This document shows, piece by piece, positions 1-64,000 of a stretch of 64,000 nucleotides of DNA. This DNA comes from Solen grandis (Eukaryota > Mollusca > Bivalvia > Adapedonta > Solenidae). Location: the NCBI GenBank assembly GCA_021229015.1, contig CM037792.1:1525531-1589530 (forward strand), in the 5' to 3' direction. A program made the translations under genes and the position numbers. The first letter of the stretch is position 1. Each line of letters begins with the position of its first letter. The notes beneath the pieces were generated by a model that ran no database searches, was not told where the DNA came from, and saw nothing but the letters and a program-made list of their open reading frames with translations.

Positions 1-2362
1 AAGCCTTAAAATTCAAAATTAAGGTCTTGCATGAACTGCAACTTATGCTTTAAATTTCAAGGCATGAAAAGGATGAACCCTGATTTTTTTAACAACTTGA
101 TAAACACTTTTTTATGATCAATATTGTAATTTTAAATTGAAGGTTTTTTCAAGACCTTTCAGTTAATTCCAAGTTTGTTTTTTTTAATTTTCAAATTCAA
201 GGTTTTTTTGTGTTTTTTTAACCTGTGCAAACCATGTTTTTAAAAATAAGGTACAACATGATGAACAGGATTAAAGGCCCTCAACTCTGTAACAGCGATT
301 GTAAAGATGGTCATTATGATTATGCACACCTTCATGTGAAACTAAATAAAGTGTTCCAGTCACACATATAGTCCTGAAGATTTGATTATAATGCAAAAGA
401 AAAGATCAAGATGGCCAGATTTCTGTAACATTAACTAATGGTTACCCATAAACAAACTTTGTAGCACTGTAAAATCTGCTTTATGTTTGCTATTCAAGGG
501 CCATATCTGCAATGACCTAATGGTGCAATGTAAACCACAAATGACCTCAGCTAAGAATTTATGGCAATATTTCTTTAGTAATAGGTATAAGCACAATCCA
601 ATACATCATGACATATCAATGTAATCACAGTGCTTTGACAATGAATATGAAATAGAATAAGGTATTTTAAGCAAATTTTAAGTCACAAAGGGGCCATAAC
701 TGTGTCAAAAAAAAAGAATCACAGGAGTGGACAAAAGTATAAGTTGATAAGGCACACACTGTATATTTGTTCAAATCTACTTACAAAGTTCTATTAAATT
801 CTAACCAGTATTGTTGCGAGAGAGTGCAGGCAATAAATGTGATAAAAATTCAAACGTCCAGTCTCCCTTTGAACCATTAGTCATACATGTACACAAAGAC
901 CCCAAATATTGCACTATATATAACCAGACCTGATGGTATTATGGTTGGGTTTTGTGGGGCTTTTTTTCATCAAAAGTAGGTCAAAAGTCAAGGTCAACAT
1001 CAACTCCATAAGGAAGACGTTTATCCATTGCTGTCCAAATATTGAAGCAATTCAATGAAACATATACATAGAAGTTATTGCAGATTAACCAAAAGGTAAA
1101 CCTGCCCAGACGCTACTTTTTTTATCAAAAGTAGGACAAAGTCAAGGTCCAAATATTGAAGCAATCCAATGAAAGACATAGAAATTAAGCAGATTAAAAA
1201 AAAAAGATCAACCTTGCGGACGCCCGCCCGCCGATGCCCTCCCAGACATCATCAATTTAAAGGACAGAATTTTTGGTTGAAAACCCCATCCAAAAAGAAT
1301 AATGACAAAGTATAAACAAGCACTGTGATCTTGACCTTTGAACTGGCACAATAGTTCTCGTACTCAGTACATCATCTGGCTAAAGTGATAATTGCCAAAA
1401 CATACTGAAATCTGAACAAGGCTCACTGAGTCATTGGCTGGACATGAAGGCCTATCACAAAAATAAACTAGAACTATCACTAAATGTGATTAATACCCCT
1501 GCAATACTGCTTTAGAAATGATGAAGTTATTAGGATTAAGAAGAAGAGTATGAAAAAGACATTTTTACATTAGTTTTTTTTTCCAGATTTTTGGCCGGGT
1601 TACACAGGTTGTGCTTGACCATTGTATGAAATTGTTTTGAATTCCAACCAGTAGTTTTAAAGTTAAGCTCCGGACAAGGAAAAGTAACAAAGGGAATAAC
1701 TCTGTAATTACTAGATAGAGTTATGGTTTTGTGACTGCACTTCCTCTTATTGTGGATGACAATTGTATGAAATTGTTTTGAATTCCAACCAGTTCTTTTC
1801 AAGTTATGCTATGGACAAGGTTACAAGTTATAGGCAATAACTCTGTAATTCCTATAGATAGAGTTATGGTTCTTGTGCACTGCACTTCCTCTCCATGTAC
1901 TTGATCATTGTATGAAGTTGTATTGAATTCCAATAATGCAACGGACCGCTGGACCGACCAGCTGACCGACCGACCAACCCACCGATCTACCACCGGGTGA
2001 CTCCTATATACCCCCCCCAAACTTCGTTTCGGGGGTATAAATAAATGGCGTAATTTGCTAAAAAAAGATAACTGTAACCATGACCTTATAATGCAAATGT
2101 TCTGGCTTGCAACATGTTATTGTCACATTCATCATTTGCAAAAGATGCAATTTAAATGCATTATTAATGAAGGATGGGAGACAAACATTTAAGTGGTCAA
2201 AATAGCTCATCATGAATATTCCGTGCTCAAGTGGGCTAAAACGCTAAACAAATTTAAAGCAAATGACAATTCATGTACTAACTTAGTTTTTGTGTATTTA
2301 TTTGCTCATTAGGATTTAGATTTAATTTTGATATAAAAATCCAGAGAGAGATGAATACTTAC
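1..2362. other. Left flank: intron or downstream part of the EGF/PAN/LamG gene
   Basis: No exon was recognised here. The stretch is AT-rich with short homopolymers and holds at least one interspersed repeat at about 1590-2040. Another repeat-like patch at about 950-1260 has paired copies of a 'caaaagtagg' phrase and ends in a cgcccgcccgcc tract. Because the exon at 2363-2452 ends with a good donor site facing left, further exons of the same minus-strand gene should lie in or beyond this stretch. Confidence 0.5.
1590..2040. repeat. Interspersed repeat with about 143-bp internal units
   Basis: The phrase 'attgtatgaa(a/g)ttgt.ttgaattcca' recurs near 1620, 1763 and 1907, so the body is made of about 143-bp units. 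It ends in a run of 'gaccgaccg' and a hairpin-capable C-run/G-run pair (ccccccccaaac...ttcgggggtata) at about 2010-2040. This layout of tandem body plus terminal hairpin is like the other non-autonomous elements in the window, but the ends differ, so it is a separate family. Confidence 0.55.
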
Positions 2363-2452
2363 ATTTAATGTAGACTTCAAATCTACACTCGTCATAGTTG
2401 TTTTTGTCATCTAGCCCAACCACAATTCCAGGGTAGTGACCCCAAGTCAACA
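2363..2452 (-). CDS. Exon 9 (last recognised) of the EGF/PAN/LamG gene: HYR-like C-terminal half
   Basis: This is a 90-nt exon, phase 1 at both ends, bounded on the minus strand by an acceptor (ctgccag) and a consensus donor (gtaagtatt). It encodes about 30 residues with the pattern VLTW...GLDD...CRFEVYIK. The end of a HYR domain commonly has V-T-x-T/W, a D-x-x-x-N turn and C-x-F-x-V, so the assignment is plausible but weak. It follows the exon at 3572-3742 in phase. The reading frame continues left, so this is not the protein's end. Confidence 0.6.
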
Positions 2453-3571
2453 CTGGCAGCAAGAAAATAAATGGATATGTAATTAAAAAAATAACCTGTA
2501 GACACAAAAAATAGAACATGAATTATAAATATCATAAATAGGTTGGCAATAAACTTACCTTTTTTTCTCTCCCACGAGAAAATGAGTCTAAAGATTAATA
2601 ACTGAAAACATAATTCTTTTGAAGGTGCATGGGTCCATATAGGCACAATAGGTATTGCAGAAGCAAATGAATTGCGATGCCTATTGCGATATTAGATGGT
2701 GATGCACTACATGACACATACTTTTATACCTGGTACCAATAAGTGTTTATATAAGAAGTTCTTTAATTCACAGCATTTATTCCAAGACTCGCATAATCAA
2801 CTATAACAAGAACAAAGTATAAATACTGTGAAGAATCAAATAAACTATCATAATGAAAGTAAAAATAAAATACTGAATTCTGACTTCTTTTTTTTTTTTA
2901 AATGATATAAGCGGAAGCATATGTATAAACATGATACGAATATCACATGCGTAAGAAATTGTTTACGTATTGAGATACTTGTAAGCCGTATCGATGCATC
3001 ACAAGGTAAAATCTGTGTTGCATCATGATGTATTGCCATTTAAAGTTTCTTTTTGATGCATATATTGAGGACAAAGCATATCGTGATACAAAGATGACTC
3101 ATTACACCTCTAACTGCCAGTTACTAATATACAATTCTGCATTTAGGGATCACTAAATCAAAGTCACACAGATATTAGCTAACCGAGTCAGACACCAGAT
3201 GGTTTGAATATCTGTAGTTGGGTGAACAGTGGTACCATATTTAGTACTCCAGTAGTAAAGAAGAAGAATAAAGATTGTAGTACAAAATGTTAATGTATAG
3301 TGTAGCCTTACACTATTATTATATCTCATGTTGTTTTTTTGTCTTTTTTTCTTATGTCAAATTGTTTGTTTGACAACCTCCTGATTCTGGGAAGAACACC
3401 CTAACCACATTGCCATTGAAACTGATCTTATCAATGTGTGACAGATTTTTAACTGTAACATGGCTAATACAAGAAATTGTTCCTATCATAATAATTTTAA
3501 CATCCATGTATTTATTGTGTACAACATAAATTCATCTCCTGAAAAACATAAAATGATAATGATATCTTTAC

Positions 3572-3742
3572 CTGGTGGTAAAGTGTTAAGATAATGCATT
3601 GTCTGGTCATTTCCTGTTGCTCTGTCGAGATTCGTCTTAATACCAAGAATGTTTGAAATAGAAACAACTGAATCATCCCCTACATATTCCACGTTTTGGA
3701 CTCCATTGCAGTTCAATGAGGTCTTGACTGTCTTTGCTGGAC
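3572..3742 (-). CDS. Exon 8 of the EGF/PAN/LamG gene: HYR-like N-terminal half
   Basis: This 171-nt exon has phase 1 at both ends, an acceptor after an A-rich tract and a good donor (gtaaag). It encodes about 57 residues starting PAKTVKTSLNCNG and ending LNTLPPG. Alone it matches nothing I can name. Joined in phase to the next exon (2363-2452) it gives a module of about 87 residues that could be a HYR or similar beta-sandwich domain. Support comes mainly from exact phase agreement with both neighbours. Confidence 0.6.
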
Positions 3743-4708
3743 CTTTTTAAAGTAAAACAAAAAACACTTAAGATGATGCAAAACCAGAATAAATAAAGAT
3801 TACAGTACAAAATGTTAATATCAAGTGTGGCCTTACAGTGAAATTTTATCTCATGTTTTTTTCGTTGTTTTTTTCTGAAAGTTCTCTATAGTGCATTGTC
3901 TGGTTATTTCCTGTTGCTCTGTCAAGTGAACAAAACTATATTTAGTAACAGAGACCTTTAACTTGACCCTTTCAACCTGAAAATCAACCCCAAACTTCCT
4001 CTTTCCATAAGGTAGCTACCTACCAGGTATGAAAAACTTTATCTCAATTCTAACAGGAGATATTCAACAGAAATGACCTGTTTGACGACAACACACCCAA
4101 CAACATACACCATTCTAATAATCAGGACTTTCATTTAAAACCTGGTTTACAAGAAACATGTAAATGACACGAAACCAGGTTTTCAAGTGTCTCCCCAGGC
4201 AAGCAAAATTATTTTAATACTAAGACCTTGATCCTACAAACCTAAAAATCAATCCCAATCTTCCTCTTTCCATAAGTTATCTATCTACTACATCTGATCA
4301 TTATACCTCTCTCCTCAAAGAAGTTATTTGACAGAAACGAAGATCTATTTTTAGTAACTGTGGCCTTGACACTATCAAAATCAACCCAATCTTCATTTTC
4401 CCATAAGATATCTACATAACAAGCATGAAAACTGCATTTTTATTGTAACAGGAGATTGTCGACAGAAACAACGCCCACCCAACCACCCAATCTTATCAAT
4501 TATTTCCATTATGTCAAAATGAGAATGATGTTGATAAAATCTTTTTGTCTTTGTGTACAGTGTATATTCTATATATAATAGATAACTTTAAGATAATAAT
4601 AATACCTTAAAATGATGACATTATTTTCTTCTCATGACTATTCAATTACATGTGTAAATCTTTAAATTATATGGCTTGTTCCTACTTAGTCAAGGAACTT
4701 AATGGGGA

Positions 4709-5643
4709 ACAAGAAAATGTGTCTGTGAGACACCAATGCCCCGCCAGGATATGGTCACAACCAAATATTTGCTTGTATTATTTTAGTTTATATAATGATG
4801 TACATTTGTACAAAGTTTCATGATGATGTGAAGTTACCTTTACAGAAAAAGTAGCTTAAACACAGAGGTAAACCTGTGGCAGAATAACCAGTTTTACCAA
4901 GTCACAGTCATAAAATCAAATAAATATTACCAGAAAATTATCCATATCATGATGTACATGTATGTCATGTTTCAGGAAGATGTAAATTTAGTCATCTTCA
5001 CAAAAAAAAATAATTTAAAAACAAATGCAGAACAACCAATTTTACCATGTTCATCCAATATTGAAATAATGGTCACGGCAATAAATTTTCATAAATATGA
5101 AATATAGGTCACAGCATGAATTTGCATGAATATTAAAGAGATCATAATTATCATGATATACATGTGTACCTAGTTTCATCGAGATGTGAAGTTATCTTCA
5201 TAGAAAAAAAACCTTAAACACAAAGGTAAACTTGGATGAGAGAACAATCAATTTCAGCATGTTCATCCAACTGTGGAATAAAGGTTACAGCATGAATTCA
5301 CATAAATATTAAATAGATCATATCAAGATGTACATGTGTACCTAGTTTCATCAAGATATGAAGTCATCTTCATAGGAAAAAACCTTAAACACAAAGGTAA
5401 ACCTGAGGAAGAACAGTCAATTTCAGCATGTTCACCAAACTGTGTAATAATGGTCACAGCAATAAATTTGGATAAATATTAGATAGATCGTATAATAATG
5501 TACATGTGTACCTAGTTTCATCAAAATGTGAACTCACCTACATAGAAAAAAAAACTTAAATTCAAAGGTAAACCTGAGGTGTGACGGACAGACGCACAGA
5601 CAGAAAATCTATATGCCCTTCAACGGAGTTGGCGGGGCATAAA
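4709..5643. repeat. Non-autonomous repeat with about 180-bp internal units and GC hairpin ends
   Basis: The element starts near 'caagaaaatgtgtctgtgag' and ends at 'ggcggggcataaaaa'. The inner edges carry gccccgcc and ggcggggc, which can pair. The body repeats a unit of about 180 bp several times, each with 'gtacatgtgtacctagtttc', an A-run and 'aaaggtaaac'. It sits in the intron between exons 7 and 8 of the minus-strand gene. The organisation recalls the tandem-cored pearl or Helitron-related elements of bivalves; the assignment is inferred from layout only. Confidence 0.6.
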
Positions 5644-5819
5644 AATCTCTTTATCACTTAATTATGCCATTCTTTCTTTTTTTAACAGTATTTAACCATT
5701 GAAAATCCCAAATAAATTTTAGATAATCTCCATTCAACATAGGTTCTGAGCAGTGAGCAATACTAAACCTGGCCTGACTTCCAGTTACTTGAAGGCTAAT
5801 CTGGAGTTATGGTGGTCAC

Positions 5820-6088
5820 CTAAGTCATTTATTTTAATAGATCTCATATACTGAAGAGTGAATATTTCTAAAGGCTGACCTGGTATTAGAGAGGCAGTAA
5901 CAGGTAGACGGTTCATAAGACGCACTGCAGCACTACTCAATTGGTAATTCCACCATCCTTGGACATACGTTGATTTTGTAAGACTTTGGTCAAAAGCCTG
6001 GGCGACATCTTCGTGTGAGAGAGCTTCATTCCACACAGTCAGTCCTTCAAACTCAGCCATCACTTTCTCACCAAGGCAGACTTGTGCA
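5820..6088 (-). CDS. Exon 7 of the EGF/PAN/LamG gene: end of LamG-like domain
   Basis: This 269-nt exon enters in phase 2 (matching the end of the 7719-7976 exon) and leaves in phase 1 (matching the start of 3742). The acceptor is 'tttcaattacag' and the donor begins gtgacc. It encodes about 90 residues, including VCLG..VMAEFEGLTVWNEALSHEDV, the typical last strands of a LamG/pentraxin-like concanavalin fold, where a Trp-Asn-x-Ala-Leu segment precedes the final helix. The stretch after residue 45 is outside the domain and unrecognised. Confidence 0.75.
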
Positions 6089-6529
6089 CTGTAATTGAAA
6101 TAGCTCATCAAAAACATTACAATTCAAACAGTATGAAACCATTAATAGTGTGTGACTTTTATACACTGCACCCAGCCCTGTTCACTAAACTTTGTACATG
6201 TACAAACTAATCTTAGTTTAAAGTCTTTTGTTCTACATAGTGACTACAAATGTCATAGTTTCACAATAAAACATGAAGAAAGATGACCAAATTTATTGCA
6301 TTATATAAACACAACACTTTTTGTAAGGAACATTTCACAGGAACAAAATATTTTACATCTGTGAATTTATGCTTATAAAGATTTTACTGTTTAAAGTTTA
6401 GTGAAATGGGCCTCAGATTTGCTAATAAGGTTATTTATTTTCTAATACTGTTTAACAGAAAATGTGAACCAAGTTTTTAAAAGTAAAACAAAATAAGGGA
6501 GAAGCACAGCATTAATGCTACAGAAATGC

Positions 6530-7630
6530 TTGTTTTGCTATAGTACTAGTAACTAATGTCACTGAAATGCTAACTACTGTCACTAAAATGCTAACTAATG
6601 TCAATGAAATGCTAGTACTACTGTCACTAAAATACTGGTACTACTGACACTGAAATGCAAGCTAGCATTACTGTCACTGAAATGCTAGCACTAGTCATTA
6701 AAGTGCTGGAACTACTGTCACTGAAATGCTAGTACTACTGTCACTGAAATGCTAGTACTACTGTCACTGAAATGCTGGTACTACTGTAACTGAAATGCTG
6801 GTACTACTGTCACTGAGATGCTAGTACTACTGTCACTGAAATGCTAGTACTACTGTAACTGAAATGCTGGTACTACTGTCACTGAAATGCTGGTACTACT
6901 GTCACTGAAATGCTAGTACTACTGTCACTGAAATGCTAGTACTACTGTCACTGAAATGCTGGTACTACTGTCACTGAGATGCTAGTACTACTGTCACTGA
7001 AATGCTAGTACTACTGTAACTGAAATGCTGGTACTACTGTCACTGAAATGCTAGTACTACTGTCACTGAAGTGCTAGACTACTGTCACTGAAATGCTAGT
7101 ACTACTGTCACTGAAATGCTAGCACTACTGTCACTTAAGTGTTAGAACTACTGTCACTGAAATGTGAGCTAGCACTACTGTCACTGAAATGTAAGCACTA
7201 CTTTACTAAAGTGCTAGTACTACTGTCACTGAAATGCTAGTACAACTGTCACTAAAATGCTGGTACTACTGTCACTGAGATGCTAGTACTACTGTCACTG
7301 AAATGCTAGTACTACTGTAACTGAAATGCTGGTACTACTGTCACTGAAATGCTAGTACTACTGTCACTGAGATGCTGGTACTACTGTCACTGAAATGCTA
7401 GTACTACTGTAACTGAAATGCTGGTACTACTGTCACTGAAATGCTAGTACTACTGTCACTAAAGTGATATAACTACTGTAACTGAAATGCTAGTACTACT
7501 GCACTGAAATGCGAGTTAGCACTTCTGTCACTGAAATGCTAGGCACTACAATCACTTAAGTGCTAGGTACTACTGTCACTGAAATGCTTGGCACTACTGT
7601 CACTAAAGTGCTAGTACTACCCTCACTGAC
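6530..7630. repeat. 23-bp minisatellite in the LamG intron
   Basis: About 1.1 kb of tandem repeats with consensus 'ctactgtcactgaaatgcta' plus 'gta', period 23 bp. The central part (about 6720-7060 and 7210-7440) is nearly perfect and shows alternating subtypes (ctagta, ctggta, gtaactga). The edges are more degenerate. It lies wholly inside the intron between the exons at 7719-7976 and 5820-6088. I see no coding or structural role. Confidence 0.9.
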
Positions 7631-7718
7631 ATACTTGTTTTGTTTGAAGGAAAAAGTTTTTACCATATCAATTCAAATTTACCATTTAAGGTTCTAGATA
7701 AAAATGATATGCACTTAC

Positions 7719-7976
7719 TTGTACATGATATTAAAGCCATTTCCTAGGGTATTCTCCTTGACAGATTTGATTGCATCAATGATGACTGTGACAACACCAT
7801 TCTCATCTACAGTCAGAGCAAGATGGTGCCATTCTCCATCCTTCAGGTCCTCTCCGAATCCATCTCCAAACATGTTGCCAGCTGTGTAAGTTTGGGTTTT
7901 GACAGTAACCCCTGATAAGCTGACAGCAGCGGAGATAAAGGAACTTGCAGATTCACTGGGCTTTATATCATCTGAC
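7719..7976 (-). CDS. Exon 6 of the EGF/PAN/LamG gene: core of LamG-like domain
   Basis: This 258-nt exon has phase 2 at both ends, acceptor ttaaacag and donor gtaagtgc. It encodes 86 residues including the motif DLKDGEWHHLALTVD, the signature central strand of LamG/pentraxin-like domains (DG-x-WHH-x-x-x-x-x-D). An ENG(V) turn and a strand with VTVIIDA follow. It lies between exon 5 (9185-9344) and exon 7 (5820-6088) and matches both in phase. The fold is confidently LamG-like; its ligand cannot be read from the sequence. Confidence 0.85.
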
Positions 7977-8769
7977 CTGTTTAACAGCATTGAATCTCAA
8001 TTGTAACTTTCCATATTTTGAAAGTATAGGTTTTTATGCTTACTGATGCAATACTGTATTATATCAGTGATATAAAATCTATATCTCACAGTGTGAGTGA
8101 TATAGATCTGCCAGGATGACTATGTATATAGGATATGTAGTAGTAGTCAGCATAAAATAAAATTATCTTTTTTTTTTTATGTGAATATAAAATATATATC
8201 ATTTAGAAATTATACAATTTTCACTGGCACTAAGCACTCTTCAAAATATGAAAACTGCAAAAATATCCTCTGTATATTATCATTAAAATATATAGAAAAC
8301 AAGTCACTTGCAACACAGAAGTACCCTACTTATTCTGCCTTGCATAATCTCCATGTTGCCATCTATTCACATCTATTAATTTTTAATAAACCTAACTGTT
8401 ACAGTATTTGAATTATCAAAAGGTCCCTCTGGAAAAGCCATATTTTGAAAACTTTTGTTACCATAGCAACCACAATTTTTATCCAGGAAAAAAAAAGAAA
8501 AAAAAAAGAAAAAAAAAAAGACAAAAAAGTGGCATGCATAATCTCTATATTACAATCTATTCATATACCAAGTTTTCATCAATTTTCCAAAATGCTAGAC
8601 AAGACAAACAGATGGAGGAGCTCTACAGTTAAATCCCCTCTTTTGTAAACAATGGTAGAGGGCTAAAATAAAGATGTAATATCTACTAAAGTATTTTGTG
8701 TGACACAAATTAATCTTAAGCTTCATATTTTTACTTAAGCAGAAAATACGTATGTATGATTATTTGTTT

Positions 8770-9055
8770 ACTGGGTTTACTATCCCACTGACAGTATTCA
8801 GTTATTTGGAGACAATGTCTACATGTATAGTGCTGCCACACTGCAGTATCGCACAATAGACATGTGGCATGATACCACACCAAGTCACATTATCCTGACA
8901 CTAGGCCAACCAGTCCTGGAACTACCCTTATATAGCAATGGAGCTATACCAGTAACATTTTTTACGATCTTGGTATGTCTTGGCCAGGGATCTAACCCAC
9001 GACCTCCTGATACCTGGGCGGACACTCTATGATCTGCTCCGCCACAGTGACCAGT
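8770..9055 (-). repeat. tRNA-headed SINE copy
   Basis: On the minus strand this copy begins with a tRNA-like head (box-B-like sequence near 8990-9010 and an A-box-like region near 9040). It continues through a middle section (complement of the patch near 8935-8890) and ends in the conserved tail near 8770-8830. The same middle and tail appear at 37945-38240, 61245-61470 and 61920-62150. It is therefore a dispersed tRNA-derived SINE, inserted in an intron of the EGF/PAN/LamG gene. Confidence 0.7.
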
Positions 9056-9184
9056 AACATAAATATGTATGTGCTGGCATGTATGAAAAATTATTTTATA
9101 TATATATTTTGAGTATTTTTTCCAGAGCTTGGGCACACTTTGACTCAAAGAATAATATCTATAAACTGATAAATGTTAACATAC

Positions 9185-9344
9185 CCAACCAGTGAGAATA
9201 GAATGTTTTCCGACTCATACTGATGGACCCTGATCCATCCCATCATTGTCAAGCTGGTTCCCTCTAGTCTGAAGGGTGCATGTAGACATGTCCGCATCCC
9301 AGCCCCCATTGTATTTACCAGTATCACATAGTTTTGACTGGTGA
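9185..9344 (-). CDS. Exon 5 of the EGF/PAN/LamG gene: start of LamG-like domain
   Basis: This 160-nt exon enters in phase 1 and leaves in phase 2. The acceptor follows a strong pyrimidine tract (tttctttttag) and the donor is gtatgt. The 53 codons read VTSQNYVILVNTMGAGM and on to MMGWIRVHQYESENILFSLVG, which is the opening part of a LamG-like domain: a first strand, then a W-I-R/K strand followed by a segment that ends in the F-S-L-V-G strand. An alternative acceptor about 80 nt upstream would lengthen it, but only this one matches the phase of the EGF exon before it. Confidence 0.7.
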
Positions 9345-9845
9345 CTAAAAAGAAACCGTAATACTGATGATCAAATTCAATTAATAAAGAGCCATGGTCC
9401 AATGTTAACATTCCTACCTGCTGATCCGAGGTTGTTAAAATCACAATGGAGGCAAGGATTTTTCATGACCCTCCCAGGTACAAAGTACTGGTCCAACCCA
9501 GAACCATTGAGAGGGAATAGTATAAGTTATAAGAAACTGTTGTTATTAATAATTATCCGAAAGCATAAGTTTATAATAATATTTAAACTGAAGAAACAAT
9601 TTCCATTAAAGGTGGTAACTGACATAGACAGTTAAAAATCACCATTAAAGTTATAAGAATAACATAAATTTTATTAAGATACCGTGAATCATTTCTCTTG
9701 AAAAAAAAATCTATTTCATTGGGAAAATAGGTATAGTAGTTATTCTGAGAAATGTCTGTTTTTGGCTAGGGGAAATTACCTGTAAAAGGTAGTAACCACC
9801 CTCCCCCACACACAAAATCACTGTACAGACTTAAAGCTCATTTAC

Positions 9846-9989
9846 CTCTGCAAGAATTGCCACTCAGCACCCTCCCTTGCTGACACTGGCAAATGTAGTT
9901 GGTCAGGTCTGGCTGGCATGTGGCCTGGGTACCACATGGGTTGTTGGCACAAGGATTGTTTGCAATCTCACAGTTAACTCCAGAGTAAC
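9846..9989 (-). CDS. Exon 4 of the EGF/PAN/LamG gene: EGF-like domain
   Basis: This is a 144-nt phase 1-1 exon, the classic symmetrical EGF exon, with acceptor gcatttcag and donor gtaaatga. The 47 residues contain the six-cysteine spacing C-x4-6-C-x4-C-x5-C-x8-C-x-C and the NPC..NPCG..ATC..D..NYICQC pattern. The final cysteine lies in NSCR. The upstream neighbour is the EGF exon at 12668-12787, about 2.7 kb away, separated by two Helitron-like insertions. Confidence 0.88.
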
Positions 9990-10095
9990 CTGAAATGCAT
10001 ACACAATTAAGTTAATACCAGGGTAGACAGTAAGTTCAATTATTACTTAAGTAATCAGGCAAAAGCATAATGATGTCAGTTAATACACAAGAAAA

Positions 10096-11662
10096 CAAGA
10101 GGGCCATGATGGCCCTGAATCGCTCACCTGAGTACCATTGCTTCAACTGATGTCAAGGTTTTTAAACAGACAAGGATTCTGATATAACTTAATCTAAAAA
10201 ATTTTACCCCTGACAATACTACACACCAAATATCTAAGCAATGGGCCATATGGTTTCAGAGAAGACTTGGGCGCAGGGTCATTTATCACCGTAGGGCCAA
10301 GACTTTGAAAATCTTTGTAATGAACCATTAGATGCTACTACATACCAAAAATCTTAGCTCTAGGCCTTATTGATTCATAGAAGAAGATTTTTTAAGATTT
10401 TCCTATTTAACTCTATGTAAAACAAGTGACCCCTGGTGGGGGTCATTTATCACCATAGGGCTATGATTTGTACAATCTTGGTAGTGGCCCATAAGATGAT
10501 GCTACATACCAAATATCTAAGCTCAGGCCTTATGATTCATGAAGAAGATTTTTTAAGATTTTCCTATTAACTCTTGTAAAACAAGTGACCCCTGGTGCGG
10601 GGTCATTTATCACCATAAGCTATGATTTGTACAATCTTGGTAGTGGCCCATAAGATGATGCTACATACCAAATATCTAAGCTCTAGGCCTTATGGATTCA
10701 TAGAAGAAGATTTTTTAAGATTTTCCTATATAACTCTATGTAAAACAAGTGACCCCTGGTGCGGGGTCATTTATCACCATAGGGCTATGATTTGTACAAT
10801 CTTGGTAGTGGCCCATAAGATGATGCTTCATACCAAATATCTAAGCTCTAGGCCTTATGCATTCATGGAAGAAGATTTTTTAAGATTTTCCTATATAACT
10901 CTATGTAAAACAAGTGACCCCTGGTGCGGGGTCATTTATCACCATAGGGCTATGATTTGTACAATCTTGGTAGTGGCCCATAAGATGATGCTTCATACCA
11001 AATATCTAAGCTCTAGGTCTTATGCATTCATGGAAGAAGATTTTTTAAGATTTTCCTATATAACTCTATGTAAAACAAGTGACCCCTGGTGCGGGGTCAT
11101 TTATCACCATAGGGCTATGATTTGTACAATCTTGGTAGTGGCCCATCAGATGATGCTACATACCAAAAATCAAAAGGCTAGGCCTTGTGGTTTCAGAGAA
11201 GAAGATTTTTTCAAGTTTTTCCTATATTAGCCTATGTGAAATCAAGTGACCCCTGGGGCGGGGCCAATTTTGACCCCAGGGTCATAATTTGTACAATCCT
11301 GATAGACAGTCATAAGATCATGCTACATACCAAAAATCAAAAGGCTAGGCCTTGTGGTTTCAGAGAAGAAGATTTTTTAAATTTTCATTTTTAAAATCTA
11401 TTTTTAGCTCCTGTGACCTAATTATGCGATGGACCAGAACCATTTATACAACTTTAGTAGAGCTTCATCCAAGGAACATTCCTGCAAAATATTTTTCAAA
11501 TTGGCCAAGCCGTTTAGGAGGAGATGTTGTTTGAAGCAATTGTTGACGCCGGACGCACGCACGGACGCACGCACGGACGCACGCACGGACGACGGACGAC
11601 GGACGCCGGACAAAAGGCGATCAGAAAAGCTCACCTTGAGCACGTTGTGCTCATGTGAGCTA
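10096..11662 (+). mobile_element. Helitron-like non-autonomous element, copy a (complete)
   Basis: It starts 'caagagggccatgatggccc', with a short palindrome in the first 20 bp, followed by a ctcacctgag edge. The body carries 165-bp tandem units (clearest at about 10622-11160). The tail holds a variable run of 'acgcacgg' repeats. It ends in a strong hairpin, GCTCAC..TGAGCAC-gtt-GTGCTCA.GTGAGC, directly before 'taaaaa'. A terminal hairpin just before a CTA(A) end, no long inverted repeats and no target duplication (proved in copy c) fit Helitrons or Helentrons. Apparent open frames in the units are by-products of a repeat length divisible by three. Confidence 0.75.
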
Positions 11663-11669
11663 AAAAACA

Positions 11670-12482
11670 CAAGAGGGTCATGATGGCCCTGGATTGTTCA
11701 CCTGAGTATAGGGTTACCCAGGATCATCAGTCTGTATTAAAATAATTTGAAATCTGGCCATAGTTTTGAAGGAAATGATCCCTGCAGAGTTTTATCAAAT
11801 TCTGTCCAGTAGTTTCAGAGGAGAGGTCATTTTAAGTTTTCAATATATACATTAAGGAAATTATCCCCCCCCCAAGGATCATCCCTGCCAAATTTAATCA
11901 AATTCTGTCCAGTGGTTTCGGAGAAAATGTCAGAGATTTCACTATATACATATAAGGCAAATTAGCCCCACCCCTGGCAGCCATGTTTTGTATGGATCGG
12001 AATAATTTTAGCAACTTTTGTAAAACTTCACCCAAGGATCATCCCTGCCAAATTTAATCAAATTCTGTCCAGTGGTTTCGGAGAAGAATTTGTTTAAAGA
12101 TTTCTTTATATACATAAAGAGCAATTTAGCCCCAACCCTGGCAGCTATGTTTTTTTTTTTGGATTGGAATAATTTTAGCAGTCTTGGTAGAGGGTAACCC
12201 AGGGAACATCTGTACCAAACATTTAGAAATCTGGCCAGTAGTTTTGAAGGAGATGATTTTTAAGGTTATCATAATTTTTTTTTTTCTGTTGCCATGGTAA
12301 CTAGAGTTCTGCATAGGTCAAGGTTATTTTAGCAACTTTTGTGAAGGTTCATCCAAGGATCATCCCTGCCAAGTTTAATCATATTCTGTCATGCGGTTTC
12401 AGAGGAGATGTTGTTTAAAGCAAATTGTTCATGACGCACGTCACACGACGAACACAGGGTGATCAGGTGCTCAGGTGAGCTA
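11670..12482 (+). mobile_element. Related Helitron-like element with a different body
   Basis: Its ends match copy a: a start with caagagggtcatgatggccc and an end with ctcaggtgagctaaaaa. The body is different: repeated phrases 'atcatccctgccaaatttaa' and 'ttctgtccagtggtttc' at about 150-bp spacing. It abuts copy a head to tail with only a short A-run between. Shared ends with unrelated cores suggest that one replication machinery mobilises several non-autonomous families. Confidence 0.7.
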
Positions 12483-12667
12483 AAAACCAACCTACCTACA
12501 CTATTTTTGTTCAAGCATGCATGTCACAGGAACTATTTACCGGTAATTTTTTTCTGGCCAGTCTGAGCATGAGTCTGCTAAATTTCTAAAAATATCTTTT
12601 AAAGCTATCTGAACCTGTAAATTAAGTTCATATACTGTAATACAATGTTAAATGACTCTGTACTCAC

Positions 12668-12787
12668 CATCAGGACAGACACATTGATAATCTGTACATG
12701 TCACCTCACATTTTCCACCATTTTTGCAGGGGTTATTTGAATCACTGCACCAGTCCCGGTAAAGTTCACAGCTTTTCCCTGAATATG
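12668..12787 (-). CDS. Exon 3 of the EGF/PAN/LamG gene: EGF-like domain
   Basis: This 120-nt phase 1-1 exon has acceptor atgtttacag and donor gtgagtac. It encodes about 40 residues (YSGKSCELYRDWC..NNPCKNGGKC..C..YQCVCPD), with the NPC-x-NGG-x-C core of an EGF-like domain. The cysteine before the first strand (GKSC) closes the preceding module, an arrangement also seen in exon 4. It is linked in phase to the PAN exon upstream and the EGF exon downstream. Confidence 0.88.
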
Positions 12788-13305
12788 CTGTAAACATAAA
12801 CACAAAGGACAGTAAACTTGTGAACTTTAAACTTGCCCTTATTCATGTTCACATTGCTAAGTCACTCTTTGAACTTGGGTCCCTTTTATCTAATGAATGT
12901 CTATTAATGTAATGGTGTATCCCCAAAACCCACTATTTGAGTATTTATGTCAAGTTTAAATTTCCTGCATTTAAGACATAAAGTGTATTTGCCCTATCAG
13001 ACATGTGATTTACACTTTATATCTACATCTTCACTACATTCTTTAACAATGTTCTAATAAAGGAAAAATGTAAATGCAATCCAATTATCTACTCTAGCCT
13101 ACCTTGTGACCCTGGTCACCAATAAGAAACTTCAAATGGGTGGAAGAATAATGGTACATAAGGCATGGTTTATTTTATTACAAGCACTTCCATCAGTGTA
13201 TAGTTCAGTGAATCTATACTCATGATGTCATAAACTTGTACATAAGTATTTATAGGCTAGAGGGTTAATAACTGACAATATATAGAGGAATAGGTAATTT
13301 GTCAC

Positions 13306-13557
13306 CTGAGAGGCATTTCTTTGTAAAATGTGTATTGCCTTGTTCTTCCTTCATCACATCTCCAGCCTTATAAAACAGACAAAACTTTCTTCCACCATTT
13401 TCAGTGTAAACCACAGCATCACATGTGATATCTGACAAACATCTGCTCTTGCATTCTTCCATAGGTTGAGTGGATGAGGTTACCTCAGCGGTATTGTAGG
13501 CGCTGGTACCACTCTGGTTCTCATTCTTTTCAAAACTACAACGGCTGTTGGTATACT
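13306..13557 (-). CDS. Exon 2 of the EGF/PAN/LamG gene: PAN/Apple-like domain
   Basis: This 252-nt phase 1-1 exon has acceptor aattttgtag and donor gtgacaaa. The 84 residues contain MEECKSRCLSDITCDAVVY, then KFCLFYKAGD and FTKKCLS. That is the PAN/Apple hallmark: C-x3-C near a helix, a C-x-A/G-x-x-Y strand, a C-x-L/F-Y strand and a closing cysteine. PAN domains usually mediate protein-protein or protein-carbohydrate contacts in secreted proteins. Confidence 0.82.
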
Positions 13558-13968
13558 CTACAAAATTAATTTGTATAGAATATTTTTTTTTTGCATTTGC
13601 AGAACAGAAAGGTAAAAAAATTCAATTATCATAGAAAAGGTCAAAATCATATTTCTGCTTGTCCCTAGACTCCAGGAGACACATGTGACAAAAGAGCCTC
13701 TTTTGCCAAGCCTTCCTTCCTTTTTTATTAAAAAAAAAAAAATAAATGAAAATATGAAAACATTTGAAATAGACTTTAATATCTTCAAAAGTTCATATCT
13801 ATTCTGATACAGAAATCAAGATTTTTGAGCTCATGAAAATCCCAACATGAAACATTTGGTAAAATGCAAATCAGATCAGCATTTACATGGTTAACCAAGA
13901 CCACAACTACCGTAGTTCTTGAAGATTTTCATGAAGTTATAGCAACAACAGAACTAAATGTTACTTAC

Positions 13969-14105
13969 CAACAGGGCACTTGCATTCTGCACTGCCGTCC
14001 TTGTTGACACACTGTCCTCCATTGACACAGAGACCAACATCGGAGAGTACATCACAAACATCTCGCAGTTTCTCACAATTGTCCCCTTGTGTGCCACCCT
14101 TACAT
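13969..14105 (-). CDS. Exon 1 (first recognised) of the EGF/PAN/LamG gene: EGF-like domain
   Basis: Acceptor 'cggctacag' and donor gtaagtaa bound this 137-nt exon. It encodes CKGGTQGDNCEKL, then DVGLCVNGGQCV and AECKCPVG, an EGF-like module with the CVNGGQC core. It appears to enter in phase 2 and leaves in phase 1, so it is not the first exon of the gene. The start codon and signal peptide should lie to the right; I could not find them before the Helitron-like block or the gap. Confidence 0.8.
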
Positions 14106-15166
14106 CTGTAGCCGAAAAAAAAGTACCGTGAAGAAATGCACAAGTATGCACACAAACACAGATTTTCATGACAATTGCTGTAATTCAAAGAGATATAGGG
14201 CACTAGATATATCACTACCCCTACATCCCATCTTGTCTTCATGTTATGTGAGTGTAATGAAGAGCATGATAAACTTCATTTTTTTAATTTAAAATTTTTT
14301 TTACAATAGTGATAAACTATCATTATTTTACAATAGCATATTACTTATGATTAACTTTGTATTATTACAAAATGGCTAAAATTAATCACCAACACTAGCA
14401 CTAGATTAATTCAAAAGTTTAATAACAAATATTTATCAAATCAATTCACATTCCAAATGTGGCAGTAAAGGTCCATGAAGTTGCGGAAAACCCTGAAGAA
14501 ATTGTTATTATTATAATTATTAAAGGAACTAGCTGCGACTCCCCAAGAAATAAATAAGTATGATCCAATCCCTACACTCACTCTGCATGGGGTTCAATCC
14601 CCATGTTAGGGTCCATTCCCTACCACAAGTCACCCCTAGGGTCCAATCCCCATGTTAGGGTCCATTCCCTACTACAAGTCACGCCTGGGATCCAATCCCC
14701 ATGGCGACTTACAAACCTACCTGGTGGGGTCCAATCCCCATGGCAACCTCCTTCACTTTCCTCCATACGGTACATGTTTAAACTCATATAGAGGTGAACG
14801 ACCTAGCGTTAGAGTCAATCACTAGGCCATTTGATCAGATAAACTTTAATATACTTCCTAACAGAACGGATCAGTCAGCAGCCAGTTCCTTTCTACAGAA
14901 ATGATCCCAAAATTCCTTATTTGACTAAAAAACACTGATTTCAATTCCCAACATTTCTCCAGAATTTTCCACCACACAAACTAGGTTCGCCCCAAAATTC
15001 CGGTATATTGCCTCAAAATATCCCATCTGACATATGAACACCGTCTCCAAAATACAACCCGGGGTACTCCATGCTCCATTAAATTTCCCCTCATTCTCCA
15101 TCCAGAATCTAAATATATTTAATTCTTGTGAAAGCTCTAATAAAAAAAAAATAAAGTAGTATCAAA
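14106..15166. other. Intron or upstream sequence without a recognised exon
   Basis: No exon with matching phase or domain was found. A short tandem patch at about 14580-14760 repeats 'tccaatccccatg' and 'gggtcca' phrases every 50-60 bp. The rest is AT-rich host DNA. Confidence 0.5.
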
Positions 15167-17771
15167 CAAGAGGGCCATGATGGCCCTGAATCGCTCACCT
15201 GAGTACCATTGCTTCAACTGATGTCAAGGTTTTTAAACAGACAAGGATTCTGATATAACTTAATCTAAAACATTTTACCCCTGACAATACTACACACCAA
15301 ATATCTAAGCAATGGGCCATATGGTTTCAGAGAAGACTTGGGCGCAGGGTCATTTATCACCGTAGGGCCAAGACTTTGAAAATCTTTGTAATGAACCATT
15401 AGATGCTACTACATACCAAAAATCTTAGCTCTAGGCCTTATTGATTCATAGAAGAAGATTTTTTAAGATTTTCCTATTTAACTCTATGTAAAACAAGTGA
15501 CCCCTGGTGTGGGGTCATTTATCACCATAGGGCTATGATTTGTACAATCTTGGTAGTGGCCCATAAGATGATGCTACATACTAAATATCTAAGCTCTAGG
15601 CCTTATGCATTCATGGAAGAAGATTTTTTAAGATTTTCCTATATAACTCTGTGTAAAACAAGTGACCCCTGGTGGGGGGTCATTTATCACCATAGGGCTA
15701 TGATTTGTACAATCTTGGTAGTGGCCCATAAGATGATGCTACATACCAAATATCTAAGCTCTAGGCCTTATGGATTCATAGAAGAAGATTTTTTAAGATT
15801 TTCCTATATAACTCTATGTAAAACAAGTGACCCCTGGTGCGGGGTCATTTATCACCATAGGGCTATGATTTGTACAATCTTGGTAGTGGCCCATAAGATG
15901 ATGCTTCATACCAAATATCTAAAGGCTAGGCCTTGTGGTTTCGGAGAAGAAGATTTTTTCAAGTTTTTCCTATATTAGCCTATGTGAAATCAAGTGACCC
16001 CTGGGGCGGGGCCAATTTTGACCCCAGGGTCATAATTTGTACAATCCTGGTAGACAGTCATAAGATCATGCTACATACCAACAAGAGGGCCATGATGGCC
16101 CTGAATCGCTCACCTGAGTACCATTGCTTCAACTGATGTCAAGGTTTTTAAACAGACAAGGATTCTGATATAACTTAATCTAAAACATTTTACCCCTGAC
16201 AATACTACACACCAAATATCTGAGCAATGAGCTATATGGTTTCAGAGAAGACTTGGGCGCAGGGTCATTTATCACCGTAGGGCCAAGACTTTGAAAATCT
16301 TTGTAATGAACCATTAGATGCTACTACATACCAAAAATCTTAGCTCTAGGCCTTATTGATTCATAGAAGAAGATTTTTTTAAGATTTTCCTATTTAACTC
16401 TATGTAAAACAAGTGACCCCAGGTGTGGGGTCATTTATCACCATTGGGCTATGATTTGTACAATCTTGGTAGTGGCCCATAAGATGATGCTACATACCAA
16501 ATATCTAAGCTCTAGGCCTAATGGATTCATAGAAGAAGATTTTTTAAGATTTTCCTATATAACTCTATGTAAAACAAGTGACCCCTGATACGGGGTCATT
16601 TATCACCATAGGGCTATGATTTGTACAATCTTGGTAGTGGCCCATAAGATGATGCTTCATACCAAATATCTAAGCTCTAGGCCTTATGCATTCATGGAAG
16701 AAGATTTTTTAAGATTTTCCTATATAACTCTATGTAAAACAAGTGACCCCTGGTGCGGGGTCATTTATCACCATAGGGCTATGATTTGTACAATCTTGGT
16801 AGTGGCCCATAAGATGATGCTACATACCAAATATCTAAGCTCTAGGCCTTATGGATTCATAGAAGAAGATTTTTTAAGATTTTCCAATATAACTCTATGT
16901 AAAACAAGTGACCCCTGGCGCGGGGTCATTTATCACCATAGGGCTATGATTTGTACAATCTTGGTAGTGGCCCATAAGATGATGCTACATACCAAAAATC
17001 AAAAGGTTAGGCCTTGTGGTTTCGGAGAAGAAGATTTTTTCAAGTTTTTCCTATATTAGCCTATGTGAAATCAAGTGACCCCTGGGGCGGGGCCAATTTT
17101 GACCCCAGGGTCATAATTTGTACAATCCTGGTAGAGAGTCATAAGATCATGCTACATACCAAAAATCAAAAGGCTAGGCCTTGTGGTTTCAGAGAAGAAG
17201 ATTTTTTAATTTTCATTTTTAAAATCTATTTTTAGCTCCTGTGACCTAATTATGCGATGGACCAGAACCATTTATACAACTTTAGTAGAGCTTCATCTAA
17301 GGAACATTCCTGCAAAATATTTTACAAATTGGCCAAGCCGTTTAGGAGGAGATGTTGTTTGAAGCAATTGTTGACGCCGGACGCACGCACGCACGCACGC
17401 ACGGACGACGGACGCCAGACAAAAGGCGATCAGAAAAGCTCACCTTGAGCACGTTGTGCTCATGTGAGCTAAAAATCAAAAGGCTAGGCCTTGTGGTTTC
17501 AGAGAAGAAGATTTTTTAAATTTTCATTTTTAAAATCTATTTTTAGCTCCTGTGACCTAATTATGCGATGGACCAGAACCATTTATACAACTTTAGTAGA
17601 GCTTCATCCAAGGAACATTCCTGCAAAATATTTTTCAAATTGGCCAAGCCGTTTAGGAGGAGATGTTGTTTGAAGCAATTGTTGACGCCGGACGCACGGA
17701 CGCACGCACGGACGCACGGACGACGGACAAAAGGCGATCAGAAAAGCTCACCTTGAGCACGTTGTGCTCAT
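15167..17771 (+). mobile_element. Helitron-like element, copy b, interrupted by copy c
   Basis: The copy starts 'caagagggccatgatggccc' at 15167 and runs through 165-bp units to 16080, where copy c begins. It resumes at about 17471 with 'aaaaatcaaaaggctaggcc', exactly the sequence that is continuous in copy a near 11330. It then runs to the acgcacgg tail and a shortened end at about 17771. Its last hairpin lacks the final GTGAGC arm, so the 3' tip is eroded or deleted. Confidence 0.8.
16082..17471 (+). mobile_element. Helitron-like element, copy c, nested inside copy b
   Basis: This is a full-length copy from caagagggcc to the terminal hairpin and gtgagcta. Comparing the flanks with the uninterrupted sequence in copy a (tacataccaaaaatcaaaag) accounts for every base of the split A-run without a duplicated target. 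Insertion without target duplication, into an A-A (T-T on the other strand) step, is what Helentron-class elements do. The near identity of units in b and c suggests recent activity. Confidence 0.8.
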
Positions 17772-18869
17772 TAAAAATGTTAAAAAGAAAGGATATCTTT
17801 CATGGCATATCTTAGCAAGTAACACAATGCTTTTGTCAGTTCTTGCGCATCGTATTATTTTACAATAGCATGTTGTTGTGAACAATATTCACACAATGTG
17901 AGTATTACTGGTGGTCATGTTATCATAGACTTAATGAATAAAAAATGTGCTCCTCATGCTGAACAATATTAACATGACTTTATGTTTAGCAAGATGAGAC
18001 AGTATGTAGGCATATGAGTCCAGTTTATAGCTTGAAAGCTTAGCCCTTTACCTCATGAATATTCATGTGCACATTTATGACTTGATGAATATTGATTAAC
18101 TGACTTATAATATAGTATATAAAACAATGGATCTTTTGTCATGCAGAAATGTAGAATATGAGCTTCAATACTGTATGAACAAACAGAGGAGTCAAGGTTG
18201 TTTCTTCCTCATTTATAAAAAGATTTTTAAGTCATTTGCAATCTCCACGCAGGAGATCTCACACAGATCTCTATGCTACAATATGTTGAAATAGCACAGG
18301 CTGTGCTATTTCATAATTTTAAATTATTTTTTATTCCACTTTTTTATATTTTATAATAAAGATGGAAATATATCACATGAAGTCCAAATAACAAAAATAA
18401 TAGCTTTACAGAGCATTTCTAAATGACAACAACAAACCAGAAATTGAAAGTGAATGTAAAATGTCCTCAAGGATTACACTGGACACTGTTCAGGATTATG
18501 ACCCCTAAATTCTTCCTAAATTTATTGTTATGAAATACTGGTGTCAATCACACACAAAACAGTTTGGTCAGTGTTTCAAATGCGATGCATGTGGTACTCA
18601 ATGTGGCAGTGATTGATAAAGAGCAAATCCAATGCGCCGGAGTTCGAGTCATTTGGTGTAATTATTAAGTGTTCTGGGATGGCATGCTGGCACATGACCC
18701 AGACCTGTAGCTCAAATGTCAAGGTCACACTAAATGTTTCAAGGTCAAAATTTGGTAATAAAGACTTTGTTTGGGCAGTTACTTCCTTATGTAAAGGTGG
18801 ATTTTCAAATAATCTATGTGACACACCTGCCATGTGTTCATTTACCGTTAAAAGTCCCTAAAGTTAGTA
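17772..18869. other. AT-rich host sequence without a recognised gene
   Basis: I see no exon or known repeat family here. Small direct and inverted patches occur (for example 'agcacaggctgtgct' near 18295). Open frames near 18576-18861 on both strands lack splice context and recognisable motifs. Confidence 0.5.
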
Positions 18870-18926
18870 CAGTGGAAACTCCCTAAACCGGACACCCTCG
18901 GGACCAGCAAAAAAGTCCGGATTAGA
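18870..18926 (+). repeat. End of a pogo/Tigger-like DNA transposon next to the gap
   Basis: The sequence following a TA reads cagtggaaactccctaaacc and continues with 'ggacaccctcgggaccagc' and 'aaagtccgg'. Tc1/mariner-superfamily pogo and Tigger elements have inverted repeats beginning CAGT and containing a 'tcgggacc' phrase, and they insert at TA. Only one end is visible; the rest is lost in the gap. Confidence 0.6.
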
Positions 18927-19026
18927 NNNNNNNNNNNNNNNNNNNNNNNNNNNNNNNNNNNNNNNNNNNNNNNNNNNNNNNNNNNNNNNNNNNNNNNNNN
19001 NNNNNNNNNNNNNNNNNNNNNNNNNN
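18927..19026. other. Assembly gap (100 N)
   Basis: Exactly 100 N, a conventional placeholder of unknown real length. It removes the left end of the virus-like element, including the polymerase N-terminus and any terminal repeat, and the body of the pogo-like transposon. Confidence 0.99.
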
Positions 19027-19027
19027 C

Positions 19028-21105
19028 TGCAACCTTAAGTTAAGGCTGAACCCCAAAACAACGACCATACCGGTTGTATTCCACAACCTGCGGGGCTACG
19101 ACTCTCACCTCCTCATGCAAGCCATCTCCAAGGTAGAGGGCAGGGTGTCCTGCATCCCTAACAACACGGAGAAGTACATCAGCTTCTCTCTCGGGCAGCT
19201 CCGCTTCATCGACAGCGCCCAGTTCCTCCTAGCCTCTCTAGACAAGTTGGTTGCTGCAAACAGGCCCGAGGCCTTCCAGATAACGGCGCGGTATGAACCC
19301 AACAACAACAGGCGCGAGCTCCTGCTGCGCAAGGGAGTCTATCCGTACGAGTACATGGACTCTTGGGAGAGATTCGCAGAGACCCGCCTACCTCCGAAGG
19401 AAGCCTTCTACAGCAAGCTCTCTGACGAAACCTAGGGGACTACCATAAGCTCTACAACCGCACGGACGTGCTCCTCCTGGCAGATGTCTTCGAGACCTTC
19501 CGGAAGACATGCATGCGGCAGTACAGCCTGGACCCCGCACACTACTACACCAGCCCCGGCTTGTCCTGGGACGCTTTGCTGAAGAAAACCGGGGTGGAGC
19601 TAGACCTCCTCACGGATTATGACCAGCACCTCTTCATCGAGAAGGGGCTGCGCGGCGGAATCTCTATGGCATCGAAGCGTTATGCGCGCGCTAATAACCC
19701 ATTGGTCGAGGGCTACGACCCAACCAAGCCGAGCAGCCACATCCTGTACTTAGATGCCAACAACCTCTATGGCTGGGCGATGAGTCAGCCGCTACCAACG
19801 GGTGGCTTCAGGTGGGTAGAGGTGGAGGATCTTCAGCGGCTAGCGGCAATGATAACCGAGCATCCAGAGGACGACCACGAGGGCTACATCCTAGAGGTTG
19901 ACCTGGAGTACCCTGCGGAGCTACATGATGCGCATAATGACTACCCGCTGGCTCCTGAGCGCATGGTTGTCCTCAAGGAGTGGATGTCTGAATATCAGCA
20001 CAATCTCTTAGGCGTTGGGGTGGCGCCGACAGAGGTTGAAAAGCTGGTACCAAACCTCCATGACAAGGACCGCTACGTGCTCCACTACCGCAACCTCCAG
20101 CTGTACCTCTCCCTCGGCATGCGGTTGAAGAAGGTACATCGAACCCTCTGCTTTGAACAGAGCGCCTGGATGGAGCCGTACATCCGGTTGAATACCGAAC
20201 TACGGAAGATGGCGGGCAACGGGTTCGAGCAGGATCTGTACAAGTCGATGAACAACAGCGTGTTCGGAAAAACGATGGAGAATCTCCGGAGGCGGGTTGA
20301 TGTGAAGCTGGTGCGCTCATCAGAGGAGGGTAAGATCCGACGCCTAATCGCCAGCCCAGCCTTCGCACGGGCGAACATCTTCGATGACGACCTGGCTGCC
20401 ATCCAGGTCCACAAGAGCCGGCTGTTCCTCAACCGCCCGATTTATGTGGGGATGAGCATCCTAGACCTATCCAAGCACCTCATGTACGACTTCTTCTTCA
20501 ATCAAATGAAGAAGCGGTACGGCGAGCGCTGCGCCCTCCTCTACACCAACACGGACTCTCTGCTACTGGAGATCCACACCTCCGACGTCTACTCCGACAT
20601 GGCCTCTGGCCAGAGCCTCTATGACACGTCCGACTACCCGTCGGATCATCCGCTGCACAGTGTGGTCAACAAGAAGGTACCAGGCCTCATGAAGGACGAA
20701 TGCCTTGGGCGTCCTATCGCCGAGTTCGTGGGCCTGCGCCCGAAGATGTACTCTATCCTGGAGGCTGATGGGAAAAACATAAAAAAGGCCAAGGGTATAA
20801 GAAAGAACGTCGTGAAGAAGCACATCCGCCACGAGCAGTACAAGGAGGCCCTCTTCGGTAAGAAGACCTTCCGCCACGGCATGGACGTGCTGCGGTCTGA
20901 CCGTCATCGCATCTATGGGCAGCACCTTAACAAGACGTCACTCTCACCCTTTGACAGCAAGAGGTGGATCATGAAAAATGGTGTAGACACCCTGGCCTAT
21001 GGCCATCAACGCGTAAGAACCCCATCCGGCGGCAGTCGTGTGTCGGGTGGCACTATGAGTAGTTCCTCACGGACGAACCCGCGCTCTGGTCCATCCTGGA
21101 GATAG
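19028..21105 (+). pseudogene. polB: DNA polymerase B, protein-primed type; N-truncated, internally deleted, motif C altered
   Basis: This family B polymerase (organellar/viral DNA_pol_B_2 type) would replicate the element. Coding starts at the gap edge. The exonuclease region shows FHNLRGYDSH (about 19070-19110) and IPNNTEKYISF. The frame stops at 19435 and polymerase coding resumes in another frame by about 19433, at GDYHKLYNRTDVLLLADVF. The region between these landmarks is about 20 residues shorter than in relatives, so a deletion plus frameshift is likely. In the second open segment (from 19468) motif A is YLDANNLYG (residues 94-102) and motif B is KSMNNSVFG (259-267). Motif C reads YTNTDS, with Asn at 361 (codon 20548-20550) in place of the first catalytic Asp. 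The true C-terminus is probably near TLAYGH (about 21005); the last 30 or so codons overlap the integrase gene antisense. Most likely inactive. Confidence 0.9.
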
Positions 21106-21992
21106 TACACCACTGGCTCGTCGGGCTTGGTGACAGACCGCCCGAGACGATACACGCCGAGGGACCACACAGGGTCAGTGGCCCGCCGGCGGCCACCCTC
21201 CAGTTCGCCGGCCTGGTAGAGGTAGCGAACACCGACACCGGAGGGGAGCTTTTGCTCCTTGAGACCAACCGAACGGCCGGGTACAACCGAGGAGGGCTTT
21301 TGTGTCACGGATTTGACCTTGATGGCGTCAACCGGCCTTCTACCGGTAAGCCGAGTCACTTCTCCATTCATCGCAGCCACAACCGCGGGCAGCCTGCCAA
21401 CCCATTCAGACGACCGCTGGCCTTGTGGCAGCCGCATTTCGACCGCATACTGGTGCCCGAACAGTCGTTCAGCAAGTGACCGGTTGAACCGCTCTACGAT
21501 CCCCTGATCACGGTGGATATCCACACGGCCGCGCCTGACCTCGACCCCGTGCTTCGCCAGGAGCTGACTGACTGCGCCCATGAACTCGCGTCCAGGATCA
21601 ACTTGCAGCAGTTTCGGCCATCGCAGCGGACCCCGCTTGTAAATCCGCTCGAGAGCAGCGGCGACCTCTTTAGCCTCTTTTGTCGTAAGCGGTTCGGCGG
21701 CTTTGAACCTGCTAGCCACATCGACAACGGTCAGGGCATACTTGTATGTGCGCCGACGAACCGTGTCATGTGGTAGAAATAAGAGATCGGCCTGGTGCAC
21801 TTCGTTCGGCGTCGAAACGGTAAAGCGGGGCCTGGGTATATGGCGCGGAGCTGGGAGGTAGATTTGCCAGATGGCCTGCTTTTTGAGGAAGTCCTTAGCC
21901 TTAGTCTCAGAAACCTTAGCCGCGGCCGCCAGTTTTTTAATTGCCGCTAGCCCCTTCCAGTAGCCCCTTGGGCTGTAGTAGAGCTGATCCAT
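21006..21992 (-). CDS. int: DD35E integrase (retroviral/Polinton type)
   Basis: The 328-residue protein would cut and join element ends into host DNA. The N-terminal 60 residues are helix-rich with a helix-turn-helix look (KLAAAAKVSETKAKDFLKKQ). The rve core carries Asp69 (HQADLLFLP), Asp132 (LQVDPGREF) and Glu167 (DQGIVERFN), giving DD35E spacing with all three catalytic residues present. The C-terminal part (about 245-310) has strands (WSLGVYRLG, YYLQDG, FVREELLIV) resembling the small SH3-like or chromo-type tail of Polinton integrases. The start at MDQLYYSPRG fits the family's N-terminus. It lies tail to tail with the polymerase, overlapping by about 100 nt, and appears intact. Confidence 0.92.
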   Translation of the reverse strand: MDQLYYSPRGYWKGLAAIKKLAAAAKVSETKAKDFLKKQAIWQIYLPAPRHIPRPRFTVSTPNEVHQADLLFLPHDTVRRRTYKYALTVVDVASRFKAAEPLTTKEAKEVAAALERIYKRGPLRWPKLLQVDPGREFMGAVSQLLAKHGVEVRRGRVDIHRDQGIVERFNRSLAERLFGHQYAVEMRLPQGQRSSEWVGRLPAVVAAMNGEVTRLTGRRPVDAIKVKSVTQKPSSVVPGRSVGLKEQKLPSGVGVRYLYQAGELEGGRRRATDPVWSLGVYRLGRSVTKPDEPVVYYLQDGPERGFVREELLIVPPDTRLPPDGVLTR

Positions 21993-22257
21993 GGAGATAT
22001 TCCAAGAGCGTGATCAGCCTCCAACACGCTGAAGCCACAGGCTCTGGTAGCTGCCCTGCTGTTGCCCTGAGGTTAGTCGGGCCCGATAGCATTCTATATG
22101 CGAAGGGCCTCATTAACATTTCATCCTCCCACCAGCTCTCGAGTGAGCTCTGGGCGACTTCGATCATAGTAGAGGATAAGGGCCCAGGAACTTTGTGCCG
22201 CCGAGCTGCATAACCAACTTCCACCATCTTAGTGAAAAGTTCTTCGGGTAGCCCCAT
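21937..22257 (-). CDS. Unrecognised 106-residue protein upstream of integrase
   Basis: I do not recognise this protein. It has a mixed acidic/basic N-terminal half (MGLPEELFTKMVEVGYAARR), a Trp-rich acidic patch (SLESWWEDE) and a Leu-rich C-terminus. It overlaps the integrase start by 56 nt in another frame, so it could be a true overlapping viral gene or chance coding in GC-rich DNA. It lacks a membrane segment. A stop-free frame in the right direction, placed between two genes, is the only support. Confidence 0.4.
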   Translation of the reverse strand: MGLPEELFTKMVEVGYAARRHKVPGPLSSTMIEVAQSSLESWWEDEMLMRPFAYRMLSGPTNLRATAGQLPEPVASACWRLITLLEYLHGSALLQPKGLLEGASGN

Positions 22258-22292
22258 GATGCATATGTATGTAAAAAAAAGTTATTAGAAAG

Positions 22293-22733
22293 TTAATTAA
22301 TCCTTTTTTCAATCCAGTAGCCCGTGAGCCCAGCCGCTCCTAGAGCTAAGACAATAAATCCAAGCTCTCTAGCCTGCTGATCGCCGGACGGTTGGTAGAA
22401 GTCAGCCAGCTGCGGCTCAGGGCCCAGTGGACCGAACCGCTTACTCGCCTCTGGCATTACCGCAGCATACTCCTGCATAGCCTCATCAACATCCTGGAAG
22501 GATTGGACGGCGTGGCCTTGCCGGCGGAGCTCGCTCTGGATAAAGTCTAGACGCTGAGTCCTTTTTTTGACCCACGCCGCCTGGGCCGCCTGTAGCTGTT
22601 CGACCGCGGCGTCATGGCGTCGGCGCTCTTCTTCGACGCCAGAGTTTTTGAAAAGGCTAAACAGATAATTGCTTCCAGTGAACGCCACCGCATTTGCGAC
22701 CGCGCCGCCCAACATCATTGCAATGCCAGCCAT
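22293..22733 (-). CDS. Conserved membrane-associated protein of the element, 146 residues
   Basis: It belongs to a family I associate with unannotated proteins of similar elements in cnidarian and mollusc genomes (recollection, not a search). The N-terminus is hydrophobic and glycine-rich (MAGIAMMLGGAVANAVAFTG). Residues 35-85 form a charged helix, probably a coiled coil (EEERRRHDAAVEQLQAAQAA). A second hydrophobic segment near the C-terminus (GFIVLALGAAGLTGYWI) ends in a short basic tail. The layout suggests a membrane-anchored virion or assembly protein. It is followed on the minus strand by the 106-residue frame and preceded by the 80-residue membrane protein, 19 nt away. Confidence 0.7.
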   Translation of the reverse strand: MAGIAMMLGGAVANAVAFTGSNYLFSLFKNSGVEEERRRHDAAVEQLQAAQAAWVKKRTQRLDFIQSELRRQGHAVQSFQDVDEAMQEYAAVMPEASKRFGPLGPEPQLADFYQPSGDQQARELGFIVLALGAAGLTGYWIEKRIN

Positions 22734-22752
22734 CGTATTATTATAAAGGCGC

Positions 22753-22995
22753 TTAATTCAATACGTTGGCGGGGATCCTCCCTTGCTTGATGAGGAGATA
22801 TTTGGTGGCGAGCGCGGCCGTGACGTCGACTACGGCCATGCCTACGTCCCGCGGGGTGAAATCCAGTTTAGGGTATGTCCCACCGAGTGCGGCCTTACCT
22901 AGGCGCGCATAGCCGACTGCGAATCCCGCTACCAAGGCGCCGTGGTAGATCGCATTAACTACTTCCTTTCCGTTTGGAGTTGCTTGGGCAGACAT
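22753..22995 (-). CDS. Small two-helix membrane protein, 80 residues
   Basis: Two hydrophobic stretches can be seen, at about 18-38 (GALVAGFAVGYARLG) and 51-70 (VGMAVVDVTAALATKYLLI), separated by a short polar loop, so a double-span membrane protein is likely. The N-terminal 20 residues (MSAQATPNGKEVVN) are nearly the same as those of the 77-residue frame at 23127-23360. The two start codons are 365 bp apart within a tandem duplication. This copy looks like the functional one because its length and both helices are intact. Confidence 0.65.
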   Translation of the reverse strand: MSAQATPNGKEVVNAIYHGALVAGFAVGYARLGKAALGGTYPKLDFTPRDVGMAVVDVTAALATKYLLIKQGRIPANVLN

Positions 22996-23180
22996 GATTA
23001 TTCCATGTGATGGGGGTCGCGTCTATAAGATCCGCGATTACTTTCCTCTAATTCTAGAGCGGGCGGGTGGTTGGAGCTGGCGACAACCTTCCAAAAAAAA
23101 ATCCAGCTAGGGCTGCTGCTATGGCTCTAGCGAACATCAGCTATTGAGGCGTTGCTGGCGGCAGCCATTGAGGCATTGCT
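22996..23180 (-). pseudogene. Decayed duplicate of the 3' part of the 153-residue gene
   Basis: This stretch matches 23361-23550 closely: the shared phrases include 'gattattccatg', 'gtcgcgtctataaga', 'tttcctctaattcta' and 'attgaggc(a/g)ttgctggcgg'. In the second copy this sequence encodes the C-terminus of the 153-residue protein. Here small indels and an A-run disrupt the frame. It is the left member of a 365-bp-period tandem duplication. Confidence 0.75.
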
Positions 23181-23360
23181 GACGGAGTGCTCGGCCTCTC
23201 CGTCGAGTGGGATATTCTCGGTCCGCGCCAGAGCTCTGAAGGCGTCCACAATAAGGCTGAAGAAGTTCGTCACATTGCCTAATATGTTCGTCGCTACCAC
23301 GGCGCCTTGGTGCACCTCATTAACTACTTTCTTTCGGTTTGGAGTTGCTTGGGTAGACAT
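23127..23360 (-). CDS. Divergent paralogue of the 80-residue membrane protein (77 residues)
   Basis: The start (MSTQATPNRKKVVNEVHQGAVVA) matches the start of the 22753-22995 product. After about residue 25 it diverges, and the tail is Ala/Ser/Asn-rich (SVSNASMAAASNASIA), probably a chance extension through duplicated antisense sequence. One hydrophobic segment remains. It is likely a by-product of the tandem duplication rather than a needed gene, though the frame is open. Confidence 0.45.
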   Translation of the reverse strand: MSTQATPNRKKVVNEVHQGAVVATNILGNVTNFFSLIVDAFRALARTENIPLDGEAEHSVSNASMAAASNASIADVR

Positions 23361-23362
23361 GA

Positions 23363-23824
23363 TTATTCCATGCGATGTGGGTCGCGTCTATAAGAACCGC
23401 GGTTACTTTCCTCTAATTCTAGGACTGGCGGATGGGTTGGAGCTGGCGATGCGCCCTCCTTAACCTTCCAAAATAATCCAGCTAGGACTGCTACAGCTCC
23501 AGCGTACATCAGCCATTGAGGCATTGCTGGCGGGGCTTTGTGCCCGTCTGATGGAGTGCGCGGCCGCTCCGTCGAGTGGGACCCCCTCGGCTCTGCCGGC
23601 TGCTCCGCCACCGTGGCCTTAAACCCCTGTAACTCATTCAGGAGTGCCTGCTGCTTCCTTTTTCTCGCCTCTGCCCCTGCCCGCCCAGCAGCCACCCGCT
23701 TAGGGTCCTTTGTCCTAGTCACCCTCTCTGGCCGGACTTCCTCCGGCGCACGGACTGGTGTCGCCTCCTCCTTTGGCGGCGCCTCCTCCGGTGTTCCCTC
23801 CATTGCTACGGTTTGTTCCGCCAT
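23363..23824 (-). CDS. Basic, single-span membrane protein, 153 residues
   Basis: Residues 1-35 are Glu/Pro-rich. Residues 35-65 are strongly basic (TRTKDPKRVAAGRAGAEARK), so binding of DNA or an acidic partner is possible. A middle linker follows, then one clear transmembrane helix at about 108-124 (LMYAGAVAVLAGLFW). The basic KDPKxVAAG pattern is one I associate with the same kind of element in other invertebrates. The gene overlaps the 3' end of the next gene (23715 on) by about 110 nt. The last residues extend into the repeat shared with 22996-23180. Confidence 0.65.
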   Translation of the reverse strand: MAEQTVAMEGTPEEAPPKEEATPVRAPEEVRPERVTRTKDPKRVAAGRAGAEARKRKQQALLNELQGFKATVAEQPAEPRGSHSTERPRTPSDGHKAPPAMPQWLMYAGAVAVLAGLFWKVKEGASPAPTHPPVLELEESNRGSYRRDPHRME

Positions 23825-24446
23825 CGTCCTCAGTAGATGCTTGGCAGTGTTTAAATGAGCTTAGCATTGCTGTAACAGGAGCTAAGTATATGCCACAGCG
23901 GTGGTATAGCTCGCAGGTGATGGTATTTAAGGCATGCCCAACAAACGGATCTGCCTCGAGGTCGGCAATCAGTAAAGGCTGTTTATCAGCCGGAATCGGG
24001 AGCAAACGGATAGCCGCCATGGTGTAAATCTGCAGCACCGCAGAGCCAAGGGTCTTGGTCATACTAGCCCCCAGTCGAGCCTCATATCGGGCGTAGAGCC
24101 TGCCAAACTCCTCATCGGATAGACGATCGATTTGATCGGCGGAAATCTCTCTGCCAATGTACTGCTTTGACTTCCCCCCAATAGCGAGCGCAACCAACCG
24201 CTGTCTCTGCTCATGTCGTTCTGCTTTTTCGGGCTCATCGCCCTCTACCCGGCCACGAGGTCGATCAACGACCTGCACAGTCGGCAGGTCGGCAAGGAGC
24301 TCGTCAATAATGTCGTCGCATTCCATTGCAATAGTCACATACCTCCCCACTCTAATTGTGATGAAAATAAAAAGTAACGCGGCGCTCCAGACGCATGCGC
24401 CAACAACATATAGGCCTTTCATGCTAGCACGTGGGGCCAAGAACAT
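23715..24446 (-). CDS. Conserved element protein with optional N-terminal membrane helix (about 203-243 residues)
   Basis: Three in-frame starts are possible: 24446; 24422 (MKGLYVVGACVWSAALLFIF, giving a membrane helix); and 24326 (MECDDIIDELL, soluble). The conserved core (KSKQYIGREISADQIDRLSD, then RLYARYEARLGASMTKTLG) is helical and of a family I link to such elements. The function is unknown. The Gly/Asn-rich last 38 residues overlap the start of the 153-residue gene and may be non-native. The 24422 start lies in the second copy of a 38-bp direct duplication just after the ATPase stop, so the membrane segment could once have been a separate small gene. Confidence 0.65.
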   Translation of the reverse strand: MFLAPRASMKGLYVVGACVWSAALLFIFITIRVGRYVTIAMECDDIIDELLADLPTVQVVDRPRGRVEGDEPEKAERHEQRQRLVALAIGGKSKQYIGREISADQIDRLSDEEFGRLYARYEARLGASMTKTLGSAVLQIYTMAAIRLLPIPADKQPLLIADLEADPFVGHALNTITCELYHRCGIYLAPVTAMLSSFKHCQASTEDDGGTNRSNGGNTGGGAAKGGGDTSPCAGGSPAREGD

Positions 24447-24471
24447 ATAGGCCTTTCATGCTAGCACGTGA
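24405..24471. repeat. Direct duplication, period 38 bp
   Basis: A 29-bp block (acatataggcctttcatgct continuing to agcacgtg) occurs twice, separated by 9 bp. It spans the end of the ATPase gene and the start of the following minus-strand frame. On the minus strand each copy carries a tag stop and an ATG, so the duplication gives two possible starts for the downstream protein. Confidence 0.85.
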
Positions 24472-25103
24472 TAACTACTTGGCTGCGAGGTGTTTAAAAT
24501 AAGCTTTGCGTGCCTCATTTTGGCGAGTCGTTGACGCACGGCGTGTCTTTCGTCTGCGGGGATAATGTCATTTTCGCGCAAGCACTCTTCGAAACTGTCC
24601 CGATCCTTGCAGTGGAAGAGGGCGACCCAACGCGTTTGCTCTCGGAGATCTTTGAGGATGGCGTTGTACCTCTGAGCCAGGACCCAGACCGATTGCTTGG
24701 CATGCCGGCCGCTGAATGCCAACTCTGAGAGCATATCCTTTTTCTTGGTGAGCTGTTTACTCGCGGCCATGTCATCGATGACGAACAACGTCGGCTCACC
24801 CTGAAATACTCGGTAGAAAGCGCGCAAATAGTCGTGAAGCCGTTCACCCGGATCCAGAACATAAACCTCCTCGTCTGTACACACCCATGCGCGCTCCAGA
24901 TAGGTGGTGTTGTGCCTGATCGTGGGACACAGGATTACGACGTGCTCGAAACGGTCGCGGTATGGGCCCTCGAGGAGGTCAAGCACAAATTTCGTTTTCC
25001 CGCAGCCAGTCATGCCGCAGATTATCGCCGAGTGGGGCTCAGTGACTAAGTCGCTAGTAAATAGCCGACACGAATCGCCCATCCTCGATGTTGAGCTGCG
25101 CAT
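24456..25103 (-). CDS. Genome-packaging ATPase (FtsK/HerA, poxvirus A32-like)
   Basis: The 215-residue P-loop ATPase would pump element DNA into capsids. Walker A is GMTGCGKT (residues 30-37), Walker B is LFVIDD (106-111), and a SGRHAKQSVWVLAQRY segment (131-146) supplies the sensor-type Gln/Arg region of A32-like enzymes. The length fits Polinton and polinton-like packaging ATPases. The first in-frame Met is at 25103, and a second (MGDSCRLF) at 25082 is equally credible. Both overlap the end of the capsid gene (stop at 25054). The gene looks intact. Confidence 0.9.
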   Translation of the reverse strand: MRSSTSRMGDSCRLFTSDLVTEPHSAIICGMTGCGKTKFVLDLLEGPYRDRFEHVVILCPTIRHNTTYLERAWVCTDEEVYVLDPGERLHDYLRAFYRVFQGEPTLFVIDDMAASKQLTKKKDMLSELAFSGRHAKQSVWVLAQRYNAILKDLREQTRWVALFHCKDRDSFEECLRENDIIPADERHAVRQRLAKMRHAKLILNTSQPSSYHVLA

Positions 25104-26349
25104 CCATGATTACGAAGAGGTAAATGTTCAATGGAGCTTCAGCTTCTGCTTCTTTGGCGATCTGGATCGTAATACCCGAGCTCCCGTTTTCGACCCGGCG
25201 GCCATTGCCGTGCAGGCCGTCGTCGTCGGTTGACCTCAAGTCCAGCCAGAGAGCGAACTCCTCCGTGAGGTACTTGCCCAGGTCGCAGGCGTGGACACTG
25301 AGGTCCTTGGCCACCATAGCCACTTCGGGATGCCGTTTTAATCCGCCCGCCATTAGTTTTCTGACCTCGTCCCACGCCTGGTAAGGGCGCATGCCATTCG
25401 CATAGAGCTGGTTTGAAACGCCCTCGACAGTGACCTCCACCTTCGTGATCTTGGGGTTGTAGAACGCCTCGCTCTGGCGAGTAAATGCATCAGCCGGTTC
25501 CTCGAAGAGCATCAAGATCCCCTTCATCGATCGAGCGGGGACGTTCAGGTTGATGTTCCACAGCGTGTCCTCCTTGTTCGCCACTATTCTGCGGTGTCGG
25601 AGGACCTTGTCGTAGAGGATCGCCATCTTCCCCGCATACTGGTTGCGGATGTTGTCGGCCAGCTCCCTGTTAGTCACCTTCTCGAACTCCAAGGAAATGC
25701 CCTCGACTGAGTATTTGGCAGCCGCGTCACCGGCTGCCCGGACTACACGGTCGTAATCGTTGAACGTAAATTCGTATTCCAGCCTGTCACCGAAAGCGGC
25801 CTGAAAGAAGGGCACGTGACTCTCCAAGAGTTCGAAGTCGAGTGGGATGTAGAAGCGGTTCCCGTAAGCCTTGGCAACAGCGACGTCCTTCGCCTTGTTA
25901 GTCACCTTGTCTCCAGCATCGAGTCTATTCTTCGTTACGTTTCTGTCCTTCGTGGTGTCAATACCCTGGTACTGTGAGTTCGCCCGCTCGTTGTCGGTTT
26001 TCCAGAGGTCCACGTAGCACCAGAACACATCGCTGTCATCGATGCTCATGACCTCGTTCCCAGAAATTTTGATCGTGATCTTCTTCACGATGGCCCTACC
26101 AAGATTATTGACCACTAGGCGGTTAGCATCGGTTGAGTCCAGCTTGATTTGGAATGCTAAACGAGTTGTTCCGGGGACTATGACATCATTAGCCCCAAGG
26201 CTCGGGAACCTCACTAAGAGATTCTGATTTTTGTCGATTGTGGAGGGGTTGTTTGTGATTACAACCGTTTGGCGAGTGCCTTTGATCCCTAGGGGTTCTC
26301 TCAGGCGTCGGTGCGGGTTGAGCTTTCTACCGTATGCGCTTTGTGCCAT
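25054..26349 (-). CDS. Probable major capsid protein, 431 residues
   Basis: This is the largest intact structural candidate, just upstream of the packaging ATPase, the position expected for a capsid gene. Beta-rich text throughout (DVIVPGTTRLAFQIKL, KKITIKISGNEVMSI, DRLEYEFTFNDYDRV, KVEVTVEGVSNQLYANG) fits a jelly-roll protein. It belongs to a family I recall as unannotated proteins of virus-like elements in aquatic invertebrates. Double jelly-roll capsid proteins of Polintons are usually longer, so the fold is inferred, not shown. The start at MAQSAYGRKLNPHRR is good: it faces a 38-bp divergent spacer with the next gene. Intact. Confidence 0.7.
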   Translation of the reverse strand: MAQSAYGRKLNPHRRLREPLGIKGTRQTVVITNNPSTIDKNQNLLVRFPSLGANDVIVPGTTRLAFQIKLDSTDANRLVVNNLGRAIVKKITIKISGNEVMSIDDSDVFWCYVDLWKTDNERANSQYQGIDTTKDRNVTKNRLDAGDKVTNKAKDVAVAKAYGNRFYIPLDFELLESHVPFFQAAFGDRLEYEFTFNDYDRVVRAAGDAAAKYSVEGISLEFEKVTNRELADNIRNQYAGKMAILYDKVLRHRRIVANKEDTLWNINLNVPARSMKGILMLFEEPADAFTRQSEAFYNPKITKVEVTVEGVSNQLYANGMRPYQAWDEVRKLMAGGLKRHPEVAMVAKDLSVHACDLGKYLTEEFALWLDLRSTDDDGLHGNGRRVENGSSGITIQIAKEAEAEAPLNIYLFVIMDAQLNIEDGRFVSAIY

Positions 26350-26387
26350 GATAATGTATTGAACTCGCAGACGTTTGGGTCTAATAC
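26350..26387. promoter_or_regulatory. Short divergent intergenic region between capsid and plus-strand gene
   Basis: Only 38 bp separate the two divergent start codons. The spacer carries an inverted pair, atgtatt near the capsid start and aatacat near the other start. This symmetry would suit a shared bidirectional promoter. No experimental or family evidence supports a specific motif. Confidence 0.35.
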
Positions 26388-27607
26388 ATGATTATGGCCG
26401 ATGAAGATATACCACTACAAGATTTCAGCGACCGGACGTCGCCGGCCGATGACGTCATCGCAACCACATCGCTTTCCAATGAATTACTCATGGATGCCGT
26501 TAATGAGTTTTATAACAATTTGAATGAGGGATCTCCCGCCGCCGGTAAGGACTACAATAAATTTGTGGTCGACAGAAAGGGTCAACTCCGCCTAAGGGCT
26601 CATCCGGATGTTGATCTGATCAATGCTCGCGACGGAAGACCCCTAAAGCTAACCACTATAGCAGGTAAGATAGGGAAAGGGGTTCGGCAATAGTCCGTGA
26701 GGAACTCGGTTTCTCGGACTGGAGTAGGAAAAAGATGATTCTACCCGCTGAAGCTCTCACCCAGATACAGCGGGCTGATGGAGTACTGGGCGAAGCGGCC
26801 GGCGGAAGTCTTGAGGTGGTAGATGTCGACAGAGCAACCCACGCCCTGACGGAAGCGGAGGAGACCGCGTTGAAAACGATCAACGACTCACCACTGAGTA
26901 CATCGGACTTGGACAGGTCCGAGTTAGTAATGCGGTACCGGGAACTCCGAGGACTCGATAAGGCTATGCAAACCCAGCGCGGTGAGCTTGTTAATAACCT
27001 GGCAAGGCTCTCTGAGCTCGACAGACACATTGAACGGGAAAAAAGAAAACTGGGAGAAACAGAAGACGAGCAGCTGCGGCGGGAGATCAGACAGCGCATC
27101 GCTGATCTTAATGACCAGCGGGCGGCTAGGCTCGAGGCGGCTTCGTTCAACCGAGAAGCTCTCAGATCGCAGATCGGCCGGATTCGGGACACCCTGCGGC
27201 GAATGATGCATGAAGACGCCACGCTGGCTGAACGGATCAAGACTCTCTTCCGAGAGCAGGGGATCACCGTCGTGTCCATCCTCACGGCGATGGGGATGAC
27301 CATCAGCACGCTCGTTCTAGCACTAACAAGAGGCGGTGCAGGCGGGGCCACTCCCCCTGCGCCAACTGATAAGGGTGGGGTAAAAGAATGGGTGAAAAAG
27401 CAGCTGAAAGCTCTCGCCACCCTTCTTGGTAAGCTTGCGGGTAAGCTCGCGGCCGCCATCCCCGGCATCATAGGCAGCGTGGTTTCGTGGTTGCTGTCGA
27501 CCGCCGGCAAGGCAGTTGGATGGCTTGCTGAGCACACTTGGGCGTTGGTCATTGCTGTTGGAGGCCTGTTGCTAGTCGCAACTCGCGAGTGGCTAGCGAA
27601 GCGCTAG
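26388..27607 (+). pseudogene. Coiled-coil, membrane-active structural candidate; split by a frameshift
   Basis: Two adjacent open segments, 26388-26693 and one containing 26735-27607, together match a single protein family I recall from related elements. Coding in the second frame extends back to about 26678, and the switch falls in a G/A homopolymer tract at about 26671-26684. The N-terminal part is acidic (MADEDIPLQDFSD). A long charged coiled coil follows (about 26930-27240), then a hydrophobic helix (ITVVSILTAMGMTISTLVLAL), a Lys-rich linker and a Gly/Ala-rich amphipathic C-terminus (GKLAAAIPGIIGSVVSWLL) ending in a second membrane helix. The layout could suit a membrane-interacting minor virion protein (inference). 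A one-base assembly error could also cause the break. Confidence 0.65.
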
Positions 27608-28843
27608 CTAAAGGGCCACTAGCCCGACCGCAATTCCGCCCACAACCAGAGCCCTTTTCTCGTCGGAGTGTGCCCGCGCAGCTGCTGCGTTTGCAGCGGG
27701 CAGCGTTGATACTCCCTTATGAGTCGGTGGGTCTGCCCGCGGAGGCCCCGCGATTTTACCATCATCGAAGCTGCCATGCTGCAGCCCCTGAACTGGAGCA
27801 GAGTTGCTTTGAACCGTGCCTATGGGGGGGTCCTTCTGAATTTTGTTGCCCGCGATTTTACCATCATCGAAGCTGTCATGCCCCTGAACTGGAGCAGAGT
27901 TGCTTTGAACCGTGCCGATGAAGAGGCCGGCCGGAGCCCTCAGAATTTTGTTGTTGTAGCCCGCGATGCCTGGATTTATATTAAGAAGCATGTCGCTTGG
28001 AGCCATGTACAGTCCTGTCCCAAAGACCATGTTAAGCTCACTCCCGGCGTACTGCAGAACGCCTTGGTAACGGGTGATAGAGGCCTGGATGTCAACCGGA
28101 GAGTTGATCGCATCTTCCACTAGTGCTAGGAACTGCTTTTGAGCCTCGAAGCCGCCCGATGTCTTGTCGATGATCCTGGACTTGGTTTGTGCCTGGGCAC
28201 CGAGCAGAGCCCACACATATGTCCGGATTGAGTCGTTGATTCGCTCCATGCCGGCTTGGGTGAAGCCTTTCGAGTTGTCAAGCACGAACGTGCTCCAAGA
28301 GCCGTCAACGCCGGGATCTTGCTCGATGAACTCGATGTGGGCCTTTTTAGGCGGTAGCCAGTCGCACGATGAAACTCCACAATGACGGCCTCCAGAGACC
28401 TCCGAGCCGAATGTCATGTGTTCGGGGTCTAGGCTTCCGGCGTTCTGCCTGGCGATGTGTTTTGCCTGATTGTCGTGTCGGAAGTCTGTCTGGGTCCACG
28501 CAACGTGCCCCCTGGTGTGAACGTCCCCCAGGCCGCGGCTGTTCGGATACTCTTTCTGACGCCAGTCTGTCTGGGGATCGACCCCGAATTCCTGGCAAAG
28601 CCGTTCATACGCTCTCCGGTCGTATGTATTGTTTAGGGGGTCCCAGGATGCGTCCTGTGGGAGGGCGCATTTCATTTCCGCCAGAATGCGTCTTATGGTG
28701 TAGTAGGCGTGAAAGAGGTATACAGATTGAATGAGCAGATTCTTGTGCCCCGCCGGCCCATTCAGGTGGTCATTAAATGAAACTCCCGAACCGGAAGTTG
28801 CGCACCAGACTGCAAAGTTGACCTGGTTCTGCCAGAACTGCAT
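27608..28843 (-). CDS. Conserved structural candidate with internal duplication, 411 residues
   Basis: The N-terminal 300 residues (MQFWQNQVNFAVWCATSGSG, NDSIRTYVWALLGAQAQTKS, MVFGTGLYMAPSDMLL) are a conserved family in such elements in my recollection. The gene's size and its convergence with the coiled-coil gene suggest a virion protein. The C-terminal region has two copies of a Gly-Thr-Val-Gln-Ser-Asn-Ser-Ala-Pro-Val-Gln-Gly unit encoded by direct repeats 102 bp apart (27748 and 27850). The protein ends in a short hydrophobic helix (ALVVGGIAVGLVAL). Its start overlaps the 80-residue frame upstream by about 70 nt in another frame; the two may be one gene broken by a frameshift near 28845. 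Confidence 0.65.
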   Translation of the reverse strand: MQFWQNQVNFAVWCATSGSGVSFNDHLNGPAGHKNLLIQSVYLFHAYYTIRRILAEMKCALPQDASWDPLNNTYDRRAYERLCQEFGVDPQTDWRQKEYPNSRGLGDVHTRGHVAWTQTDFRHDNQAKHIARQNAGSLDPEHMTFGSEVSGGRHCGVSSCDWLPPKKAHIEFIEQDPGVDGSWSTFVLDNSKGFTQAGMERINDSIRTYVWALLGAQAQTKSRIIDKTSGGFEAQKQFLALVEDAINSPVDIQASITRYQGVLQYAGSELNMVFGTGLYMAPSDMLLNINPGIAGYNNKILRAPAGLFIGTVQSNSAPVQGHDSFDDGKIAGNKIQKDPPIGTVQSNSAPVQGLQHGSFDDGKIAGPPRADPPTHKGVSTLPAANAAAARAHSDEKRALVVGGIAVGLVAL

Positions 28844-29015
28844 CTGTTTTGACCCTGGGTAGACGGTACTGGCGCCAGATGTCGGGCATTTTCGCAGAGA
28901 AGACCTTGCCGGGGGCGGCTACGATCTGTATCGTGGACAAGTTGTTGGCGGTTAGGCTCCGCTGATACCCCCCTGCCTTATACTTCGCACCGCTATTGAA
29001 CGTAAATACCTCCAT
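28773..29015 (-). CDS. 80-residue frame; possible N-terminal part of the 411-residue protein
   Basis: The text MEVFTFNSGAKYKAGGYQRS through MPDIWRQYRLPRVKTD looks like authentic viral coding. The last 25 residues run over the start of the 411-residue protein in a different frame. A single-base slip near 28845-28850 would join the two, and the start here sits only 14 bp from the divergent plus-strand gene, as a real gene start would. Whether the pair is one broken gene or two overlapping genes cannot be settled by eye. Confidence 0.5.
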   Translation of the reverse strand: MEVFTFNSGAKYKAGGYQRSLTANNLSTIQIVAAPGKVFSAKMPDIWRQYRLPRVKTDAVLAEPGQLCSLVRNFRFGSFI

Positions 29016-29029
29016 CGGAATATTGCAAG

Positions 29030-29689
29030 ATGTTTCAGACGATTACTGATATAACTACGAGCCCAACCTACCTCCAAAAGCCAATCGACAATAGAGGCGG
29101 ATGTCTCAGAGTCGGGCTGCGGTCCATCACATACACGATTGGCTGGTTCAATGTCACAAAAAACGAGGCGGTCACGTCCAAAGGGGTGAGAAAGATGGTT
29201 CCTCCCGGACTTTGGACTCTTCAGCAGCTACGTTCGTATTTCAACTCCTTGTTCGAGGACCTAATCCTAGCGCCGAACGAGACAACCGGACTCCTCGCTA
29301 TCAAACCTAATGAAAGGGGCGTACATTTCACGGAGGGGTTGCTGCAGCTTCTTGGCTTCGACCAGACCCAAATGCCGATCAGCCCACACACGGGTGTGCG
29401 TGGGCTGCGTCCGGTAAATTTCAGTCCGAACAGATTGTTGTTCATTCATCTGGAGCAGCTAAACACTACCGAGAACGCCCTGAACGGCGCCCCCAGTAGT
29501 CTGCTCGCCGCTGTCGCCGTTGGAGACTGGGAATACGGGGAGATTAAAACGTCAGTATTCCCCAATCCCGAGTTCAAGCTTCTGAGACAGGGTACCATCT
29601 CAGAGCTTTCTCTCTCAGTTAGAGACGAGCGTGGTAACATTATAAACAACCACGGCTTGCCAGTGACTGTCGACCTTGAGGTGAAATGA
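29030..29689 (+). CDS. Putative minor capsid (penton-like) protein, 219 residues
   Basis: The sequence is beta-rich with no membrane helix: LRVGLRSITYTIGWFNV, NRLLFIHLEQLNTTEN, then ELSLSVRDERGNIINNHGLP and a final TVDLEV strand. Its size and beta content fit a single jelly-roll minor capsid protein of the kind Polintons encode beside the main capsid, but this is an inference. The stop overlaps the start of the next gene by 4 bp (ATGA at 29686-29689), which suggests coupled expression. Intact. Confidence 0.55.
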   Translation: MFQTITDITTSPTYLQKPIDNRGGCLRVGLRSITYTIGWFNVTKNEAVTSKGVRKMVPPGLWTLQQLRSYFNSLFEDLILAPNETTGLLAIKPNERGVHFTEGLLQLLGFDQTQMPISPHTGVRGLRPVNFSPNRLLFIHLEQLNTTENALNGAPSSLLAAVAVGDWEYGEIKTSVFPNPEFKLLRQGTISELSLSVRDERGNIINNHGLPVTVDLEVK

Positions 29690-30465
29690 GTATCTTTGGC
29701 GGGCGGGGGTATAAATCCTCTAAGGGCGATTACGCCACTCGGGCTTACGTCGATGCAGTCGCTTCGCGACGGTCCGCACCTCCCGATCTATCGCAGTATC
29801 TCAAAAAGACGGATGATGGAAATGTAGACTTAGAAGGAGGTCGGCTTATGAACGTCGGTGACGTCGCAGGGCCTACTGACGGTGTTTCTGCGAAAATGGT
29901 CCAGACAGCGTGGGACCATTTTAAGGGCGAAGTCGTGAGGAAAAATGGCGGAACGCCCATGGAAGACGACCTTGACCTTGGAGGTCACCGGATCATAAAT
30001 GTACAGCTTCCTCGGCACTCTAAAGATGCCGTAAACAAAGCGTACGTCGATGCAAGGCTCGGTCTAATCCAAATTCCCGACCCCGTAATAACTCTAGTGG
30101 CCGAGGAGCGCGGACCTTTGGTTGGTGGGCAGTTCGAATGGTCGTTCGGCTCCAACTCGGATGGTCTGTCTCAGAGCAAAGTGGGCTACGTCATGATGAA
30201 AAAAGGCAAGATCATTTCAATGTCTCTGTCCGCGGCCGAGCGTGATGGACAGTCGGAGGATCAAGTGTCTGTAGGCGTCACCTTAAATGGACAATTTCAA
30301 CAAGGCTATGATATCACTAAGGTCCAGCACTCTTATGTCGCTTCCAAGACCTTCCTACAGCCTCTACAAGTTGAGAAAGGTGATATTATCAACTTTCAGA
30401 CGCGCGACACGAGTAGGTCCCACGCTTCCGGTGTGGTTGCAGTCCTAATTGAACTGGAGGAGTAA
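29686..30465 (+). CDS. Fibre-like protein with phage-style AYVD repeats, 259 residues
   Basis: Two repeats resemble phage tail-fibre repeats: residues 17-23 (ATRAYVD) and 94-122 (DDLDLGGHRIINVQLP then DAVNKAYVD), with a weaker third (NVDLEGGRLMNVGD, 46-59). In phages such 'LGGxxIxN...DAxxKxYVD' units form trimeric fibre shafts. The C-terminal half (130-259) is beta-rich (GQFEWSFGSNSD, VSVGVTLNGQFQQ, VVAVLIELEE) and could be a receptor-binding or knob domain. The start is fixed by the 4-bp overlap with the gene before it. Intact. Confidence 0.7.
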   Translation: MSIFGGRGYKSSKGDYATRAYVDAVASRRSAPPDLSQYLKKTDDGNVDLEGGRLMNVGDVAGPTDGVSAKMVQTAWDHFKGEVVRKNGGTPMEDDLDLGGHRIINVQLPRHSKDAVNKAYVDARLGLIQIPDPVITLVAEERGPLVGGQFEWSFGSNSDGLSQSKVGYVMMKKGKIISMSLSAAERDGQSEDQVSVGVTLNGQFQQGYDITKVQHSYVASKTFLQPLQVEKGDIINFQTRDTSRSHASGVVAVLIELEE

Positions 30466-30484
30466 CAACATATATTATACGAAT

Positions 30485-31107
30485 ATGAAGGATGAACTAC
30501 AACAACCTACGGCACCGCCTCTGTATCCCTCCCTGCCAACTGAGGGCGATGGCCACGCTTACCGTCTTCAACAAATAACGCGCATTCAGGCCGATTTAAC
30601 GCGCGAGGCCGAAAAAAGGTCTGGCCTATGCAAGAAATATAGAAGGGCGTTGAACGCCGTAGATGGCGTTGACGCTGCTTTGGCGGCCGCTGGGGGGGGA
30701 CTTGGAATCGGTGGCGTCTACTTCTTCTCGACAGTCGTGGCCATTCCGGTCGCTGTAGGGCTCGAACTGGGTCTCTCGGTTGTGCGGGTCTCTGTGTTAT
30801 TGGCAAGGTGGCTGGGCGGCGCCTTTCCCGCAAGTACCTCAAGCATCGACGCATTGAGACGATTGCCCGTGTAAAGCTGAATACGATCTCCGACATCGTT
30901 AGCAAATCCCTGACAGACGGTAACATTTCCGACATCGAGTACAGGCTTGTTCTAGATGAGCTCCAGAAGTTTGAAGACCTGAAACGGGAGGTCTATGCCA
31001 AACAGGCGCCATCTCCGGTAAACATGGACGAGCTTCGAAAAAAACTCCTAGACGAAGGCCGCAAAGAAGCGCTCGCAGAAATCGCCAAAAAGTTGAATTC
31101 CTCCTGA
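30485..31107 (+). pseudogene. Membrane protein of the element, split by a frameshift
   Basis: The first segment starts at 30485 (MKDELQQPTAPPLYPSLP, 19 bp after the fibre-like gene) and includes a charged helix (QADLTREAEKRSGLCKKYRR) and a long hydrophobic region (GLGIGGVYFFSTVVAIPVAV). Past about 30800 the family-like text continues in the next frame (RRLSRKYLKHRRIE, then KLNTISDIVSKSLTDGNISD) up to 31107. I recall the two halves as one protein in related elements, so a single-base slip at about 30797-30808 is likely. The PPLYP segment near the start resembles a late-domain or PPxY-like motif, perhaps by chance. Confidence 0.65.
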
Positions 31108-31760
31108 GCTGCGTTTGTGTTAGAGGCTCAGACCCACCACCTATGTACAGAGAATAAACAGTGAGTATGTGTCCCCCGACAATCATCAATCTGATCCAGC
31201 TATCTTTCCCTGTCGCCACACTTATTATGGTGACCTTTATAATGCATCGGCAGAATAAGGTCGATGCCGGTCTTCGGAGGCTTAACGAGGAATGTCTCCG
31301 AGAGAAAACCCAGGTCTCTACCTCAGACTAATAGCAGAGGTCTCTACCTGCCCACTTTTTTACCCCCCTTGAGCCCGGGCTTTCCCGGAGGGAAAGCGAG
31401 GGTTGTGGGCCGTCCCTAAGCCCGGCCGGTGAATTCCTTTTGAGCTGCGTTCGTATTAGAGATTCAGACCACCACCTACAGCAGGACCTTCCTGCTGTAC
31501 AATACACACAATTTCTCTCCGTCCTATGAGGCCCCCCCCTAATAAGAAGCTCCCCCCTAGCCGCCACTTTTCGTTGGCTGCCCGTTGGGCCGCGCCGGCT
31601 GTCTCTATCTGCTCACATTACTTTTCCGCCCCTCTCCCCTTGAGCCCGGGCCTTCAGCTGACGAGGCCTTACAGGCCGAAATGGATTTGGATAACCCCCT
31701 GACTGGGGTGCGTTCCCCCCTGCTGCTGGGGTTGGGGGGCTTGAGGGTTTGAACTGAGGC
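31095..31760. repeat. GC-rich right terminal zone with imperfect duplications and hairpins
   Basis: A block beginning gaattcct..tgagctgcgt and containing 'ttagag.(c/t)tcaga' occurs at 31095 and 31431 (spacing 336). A second block ('gtctcta(c/t)ctg' to 'cttgagcccggg') occurs at 31340 and 31601 (spacing 261). A perfect hairpin, ACAGCAGG-5-CCTGCTGT, lies at 31478-31498. The zone ends in G- and C-runs before AT-rich host DNA. It likely includes the right terminal repeat, but its partner at the left end is missing. Confidence 0.65.
31167..31331 (+). CDS. 54-residue single-span membrane protein
   Basis: A short open frame reads MCPPTIINLIQLSFPVATLI, continuing MVTFIMHRQNKVDAGLRRLN and ending in TSD. 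Residues 6-26 form one hydrophobic helix, followed by a basic stretch (HRQNK) that would face the cytosol. The plus-strand order (capsid-like, fibre-like, membrane protein, then this) supports its being a real small gene. A start with TGAGT just upstream gives no further clue. Confidence 0.5.
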   Translation: MCPPTIINLIQLSFPVATLIMVTFIMHRQNKVDAGLRRLNEECLREKTQVSTSD

Positions 31761-32872
31761 TTATCTAGCTTTTTTGTCCCAGAACTATCATTTTGTATAC
31801 TACTATACTACTTCAGCAATTTTTTATGAGATTCCTTAGGCCAAAATGAACTGAATTGTGACCTGTTCAACAGTGATTTACAGTTTCTTAAAATATCATA
31901 AAGGGAACTAGCCTACCGCATTGAAGCCACATTATTGAAAGTGTAAATTAAAAGTCGTGTAAAAAATCGAATTATTTCCATTGCATTCAAAGAAATAGTT
32001 TGAATCTCTCTCTCCCCCTCTCTCTCCACACACACACACCACACACATACTCCTCATACCTCATACATGTATATAAAACTCACAATATCGTTATTTTTTC
32101 ACAGGATGATCCCTCCTTTAAACTCGCATTTTGCATTTAGTGATAAAATAAAAGTTAGCAATAACACATGCCTCAGTTTATTTCTAAAATGTGCCTCATT
32201 ACATTCCTAGTATATCTAAAATCATTTAAAAAGAAAAAGAAAATATTCATCTTTTTTTCAAGGTGAGGCGCTTTGAAAAACAAATAATATATATAGTTAA
32301 GCTCTTTAATTAAGATTCCTTAGTTCGTTTTGGCAACCAGTGTGTTTTCTGTGTGGCTTATTTTATTTTAATAAGTTTTGTGGTCGCTAGATGCGGGACG
32401 TACTTATTTTACATGTACATGTATGTAGTAAAAACTTTAAAAATGCTTCGGCAAGATTTAAACATATTTGCACAAGTGTCCGTCAGCTACATCAGCCAAG
32501 ATTGTTAAAATTATTTGGATCATTATAGAAACATATTTGTTTAAAGCTAAGTGTCATCAGGAGAGCGAACCAGTGCATTCATGGCCCTCTTGCGAAGGGG
32601 AATTACTAAGCAGGAAAATTCCAACACATGTACAACGGTTTTCTCCCTTTACCTATTATTATATTATGTAATCTAGTTAGATCGTCTGTCTCGTACGCGG
32701 GAAGTCATGGGTTCTATCCCCGGCCGCGATTTACAAAAGTTGAAGATTTGGTACTGGTACAGCTCCCTTTCTTGGCGCTCAGCATATATACTATTTGTAA
32801 ATGCAGAACAATCATGAAGTTGATTAGAGAGGTTAGTAGGTTGTGTAGGAGCTTTTAGCAATCATCCGATAA

Positions 32873-32925
32873 TACAGAACAGAACAGAACAGAACTTTTA
32901 TTCACCCAGGTATCAGTGATACAAT
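32873..32925 (-). repeat. (cagaa)n run and possible LINE 3' tail
   Basis: Four to five cagaa units run into 'cttttattcacccaggta'. Read on the minus strand this looks like the AT-rich 3' end of a retroposon finishing in a short pentamer repeat, as CR1/L2-type LINEs often do. No reverse transcriptase coding is visible to confirm it. Confidence 0.35.
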
Positions 32926-34189
32926 ATGGGGTTATTTACAAACAATTTTATAAGATATGAAATATTGTTTCCGGTCAGAGTAAAATGACAAAACATATAC
33001 ATTATACTAAAGAATAGTAAAATATCAACTACTTGAAATAATATAACAGATAAAGTAAGGGTTAATGGTTGGGGAGGGTTTCATATTTGCGAGTAAGTAT
33101 TATAAAGGATATGTAATAACAGATGTAACATGTGAATACAATTTAGTTTAATTAGAGGTAGTCAATATAAAAGGTTTTTTAATTAAAGGAGCAAAACAAA
33201 TGCGCACACCATATGCATGTACTTGTATACAACTATACAACTATATTTAATAAATGTACTTACAAATAGAGAGAGACATTATACATATAAGGTAATTATC
33301 ATTTCTTTAGAATATAGCCAATATAAAATAAAATAAAAAATACATATATAAGAGCATCGTTGACACGTTTTCCGTCCCTCTGGGACTTTGCGCTTATAAC
33401 TTCTGCTATCAAGCTAAAAATAGATATTAGCACGCGCCGCTATAGGTCAGTAACTGATGAAAGGAGCTGTGTTAGGGAACAGGTAAGTATTATCGATTGT
33501 ATATATGTATATGTTTTCGAACAATGTAGACATATCAGGCAATTGTGTTTCAGTTTTATGCCATCTAATTGCATTGCATTTGAGCAGTAACGTTATATTG
33601 AAACATATCCATATATTAGACGAAACTAAATGGGAAGCATCGATATCATATGAGCGCATTAGACTTTATAGTCTATTTAAAACAATAATCAATATCTGCG
33701 AAAGTTAGATTTGACTAGGAGTCTGTCAGAAAAGTTTTCCTTTCGTCTTCAAAGAATTCACAACTCAGTAAATAATGCCGTTTACAGCCGATCTCGCCTT
33801 TATTGCAGCATGTGCAAATCTATGACTGTACCGTCCCAGCGCCCGGTTTCAATTGGAAACTTGTAATTTGATGTGCGTGAGAAATTTAAAGAATGTGACA
33901 ACATCGCATAATGGTAAGATTTTAATACATGTATATGGTTCTTATTGAAAGGTTGTTTAAATGTGCAATAGATTAGACCTTTATTCGATTGCCAATGTGT
34001 GTTTCATGACCCCGATATCATTTTCTAACTGCAAACATAGGTCGATTTTAGACTCTTTATTGTCCATTGATACAGAATGGCAGTCAAATTTTGTGAAAAG
34101 TACTAAAGGTTTGTCATCAACAGAGAGAGTTTTATATTGTTCAATATGCTGGTGTTCTGTCTAGAGAGGATTTATTGTGCTGCATGTAT

Positions 34190-34437
34190 ATGTTGTTGTT
34201 GTTGTATTGGGGTTTACCGTCGCTGCGATAGTATTTCAATCATATAGTGACGTCCAGCTAATTACAGGTGGAGGAAGACCCAAAGTACACAGAGGTACAC
34301 GGGTAGAACCACCGACCTACCGCAAGCCACCTCACCTGAAAAATCCGAAGTCCTTACTGGGATTCGAACCCACAGTGGTGAGGGGCTGAGAGATTTGTAG
34401 TCCACGACTGTAACCGCTCGGCCACAGCGGCCCCGCA
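34190..34437 (-). repeat. tRNA-headed SINE copy
   Basis: On the minus strand it begins ggggccgctgtggccgagcg with a tRNA-like A box and has a B box (gtgggttcgaatccc) near 34360. The left part ends in a run of 'gttgtt' and a tail. Unlike a functional tRNA gene it has no closed cloverleaf and continues into an unrelated body. Confidence 0.65.
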
Positions 34438-35535
34438 TGTATATGTATACACGGCTAGTTTATCTTGTCAAAATAATATAAATGGCCAACTGTAATTTAT
34501 AAAACCACATACTATAATCTGCGATTACCATAATAACATAAGAAAGGAGAAAGATTAACAATGTCAGCTAAAACACTAAAACAAGACATTCCAGAAAAAA
34601 AAAATAATGTTGTTTTTTTGTTTTTTGTTTGTATTTTTTTTCAGTATGTTACACGGATAGTATAGAACAAAGACGTCAAAGTTAAAGAATGTTAAATGGT
34701 ACAACTGTTAAAATGAAAATACAAGTTTTTAAAGCCACAATAGCGCCGACAAAGACACATTGTCGACCTTAAGTTCTCCATAACAGTTTTAAATTGTCTG
34801 TGGTTAAAAAAAAATAATGCTAGAAAACGTAATTTAATGTGTCGATAAATTTAGTAGCTGCAGATAAAATAAACGATCGAAAACGGGGCCTCTTTTGTAG
34901 TAGACCAATGTTCAGCAAACTGTGCCACAAAGGAAATTGCTAATATATGTATTATAAAGCTTACTTATACATTGTGACTAAGAACCGATTCCTAAAATAA
35001 CGCACGCCAGCTAAGCAAACTTTTTTATATGTCTATGGCGACTCGTAAATGTTTACATTTCTAATTGGAATAATAAATTGTCTACTAATTGACATATAGA
35101 AAGATATGCACCCTGAAACTCCCATTTTATGATGGAGCATCCTAAAATAATGTACGACAGCCAGTGAAACAGGTGCTGTTAACAGTTGGTAACCAAGATT
35201 TTATTGGTTCAATAATTAAGTCAAAATCCATTTTATATAGCTTATGCCGTAAAAAAGGGAAATTATAAATGACATACGATCTTCTTCCGACTTGTTAAAA
35301 CGAAAATTAATAAAATTTTGTTTCAAATTTGTATCAGGTGTAAACATGAACTTTTTTATTCCCTTGACTGTCTGAAAATTGACCTGTGACAAATGTGATT
35401 GCATGTATGCATCGTATATTAATTTAATGTTTTGATCATTTTTAACAACTGCAGACAAATAAGTTTCGGTAAATTGTTAATTTTAACTTACCAATAAACA
35501 AGAACGAAGATATATATATAGTACAATATAAAAAA

Positions 35536-35635
35536 TTTCGTTTACATTACAATTGATGAATAAAAAACCGGTAGTAGCTTGCCTTGGTTTTGTTTCCATT
35601 ACAATTGATGAATAAGAAAACCGGAAGTAGCTTGT
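35536..35635. repeat. 52-bp direct duplication
   Basis: The phrase attacaattgatgaataa..a with 'accgg.agtagcttg' occurs twice with period of about 52 bp. The duplication is small and local, with no sign of coding. Confidence 0.75.
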
Positions 35636-36901
35636 CCCTGCAGTTGTCAAGACAGATTGAAACATTAAATACACGATTTACAAAACATATATACAACTCA
35701 AAAATTTGCTAAGGACCACATTGTGAAATCCCATTTACTTGTGTATTTGATAGATTTTCTTTTGAAGATTAGCATTTTGAGTTCAACTTGTTAGATAAGT
35801 TTTATATATCCCAAAGCAAGTTGTTGATGGGGGCTTTATGGGGAGCTTCAAATCCTGTTCCATTGCATTGCGTCCGGCCAATATTTTTTTTTTTCCAAAT
35901 AGATTTATTTTTAAAATTACTTCACAGAATTGATTCATAATCACATTCAATATTTTAAGACAGTATCGTCACCTTTTCCAACGGAACTGTGACCTTCACC
36001 TTCATGTGGCATCATAGTAATCTTTTCATTAATCAATAAATGCGCCATAGCAATGTAGCGGGGGTATGAATCACCATCTATGATAGCTCTTAGCTGGTTA
36101 TATTTGTTGTTTTGTTGTTGTTGTTTGTTTGTTTTGTTTGTTTTTTTTGGGGTAGGGGGGCAATTAGTTAATTAGTTTCGTCAGTTGCTCTTTCAATCAT
36201 TATATTAAATATTAAATCGTTCGAGTGTTCTGATATACAAAGATCAATAAATGATCCTTAGCAAATTTTGCGTTGTATGTTTTAGCATTCGAAATCTGAT
36301 TTGATTTTCCCGACGATATCTAAAAAGAAATGCAAATTCACAATATGGACCGATCCTTTCCTTTTACTATGTTACAGTACATACACTATGAAGTATAAAT
36401 GAATTATAGTATTACAGGCTTTGTCACTCTTTCTACATTTACATCTACGCGCATGTTGGCATTTTTTATGAAATCTTTCATTTGTAAACCAAGATGGTGA
36501 ACTCAAATAAATATATAAATTAAGAATTATATGAAAGAACTTAAAATATTTATTCAAAAGAATGTACAATTGAATAATATTTGATGATTCATAGATTCAT
36601 AATAAATAATGTTATTGATCATATTAACAAAATATGGGTACTGATTTAGTATTCAGGTATTTATCCAGATGTAAAATAACACGTTAAACCCACAAACAAA
36701 ATAACACAATTTACAGGCCGACGCGTCACAGACCTGTGGTTGTATTAATAACCACTGATCTCTGAAGGTTGGAAGGTTGGATCCCTGCTGGGGGGGATTT
36801 TACACGACTTCCTGTCCCAGCTGCAATGTTCTCACTCAACGAGCGATACTATACTTCTTATTCAGGCAATAGAAAAAACTTAGAGAACTTAAACACTTAG
36901 G

Positions 36902-37466
36902 TCATTTGAATAGTTTGTAAGCAAGATATGTAAGCATTGCGTAGCCTATAACTTTCAAGAGACCACTGCCAAACCCTGACTCTTCCTTTGGTGGGTTACG
37001 AGGGCGAAAAACAGTTTCATATGCATGAGAGCTTTCATTTCTAATAAAATCATCATACTCTAACACTTCATCATCATCATCATCATCATCATACCAGTCA
37101 TCGCTATGGTAACCATGCACCAGGCTCCGACCCGATGAAGGCCTATGCGTGGAACGGCTGTGAATGTCAGGGTAAAGAGGGGTATCCGCTTTGTATTTTG
37201 ACTTATTTTTCTGTCTTTTCTTCTTTTTCTGTGATGGAATAAACCAATTTCCACCAGGGTCGTTGCCTCTAATTTTGACAGATGTTCCACCACTTGTTGA
37301 GTTCAGCTTTTCTGCTTGGATGGACGTAACCTCCTTGACAGTGATGACGTCACACAGTCCCAGTTGTTGAAGCTGCCTGAACACCCACAGGCGACGGTTG
37401 TCTAGGGTAACCCATCGATTTTTTAGGCGGACAACGCTTATTCGTGGAATATCCTTTACTCTTGTT
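36902..37466 (-). CDS. Exon 2 of paralogue A: ParB/sulfiredoxin-like protein with C-terminal anchor
   Basis: The acceptor (tttttatttacag) leads to 565 nt ending in a stop. Joined to exon 1 at 47967-48118 it gives 238 residues with exact phase (50 codons plus two bases, completed here). The core TRVKDIPRISVVRLKNRWVT then DNRRLWVFRQLQQLG has the NRRLWVF signature of ParB/sulfiredoxin-like folds. A basic segment (KKKKRQKNKSKYK), an acidic run with seven consecutive Asp residues (about 37070-37090, an expanded tri-nucleotide repeat) and a C-terminal membrane helix (GLLKVIGYAMLTYLAYKLF) follow. Compared with paralogue B the linker is about 75 residues longer. Catalytic activity is unknown. Confidence 0.75.
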
Positions 37467-37944
37467 CTGTAAATAAAAAGCATGGCATTTCTATTCATTT
37501 TGAGCATTGTAATTAGAACAGAATTTGATTCATAACTTTGATTGACCACTATTTTGATATCCTGAAATAACTGAAGTCGAACATATGATTAGAGAAAAAG
37601 AGAGACCGCTTATCTGCTAAACTTATCAATTAAAATTGATAAATGCCCATTTATTTTCAAATGTATCGTAACAAAACTGAATTAGGGTATGGGAGACTAA
37701 ATAAATTATATTAGCTTTGCATAGCATAATGATACCAAGCGTCTTAATACGATCCTGACATATTTGAAGATTTTTTTAAACTTCCAAGACTGAGTGAAAC
37801 TAGTGTATATATCTGCTCAGTGTACTGACTGTATAAAAGACACTATATGTTACATGGTTACTCAATCCAAAGAACATGACAGGGTAATATTTGCTTAAAA
37901 ATTAAATTATTATTACGGATACTCAAATAGTATCAAATGTAATA

Positions 37945-38240
37945 CCGTCCCGGTGGCTGAGTGGTTAGAGCGTCCGCGGGAGGTCGCCGGTTCGATCCCC
38001 GACCGCGACATATTTTAGTCGTAAAAATGTTATTGGCATAGCTCCCTTTGCTTGGCGCTCAGCATATCGGGACAGGTCAAGCCTCCAGGACTGGTTGACC
38101 CGATGTCAGGGGAATATGACCGTGTATGATACTATGCCACATGTCTACAGCATGATACTGCAGTATGACTGTCTGTAGTAGACATCGTCTCTAAATAACT
38201 GAAATACAGTTGGTGAGACGTTAAACCCAAACATAAATTA
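37945..38240 (+). repeat. Full-length tRNA-headed SINE
   Basis: It has an A box (tggctgagtggttagagcg) and a B box (ggttcgatcccc) in the first 65 bp, a middle region, and a conserved tail ending near gagacgttaaacccaaac. The 'cgttaaac' tail resembles the deeply conserved Nin-type SINE domain found in molluscs and other animals. It serves as the reference for the partial copies at 8770, 47085, 61245 and 61920. It lies in the large intron of paralogue A. Confidence 0.8.
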
Positions 38241-39588
38241 AACGTGAAGAGCAATACTCAATTGGTCACTAAAATGTACACGTTTCTCTAAATTATTCAA
38301 TACTATGTTCATTCCTAACAGTCCCCAAATTCTGTCTCATCTATTTTAGTTAGTTTTTAGCACCTTGCTTTTGATCAGGGATTTTAATGTTTCAAAATTT
38401 GCATTGCAATTACAGTCGTTATAAATATATTGAATTATTTAGATACAAATTACAATGACCAGCATGATTGAACTTAATGTTAGTCATGATGAACTTCTAT
38501 TATACTGCGTGGATTCCGAATAATTGGGACTGCACTTAGTCCTACCATTGAATCCAATTCAACTAATAAACATGTGTAGATTAAGCAATGGCACATGCTG
38601 AGTTACGGACAAAGAGGTGGATGTTTCTCGATCAACCGACAATAATACTGAACACTAGTAAGACAATGCAATGTGGGACAACTTTACGAATTCATGCTAA
38701 GAAAAGAGAACTCGGGAAAATAATGGTATTCAGCAGGGGTGTAGAAATCGGCCGGAAGCCGGTAAGATAAACCGGCTATTCGAACGTTCTCGCCGGCTAA
38801 TTTTTCCACAAAATACAAAAATAAATTACATTAATTTTCTCGAGTTGGTCATTTTGGTGTTCACTTTCGCTACGATTATGCATTTAATTATCTATACCTG
38901 TATCTCTCAGAGGTTTACAACCGGTAAAAACCCCAGTCGCTATTTTTAGACATAATATTAGTTTACACGTACGTGGCTGATGCATTAGCTCTATGTATGA
39001 CGTCATTAGTCGTTATCCCTCTCGAGAGAATATAGCTATGCGCGGGAGAAGGGTGCGCAGCAATAGAGTGCGAAAAGTTAAAACAGCAGACGCTCGATTG
39101 TTTTTTCCTAGCGCAGAGAAAGCGTAGTAAGTAATACGTATATATCATACAACTGAAATTGCCTTTTATTTTAAAATGACAAAATTAAAGAACAATATTA
39201 TAGACCGTTTGTTTTCTTAACCTTTTTAGCGATGAATTTCGGAATAGACAAAATGAAAGTAAGTCTATCAAACATGCCGTATGTCTATGATGTCCGTTGG
39301 AAACTTAAACACGCACAATTTATGGACAATCTTTAATTTTGAGATGTTCATAAAAAAAATCAGAAAAAAACTACTTAACGAGCATTGACAATTCCATAAT
39401 GAAATAAACATGAAGTTCTAGAAATACGCTATTCTGTTAATAGAAAGAGAATTTTCACTAAATTGAGAGGGCTAGTTATCGCACTGAGATTCAAAATATT
39501 GAAATATATTTCTTGTTATACTTTATGATTATCTATAGAACAGAACGATGTTCACATTTTCATATATTGTACTTGCTTTCTGTTTCAG

Positions 39589-42500
39589 AGGAGCCAATTG
39601 GTTTGAACTCCGACGATAACACCCATGAGATGGCTAAGAAAAATAAGTGTAAGATTAATCATTACTACTTATAAACGACTATTGATTTATTCTTCGACCA
39701 AATTTGGCAGTAAAAAAGGACATGGTTTTGCAATGACTGAAAATTCGTATCAAAATCATTTTGTGTAATTGGAACATTTTTTTTACGTTTTATATTTGTA
39801 AATGTGTATATTTAATCAAAGATAAATTATTTATAGTTCATTGATTTAATCAATGAATATGAATAAATTAATACATGTATTTAAAATTGTTGTAATTTAG
39901 GTTCTGATCAACCAAATCAATCCGACTCTACTGTTGATGACGAGAGACTGAAAGAGTCAGCTGAAAATGGTCAGATACCAAAGTGTACAGTTGGTAAGTA
40001 CAAAGACGGAACTTGTCTAGAATTTGTCTTAAATGAAAGAAATTCAGTACTTATTAAGCTTATTAAACAACAAACCAATGCAACAAAATACTTTCTCTCT
40101 GCAACTATAATGTTATTTTATTTCAGATTCTGATTATTCAGTAGTAGCTGGAGCTAGTCAGGATGTAGAAGTGCAATCAGAGCATGGCTCAAATATACAT
40201 AGGGCAGTTGAAGTCATTTCTTTGGTAGATGATCTATTTTCTCCAAAGGTTACTCACTATCATGATAAATGTTTCTCTTCGGGCTGCTGTAGCCTTTCTA
40301 TGAATGAAGAGAGTCGTATGTCATCTATGAAATATAAGTTTCAGCATAGTTGGTTGGACAGAAAAGTGTCATATTGTGACAAAACAGGTATTTGGTGGGC
40401 TACTTATGTTGAAGGTGAGGGCATATACTGTTTGTTGTGTAAGACACATGATTGTTTCAACCCCCAGAACAAATCTAAGACTTTCAACAAGGAAGCCAGT
40501 TCAAGATTACGCTTACAGGCATTGGATGACCATGTGATGACCCAGCAGCACAAAAATGCTGTAACTACTGAACTTTTGCAAAGAGTCTCCTGTTTCCAAA
40601 AGGAAATTGATGAGCATGATAAAGTTTCTGAAACAGTTTAGTTCAAAGTCTTCAAAACAATTTACTGGCTTGTTAAAGAAGAAATACCTAACAAAAAAGC
40701 TAAGTCTTTTTTACAATTGATAGAGAACTTAGGGTTAGAGGAAATGAAGTATTTTGATTAAAAATCTAGGCCGTAATTAAGAGAAATGTTCTTGGTATTA
40801 GGGGAAGCTCTTGAATGTTCGTTTTTAAAGAAACTAAAGAAAGCATCACATTTTGGTAACCTTTTTGATGATGTCACTGATATTTCTGTTTTTGAGCAAA
40901 TGGTTACATTTGTACAGTTTTATGACATAGTTGAGAAAGAGGTAAAAACTATTTTTTCTCTCCATAGATAATTTGTTAGATGAGTCTGACTCTGCAAATG
41001 CCCAGCTATTACACAAATGGCTGTTAAAACTTTGACTGACTTTGAGCTTAGCAAATAAAAACTATCATCATTTGTATCAGATGGGGCATCTATTATGACA
41101 GGCAAGCAAAATGGAGTTGCAGCCGAACTTAAAAAAGAAGTCAATCCCAAGTTAATTGGCATTCACTGCATTTGTCATAGGCTTGTTTTAGCTTGTACTG
41201 ACACATTACAAGATGCCACTTACTTTAAACAAGTTCAGTTGTGGCTAGTTCAGTTGTGGAAATTATTTGAAAAATATATTTCAAAGTTCAAACTGAAATA
41301 AAATCAGTACTTTTTACAGCTGAAAAAAGCAAGAAAATGGCAACACGCAAGTTAAAAAAAGCTTGCCAAACTAGGTGGCTGTCTTTTAATAGCTCAGTAC
41401 AAGCTATACTTAAGGAATATCCTGCAGTTTTGGAAACTTTGAACAAACTTCAGAGCAGTGATTCAGCTGCATTAGGATTGTTCATAAAACTAAAAAGTTT
41501 TAAGTTTGTAAGCGCCATTTACATCTTAGCAGAAGTTTCGCCCCATCTTGATCAGCTAAGTAAGACCTTTCAGCTAGGAACCATAGGCCTCTGCCAAATA
41601 CTTCCTTCTATCCAATTCACAAATGACAAGCTTGATGAAATAGCAGGCAGTATGTCCCCAGTAGAAAAACTGTGTAAAGATCTTGAAACTGATGGTTGTT
41701 TGAACATGCTAGAATTAAATCCCACAGAACATGATATTACTGGCATGAAATCTCTATGTAAGAAATATACAGATGCATTAAAAAAGAATATTGAAGCTAG
41801 ATTTGGTGATACCGTGCCCATTTTGTCATCTTTGGTTGTCATTGATGCAAACAAGGTCCCCAATAAAAATAATGCATCATTCAAAAATCATGGTGATAAT
41901 GACATGAAGGCTATTGCAGAGTACTTTGAACTTGACTTAGATGAGCTGACTGTTGAATGGGTCAAGTTGAAATATGACATGTTAAGATGGAACTCTGAGG
42001 ACAATGCCATAACTCAGAAAGAGTGCCTGCAAAGGTTATTGGGTATGAAATATTTCTATCCAATTTTGAGTGACCTTGCTGATATTGTACTATCACTCCC
42101 TGTCTCCAATGCTTGGCCGGAGCGTGGGCCAAGTGCAGTAAAGAGAATAAAAACTAGGTTAAGGTCAAGTCTAAAGAATGACATGCTTCAAGTTTTAATG
42201 AATGTCAGCATAAATGGTCCTGATGTTTGTAAGGCTTTAGTAAAACTTTGGCTATCAAAGAAGAAAAGAAACAAGAGTAACCGGTTACAGGACAGAGTGT
42301 CTCTCATTCAGCACAAGATTAATTCAGTTTTATTTCTCTGATTTTCTGTTGCATTTTAGACAAGATGGAGAGAGAGAGGTTTTAGAACACCATCTTCTAC
42401 CCTGTCACCCATAAAAGACCATTTGAAACAAGAGGGCCAAGATGGCTCTTGATCTCTCACCTGAGAAAGATGATTGCTTAAGAAATAAAGATGCTAGAGT

Positions 42501-43956
42501 GTAATCAAAGTGAAATTTGGGAAATTTTTATATTAAAATAAAAGTGAAATCTGGCTTTTTTATGGTGAAAAGGGCATAACTCCTAAATCAACTAGTCAAT
42601 ATCAGTTATAATTAAACCCGATTGCGAAATTATGGGCATAAACATTCTCTTTAAGTTTAAAAAAGATTGCTAAAAAAATGAAGATGCTAGAGTGTAATCA
42701 AAGTGAAATCTGGCATTTTTTTATATTTAAAGGGGCATAACTCCTGAGCTAATCAACAGATCTCAGCTTTAATCAACTCATGAGACATTATGGTCATAAC
42801 ATTGCCATAAATTTTAAGATGATTGCTCAAAAGATGAAGATGCTAGAGTGTAAACAAAGTGAAATTTGGCATTTTTTTTATATTAAAAGGGGCTTAACTC
42901 CTGACCTAATTGACCGATATCAGCCATAATCAAACTCAATTGAGACATTATGGTCATAAACATTGTCATAAAGTTTAAAGATGATTGCTCAAAAGATGAA
43001 GATGCTAGAGTGTAAACAAAGTGAAATTTGGCATTTTTTTTATATTAAAAGGGGCTTAACTCCTGACCTTATTGACCGATCTCAGCCATATTCAAACTCA
43101 ATCGAGACATTATGGTCATAAGCATTGCCATAAAGTTTGAAGATGATTGCTTAAAAGATGCAGATGCTAGAGTGTAAACAATGTGAAATATGGCATTTTT
43201 TATATTAAAAGGGGCTTAACTCCTGACCTAATTGACGGATCTTAGCCATAATCGAACTCAATCGAGACCTTATGGTCATAAAACATTGTCAGAAAGTTAA
43301 GATGATTGCTCAAAAGATGCAGATGCTAGAGTGTAAACAAAGTGAAATATGGCGTTTTTTTATTATTATTAAAAGAGGCATAACTCCTGACCTAATTGAC
43401 GGATCTTTGCCATAATAAGGCTCAATCGAGACCTTATGGTCATAAGCATTGTCATAAAGTTTAAAGATGATTGCTCAAAAGATGAAGATGCTAGAGTGTA
43501 AACAACGTGAAATATGGCATTTTTTGAATATTAAAAGGGACATAACTCCTAACCTAATTGACGGATCTCAGCCATAATCGGACTCAATCGAGACATTATG
43601 GTCATAAACATTGTCTTAAAGTTTGAAGATGAGTGAAGGTGATAGAGTTTAAACACTAAAAATTGTTGACGCACGACGGACGCTCACGGGATCACCATAG
43701 TTCACCCTGAGCTTTGCTCAGGTGAGCTAAAAAACTACCAACAGGCAAAATTTCTAAACATCCTGTTAGTGTAGTGAAATGCTTTTCAGAAGCAGAGGTC
43801 AAAACTGATTCAGTAGCTGAAAGTGTCATAACTAGACAGAAAATTTCTGATATTATCAGAACAGAATTGTTAGCTTATGACAAAGCTTGCTGTCTTGAGG
43901 CAAAAGGGGCAAACTCTCTGTCTGAGTCTGATTATGACAGTGAGTATTATGATTAA
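39589..43956 (+). pseudogene. Decayed hAT-type transposase / ZNF862-KIAA1586-like gene
   Basis: Small 5' exons with good splice sites (39589-39648, 39901-39993) lead to a long exon from 40127. The N-terminal region holds a zinc-finger-like module (YCLLCKTHDC, then LDDHVMTQQHKNAV). Later segments include the RNase-H-like region (LIGIHCICHRLVLACTDTL near 41155, and CQTRWLSFNSSVQAI near 41365). The C-terminal hAT dimerisation signature is SNAWPERGPSAVKRIKTRLR (42105-42165). Stops and frame changes at about 40641, 40760, 40970 and 41301 break it. A Helitron-like element (42429-43730) separates the last exon-like piece, ending ESDYDSEYYD at 43956. This is a domesticated-looking hAT derivative that has decayed. 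Confidence 0.75.
42429..43730 (+). mobile_element. Helitron-like non-autonomous element inside the hAT pseudogene
   Basis: It starts caagagggccaagatggctc and ends ctcaggtgagctaa followed by aaaaac, the same edges as the elements near 10-17 kb. The body is different: about seven 150-160-bp units sharing 'aagatgctagagtgta' and 'cattatggtcataa'. The tail has a gacgcacgacgg run and a hairpin. Flanks (gaaa / aaaac) show no target duplication beyond an A-run. Its insertion split the pseudogene. Confidence 0.75.
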
Positions 43957-44395
43957 ATTTGCTGCATATTCAGAATATGCAGCAAATCATAATACTCACT
44001 CATAATCAGACTCAGAGAATATGCAGCAAATCATAATACTCACTGTCATAATCATACTCTGAGAATAATTCTCAGAGAATATGCAGCAAATCATAATACT
44101 CACTGTCATAATCAGACTCAGAGAATAATTCTCAGAGAAAATGCAGCAAATCATAATACTCACTGTCATAATCATACTCAGAGAATATGCAGCAAATCAT
44201 AATACTCACTGTCATAATCAGACTCGGAGAATAATTATTCTCAGAGAAAATGCAGCAAATCATAATACTCACTGTCATAATCATACTCAGAGAATAATTC
44301 TCTGGGTATGATTATGACAGTGAGTATTATGATTTGCTGCATATTCTCTGAGTCTAATTATGACAGTGAGTATTATGATTTGCTGTATATTAGCA
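43905..44395. repeat. Palindromic amplification of the pseudogene's 3' end
   Basis: The last coding segment (ctgattatgacagtgagtat and tatgatt) is followed by a perfect 14-bp-arm palindrome at about 43967-43996 (tttgctgcatattc, one base, gaatatgcagcaaa). Five or so inverted copies of the same 60-70-bp segment follow, and two copies then return to the original orientation by 44390. The array can fold back on itself along its length. Confidence 0.85.
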
Positions 44396-44901
44396 ACTAA
44401 AATGTCTAGTAAATAATTGTTATGTCAAGTCTAATCAGATAATTTTAACTATTTTTGATTTTGTTGTTTGTTTATGTTGTTGTTGTTGTTTTTTTTTTCA
44501 TTAAATGTTGTATCAACATGATTTTATTTTGATGACAACAAATGATGAAACCATGCCCCAGATGTATTAATTTTGTGTCTCAAATATGTTAAAATCGCTG
44601 TCGGCTTGGGGGACTTTGCCCCCCTCAACCCCCCTTTTAAGGGGGCGTTGCCCCATTAACACCCACTGGAGGAAGGACCCCCAGACCACCCTTCTACTTT
44701 TCTCTTTTTTCCTTCTACTTGATAACATAACTACACCCCTGTTATTCAGTCAAGCTGGCCTTACATGCATAATTTTGGTAAATGAAGCTGTCAGAATCGT
44801 AAAACTACTATAATTTGCTTTAAATAAATAGATACATAAGTATTGTTCAGAATTTAAGACAGGATGAACTGAGAAAGCTGCCGTTATAACGTTGTGAATT
44901 T

Positions 44902-44952
<51 letters not shown>

Positions 44953-46166
44953 TATACATACATACACACGTGTGTGTGTGTGATAAATTTTGTATTTGTA
45001 TGTTTACACGTCTTGGTCATATCTAAACTTATGTTGTTGTTTTTTGTTTGTTTTTTTTGTGTTTTTTTTGGGGGGGGGTTCTTTGTTGTTGTTGTTTTGT
45101 TTTTTTCTGTAAATGGCAAAATGTCAATTGCTGAACCGATAGCCACTAACAACTTAGAGATTGGAGGAAATTGGACAAAAATACTTTGGAAAAAAGGATA
45201 TGCCCCATTGAAAAAACAGTATGCGAAAGAAGACAAAAAGGATATTTGTTCGTTTTTGTGAAAAAAGCAATTTTATTTTATCGAGTGAACTTCGATAAAT
45301 GTATTGCTATGCCATTCGTGACAATACAATTTTCGAAGTTAACTCGATGAAACAGAATATTGAATCTTCCACAAAAAATATTTTTTGCTTGAAAAGAGTG
45401 AAATAATATTTGTTTAATGTTCACTGTGAAATTATCAAATATTAGTGTTATTTTTATCTCAGTAATCCACTCAAACGCATACGATAAAATATTATGATTG
45501 GATTGGCAGAATGCACGTGTCGTCTCATTTATCATAATAGAGTGAAATGTCTACCAAACAAGGGCAAGAAAGTCGGTTCCCTTTCGGATAAAATGATAAA
45601 ACAATTGCAGGAAAAAAAGTAGTTTTTATGTCCGCATTTTATAAAAGTAAGACATGGATTATGTATGGAGATATTAATGTTAGTTTTTTTTTTGTTTTTT
45701 TTTCTTTCTTTCATTTAAATTTAACTTTAATATTCATTTTTTTCTTTTACATATCGTGAGCTTAAAAACTACTTGTCGAGTTTCGTCGTCATTATTAAAT
45801 GAATGAATAATATTATAGGATATTGGATATAGGTGGTATTTACAGACATGATTATATTAAAATAAATATTTAAATTCTTTTTTCATGTGCTTTGCAAAAA
45901 TTTATTCCGTGTGTCTGTGTTATGGTAAAATACATGAAATAAGATATTCTTGCGTAACTAATTTCAGTACTATGAAAAATCATACAATCATATTGATATG
46001 CATGTAATACTAAATTACTAACGTAAAGAAAATAGAAAGAAAAAACAACAGAGAGAGAGAGAGAGTGAGAGAGAGAGTGATTTCACATAACAAACAGCTA
46101 AAATCACAAATTAATAAAAACAATAATAATTTAGAACGGCCATCATTGCCACAATTATTATGCATA
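44396..46166. other. Intronic AT-rich sequence of paralogue A
   Basis: No exon recognised. Includes a GC-rich patch with short inverted 'ggggcgttgcccc' type pieces (44600-44660), an (AT)n microsatellite (about 44920-44948), poly-T/GTT tracts (45030-45110) and a GA-rich run (46050-46078) just before the minisatellite. Confidence 0.6.
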
Positions 46167-47084
46167 TCACACTGCTGTATGGCAGGATATCACACACAGT
46201 CACATTATCTTCACACTGCTGTATGGCAGGATATCACACACAGTCACATTATCTTCACACTGCTGTATGGCAGGATATCACACACAGTCACATTATCTTC
46301 TGTATGGCAGGATATCACACACAGTCACATTATCTTCACACTGCTGTATGGCAGGATATCACACACAGTCACATTATCTTCACACTGCTGTATGGCAGGA
46401 TATCACACACAGTCACATTATCTTCACACTGCTGTATGGCAGGATATCACACACAGTCACATTATCTTCACACTGCTGTATGGCAGGATATCACACACAG
46501 TCACATTATCTTCACACTGCTGTATGGCAGGATATCACACACAGTCACATTATCTTCACACTGCTGTATGGCAGGATATCACACACAGTCACATTATCTT
46601 CACACTGCTGTATGGCAGGATATCACACACAGTCACATTATCTTCACACTGCTGTATGGCAGGATATCACACACAGTCACATTATCTTCACGCTGCTGTA
46701 TGGCAGGATATCACACACAGTCACATTATCTTCACACTGCTGTATGGCAGGATATCACACACAGTCACATTATCTTCACACTGCTGTATGGCAGGATATC
46801 ACACACAGTCACATTATATTCACACTGCTGTATGGCAGGATATCACACACAGTCACATTATCTTCACACTGCTGTATGGCAGGATATCACACACAGTCAC
46901 ATTATCTTCACACTGCTGTATGGCAGGATATCACACACAGTCACATTATCTTCACACTGCTGTATGGCAGGATATCACACACAGTCACATTATCTTCACG
47001 CTGCTGTATGGCAGGATATCACACACAGTCAAATTATCTTCACACTGCTGTATGGCAGGATATCACACACAGTCACATTATCTT
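46167..47084. repeat. 44-bp minisatellite derived from a SINE
   Basis: About 21 nearly identical units of 44 bp (cacactgctgtatggcagga, tatcacacacagtcacatta, then tctt) with one shortened unit near 46300. The unit resembles the SINE section seen at about 8838-8890 (ccacactgcagtatcgcaca, then catgataccacaccaagtca). The array runs straight into the next SINE segment (47085 on). All three plus-strand frames are open because 44 is not a multiple of three and no frame of the unit has a stop; these are not genes. Confidence 0.9.
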
Positions 47085-47170
47085 GACACCGGACCAACCA
47101 GTCCTGAGCTCCAAGCAGTACCCTTTTTTTAAACTCTGGTATGCCGCGGCCGGGGCTCGACCTGATGACT
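47085..47170 (-). repeat. SINE remnant at the end of the minisatellite
   Basis: The text 'gacaccggaccaaccagtcc' continuing to 'gcggccggggctcgacctg' matches the part of the SINE between its middle section and tRNA-like head (compare 8898-9015), read on the minus strand. It shows that the minisatellite grew inside a SINE copy. Confidence 0.75.
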
Positions 47171-47966
47171 AATCGGCTCTGGGAGCACGTGAAATGTATA
47201 GTATATTTCTTATAATTTAATCTCTCTCTCTCTCTCTCTCATTAGTCTTTAATTTATGCTTGTTTATCAAATCCTTAATTTTCTTGCAAAAAGTTGTTTA
47301 TATCCAGTTTAAGTATACATTAGTCTTTAAAACGCTTGTAGTGTTTGTTCACAAAAATGTTAAACATTCAATAAATCCTCTTGATAGTATGTGTGTGTGG
47401 TGGAGATTAAACGATGATCGATTATAATCGATGATTGAGCGAAAGATACTGAGGCCGGCGATCATCATTTGTGTTCCATAGTAATCGATTTCTCTAATTT
47501 TTCTCCTTGCCGGTAATAAAGAGTATGTGTACCAAGAAATGAAAGGAAAAAAAAAAGAATATTGCATTAATCGCAGCCTGCTAGTTCTTGTCTATTGTAA
47601 TTTACACTCTTTGATTGTATCCTTGTCTAATAAATTAAGATTTTTTTTCTCTCAAAGTCACATTCTATATTCAAGTAATGGTTAACAAACAAATTGATTA
47701 CATAACCGATGCTTGATCGAAATGTCTTGTCTGCTTTTCTCGATCATCAATTATGATTTTTAGCCGATTTTTTTCAAACTCTAGTGTGTGGGGTCTCTGT
47801 GATTGCATTCACGGTAAATCGATTTGATCCGTACTCTCTCTCTTCTGAGATGGACTGATTATATAGACATATTAATGGTTACTTAAATAAATAAATGATA
47901 TATTATATGAATAATTGAATTGAAGAAATGATAATAATGTAAACTTCTAGTTTTGTCTGAACGTAC

Positions 47967-48118
47967 CTGCCCTCAGCAATATCATCAAGCGTTTCTCCAA
48001 TCCGTTTGAAGCTGTGCTTACATTTTGAATCGAAAAAACAAGATACAGAATCCTGTGAAAAATATATTTCACTGGGTGACAGTCTAATATATCCAAGAAC
48101 TGAGGAGTGGTCCCACAT
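47967..48118 (-). CDS. Exon 1 of paralogue A (ParB/sulfiredoxin-like)
   Basis: ATG at 48118 opens 50 codons plus two bases, ending in GGCAG before donor gtacgt. The product begins MWDHSSVLGYIRLSPSEIYF and ends IGETLDDIAEG, aligning with exon 1 of paralogue B: LSPS(E/D)IY(F/Y)SQ, then RIGETLDDI(A/V)EG. The matching exon 2 is about 10.5 kb away at 36902-37466. B's exon 2 lies upstream of this start, which rules out sharing. The order fits a head-to-tail tandem pair. Confidence 0.75.
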
Positions 48119-48525
48119 CTTTTAAAACAACAACACGATTACACGCAGTACAATATGCGGTTGCATGTGTAGTGCTCTTACACACAGCCACTGGTGCATT
48201 TTCGGAAAATTTGAATTAGGTCAGGATAAACAAAGCGGAGGTAACTGCGGAGAAAGTTAGCGTGTAAATATGCGATATATTTCCCTTATTCTGAGAATAA
48301 AAAAAAATAAATTGGAGGTTTGCAATACATAATAAACAATATTGTAAAGCTTAGATTTTGTATTGTTTATTGAACAGAATAGAACATATAAACTCATTTT
48401 TAACATTTTAATAAAACATGAAAATTAATAAGACACACTAACATGGACCAGTTTAAGCTATTCGTTTCAATTAAATGTCTAAATTTTTCAAACTACATTT
48501 TTTGAAGGTAAGTGTATAGTGTTAG

Positions 48526-48880
48526 CTATTTGAGAAGCGTATATGCAAGATATGAAAGCACACCAATCCCTACAAGCTTCATCATCCCGCTGCCAGAATC
48601 ATTATCATTACTAGATTTACTAGATCTACCACAATGAACTTGTCCATAGTATTTCCAAGTTTTTCCACCAGGGTCGTTGCCTCTAATTTTGACTGTTGTC
48701 CCACCACTTGTTGAAGTCAGCTTTTCTTCTGGGATGGACGTAACCTCCTTGACAGTGATGACGTCACACAGTCCCAGTTCTTGAAGCTGCCTGAACACCC
48801 ACAGGCGACGGTTGTCTAGGGTAACCCATCGATTGTTTCGGCGGACAACCCTTATAAGTGGAATATCACGTACTCTTGTT
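48526..48880 (-). CDS. Exon 2 of paralogue B: ParB/sulfiredoxin-like, C-terminal anchor
   Basis: It has an acceptor ending cacag and 355 nt to the stop; with exon 1 (49421-49557) it makes 163 residues in exact phase. The core TRVRDIPLIRVVRRNNRWVT and DNRRLWVFRQLQELGLCDVI is nearly identical to paralogue A, including KIRGNDPGG after it. The linker is short (YYGQVHCGRSSKSSNDND), and the protein ends in a helix, MMKLVGIGVLSYLAYTLLK, a likely tail anchor. The close match to A, even at many third positions, points to a recent duplication or gene conversion. Confidence 0.78.
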
Positions 48881-49420
48881 CTGTGAATATGATAAATTGT
48901 ACAATGGCAATCTCCGAGAAAAGTACATGTATAGATTCGTAACATGACTTTATTTAAAGTCATTTTGCAAACATGCGTTTTGAGGTCACAATCAAATATT
49001 TCATTCGTTAACCCCCCCCCCCAAAAAAAAAAAAAGAATATCGAATATATCTTTAGTTTTTGGAAGAACCGAATTAACTTATAAGTTCCTCTTCAAAAAA
49101 TAAAAATTTCGGTTAGAATCGAAATAATCAATGTCTAATCGTGTTGAACCAAAGGTTCCTCATTCAGGTTTAAATAAATTATATCACTCAGTCGTCCTGG
49201 TGATATGAAAATATGCATCTGAAATCGAAACTGTGGTTAAATTCACAACGAAACAGAGAATGATTATTAGGCTACCTATAACACATCCAAAACTCAGAGA
49301 TGAATCATCACAAAGTTAAATTTTTAGGCCTAAATTACGCAGATAGATCTTTTTTTTAAGTTGTATATTTAGATCTAGATTCAGTTAATAAATAATATCA
49401 ACTAGAGATTTATTACTTAC

Positions 49421-49557
49421 CTGCCCTCAACAATATCATCAAGCGTTTCTCCAATCCGTTTGTTGTTGTCGAAATTACAAGATATAGAACCCTGCGAATA
49501 ATATATATCGCTGGGTGACAGTTCAATATATCCTACAACAGATGAGAAAACCGACAT
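49421..49557 (-). CDS. Exon 1 of paralogue B (ParB/sulfiredoxin-like)
   Basis: ATG at 49557 opens 45 codons plus two bases, ending GGCAG before donor gtaagtaa. It encodes MSVFSSVVGYIELSPSDIYY and NKRIGETLDDIVEG. It lacks a five-residue stretch found in A (CKHSF). The intron to exon 2 is only 540 bp, in contrast to the 10.5-kb intron of A. It is too short to be seen as a long open frame but is clear from the paralogue comparison. Confidence 0.75.
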
Positions 49558-49672
49558 TGTGCACAGCTCATATACGAAACAAATCTAACACTGTATTGCA
49601 TAACCTGCTAGCTGCATTTTCAGAAAATGGGACAATACCGGCAGGAGTTCCACGTAATCATTAAACGTGTAC

Positions 49673-49877
49673 GAAAGCCCATTGAGCTCATTTCGTTGGT
49701 TTCGAAAGTTTCGCTGATAAACGCGAAACTAATGCGTTAATTCGCGAAAGTATCGCGTTTATCCGCGAAAGTTTCGCGTTATAACGCGAAACTCACGTGT
49801 TATTCGCGAAAGTTTTGCGTTTTAACGCGAAAGAATCATTTTTTTCCTATCAACGAAAATGAGCTCAATGGGCTTTC
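49673..49877. mobile_element. 205-bp MITE with terminal inverted repeats and a periodic core
   Basis: The ends gaaagcccattgagctcatt and aatgagctcaatgggctttc are inverted repeats of about 27 bp with one indel. Between them, cgcgaaa/tttcgcg phrases recur every 15-20 bp in both orientations. The element has no coding capacity and looks like a miniature inverted-repeat transposon. The same cgcgaa motif appears in a degenerate patch at 53870-54060. Confidence 0.75.
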
Positions 49878-50495
49878 ATAAACGTGCATACACTTCAACA
49901 CCTTTGCACGAATCTACCTCAGATTTTCAGGAAATAGGTCCCGTCTAATTTTACATCCGTTTTAGTGTCTTTTTTTAATAACTTTAATTAAATGGATATT
50001 TTAACCCCTTTTCATTATCTTTTAAAATTCATTTCGACTGACTGCCATTTTTCGAAGAAATAGTACTTTTATTGCAGAAAATCTGTTTTATTTTTTTTTT
50101 ATTTATTTATTTATTTTATTTTTTTAGTGAAATACTTTTACACTTTTCTCCTTCAAAAAGCTAAAAATGTGTTTTACTAATTTCCTTTATATTTGGTTTA
50201 TTAGGACGATATTTTCATAACTACTAAACATTAGAGTTAAAAGAAAAATTTGTATGTAATATATAATTATGACGTTTCTCTGACGTCATCGACGTAGAGA
50301 ACGAAAGTTGAAAGGTTACAGCAAAGAATTAGTCAGACTGATGCTGCCCCGGTACTTGCATATTAATTAAATTGTGACTGCGCGTGCACAAAACTCCGAG
50401 ATTTTGCGGGACTTCACGAGAATTGCACACGTGGTGGCAGACGTCAGATCATTAAATTTGTCACTCATTCAACAGGAGGCGAGAAAACTATCATT

Positions 50496-50595
50496 NNNNN
50501 NNNNNNNNNNNNNNNNNNNNNNNNNNNNNNNNNNNNNNNNNNNNNNNNNNNNNNNNNNNNNNNNNNNNNNNNNNNNNNNNNNNNNNNNNNNNNNN
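50496..50595. other. Assembly gap (100 N)
   Basis: Exactly 100 N. The sequence before it is stop-free (LRDFTRIAHVVADVRSLNLS in one frame) but has no ATG in that frame, so an exon could be cut by the gap. Confidence 0.99.
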
Positions 50596-50940
50596 AAGGA
50601 CCACTAAGGTCCTCATGGTATTTTTTTTACAATTGAGAATCATTTACACTATGATTTTTTTTTGTCGAACGATTCTGCATAATTTTTTAGTTTCGGATAA
50701 AAATTGATCTTATTATGAGCATTTTAAAACAATGGATCTAGGCTATATGAAGCATACTTCTCAGTTTGATTGTAGCATTTTGAAAAAGCAAAATCCACAC
50801 ATGCATAATGTTGTCAAAGATTGAAACGTGTGAAGATTTAGCTTTCAGTCAATACCAGTTATTGGTAACAGCAATATGTGTTATATGAATATAAAGAATT
50901 TGAAGTATGGCCATGTTTCATACTACTGGTTTATTTTCAG

Positions 50941-51098
50941 TAAACGTATTCCGATCACTGTCGAAGTACTGAAAATTGCAGCAGCGGCTGCCGGAAAAGA
51001 CGTAGGCAGGCTATTCAATGGTCGACTTCAGGATGATCGTGTTTTGACGTACATTACAGTGTATCCAGATGACATCAGAATGCGGATAGAAATTCCAG
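50941..51098 (+). CDS. Candidate internal exon of an unrecognised gene
   Basis: A pyrimidine-rich acceptor (ggtttattttcag) and a donor (gtactc) flank 158 nt that are open only in one useful frame: KRIPITVEVLKIAAAAAGKD, then GRLFNGRLQDDRVLTYITVY and ending RIEIPG. The start phase is 2 and the end phase 1. The text is compositionally protein-like against an AT-rich background and may join the stop-free segment before the gap at 50390-50495. I do not recognise the family. Confidence 0.45.
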
Positions 51099-54000
51099 GT
51101 ACTCTTTACAGCGATTTACATTAAATTGATCAGTGTTCCTCATGAAGTGATCAATAGAAACACTGATACTGTGATATAAATTTTACTGACAAGAAAAAAA
51201 ACATGTAGTTTAAATATCTGCGCACCATGATAATCGGTCATTACAGCCTGAAATAAGATTTAGAGATATGAACACTAGTGTCGTACTTACGATTTGTTTT
51301 GATAGTGGCATTATCATTGGACTTTATTTTCTGGAGTAGGGTTGGTGGGGTGTACAAGCATATTATCAATAATTGAATAAGTCATTCTAAATCTTTCCTG
51401 ATAATCGCTTACATATAACATGACATTATATTAATATATGTTCAGTATTATCGTAAATAAGAAGTGTAATTGGTCGATAATTCCCCGGATCTGACCCACT
51501 GCCTTTGTAAGTGAGTTTTATTATTCCACTATTCCAGTTGTTTTGACCAAAATTAAAAATGATACGAATAATCTACATGTATAAAAAATATCAATAATGA
51601 TAATAAACATGAAATTGATGTGTTTATTGGCGCCCCCATAAAAAGGCATCTATTATGGAATTACTTTTTTTTTCTCTTGGAAGGAACAATAATTTTCTCA
51701 ACTTTGAATAAAAAAAATGGTCATGGTTTTATGTTCATGGTGCATTACCATATCGGCGGTCTCAGAAATCGCTACATTGCAGGCTCTCTACAATTTTACC
51801 AGTCATTCTCTGTCATAAACTAAATGTGTGATGGGCGGAGGGCTAAGAAAAGGTTTATTTATTGGTATCATCTTGAAGAATATACATTAAAGATACATAC
51901 GATGCTCACAAGCGAGTCGATCGCAATTCATTTGGAGATTATTTAAACCTTCATTGACTAGATTTCCATCAGTAGAAAGGCCCTGTAATTTACCGTACCC
52001 ACCAACGCAATTGCTTCGATAGCACTTTATCTGCGCAGCGGAAAGATCGCGTGTTCGAATCCAGCCGGGTGACTTTCTTGTAAGATTAAATTTGATTTCA
52101 ATTTTCATATATTGAATAAAAAATATGAAATGAAAGAAAAAAGATAACGTACATGCTTACATCTTGAACTGCATGAAAGAGAGACAGAGCGAAAAAGAGG
52201 GGCTAATGTGCTTATTGTAAGCAGTCCATTAATAAAAATTTTGCGTTCTTTTCTTGGCACGACCGTATACACGCTTAAAACTTTTGTCCTCGTTTATTAA
52301 ATTTACTTACTTATTATTTATTATGATTTTGCTTGCAACAGACATTTGACAGTGTCTTTAATAATTACTAAACATTATTTCTCCTCTTTTATTGCGGGGG
52401 GGGGGGGCGCTATATTTAATACACAATGTCAACACATTTAACATTTGCGACTCTTTCTTCATACAAATAGGTAAATATGCGTTCATTTAACACGAAAATT
52501 CGGGACACAGTCTATTTTTTGTTGTTTTTCATGTCCGTCACAACCAATTCTTTCTTTATGGTTTCAACTTGCAAATAACAGTTTACTTTCTATTTAAACA
52601 TGAAAAAAAAAAATTCAATTTGCATTTATATATTTATAGAGCCTCCTGTAACATAGCAGTAACATATAAATATATATCTTTATTCCGCCACATAATTGAC
52701 GAGTATGAACATGGACAACAAAAAGAACTGTACTAAAAATTAACACTGAAAAAGAAATACCAGAGATTTGAATTACCTAGCTTCGTGGAAATACATATTA
52801 GAAAAGATGAGGGAAGCGAACATGCATACATATTTATGTTACAACGAATAGAAGACAATAAATACCCCGATACAATGTCTCCATCGAAACGAAACATGTA
52901 AACACAGAATATGTCAATTAATAATGAGTTCGATGACTTTTGAGATAAATACATGTATAAGTATCTTTAGAATTAATGAATTAATGTCTTACGATCTTCT
53001 ATAATTACATATACACATATATCTTATACTGTATTTACAAATAGTAATCGGCTAATCTATAGCTCTACAATTTTGTTGTTGTTGTTGTTGTTGTTGTTTT
53101 GTGTGTGTATGTATATGTATTAGAATTACTTATTGCATGTTTTATTTTTTTTTTTTTGACAAAAGGATTGATGAATCAGCTAAGTTTAAAGCATATATCT
53201 TTTATAGCATTTGACTGGTAGAAGGACAAATACCATGAATATTTTTTGTGACGTTCAGGGCTTTCAAAAGCTGCGCAAAAGAAACTTTGGTTTTATGGGA
53301 TCTGAACTTTGTTTGTGGGACCACTTTGGTACTCTGTGTCACAGTGCTTATTATTATCCTTTGTTATATAAGATTCCTATACACCTTTAGTTTTATGGGA
53401 TCTGACCTTGCTATGTTACAGGAGGCTGTATTAAAACAAGGGATTATGTTTGTGAAAAAAATTCTTGTCCGTTCTTTTCTTAAGCATTCATCAGTTCGAA
53501 ACTTTAAAAGTACTTCTTTCCAAGAATAAATGTTCATACCTTAAACAATAATATCGATATTTCAATATTTAGATCGTTGATTTCATTGATAAAGGATAAA
53601 CTGTTTGATGTACTGTTTCTCGATATAAGTTGATATTATTGACAGTCATCTTTTTCTTCAGTCCATGACTTTGATGGTGAACCCTTTTTACTACTGGTAA
53701 TAACTGTATTGTATAAAATACTGTTTGTTTGTTTTTATTGAAAAACAGCATAAACATTAAATAGGAATATGAACATCAGATGGTAAGTAACAACAATCTT
53801 CTACTTTGAGATGCAAAATATTTCTGAACATGTTTGGAGTACAAACTAAATAAGTCGTTATGATGCGAAATAACTAGCCCCGGGAAACGCGTAGTTGCGT
53901 AATAAAAAGCTCTATTAAAAGAACATAAAGCGTTATTACGCGGAATAAAAGTATGAATACGAAATTACGAAATAAAACAGACATTATAATGCGAACCTAA

Positions 54001-55690
54001 TACGCAAATCTACGGTGTAATAACGCGAAAAAAAGCGTATTAACGCGAATTGAAATTTGTTCACATTAATCCGCATAATAATAAAACCTTGTATGCTCAA
54101 TATTATGCCTTCACACCTTTCCCTATTCCCACTTTGCCAACTAACCAGTTTACCTCTACATCGTTTGCGCGTGAGAACGAGTTGTTTTCGATGTCCCATA
54201 TGATAAAAACAAAAGTCAGCCATGCTCTAATATTCAAATAAGGCATCATGTAACTTCTTGTGCGAATTCAGCGCAATGTTTACGATGCCGGTCCAATTCA
54301 TTAAAATCTTGAACTCGTATTTGAATAGCTATTTCGTAGGTCAAACGTATCTGTATTATTGAAATTGACATTTTTTTCAAATAAATCCCACTACTTCCTT
54401 CAAATAGTTTTTCACACAAACGGCAGATTAATATTTTACGTAGACCGCAAAATAAACGCCATGTGCCTGGATGATGAGACACATGATGGCCTAATTTAAA
54501 TAAAAATATGGCAGATTAGGGGGTTGGAAAATAACTTGTGCGAGAAGCTTTTAAAGGTGTGTAAAGCATATGCTTAATGATGAATATGTGTAAAAATACT
54601 TCAATAACCTATATGTGCCATCAGTGGAAACTGTCATTAAGCTTTAAATGAAAAAAACGATCATCGAATGGGATAGGTGGAAGGTCAGCAGTTTTCCCGA
54701 ATAGAGTTGCAAACTTTTTTGCGACAGTGAATGCCAATCAGAAAAAAAATAACAGAACAGTATCAGAACAACAAATAAAGACTCTATAAATATTCTATCA
54801 TGATAATATCAGTTCTCTGAAATTTAATTTTGGTGCAAATTAAGCTGATGCTATGTTTATTTTGAGAATACCCCGAAAACTTGTAAGTAACTTTTTATGT
54901 TGTCACCGCTGACCTACATTGGAATGAACGCTGCCCTGATGTAGTCGATCGCAAATGTGTACAAGGATACAGCTGATTGTTGCACCACTTAATTCCTATT
55001 AAGTGAAAATTGATATTTGACATGCAAATATGGATCAATCTCGTTAGCACCACGAAAATCTTTAGACCATCATATCTGTTAGCAGTCAAATGTCTCTAAT
55101 AAATATGTGTAACCAAGAGACAGAGTGGTCGGCAATTGTTTCAGATATTATATAATACATTATATTTCGTAATGATAACATCGACGAGCAAATATTAGTT
55201 TTACCAAAACAAAAACAGATAAATTAACTACATTTTGCTCTATTTCGGTATTTGATTACCATTCATGACTTTGATTGCAGAATTTACTTCAATTCGTGGG
55301 AATGTTGTAAAATCCAAACATATTCAAATTTGGGTTTTACAATTACATCAGCCATGTACCGTAACATCTTAACAGAATTTTAATACAAATATTAAACCTA
55401 ATGAAAAGACTACCTCCGGGCTATTTTTATCCATTAAGGTTTGTAGGCGGCCGGGTAGCTCAGTCGGTAGAGCATTCTGGCGCGCACCTCCGAGAATTCG
55501 TGTCGATAATATACGATATTTCGCCGAGTAGCGTATGTTTTGGTTTAGGTCTTAGTAGAACAGGGCGAAAGGATTTTTCCCCACACGCCAACAGCTTCTG
55601 TCCGATTTTCTGACGCTTGCGTCAAAAGTTTTCTTGTTGAAGTTGTCACGGCACACAACAAACGATAACTCTGCAACGTTGCGTAATGTA
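51099..55690. other. AT-rich host DNA with degenerate repeats
   Basis: No exon recognised. Holds a tRNA-like B-box fragment (gtgttcgaatccagcc near 52050), a (gtt)n microsatellite (about 53072-53100), a cgcgaa-rich patch (53870-54060) related to the MITE at 49673, and a tRNA-like A-box fragment at about 55450-55475 (gggtagctcagtcggtagag). Confidence 0.6.
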
Positions 55691-57192
55691 GCTGTCACAT
55701 AGTGCCGGGTAAACCTACCGTTTGGTAAATTTCGTGCGGACGGTGGAACACGGTGAGAGCACACGGCGGGGCGTTGAGCGATCGGTGAACACGGTTTGTG
55801 CCCGTGAGTGGCCGGCGAGACCCGACGAAAGTTTTGAACATGTCCAAAACTTACGCCGTGTGGGTTCAAGCGGTGGAACACGGTAAGAACCCGGTATGAG
55901 GACGATAAGAGGACAGTATAAGGACGGTGGGCTGGTACGAGGCCGTTATGGAACCGTTCAAGGGGCGATGACGACGTATTAACCGTGTTCATACCGGGCT
56001 CTCACCATTTTCTCAACGTTGACTCACCATCTCATATCGGTTACACACCGGCTAGCTACCGGCCCCTTAACGGTCTCTTAATGTTTAACCGGTCTCTTTA
56101 CGACATAATAACGTCCTGTTACTGTTCCACCGTCTTCATAACGTCGTGATTCACAACCGCTGAATTTTTAAGAAGATGCAGCAAAAATATGCAACTAAAA
56201 ACACACTGGGATTTCCTTTGACATATTATCCCATACCTAACGGCGAGAAACTGTTCGTGTCATTTACTGAGTTTGTTAGCACTTTTTCACAAACCGATAC
56301 ATGTTATTTCGTTCAAATCAACATGGCGAACCTCGGTGGAGAAACCCGGTAAATTTGAAAAAATACCGTGTATTGAAGAGAAAAATAAGGTTTTCCAACG
56401 AAAAAAGCTGCCATAAATTGCAACAGTAATGCAAAATATACCAATTCTATGTAGCTGATGCCGCTTTTAAGCCGTATTTACTCGAGTCGATTTTGGGCCA
56501 ATAAATTATGAACATGGAATAGTAACGTCGGGGGACCGAAGGTTTAGCCACAAAACGTTTCAACGTCGTAACGAATCTACTTACAGACAATAATAACAAA
56601 CATACAATAATAACATACAGACAAAATATACTGAAACTTTCCCGCATTATCGGAGGACTCGTTCTTGGAATTGGGCTTCTTACCCTTGAAGTTGTGGATC
56701 TGGGTGGAGGATCCTGCGGTTCCGGAAGCTTTCTTACTTTACCCACCCCTCTGCCAGCAGCTCCCATTCCACGTTTTGGCATTAGCTACTAATTGTGAGC
56801 AAAGAAAATATGAAGAGTACATGTACGTAAAATTCGTTAACTGATGTGTGACCGGACGGGTGAATTCCCAGCTTTTATATACCGTTTGTGACATCAGCGA
56901 GGCGGCGCGAACGTTAAGCGAACGGTATGGGAACGTTCCGGGCGGTAAGGATCCGGTAGCCACACGGTGAGGACCCAGCATGGACCCGGCGAGACCCGGC
57001 AAGAAAACAGTCAACACGGTGACACTGGCTGGTACGAGGAAGATTGTAAGCGGTATCGGTCTGGAATGGAAACGTTTAGTACATGGCTGAAAAAATAAAA
57101 TAAAAAAAAATGCGGACGGAGTGTTTATCACCGTTTGTCATTTAAATTAAACGGTATGGGCCCGTTGGACTTAGCCGGTGCTATGTGACAGC
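55691..57192. mobile_element. 1.5-kb element with terminal inverted repeats
   Basis: gctgtcacatag at 55691-55702 is matched by ctatgtgacagc at 57181-57192, and similarity extends a few bases on each side (ccgg inside, taa/tta outside). Just inside both ends are 'cggt'-rich runs (gaacacggtgag, agacccgacg and agacccggca), giving the region an unusual C/G pattern for this host. A minus-strand frame (MPKRGMGAAGRGVGKVRKLP, about 56782) might be a remnant first exon. A cut-and-paste DNA transposon is likely; the superfamily is unclear. Confidence 0.55.
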
Positions 57193-57664
57193 ACCTTTAG
57201 CGTATGTAAACACAAAGACGCCCATTTCTGCGCCATTTCCTTGCTACTAAACGGTGATGCTAAATAGTTCTAAATGAAATCGATAGTTCTAAATGAAATC
57301 TACTTTTGTCGAATATATGACGTCCTCGACGTTATATAAGCTAACGTTGTCTGAAATACATGTATATCTTTTTGAGAAGAATATTCAATGACATATAATT
57401 TATTACCTGCAGCATATGAATACACAGACGCCCAATTTGCTTAACGCAACATAAGGACTCTCAGTTTTTATAGCATGTTTCATTAAAAAAAATACAGAAA
57501 AACATAAACGAATTCAGCATTGTAAGCAAAGCTTAAAATGCGGCCATATTATCATGTTAGACACCGCTATGACAGTCTATTTATTTACAAACGTCAAACT
57601 TGATTTATCAGCTTAATATAAGAGGTTTCAAGTACCAAGTGTATACCCCCAGTATATATTTAAA

Positions 57665-57698
<34 letters not shown>

Positions 57699-59618
57699 TA
57701 TTTAAAATTTTTCATGAATTATTGCATTAATGATACTGTATATCATAATTGTTTACAATGTTATTGCTTCAGATCCACGTGATGTTCTCAACTGCACGTT
57801 AATCTGTTATTGGAACAGTATTAGAATGTCAGACCTCGCGATTTGTGATACGTACAGTTATATTTCATCTTCTGCTTTCATATTCCCTCGTGTATGATAC
57901 CTGTCATCTCCTGTCGTTCATTGTATTCCCTATTTTCTGGCTTCCTGGCGATCTGTCCAGTTATTTAGTCTGCATGTTGTTTATGCGCGTACGTCGTGGT
58001 ATAATTTATTGACGACTCACAAGTTATTATCGTCGTCTTCTCCGGGTCATTCGGTGCAAGTGCGCTTGCGCATTACCGGGTCAAGGTGGTGGTGTATGTT
58101 TGCATATACCGGGTCTATTTTACCACTGCTCTTGTCCAGTTTTGGGTCAAACGCTTCAAATAATTCAGGTTTCCATGTAGTCAGTCGCCATTTTAGATCG
58201 TCCCCAGATTACCCAGAATATAAAGGCTGAGATACCATAAGGTAATACCATCAAAAAGTAAATAGATCTGATATAAAGTTAATAGATCTATTCCACAATA
58301 TTCAAGAATTCCACGCCTATAAATAATTCTACATCTCCATTGCGGCCGAGGTCTGACAGCCTAAAATTGAATATATATACTGTATGTTACTATGTGAATG
58401 AAACAAAATAGAGTTCAAAATAAATCATTATAACTGTTTACTGCTTCATCCATTCTATAGCTCGGAGATAAGTTACGTGTGGCCACTCGCTACCAGGTGG
58501 CCACAGGCTGCCCGCTACCAGGGAACTCATTCAACCCCGGACTTGGAGATCGAACCTCTACGCCGGATTTTATAACAACATCATTTGCAATTCACGGCCC
58601 CGACCCACCACTTGAAACAATATTAAATCTTATGTCATCAAACTTCATTCACGAGGGCTACAGTTTCACAAAGGGCCATAAGTCTTTGGTCCATTTTGAA
58701 CAAACTTATCTCCCTTTAAAAAAACAACAGTGAAAAACTTAAACCTGTGCCATAACATCGAGTTTTAAAGAAAGTTGGATGTAATTCAGTTTATACAATA
58801 ATATTTGTTTCCGTTATAGGACGTTTCAAAAAGAAATTGTGTATCATGGATTATAATTATACATAACGGAGAAAAAAATATTCTAACTATATATTTCCTG
58901 CTATTTGAAATATTTCCAGTCATGGGGAGCTCGTCTGACCAGTCTCAATTCGGGGGATATTCAAGCGAAGACGAAAGCGCCAGGTTAGATTAAATTTCGT
59001 TAACATTTACTTCAGTTTCAACATTTCAAGTGGAGTATTCCTCATAAAAACAAATGACTTCAAAATTCAAATTTTAATTCTGCATCTTGCATATTCTTAT
59101 GTTGATGGGATGTGTGTGGATAAAACTCGATGAATTCATTTTAGGAGGACTAAATAAATTGAAATATGTCAAGGTATAACTACATATAATTACATAGTGG
59201 ACAGAAACTGTTAAATTTAGTATTTTCTGGTCTTTATAAAAATCCCCATGATGTTGAATAAATATATTTTATCTTCAGCACTGAAAAGATATGCTTGCGC
59301 TCATGAGATCATCATGGATGTGCTTTAATTAAATAACATTATTGTTTGTTTGGGATGAATATTTTTGTGTCTTAGATGTTTTTCAAGTCAATTTATGATA
59401 AAATACATAAAACAAAATAGCTTATGCCTGACGTGTGTTGTATTTATTAGACAGTTTAAAATGAATTGTACAAATAATATTAATCACATAGATGTATTTA
59501 TATTTGAAATGATGAGTACCTTGTAATGTTATAAAGTCCCATGCTGAAACATGTTATACGTACATGTTCTGATCTGTTCCATAATATATCTACGCTAATA
59601 GTAATAACTATATAGTTT

Positions 59619-59659
<41 letters not shown>

Positions 59660-59793
59660 GCTTTACAGAATATGCTTACACAAAAGCTTTAATAATTTTA
59701 TGATTTCGCAAAAGAGTTATGATTCTATGATGGTGATGAAGTAAGAAACTGATCATGGTATAATGTTCAATTTCATATTTTCATCGTAAATTT
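57193..59793. other. AT-rich host DNA with microsatellites
   Basis: No gene recognised. Contains a (ca)n run at about 57664-57692 and a (ct)n run at about 59622-59657. A short frame beside a possible donor (ATGGGGAGCTCGTCTGACCA at 58922, then cgccagg) might be a small exon but has no partner. Confidence 0.55.
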
Positions 59794-61752
59794 TAGCTCA
59801 CCTTTGTGAGCAATTAGGAAGACCCTGTGTTCGTCGTTCTTGCAACTGTGCGTCCGACTGCTCGTCGTCAACAATTTCCTTTAAACAACATCTCCATCTG
59901 AGCTGCAGAGTGGATTTTGACCACACTTCACAGCATTTATCCTTATGAGACCCACTTTCAAAATCGTACAAATTATTTTGATTGATTGAAAAAATAGGAT
60001 ACTGGAGCTAAAAATAGACTTCTTCTTTTGCTAGAGCTTAGATATGAAATATATGTGCAATATATGTCTTGTATTATGGCCAAATATAGGAAGAAGGCGG
60101 TATTACGATCTCGTGACTTTTTTATGCAGATGATCTCAAATATAGAGCGTCGTAGCTATCAAAGAGAAACCCCGTAAAAATGACCAATCAATGAAAGGAA
60201 AAATTCTCTTTACCAATCAAATAACTCTTTCCTAACAAACCTTCTCATTTGTACTGATGTACTGAAATAGTTTCGCGTTTGACCTTGGATCTGAACGACT
60301 GAACTTTTCTTTTTCAAAAAGTCTTAATTCAGTGAAACCAAACCGGTCAGTTTCTAATATTTGGAGAACATTATTAGTGGTGTGCTTTGAAGAGTTTCCC
60401 GAATGTTTGGAAATCCTTTACATCAAACAAAAAAATCATTAGGACCTATGAGCAAGGCGCAATTTTGTGCTTCGAATGCGCTATATCCCATTAAAAAGGG
60501 TGAAGAAAAAAATGAGCATAAGTTCAGCATTTTTCATCTCCGAGTAGAGGCAAAATTTCTGCTTGTGGCAGTTTAAAATGACGTAACATACCATTTAGTA
60601 TGGCCACACTGCTAATGTTACTTCATTTTAATATTTTATGGTTGAATATAGAAAATATGTAATGGGCTAGGTATTCACATCTAGATATTTGATAAACCGA
60701 GTGTCCGCCATTACTGTGCGGTTATCTGGATACCTGCATTGTCCGCCATCACAGTGCGGTTATCTGCATGGTTTTCATCAGTTAATGCATGGGCGTGGAA
60801 ACTCCGCCCACTAAAATGTGTACGGTATCCAGTTTAAACATGGGTACTTTTCTACAGAAAACTACCTAGGTCGTGTTACAATTGATTTTGTAGCATTGTC
60901 TAGTGGACCTTTCCCAAGTTTGTTAAATCATGACCCTGGTGTTAATTTTGGCCCCACCCATGGATTTTTAAATAACTGACAGTAATGGTTTGATTAAATG
61001 AGACGAAGTGTTGCATACAAGAGTTGGGTCCATAGTTCCATAAGCTGTAAAAGACTATCATAAATAAATAATTAATTTCAATAAGAAATAATATGAGAAT
61101 ATCTTTATGTTCTCATTATATCCTTAATTTTATCTAAATAAATAAATTTTACTCTTTATTTATTAAGATTTTCAAAAATAAAAAATCTAAGCATTAAGAT
61201 TATTCTTATTGTTTATCTCCCCCAATTACATTGCTTTCGGACGTAGATTCAATCACCGACCGCGACATACAAAAATGGTTAAACATAGTACGTGTACCTC
61301 CCTGTTTGGAGTTCAACATATATACAAGGTAGTTTAAGAACTGGTTGGCCCTGTGTCATGATATCGTATCTTCTACGTGATACTGCAGTTTTGCAGCACT
61401 ATAAGACATAGTCTCCAAATGACTAAAATACCATCATTGGGATGTTTAACCAAACGAAACAATCTAAACAAAGCTTTCTCTCCTATAGTTGATGTCATTA
61501 TTAATATTTCACGCAATAACATATAGCCTTTGGTGAATATGAAAGCGGACACTTCCACTGAGCTTTTGCGCTTTGTTGTTGAATATGAAAATTAAATTAA
61601 CATTACATACTTTACATTTAAAACCGTCTAAGCATAGAAATATATTTGAATGACATTTCCTCAAAAGATGAAACTGAACAGAACATGATTAATCATTTTT
61701 TCTATAGCAATTGATATCAGGTTTGCGATTAAGGGCAACTATGGCCCTCTTG
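59794..61752 (-). mobile_element. Helitron-like non-autonomous element, minus-strand copy
   Basis: Read on the minus strand it starts caagagggccatagttgccc (right edge 61752) and ends in gctcacaaaggtgagcta (left edge 59794), the same edge types as the plus-strand copies. The region near the left edge keeps the 'ttgacgacgagcagtcggac' type tail and 'ggagatgttgtttaaag' phrase. The body is degenerate and carries a nested SINE piece at about 61245-61470. It seems older than the copies at 10-17 kb. Confidence 0.6.
61245..61470 (+). repeat. SINE fragment nested in the Helitron-like copy
   Basis: The order 'ttcaatcaccgaccgcgaca', 'gtacctccctgtttggagtt', 'aagaactggttggccctgtg' and a tail near 'gggatgtttaaccaaac' follows the full SINE at 37945-38240, starting at the B box. 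The A-box part of the head is lost or too diverged to see. Confidence 0.65.
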
Positions 61753-61919
61753 TTTTTTGTGACTTATTAATGATAAGTGCGTTAGCCTCGGGAACGGAAG
61801 GCTAAATGTTCGATCAGCAGCAGTGAGTGATATACCTAAGTTGGTACAACAGCCTTGTTTGAAACTTTGTATATAAAGGAAGTTTCAGGACTGCTTTGCA
61901 TTACGGTAGTAGGATAATG

Positions 61920-62150
61920 CGTTTGAGTGATTGTTGGATTTAACGTCCCATCGACAGTTTTTCAGTCATGTGGAGACTATGTCTACCTGAAACAGATATA
62001 GTGTTGCCACACTGCAATATCACGTCATAGACAGTGGAAATGATAACACATCCAGTCAATATAGCCTAACAAGTGACCAACCAATCCTTGAACTACCCTA
62101 TGCTTATGCTGAGCACCAAGCAGGGAGGTATAAATGCAATTTTAACTTTG
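61920..62150 (-). repeat. SINE fragment
   Basis: On the plus strand it reads 'ggatttaacgtcccatcgac', 'tggagactatgtctac' and 'tgttgccacactgcaatatc', the complement-strand order of the SINE tail and middle (compare 8770-8900). The tRNA-like head is missing. Confidence 0.65.
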
Positions 62151-62371
62151 ATATACCAAATGCGATAAATCAGTTATAATATGGGATACACGCATGTTAT
62201 CACCTTATATCATAGAGGAAACTATTGTTCAAATCATTTTCCGCCTAACGCCTCGATCAAGCTTCCTCTATGGCGCCTCAGGCTATGAGATACCGGTATC
62301 ACGATAGCGTTTTTAGAGTTTTTGACAATCGCCGGCGTCCTCTTAAAGCTATTTTGGAAATCAGCCTCTTT

Positions 62372-62594
62372 CGAAGGTTTCTGTTGAAACTGAAAATATT
62401 GAACAATCACTTTTCTTTAACGTTTCAAGTTTATAATCAATGCATTTACAATACATAACAGAATACAAAAATGAAATAGAATGAAGGTTTCTGTTGAAAC
62501 TGAAAATATTGAACAATTACTTTCCTTTGAAGTTTCAAGTTTATAATCAATTCATTTACAATACATAACAGAATACAAAAATGAAATAGAATGA
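62372..62594. repeat. 111-bp tandem duplication
   Basis: Two adjacent copies begin 'ggtttctgttgaaactgaaa' and end 'gaaatagaatga', differing at only a few positions. The first starts at about 62375 and the second at about 62486. No coding is associated. Confidence 0.85.
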
Positions 62595-64000
62595 AAAAGT
62601 CCATGATCATTTTCAAATAAATGTCGCGAGGTAGTCCCGGGGAATTTATGGAACTCCCCCGCCCCCACCCCCGAACAACTATCGGGTTTCAGGGAGTAAT
62701 CTAAAAACTAGAAGACGAAATTTTCTTCAGTTACTCCGTACTCTTTTTTTTAACAATTCATTATAAACACACAGCAAAACATTATACTCTAATACTACTA
62801 TATTTATTGCATATAAATATGTAAATAATTATTTTAACATCATTATCATTTTATTCTAAATAAAATATGATGGAAGAATATTTTAAAAGAAATTAAATGA
62901 CATTCATGAACAAGATATTGAACATTGAAAAAGAGAATAATAATATTTCCACGCAAAATATCAACCAGTCTATTCCCTTTGCCTAATCTTAAATATTCAT
63001 ATAGGTGATTGTCATACAGTCAGTTCAATGTAAGCCAAAAATTTAAGATCAATAGTTCATTTAGAAAGTGAGACAATAAATAAATGAGTTACGATAACAT
63101 AGAAGATGAAATTTTCTTCAGTTACTCCGTACTGAAGCCTTATAAACATTTCGTCAAGTATATATACTGACTGTCCGCAGTCTTCCCTTAATTTTTTCAT
63201 ACAGTACATTCTATTATGAATTTATATCATGGTTCTAATTAAAGTACAGTTGGTACTCGTTATCTCCAATTGGCGTATATCGAAATTTTGGCTATGTCAA
63301 ATTAATTTACTTGGTCCAGATTTTTCACTTCTTTGGCTATATACATTAACTTCGTGTGTCTCAAAAAATATTTATTTCAAATTACTGCTATCTCAAAGTT
63401 GAAATTTGGACCCTCGCCCTATAGAACAATGCATATTTGTTTGTTTATCTCAAATTCCAGAGACGCTAATTAGCCCGCCGATATTTTTCACACCTATCAG
63501 TAAACTGGTGACACTAGCTTTGCACGGGGCTATCTGTACGACGAATCGTGATTTAAGGCTTTCAATAATTACCAGATTATGTTTTGACGAAATATTTGCA
63601 TGGTAATTATATGGCAAAACACAAGGCGTTGTGCTTGACAATCTTTGCTCAAAATGTGCCAGATTTTTTTAAATACTATCGAAGAATAAACTCAGGTCAT
63701 AATTCACAATGTCTCTAGAACCTACTTGTCCATCTATGAGCGCTGAGTAATCTGGCGTTGTGCAAAGTGCTTTGAATATTGTGCATGTATATAAGTGCTC
63801 TTTATTAATAGGATGCAGTTCGTATGTTTTCGATCTATATCATTGTTGTAACCCTATTTGTTTATTTCGTTTACCTTTCTGTATTTATAGAAAGAAGCGG
63901 TTGAATAAATAAAGACAAATATTCTACTTATTGATTATTAATTATATATTCTACAAAAATGTGTCATCTTCTTCATGATATCGACACAATATTAATATAA
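62595..64000. other. Right flank, AT-rich, no gene recognised
   Basis: Contains a repeated phrase 'gaaattttcttcagttactc' at about 62715 and 63109, and the pogo-like patch at 63245-63440. No exon with credible splice sites or motifs was seen. Confidence 0.55.
63245..63440. repeat. pogo/Tigger-like repeat fragment
   Basis: The text acagttggtactcgttatct, then 'tatatcgaaattttggctat' and 'atttggaccctcgccctata', resembles the 'cgatatctcgaa' ladder found in ends of pogo/Tigger-type transposons and their MITEs. The right inverted end is not clear. Confidence 0.4.

What the first reader, a model, noticed from the sequence alone, without database searches (positions are those of the whole stretch)
19027..31760. 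Polinton-type virus-like element with an unusual gene set integrated in a mollusc-like genome
Polymerase B, DD35E integrase and A32-like ATPase are seen directly. Around them sit about ten conserved but unnamed proteins: a 431-residue probable capsid protein, a beta-rich 219-residue protein, a fibre-like protein, a coiled-coil/membrane protein and several tiny membrane proteins. The set differs from textbook Mavericks: the capsid candidate is short and no Ulp1/adenovirus-type protease is seen. It may represent a distinct lineage.
Basis: partly seen in the sequence, partly recalled or inferred. Interest (0 to 1): 0.9.

Follow-up and report, generated by a model that had tools for sequence, protein, structure and literature searches.

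The report
Capsid-bearing Polinton with swappable replication engines
This is one copy of a virus-like DNA element (a Polinton) that occurs many times in an animal genome, where closely related copies pair the same capsid genes with one of two very different DNA-copying enzymes, each with its own DNA ends, so the family seems to exchange its whole replication engine.

Summary
Window 19027-31804 is a GC-rich Polinton-type insertion with a double-jelly-roll capsid protein, a penton-like jelly-roll protein, an A32-type ATPase, an rve integrase and a B-family polymerase. No C48-protease match lies near any listed capsid gene. The left end falls in an assembly gap and this copy's polymerase gene is broken. 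The larger finding came from other copies in the same 1.32-Gb genome, where 97 capsid-gene matches in two subfamilies are listed. In the window's subfamily the same integrase/capsid arm is joined either to a Polinton polymerase or to a 1135-residue polymerase-helicase fusion of the Tlr1/PLV type, with no BLASTP similarity between the two. In 10 of 12 fusion-type pieces the switch is at one base, just inside the integrase gene. All six elements seen at both ends have matching ends (AGTAGT or AGCAGC, according to replicase) and 5-bp target duplications. Replicase type does not follow the capsid tree: one clade is rejected (AU p about 1e-113) and at least three changes are forced. Replication and capsid modules were evidently reassorted recently and repeatedly. 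Virions, activity and the exact place among Polintons remain unshown.

The parts
18928..19026 (.). run of N (assembly gap) that hides the element's left end, left TIR and the first part of PolB
   Evidence: read directly
19027..21105 (+). Polinton-type PolB; start lost in the gap, frame broken between 19435 and 19468
   Evidence: ORFs; PF03175
21006..21992 (-). rve integrase, 328 aa
   Evidence: PF00665 E 2.7e-10
21010..21010 (.). junction: to the left the two element types have different replication modules, to the right they share sequence (94.7-98.9% to the window)
   Evidence: 10 of 12 fusion-type pieces join the window's sequence at exactly this base
21937..22257 (-). 106-aa unnamed protein, found in pieces of both types
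22293..22733 (-). 146-aa unnamed protein with hydrophobic stretches, found in pieces of both types
22753..22995 (-). 80-aa unnamed protein with hydrophobic stretches, found in pieces of both types
23363..23824 (-). 153-aa unnamed protein
23715..24446 (-). 243-aa unnamed protein
24456..25103 (-). A32-like packaging ATPase, 215 aa
   Evidence: PF04665 E 1.3e-10
25054..26349 (-). double-jelly-roll major capsid protein, 431 aa
   Evidence: PF16903 matches 24 of 24 aligned homologues at E 0.1 or better, under its cut-off in the query
26388..26693 (+). 101-aa unnamed protein
26735..27607 (+). 290-aa protein, coiled-coil-like with a hydrophobic C-terminal part (my reading)
   Evidence: no Pfam match over cut-off
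27608..28843 (-). 411-aa unnamed protein with a repeated C-terminal segment
   Evidence: no family
28773..29015 (-). 80-aa unnamed protein
29030..29689 (+). penton-like single jelly-roll protein, 219 aa
   Evidence: beside 44 of 53 capsid genes of this subfamily
29686..30465 (+). fibre-like protein, 259 aa
   Evidence: PHROG 2710 E 4.3e-6
30449..30874 (+). 141-aa ORF with a hydrophobic stretch
30808..31107 (+). 99-aa unnamed ORF
31653..31804 (-). right terminal inverted repeat, recognised by its inverted match to the left ends of other PolB-type copies; element ends at 31804 (AGTAGTATAC read inward)

Best explanation
The window holds one damaged copy of an integrating, capsid-encoding Polinton. 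Inferred life cycle: a linear genome with terminal inverted repeats is copied from its ends by a protein-primed polymerase, packaged by the A32 ATPase into a shell of double-jelly-roll hexons and jelly-roll pentons, and inserted by the rve integrase with a 5-bp target duplication. What is special is that the left arm (end sequence, a small Cys-rich gene and the replicase) is an interchangeable cassette. In one host genome the same integrase/capsid arm occurs with a Polinton pPolB and ends AGTAGT, or with a Tlr1/PLV-type pPolB-SF1-helicase fusion and ends AGCAGC. The junction is shared, and replicase type is scrambled across the capsid tree. The likeliest history is one founding junction at the end of the integrase gene, then repeated homologous recombination between the two forms inside their shared arm, the far end being brought into line with the replicase by copying of the inverted repeat. 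Shown: both forms, the junction, matching ends, 5-bp duplications, discordant trees. Inferred: protein priming, virions, recombination between co-replicating genomes, the end-copying step.
For: Of 21 replicase-side pieces 12 carry the fusion, 6 PolB (two of these, L028 and L029, from diverged copies), 3 neither, 0 both. Of 53 capsid hits of this subfamily 27 have a listed fusion hit, 9 a PolB hit, 17 neither, 0 both on the expected side. Same junction base in 10 of 12. Capsid tree of 18 copies: 7 changes of type, at least 3 forced by supported branches, PolB type as one clade rejected, AU p 9e-114. Integrase-region tree: 6 changes for the fusion type, at least 2 forced. Six elements seen at both ends: matching ends and a perfect 5-bp duplication in 6 of 6. 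In the fusion protein motif A and Walker A residues are invariant and motif C and Walker B residues at least 90% conserved over 12 aligned sequences.
Against: No virion, transcript or activity evidence. dN/dS among 18 capsid copies is about 1.29, so no purifying selection is visible at this depth. In the integrase-region tree supported branches force only one change for the PolB type, and 6 and 8 inner forks of the two trees are open. Ends were assigned in 8 of 12 fusion and 3 of 6 PolB pieces. The AGCAGCAGGGGG string also occurs inside PolB-type ends, and one fusion-type TIR contains inner PolB-type TIR sequence, so the two ends are not wholly separate. The capsid model has moderate confidence.
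Confidence: 0.8

Rival explanations
1. The replicases were exchanged several separate times by new events at the end of the integrase gene, not once followed by recombination in the shared arm.
For: Replicase type changes at least 3 times on the capsid tree, and the junction lies at a gene end, where in-place swaps would be tolerated.
Against: The breakpoint is the same base in 10 of 12 pieces, and the last 200 bp before it are 98-100% identical in those ten, including pairs whose fusion genes differ by 4-6%, which points to one founding junction.
Confidence: 0.2
2. It is a purely intragenomic transposon; capsid genes are passengers and no virions form.
For: Many integrated copies with 5-bp target duplications; dN/dS about 1.29 among recent capsid copies.
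Against: 87 of 97 listed capsid matches have no in-frame stop (the best-scoring candidates, so biased to intact ones), invariant residues run along the whole protein in 24 aligned homologues at 64-90% identity, and ATPase and penton genes accompany it.
Confidence: 0.25
3. One form is a satellite of the other, for instance fusion-type elements helped by PolB-type products.
For: Both share an almost identical integrase/capsid arm and the same host; virophages and at least some PLVs are helper-dependent (PMC11071308, section 11).
Against: Copies of both types have their own integrase and capsid genes, so neither obviously needs the other.
Confidence: 0.1
4. Ordinary Maverick; the fusion replicase belongs to separate elements joined in error by the assembler.
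For: Gaps lie in or beside several fetched pieces (window, L011, L012, L014, L022, L026, L030), and L014 is rearranged beside one.
Against: The ten pieces with the identical junction come from eight contigs, and 8 of the 10 hold no N. Four fusion/capsid protein pairs from other assemblies share contig length and source, which suggests but does not prove one contig.
Confidence: 0.03

Closest known systems
Polintons / Mavericks (PMC4028283, passages read)
   Same: pPolB, rve integrase, A32/FtsK-type ATPase, double-jelly-roll MCP and penton, terminal inverted repeats, integrated in an animal genome
   Different: No C48-protease match near any listed capsid gene; 5-bp target duplications rather than the 6 bp I recall for Polintons; sister copies carry a PLV-type replicase
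Tlr1-like elements and polinton-like viruses with pPolB-S1H (PMC11071308, sections 10 and 11 read; PMC4642659, passages read)
   Same: Polymerase-helicase fusion whose motif C lacks the first Asp, SF1 helicase, vOTU-like stretch and an HNH-like tail in the majority consensus; no protease found; Tlr1 also has an rve integrase
   Different: Here in an animal genome (relatives in Elysia and, at 31-46%, in named glomeromycotan fungi), and joined to a capsid arm that also occurs with a Polinton PolB
Adintoviruses and 'meldviruses' (PMC11071296, passages read)
   Same: Animal-associated PolB plus rve integrase; that preprint reports genomes uniting such genes with virion proteins resembling those of larger DNA viruses
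   Different: The passages read describe chimaeras between virus groups, not two replicases within one nearly identical family; its reference hexons were not available for comparison
DNA polymerase swapping in tailed phages (PMC11348598, abstract and outline read)
   Same: In-place replacement of the DNA polymerase between closely related genomes
   Different: Phages and other polymerase families; here an integrating element of an animal, and the terminal sequences differ with the replicase

Membership tests
[quoted passage not shown]
   PF03175 in the window and in L013; priming itself not tested. The fusion-type sister copies have another replicase
Polinton/Maverick (window copy) | rve-type integrase | tested here: met
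   PF00665
Polinton/Maverick | terminal inverted repeats and target-site duplication | tested here: met
   6 of 6 sister elements seen at both ends; not testable in the window copy, whose left end is in a gap; duplication is 5 bp
Polinton/Maverick | double-jelly-roll MCP and jelly-roll penton | tested here: met
   predicted folds
Polinton/Maverick | packaging ATPase of the A32/FtsK type | tested here: met
   PF04665
Polinton/Maverick | maturation protease (usual, not defining: identified in 74% of Polintons in PMC4028283) | tested here: inconclusive
   4 PF02902 matches in the genome (controls 0 of 14), each at least 885 kb from every listed capsid hit on its contig; PF00770 gave none but rang in no control; a divergent protease could be missed
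Polinton/Maverick | MCP and PolB inside the known Maverick-Polinton cluster | not tested
   no named reference proteins at hand; nearest folds are NCLDV MCPs, which Polinton MCPs also resemble (PMC4028283 passages)
PLV / Tlr1-like (fusion-type sister copies) | pPolB-SF1 helicase fusion | tested here: met
   AAA_30 at 766-919 plus conserved polymerase motifs; the palm is assigned by motif, not by profile or fold
PLV / Tlr1-like | no maturation protease | tested here: inconclusive
   as above
PLV / Tlr1-like | MCP of a PLV group | not tested
   no reference set; one IMG/VR scan confirmed no relatives
Adintoviridae | hexon recognisable by BLASTP, PolB with OTU-like domain, integrase with chromodomain | not tested
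   definition from PMC11071296 passages; reference proteins not available

The most novel reading that the evidence does not exclude
A single population of integrating animal DNA virus-like elements with two interchangeable replication systems: replicase plus its cognate ends behaves like a reassorting segment of a non-segmented genome, repeatedly re-paired with different capsid genotypes in one host lineage. The doubled terminal triplets (AGTAGT and AGCAGC) would be the start sites that each system's terminal protein recognises.
Probability: 0.6. Interest if true: 0.85.

Novelty: new variant of a known kind. Interest (0 to 1): 0.74.

Why it matters
Exchange of replication modules between Polintons, polinton-like viruses and virophages is invoked to explain deep virus evolution. 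Here it is seen at a few per cent divergence, in an animal genome, with the junction resolved to the base and with ends that go with the replicase, so its mechanism, its frequency and the fit between replicase and origin become testable. It also places a Tlr1/PLV-type replicase in animals, with relatives in mycorrhizal fungi, and suggests that 'Polinton' and 'PLV' replication can be two states of one element family.

Tried and rejected
IMG/VR scans with the capsid alignment, the fusion replicase and PolB confirmed no relatives; a scan of prokaryote genomes with the capsid alignment confirmed none. PDB sequence searches gave nothing useful for the capsid protein or the fusion protein. Among ten proteins scanned against PHROGs only the fibre matched. 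Both ends of the window element cannot be compared because of the gap. The C5 protease profile rang nowhere, so its silence proves nothing. dN/dS of capsid copies was computed to look for purifying selection and gave about 1.29; I do not read it as diversifying selection either. Whether PolB and this capsid share contigs in other assemblies was not searched.

Rows dropped or uncertain: pieces L012, L023 and L025 show no replicase. L014 is rearranged beside a gap; it is in the integrase tree but its capsid gene was left out of the capsid tree. That tree used 7 of the 9 PolB-type capsid genes, 10 of its 27 fusion-type ones, and one more typed by its piece (L018). Five of the 17 'neither' hits do have a replicase in their pieces (fusion L018, L019, L022, L027; PolB L028), because the listings are capped. 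The types of L033-L035 and L040-L043 rest on co-location alone. Fusion genes L019 and L022 show low identities, probably because of deletions. Ends: PolB end in L011, L013, L017; only a 5-mismatch match in L028; none on that side in L014 and L029. Fusion end in L009, L010, L018, L019, L020, L021, L024, L026; a weaker match in L016 was not counted; L015, L022 and L027 not assigned. A 5-mismatch PolB-end match in fusion piece L022 was taken as chance. Of nine elements whose far end I fetched, six showed it, one (L030) ran into a gap and two (L046, L048) did not show it.

Literature: ten searches (open-licence PMC only) listed no paper whose listing describes this replicase exchange or this family; I saw listings and, for nine papers, passages, sections or abstracts. 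Absence from print is not shown.
Full report
The observation. The window carries a GC-rich island (about 55% against about 35% around it). It starts directly after a run of N at 18928-19026 and ends at 31804, where the terminal sequence shared with other copies stops. Pfam confirms a B-family polymerase fragment, an rve integrase and an A32-type ATPase. The polymerase is incomplete: its start is in the gap, and between 19435 and 19468 the frame is broken at a short deletion; open copies exist elsewhere. The left inverted repeat and the target duplication of this copy cannot be seen.

Protease. A whole-genome search with PF02902 found 4 matches (controls: 0 of 14), each at least 885 kb from every listed capsid hit on its contig. 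PF00770 found none, but none in the controls either, so it says nothing. None of the 18 window proteins scanned matched a protease family. A divergent protease is not excluded.

Family in the host genome. The capsid protein matches 97 listed places in the 1.32-Gb genome, 97 of 1009 candidates having been scored: by my count 53 at 73-100% identity and 44 at 62-65%. Among public proteins 2328 score E 1e-3 or better, of which 120 are listed; the named ones are from Elysia and from Thiodiazotropha MAGs. The penton lies within 6 kb on the expected side of 44 of the 53.

Two replication modules. I took the replicase side of one copy (L009) and of 20 more. Twelve of 21 pieces carry, in place of PolB, all or part of a protein that is an open frame of 1135 residues in L009; six carry PolB (two of them from diverged copies, L028 and L029); three carry neither; none carries both. 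Short PolB matches at the integrase end of fusion pieces are the opposite strand of the integrase gene. The fusion protein's C-terminal part is an SF1 helicase. In 12 aligned sequences the residues of polymerase motif A (IDMKACYP in L009) and of the Walker A motif are invariant and those of motif C (ATDS) and Walker B at least 90% conserved; the vOTU-like Cys and His stretches and an HNH-like tail appear in the majority consensus only. This is the domain order described for Tlr1-like pPolB-S1H proteins, including the missing first Asp of motif C (PMC11071308, section 10). The palm assignment rests on motifs. In the PolB of L013 I read exonuclease motifs by eye (sequence). BLASTP finds no meaningful similarity between the two replicases (best E 1.6), while the small Cys-rich proteins encoded before them are 45% identical. 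Relatives of the fusion protein (93 at E 1e-3) include Elysia, many unnamed assemblies and, at 31-46%, named glomeromycotan fungi.

Junction. PolB-type pieces L011, L013, L014, L017 and the diverged L028 run colinear with the window across the integrase end. Ten of 12 fusion pieces join the window's sequence at exactly base 21010, four bases inside the integrase gene; L009 and L027 join further inside it, where part of the integrase is missing. To the right of the junction the ten are 94.7-98.9% identical to the window and 97.4-99.5% to each other.

Ends and insertion. PolB-type elements end in AGTAGTATAC, fusion-type ones in AGCAGCAGGGG. On the replicase side the PolB end was assigned in 3 of 6 PolB pieces and the fusion end in 8 of 12 fusion pieces, with no contrary case except one 5-mismatch match taken as chance. 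A string like the fusion end also occurs inside PolB-type ends, and the fusion-type TIR of L018 contains 114 bp of inner PolB-type TIR sequence (95.6%), so the two kinds of end have a mixed history. Of nine elements whose far end I fetched, six showed it (two PolB, four fusion). In all six both ends are of the same kind and the flanks repeat exactly 5 bp, not 6. TIRs are 152 and 166 bp in the two PolB-type elements; in the fusion-type ones they range from 137 bp to 630 bp, two being broken up. From coordinates, the six elements are about 15.1 to 16.6 kb long. The doubled terminal triplet recalls jumping-back initiation in adenovirus (recalled, not tested).

Discordant histories. In a DNA tree of 18 capsid genes (7 PolB-type, 11 fusion-type) replicase type needs 7 changes, at least 3 forced by well-supported branches; holding the PolB type together costs 229 log-likelihood units (AU p 9e-114); 6 of 15 inner branches are open. 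Mean dS is 0.0230 within and 0.0233 between types. A tree of 17 integrase-region sequences gives 6 changes for the fusion type, at least 2 forced, and 5 for the PolB type, at least 1 forced. Across the 53 capsid hits 27 have a fusion hit, 9 a PolB hit, 17 neither listed and 0 both. Several capsid sublineages therefore occur with both replicases.

Mechanism. One founding junction followed by homologous recombination in the shared arm explains the identical breakpoint and the scrambled trees together. That the far end also matches the replicase is most simply explained by copying of the inverted repeat from one end to the other during replication; this step is inferred. Pressure to change replicase could come from host defence or replicon incompatibility, as proposed for phages (PMC11348598, abstract). 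Against over-reading: there are no virion or expression data, and capsid copies show dN/dS about 1.29, so recent copies look unconstrained.

Known or new. Module exchange among Polintons, PLVs and virophages is proposed at deep scale (PMC11071308, section 11; PMC4642659, passages), and chimaeric animal elements are reported (PMC11071296, passages). Ten searches of the open library listed no report of such an exchange within one nearly identical family with junction and cognate ends in an animal genome. I file it as a new variant of a known kind.

Noticed in passing
window 15165-17771: Repeat array with a spacing of about 165 bp and larger duplications in the flanking DNA left of the element.
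   Followed up: no
named rows among P0191-P0233: Relatives of the polymerase-helicase fusion, 31-46% identical, in arbuscular mycorrhizal fungi (Gigaspora, Racocetra, Cetraspora, Diversispora, Ambispora, Rhizophagus), suggesting related elements there.
   Followed up: no
host genome G000: 34 of 43 PolB places have no listed capsid hit of the window's subfamily within 13 kb; many are 57-77% identical with stops, i.e. an older layer of related insertions, and three are 47-48% identical.
   Followed up: no
host genome G000: A second capsid subfamily (62-65% identical, 44 listed hits, 43 without a stop); one replicase-side piece (L029) has a PolB about 45% identical.
   Followed up: partly
window 18928-19026; L011, L012, L014, L022, L026, L030: Gaps lie in or beside several copies, so assemblies may break at these elements and undercount them.
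   Followed up: no
18 capsid genes (window and L002-L044): More non-synonymous than synonymous change per site among recent capsid copies (mean dN 0.030, dS 0.023); cause unknown.
   Followed up: partly
host genome G000: Penton identity to the window does not track capsid identity (for example 99% penton beside a 91% capsid on C3, 81% beside 93% on C8), hinting at recombination within the capsid arm too.
   Followed up: no
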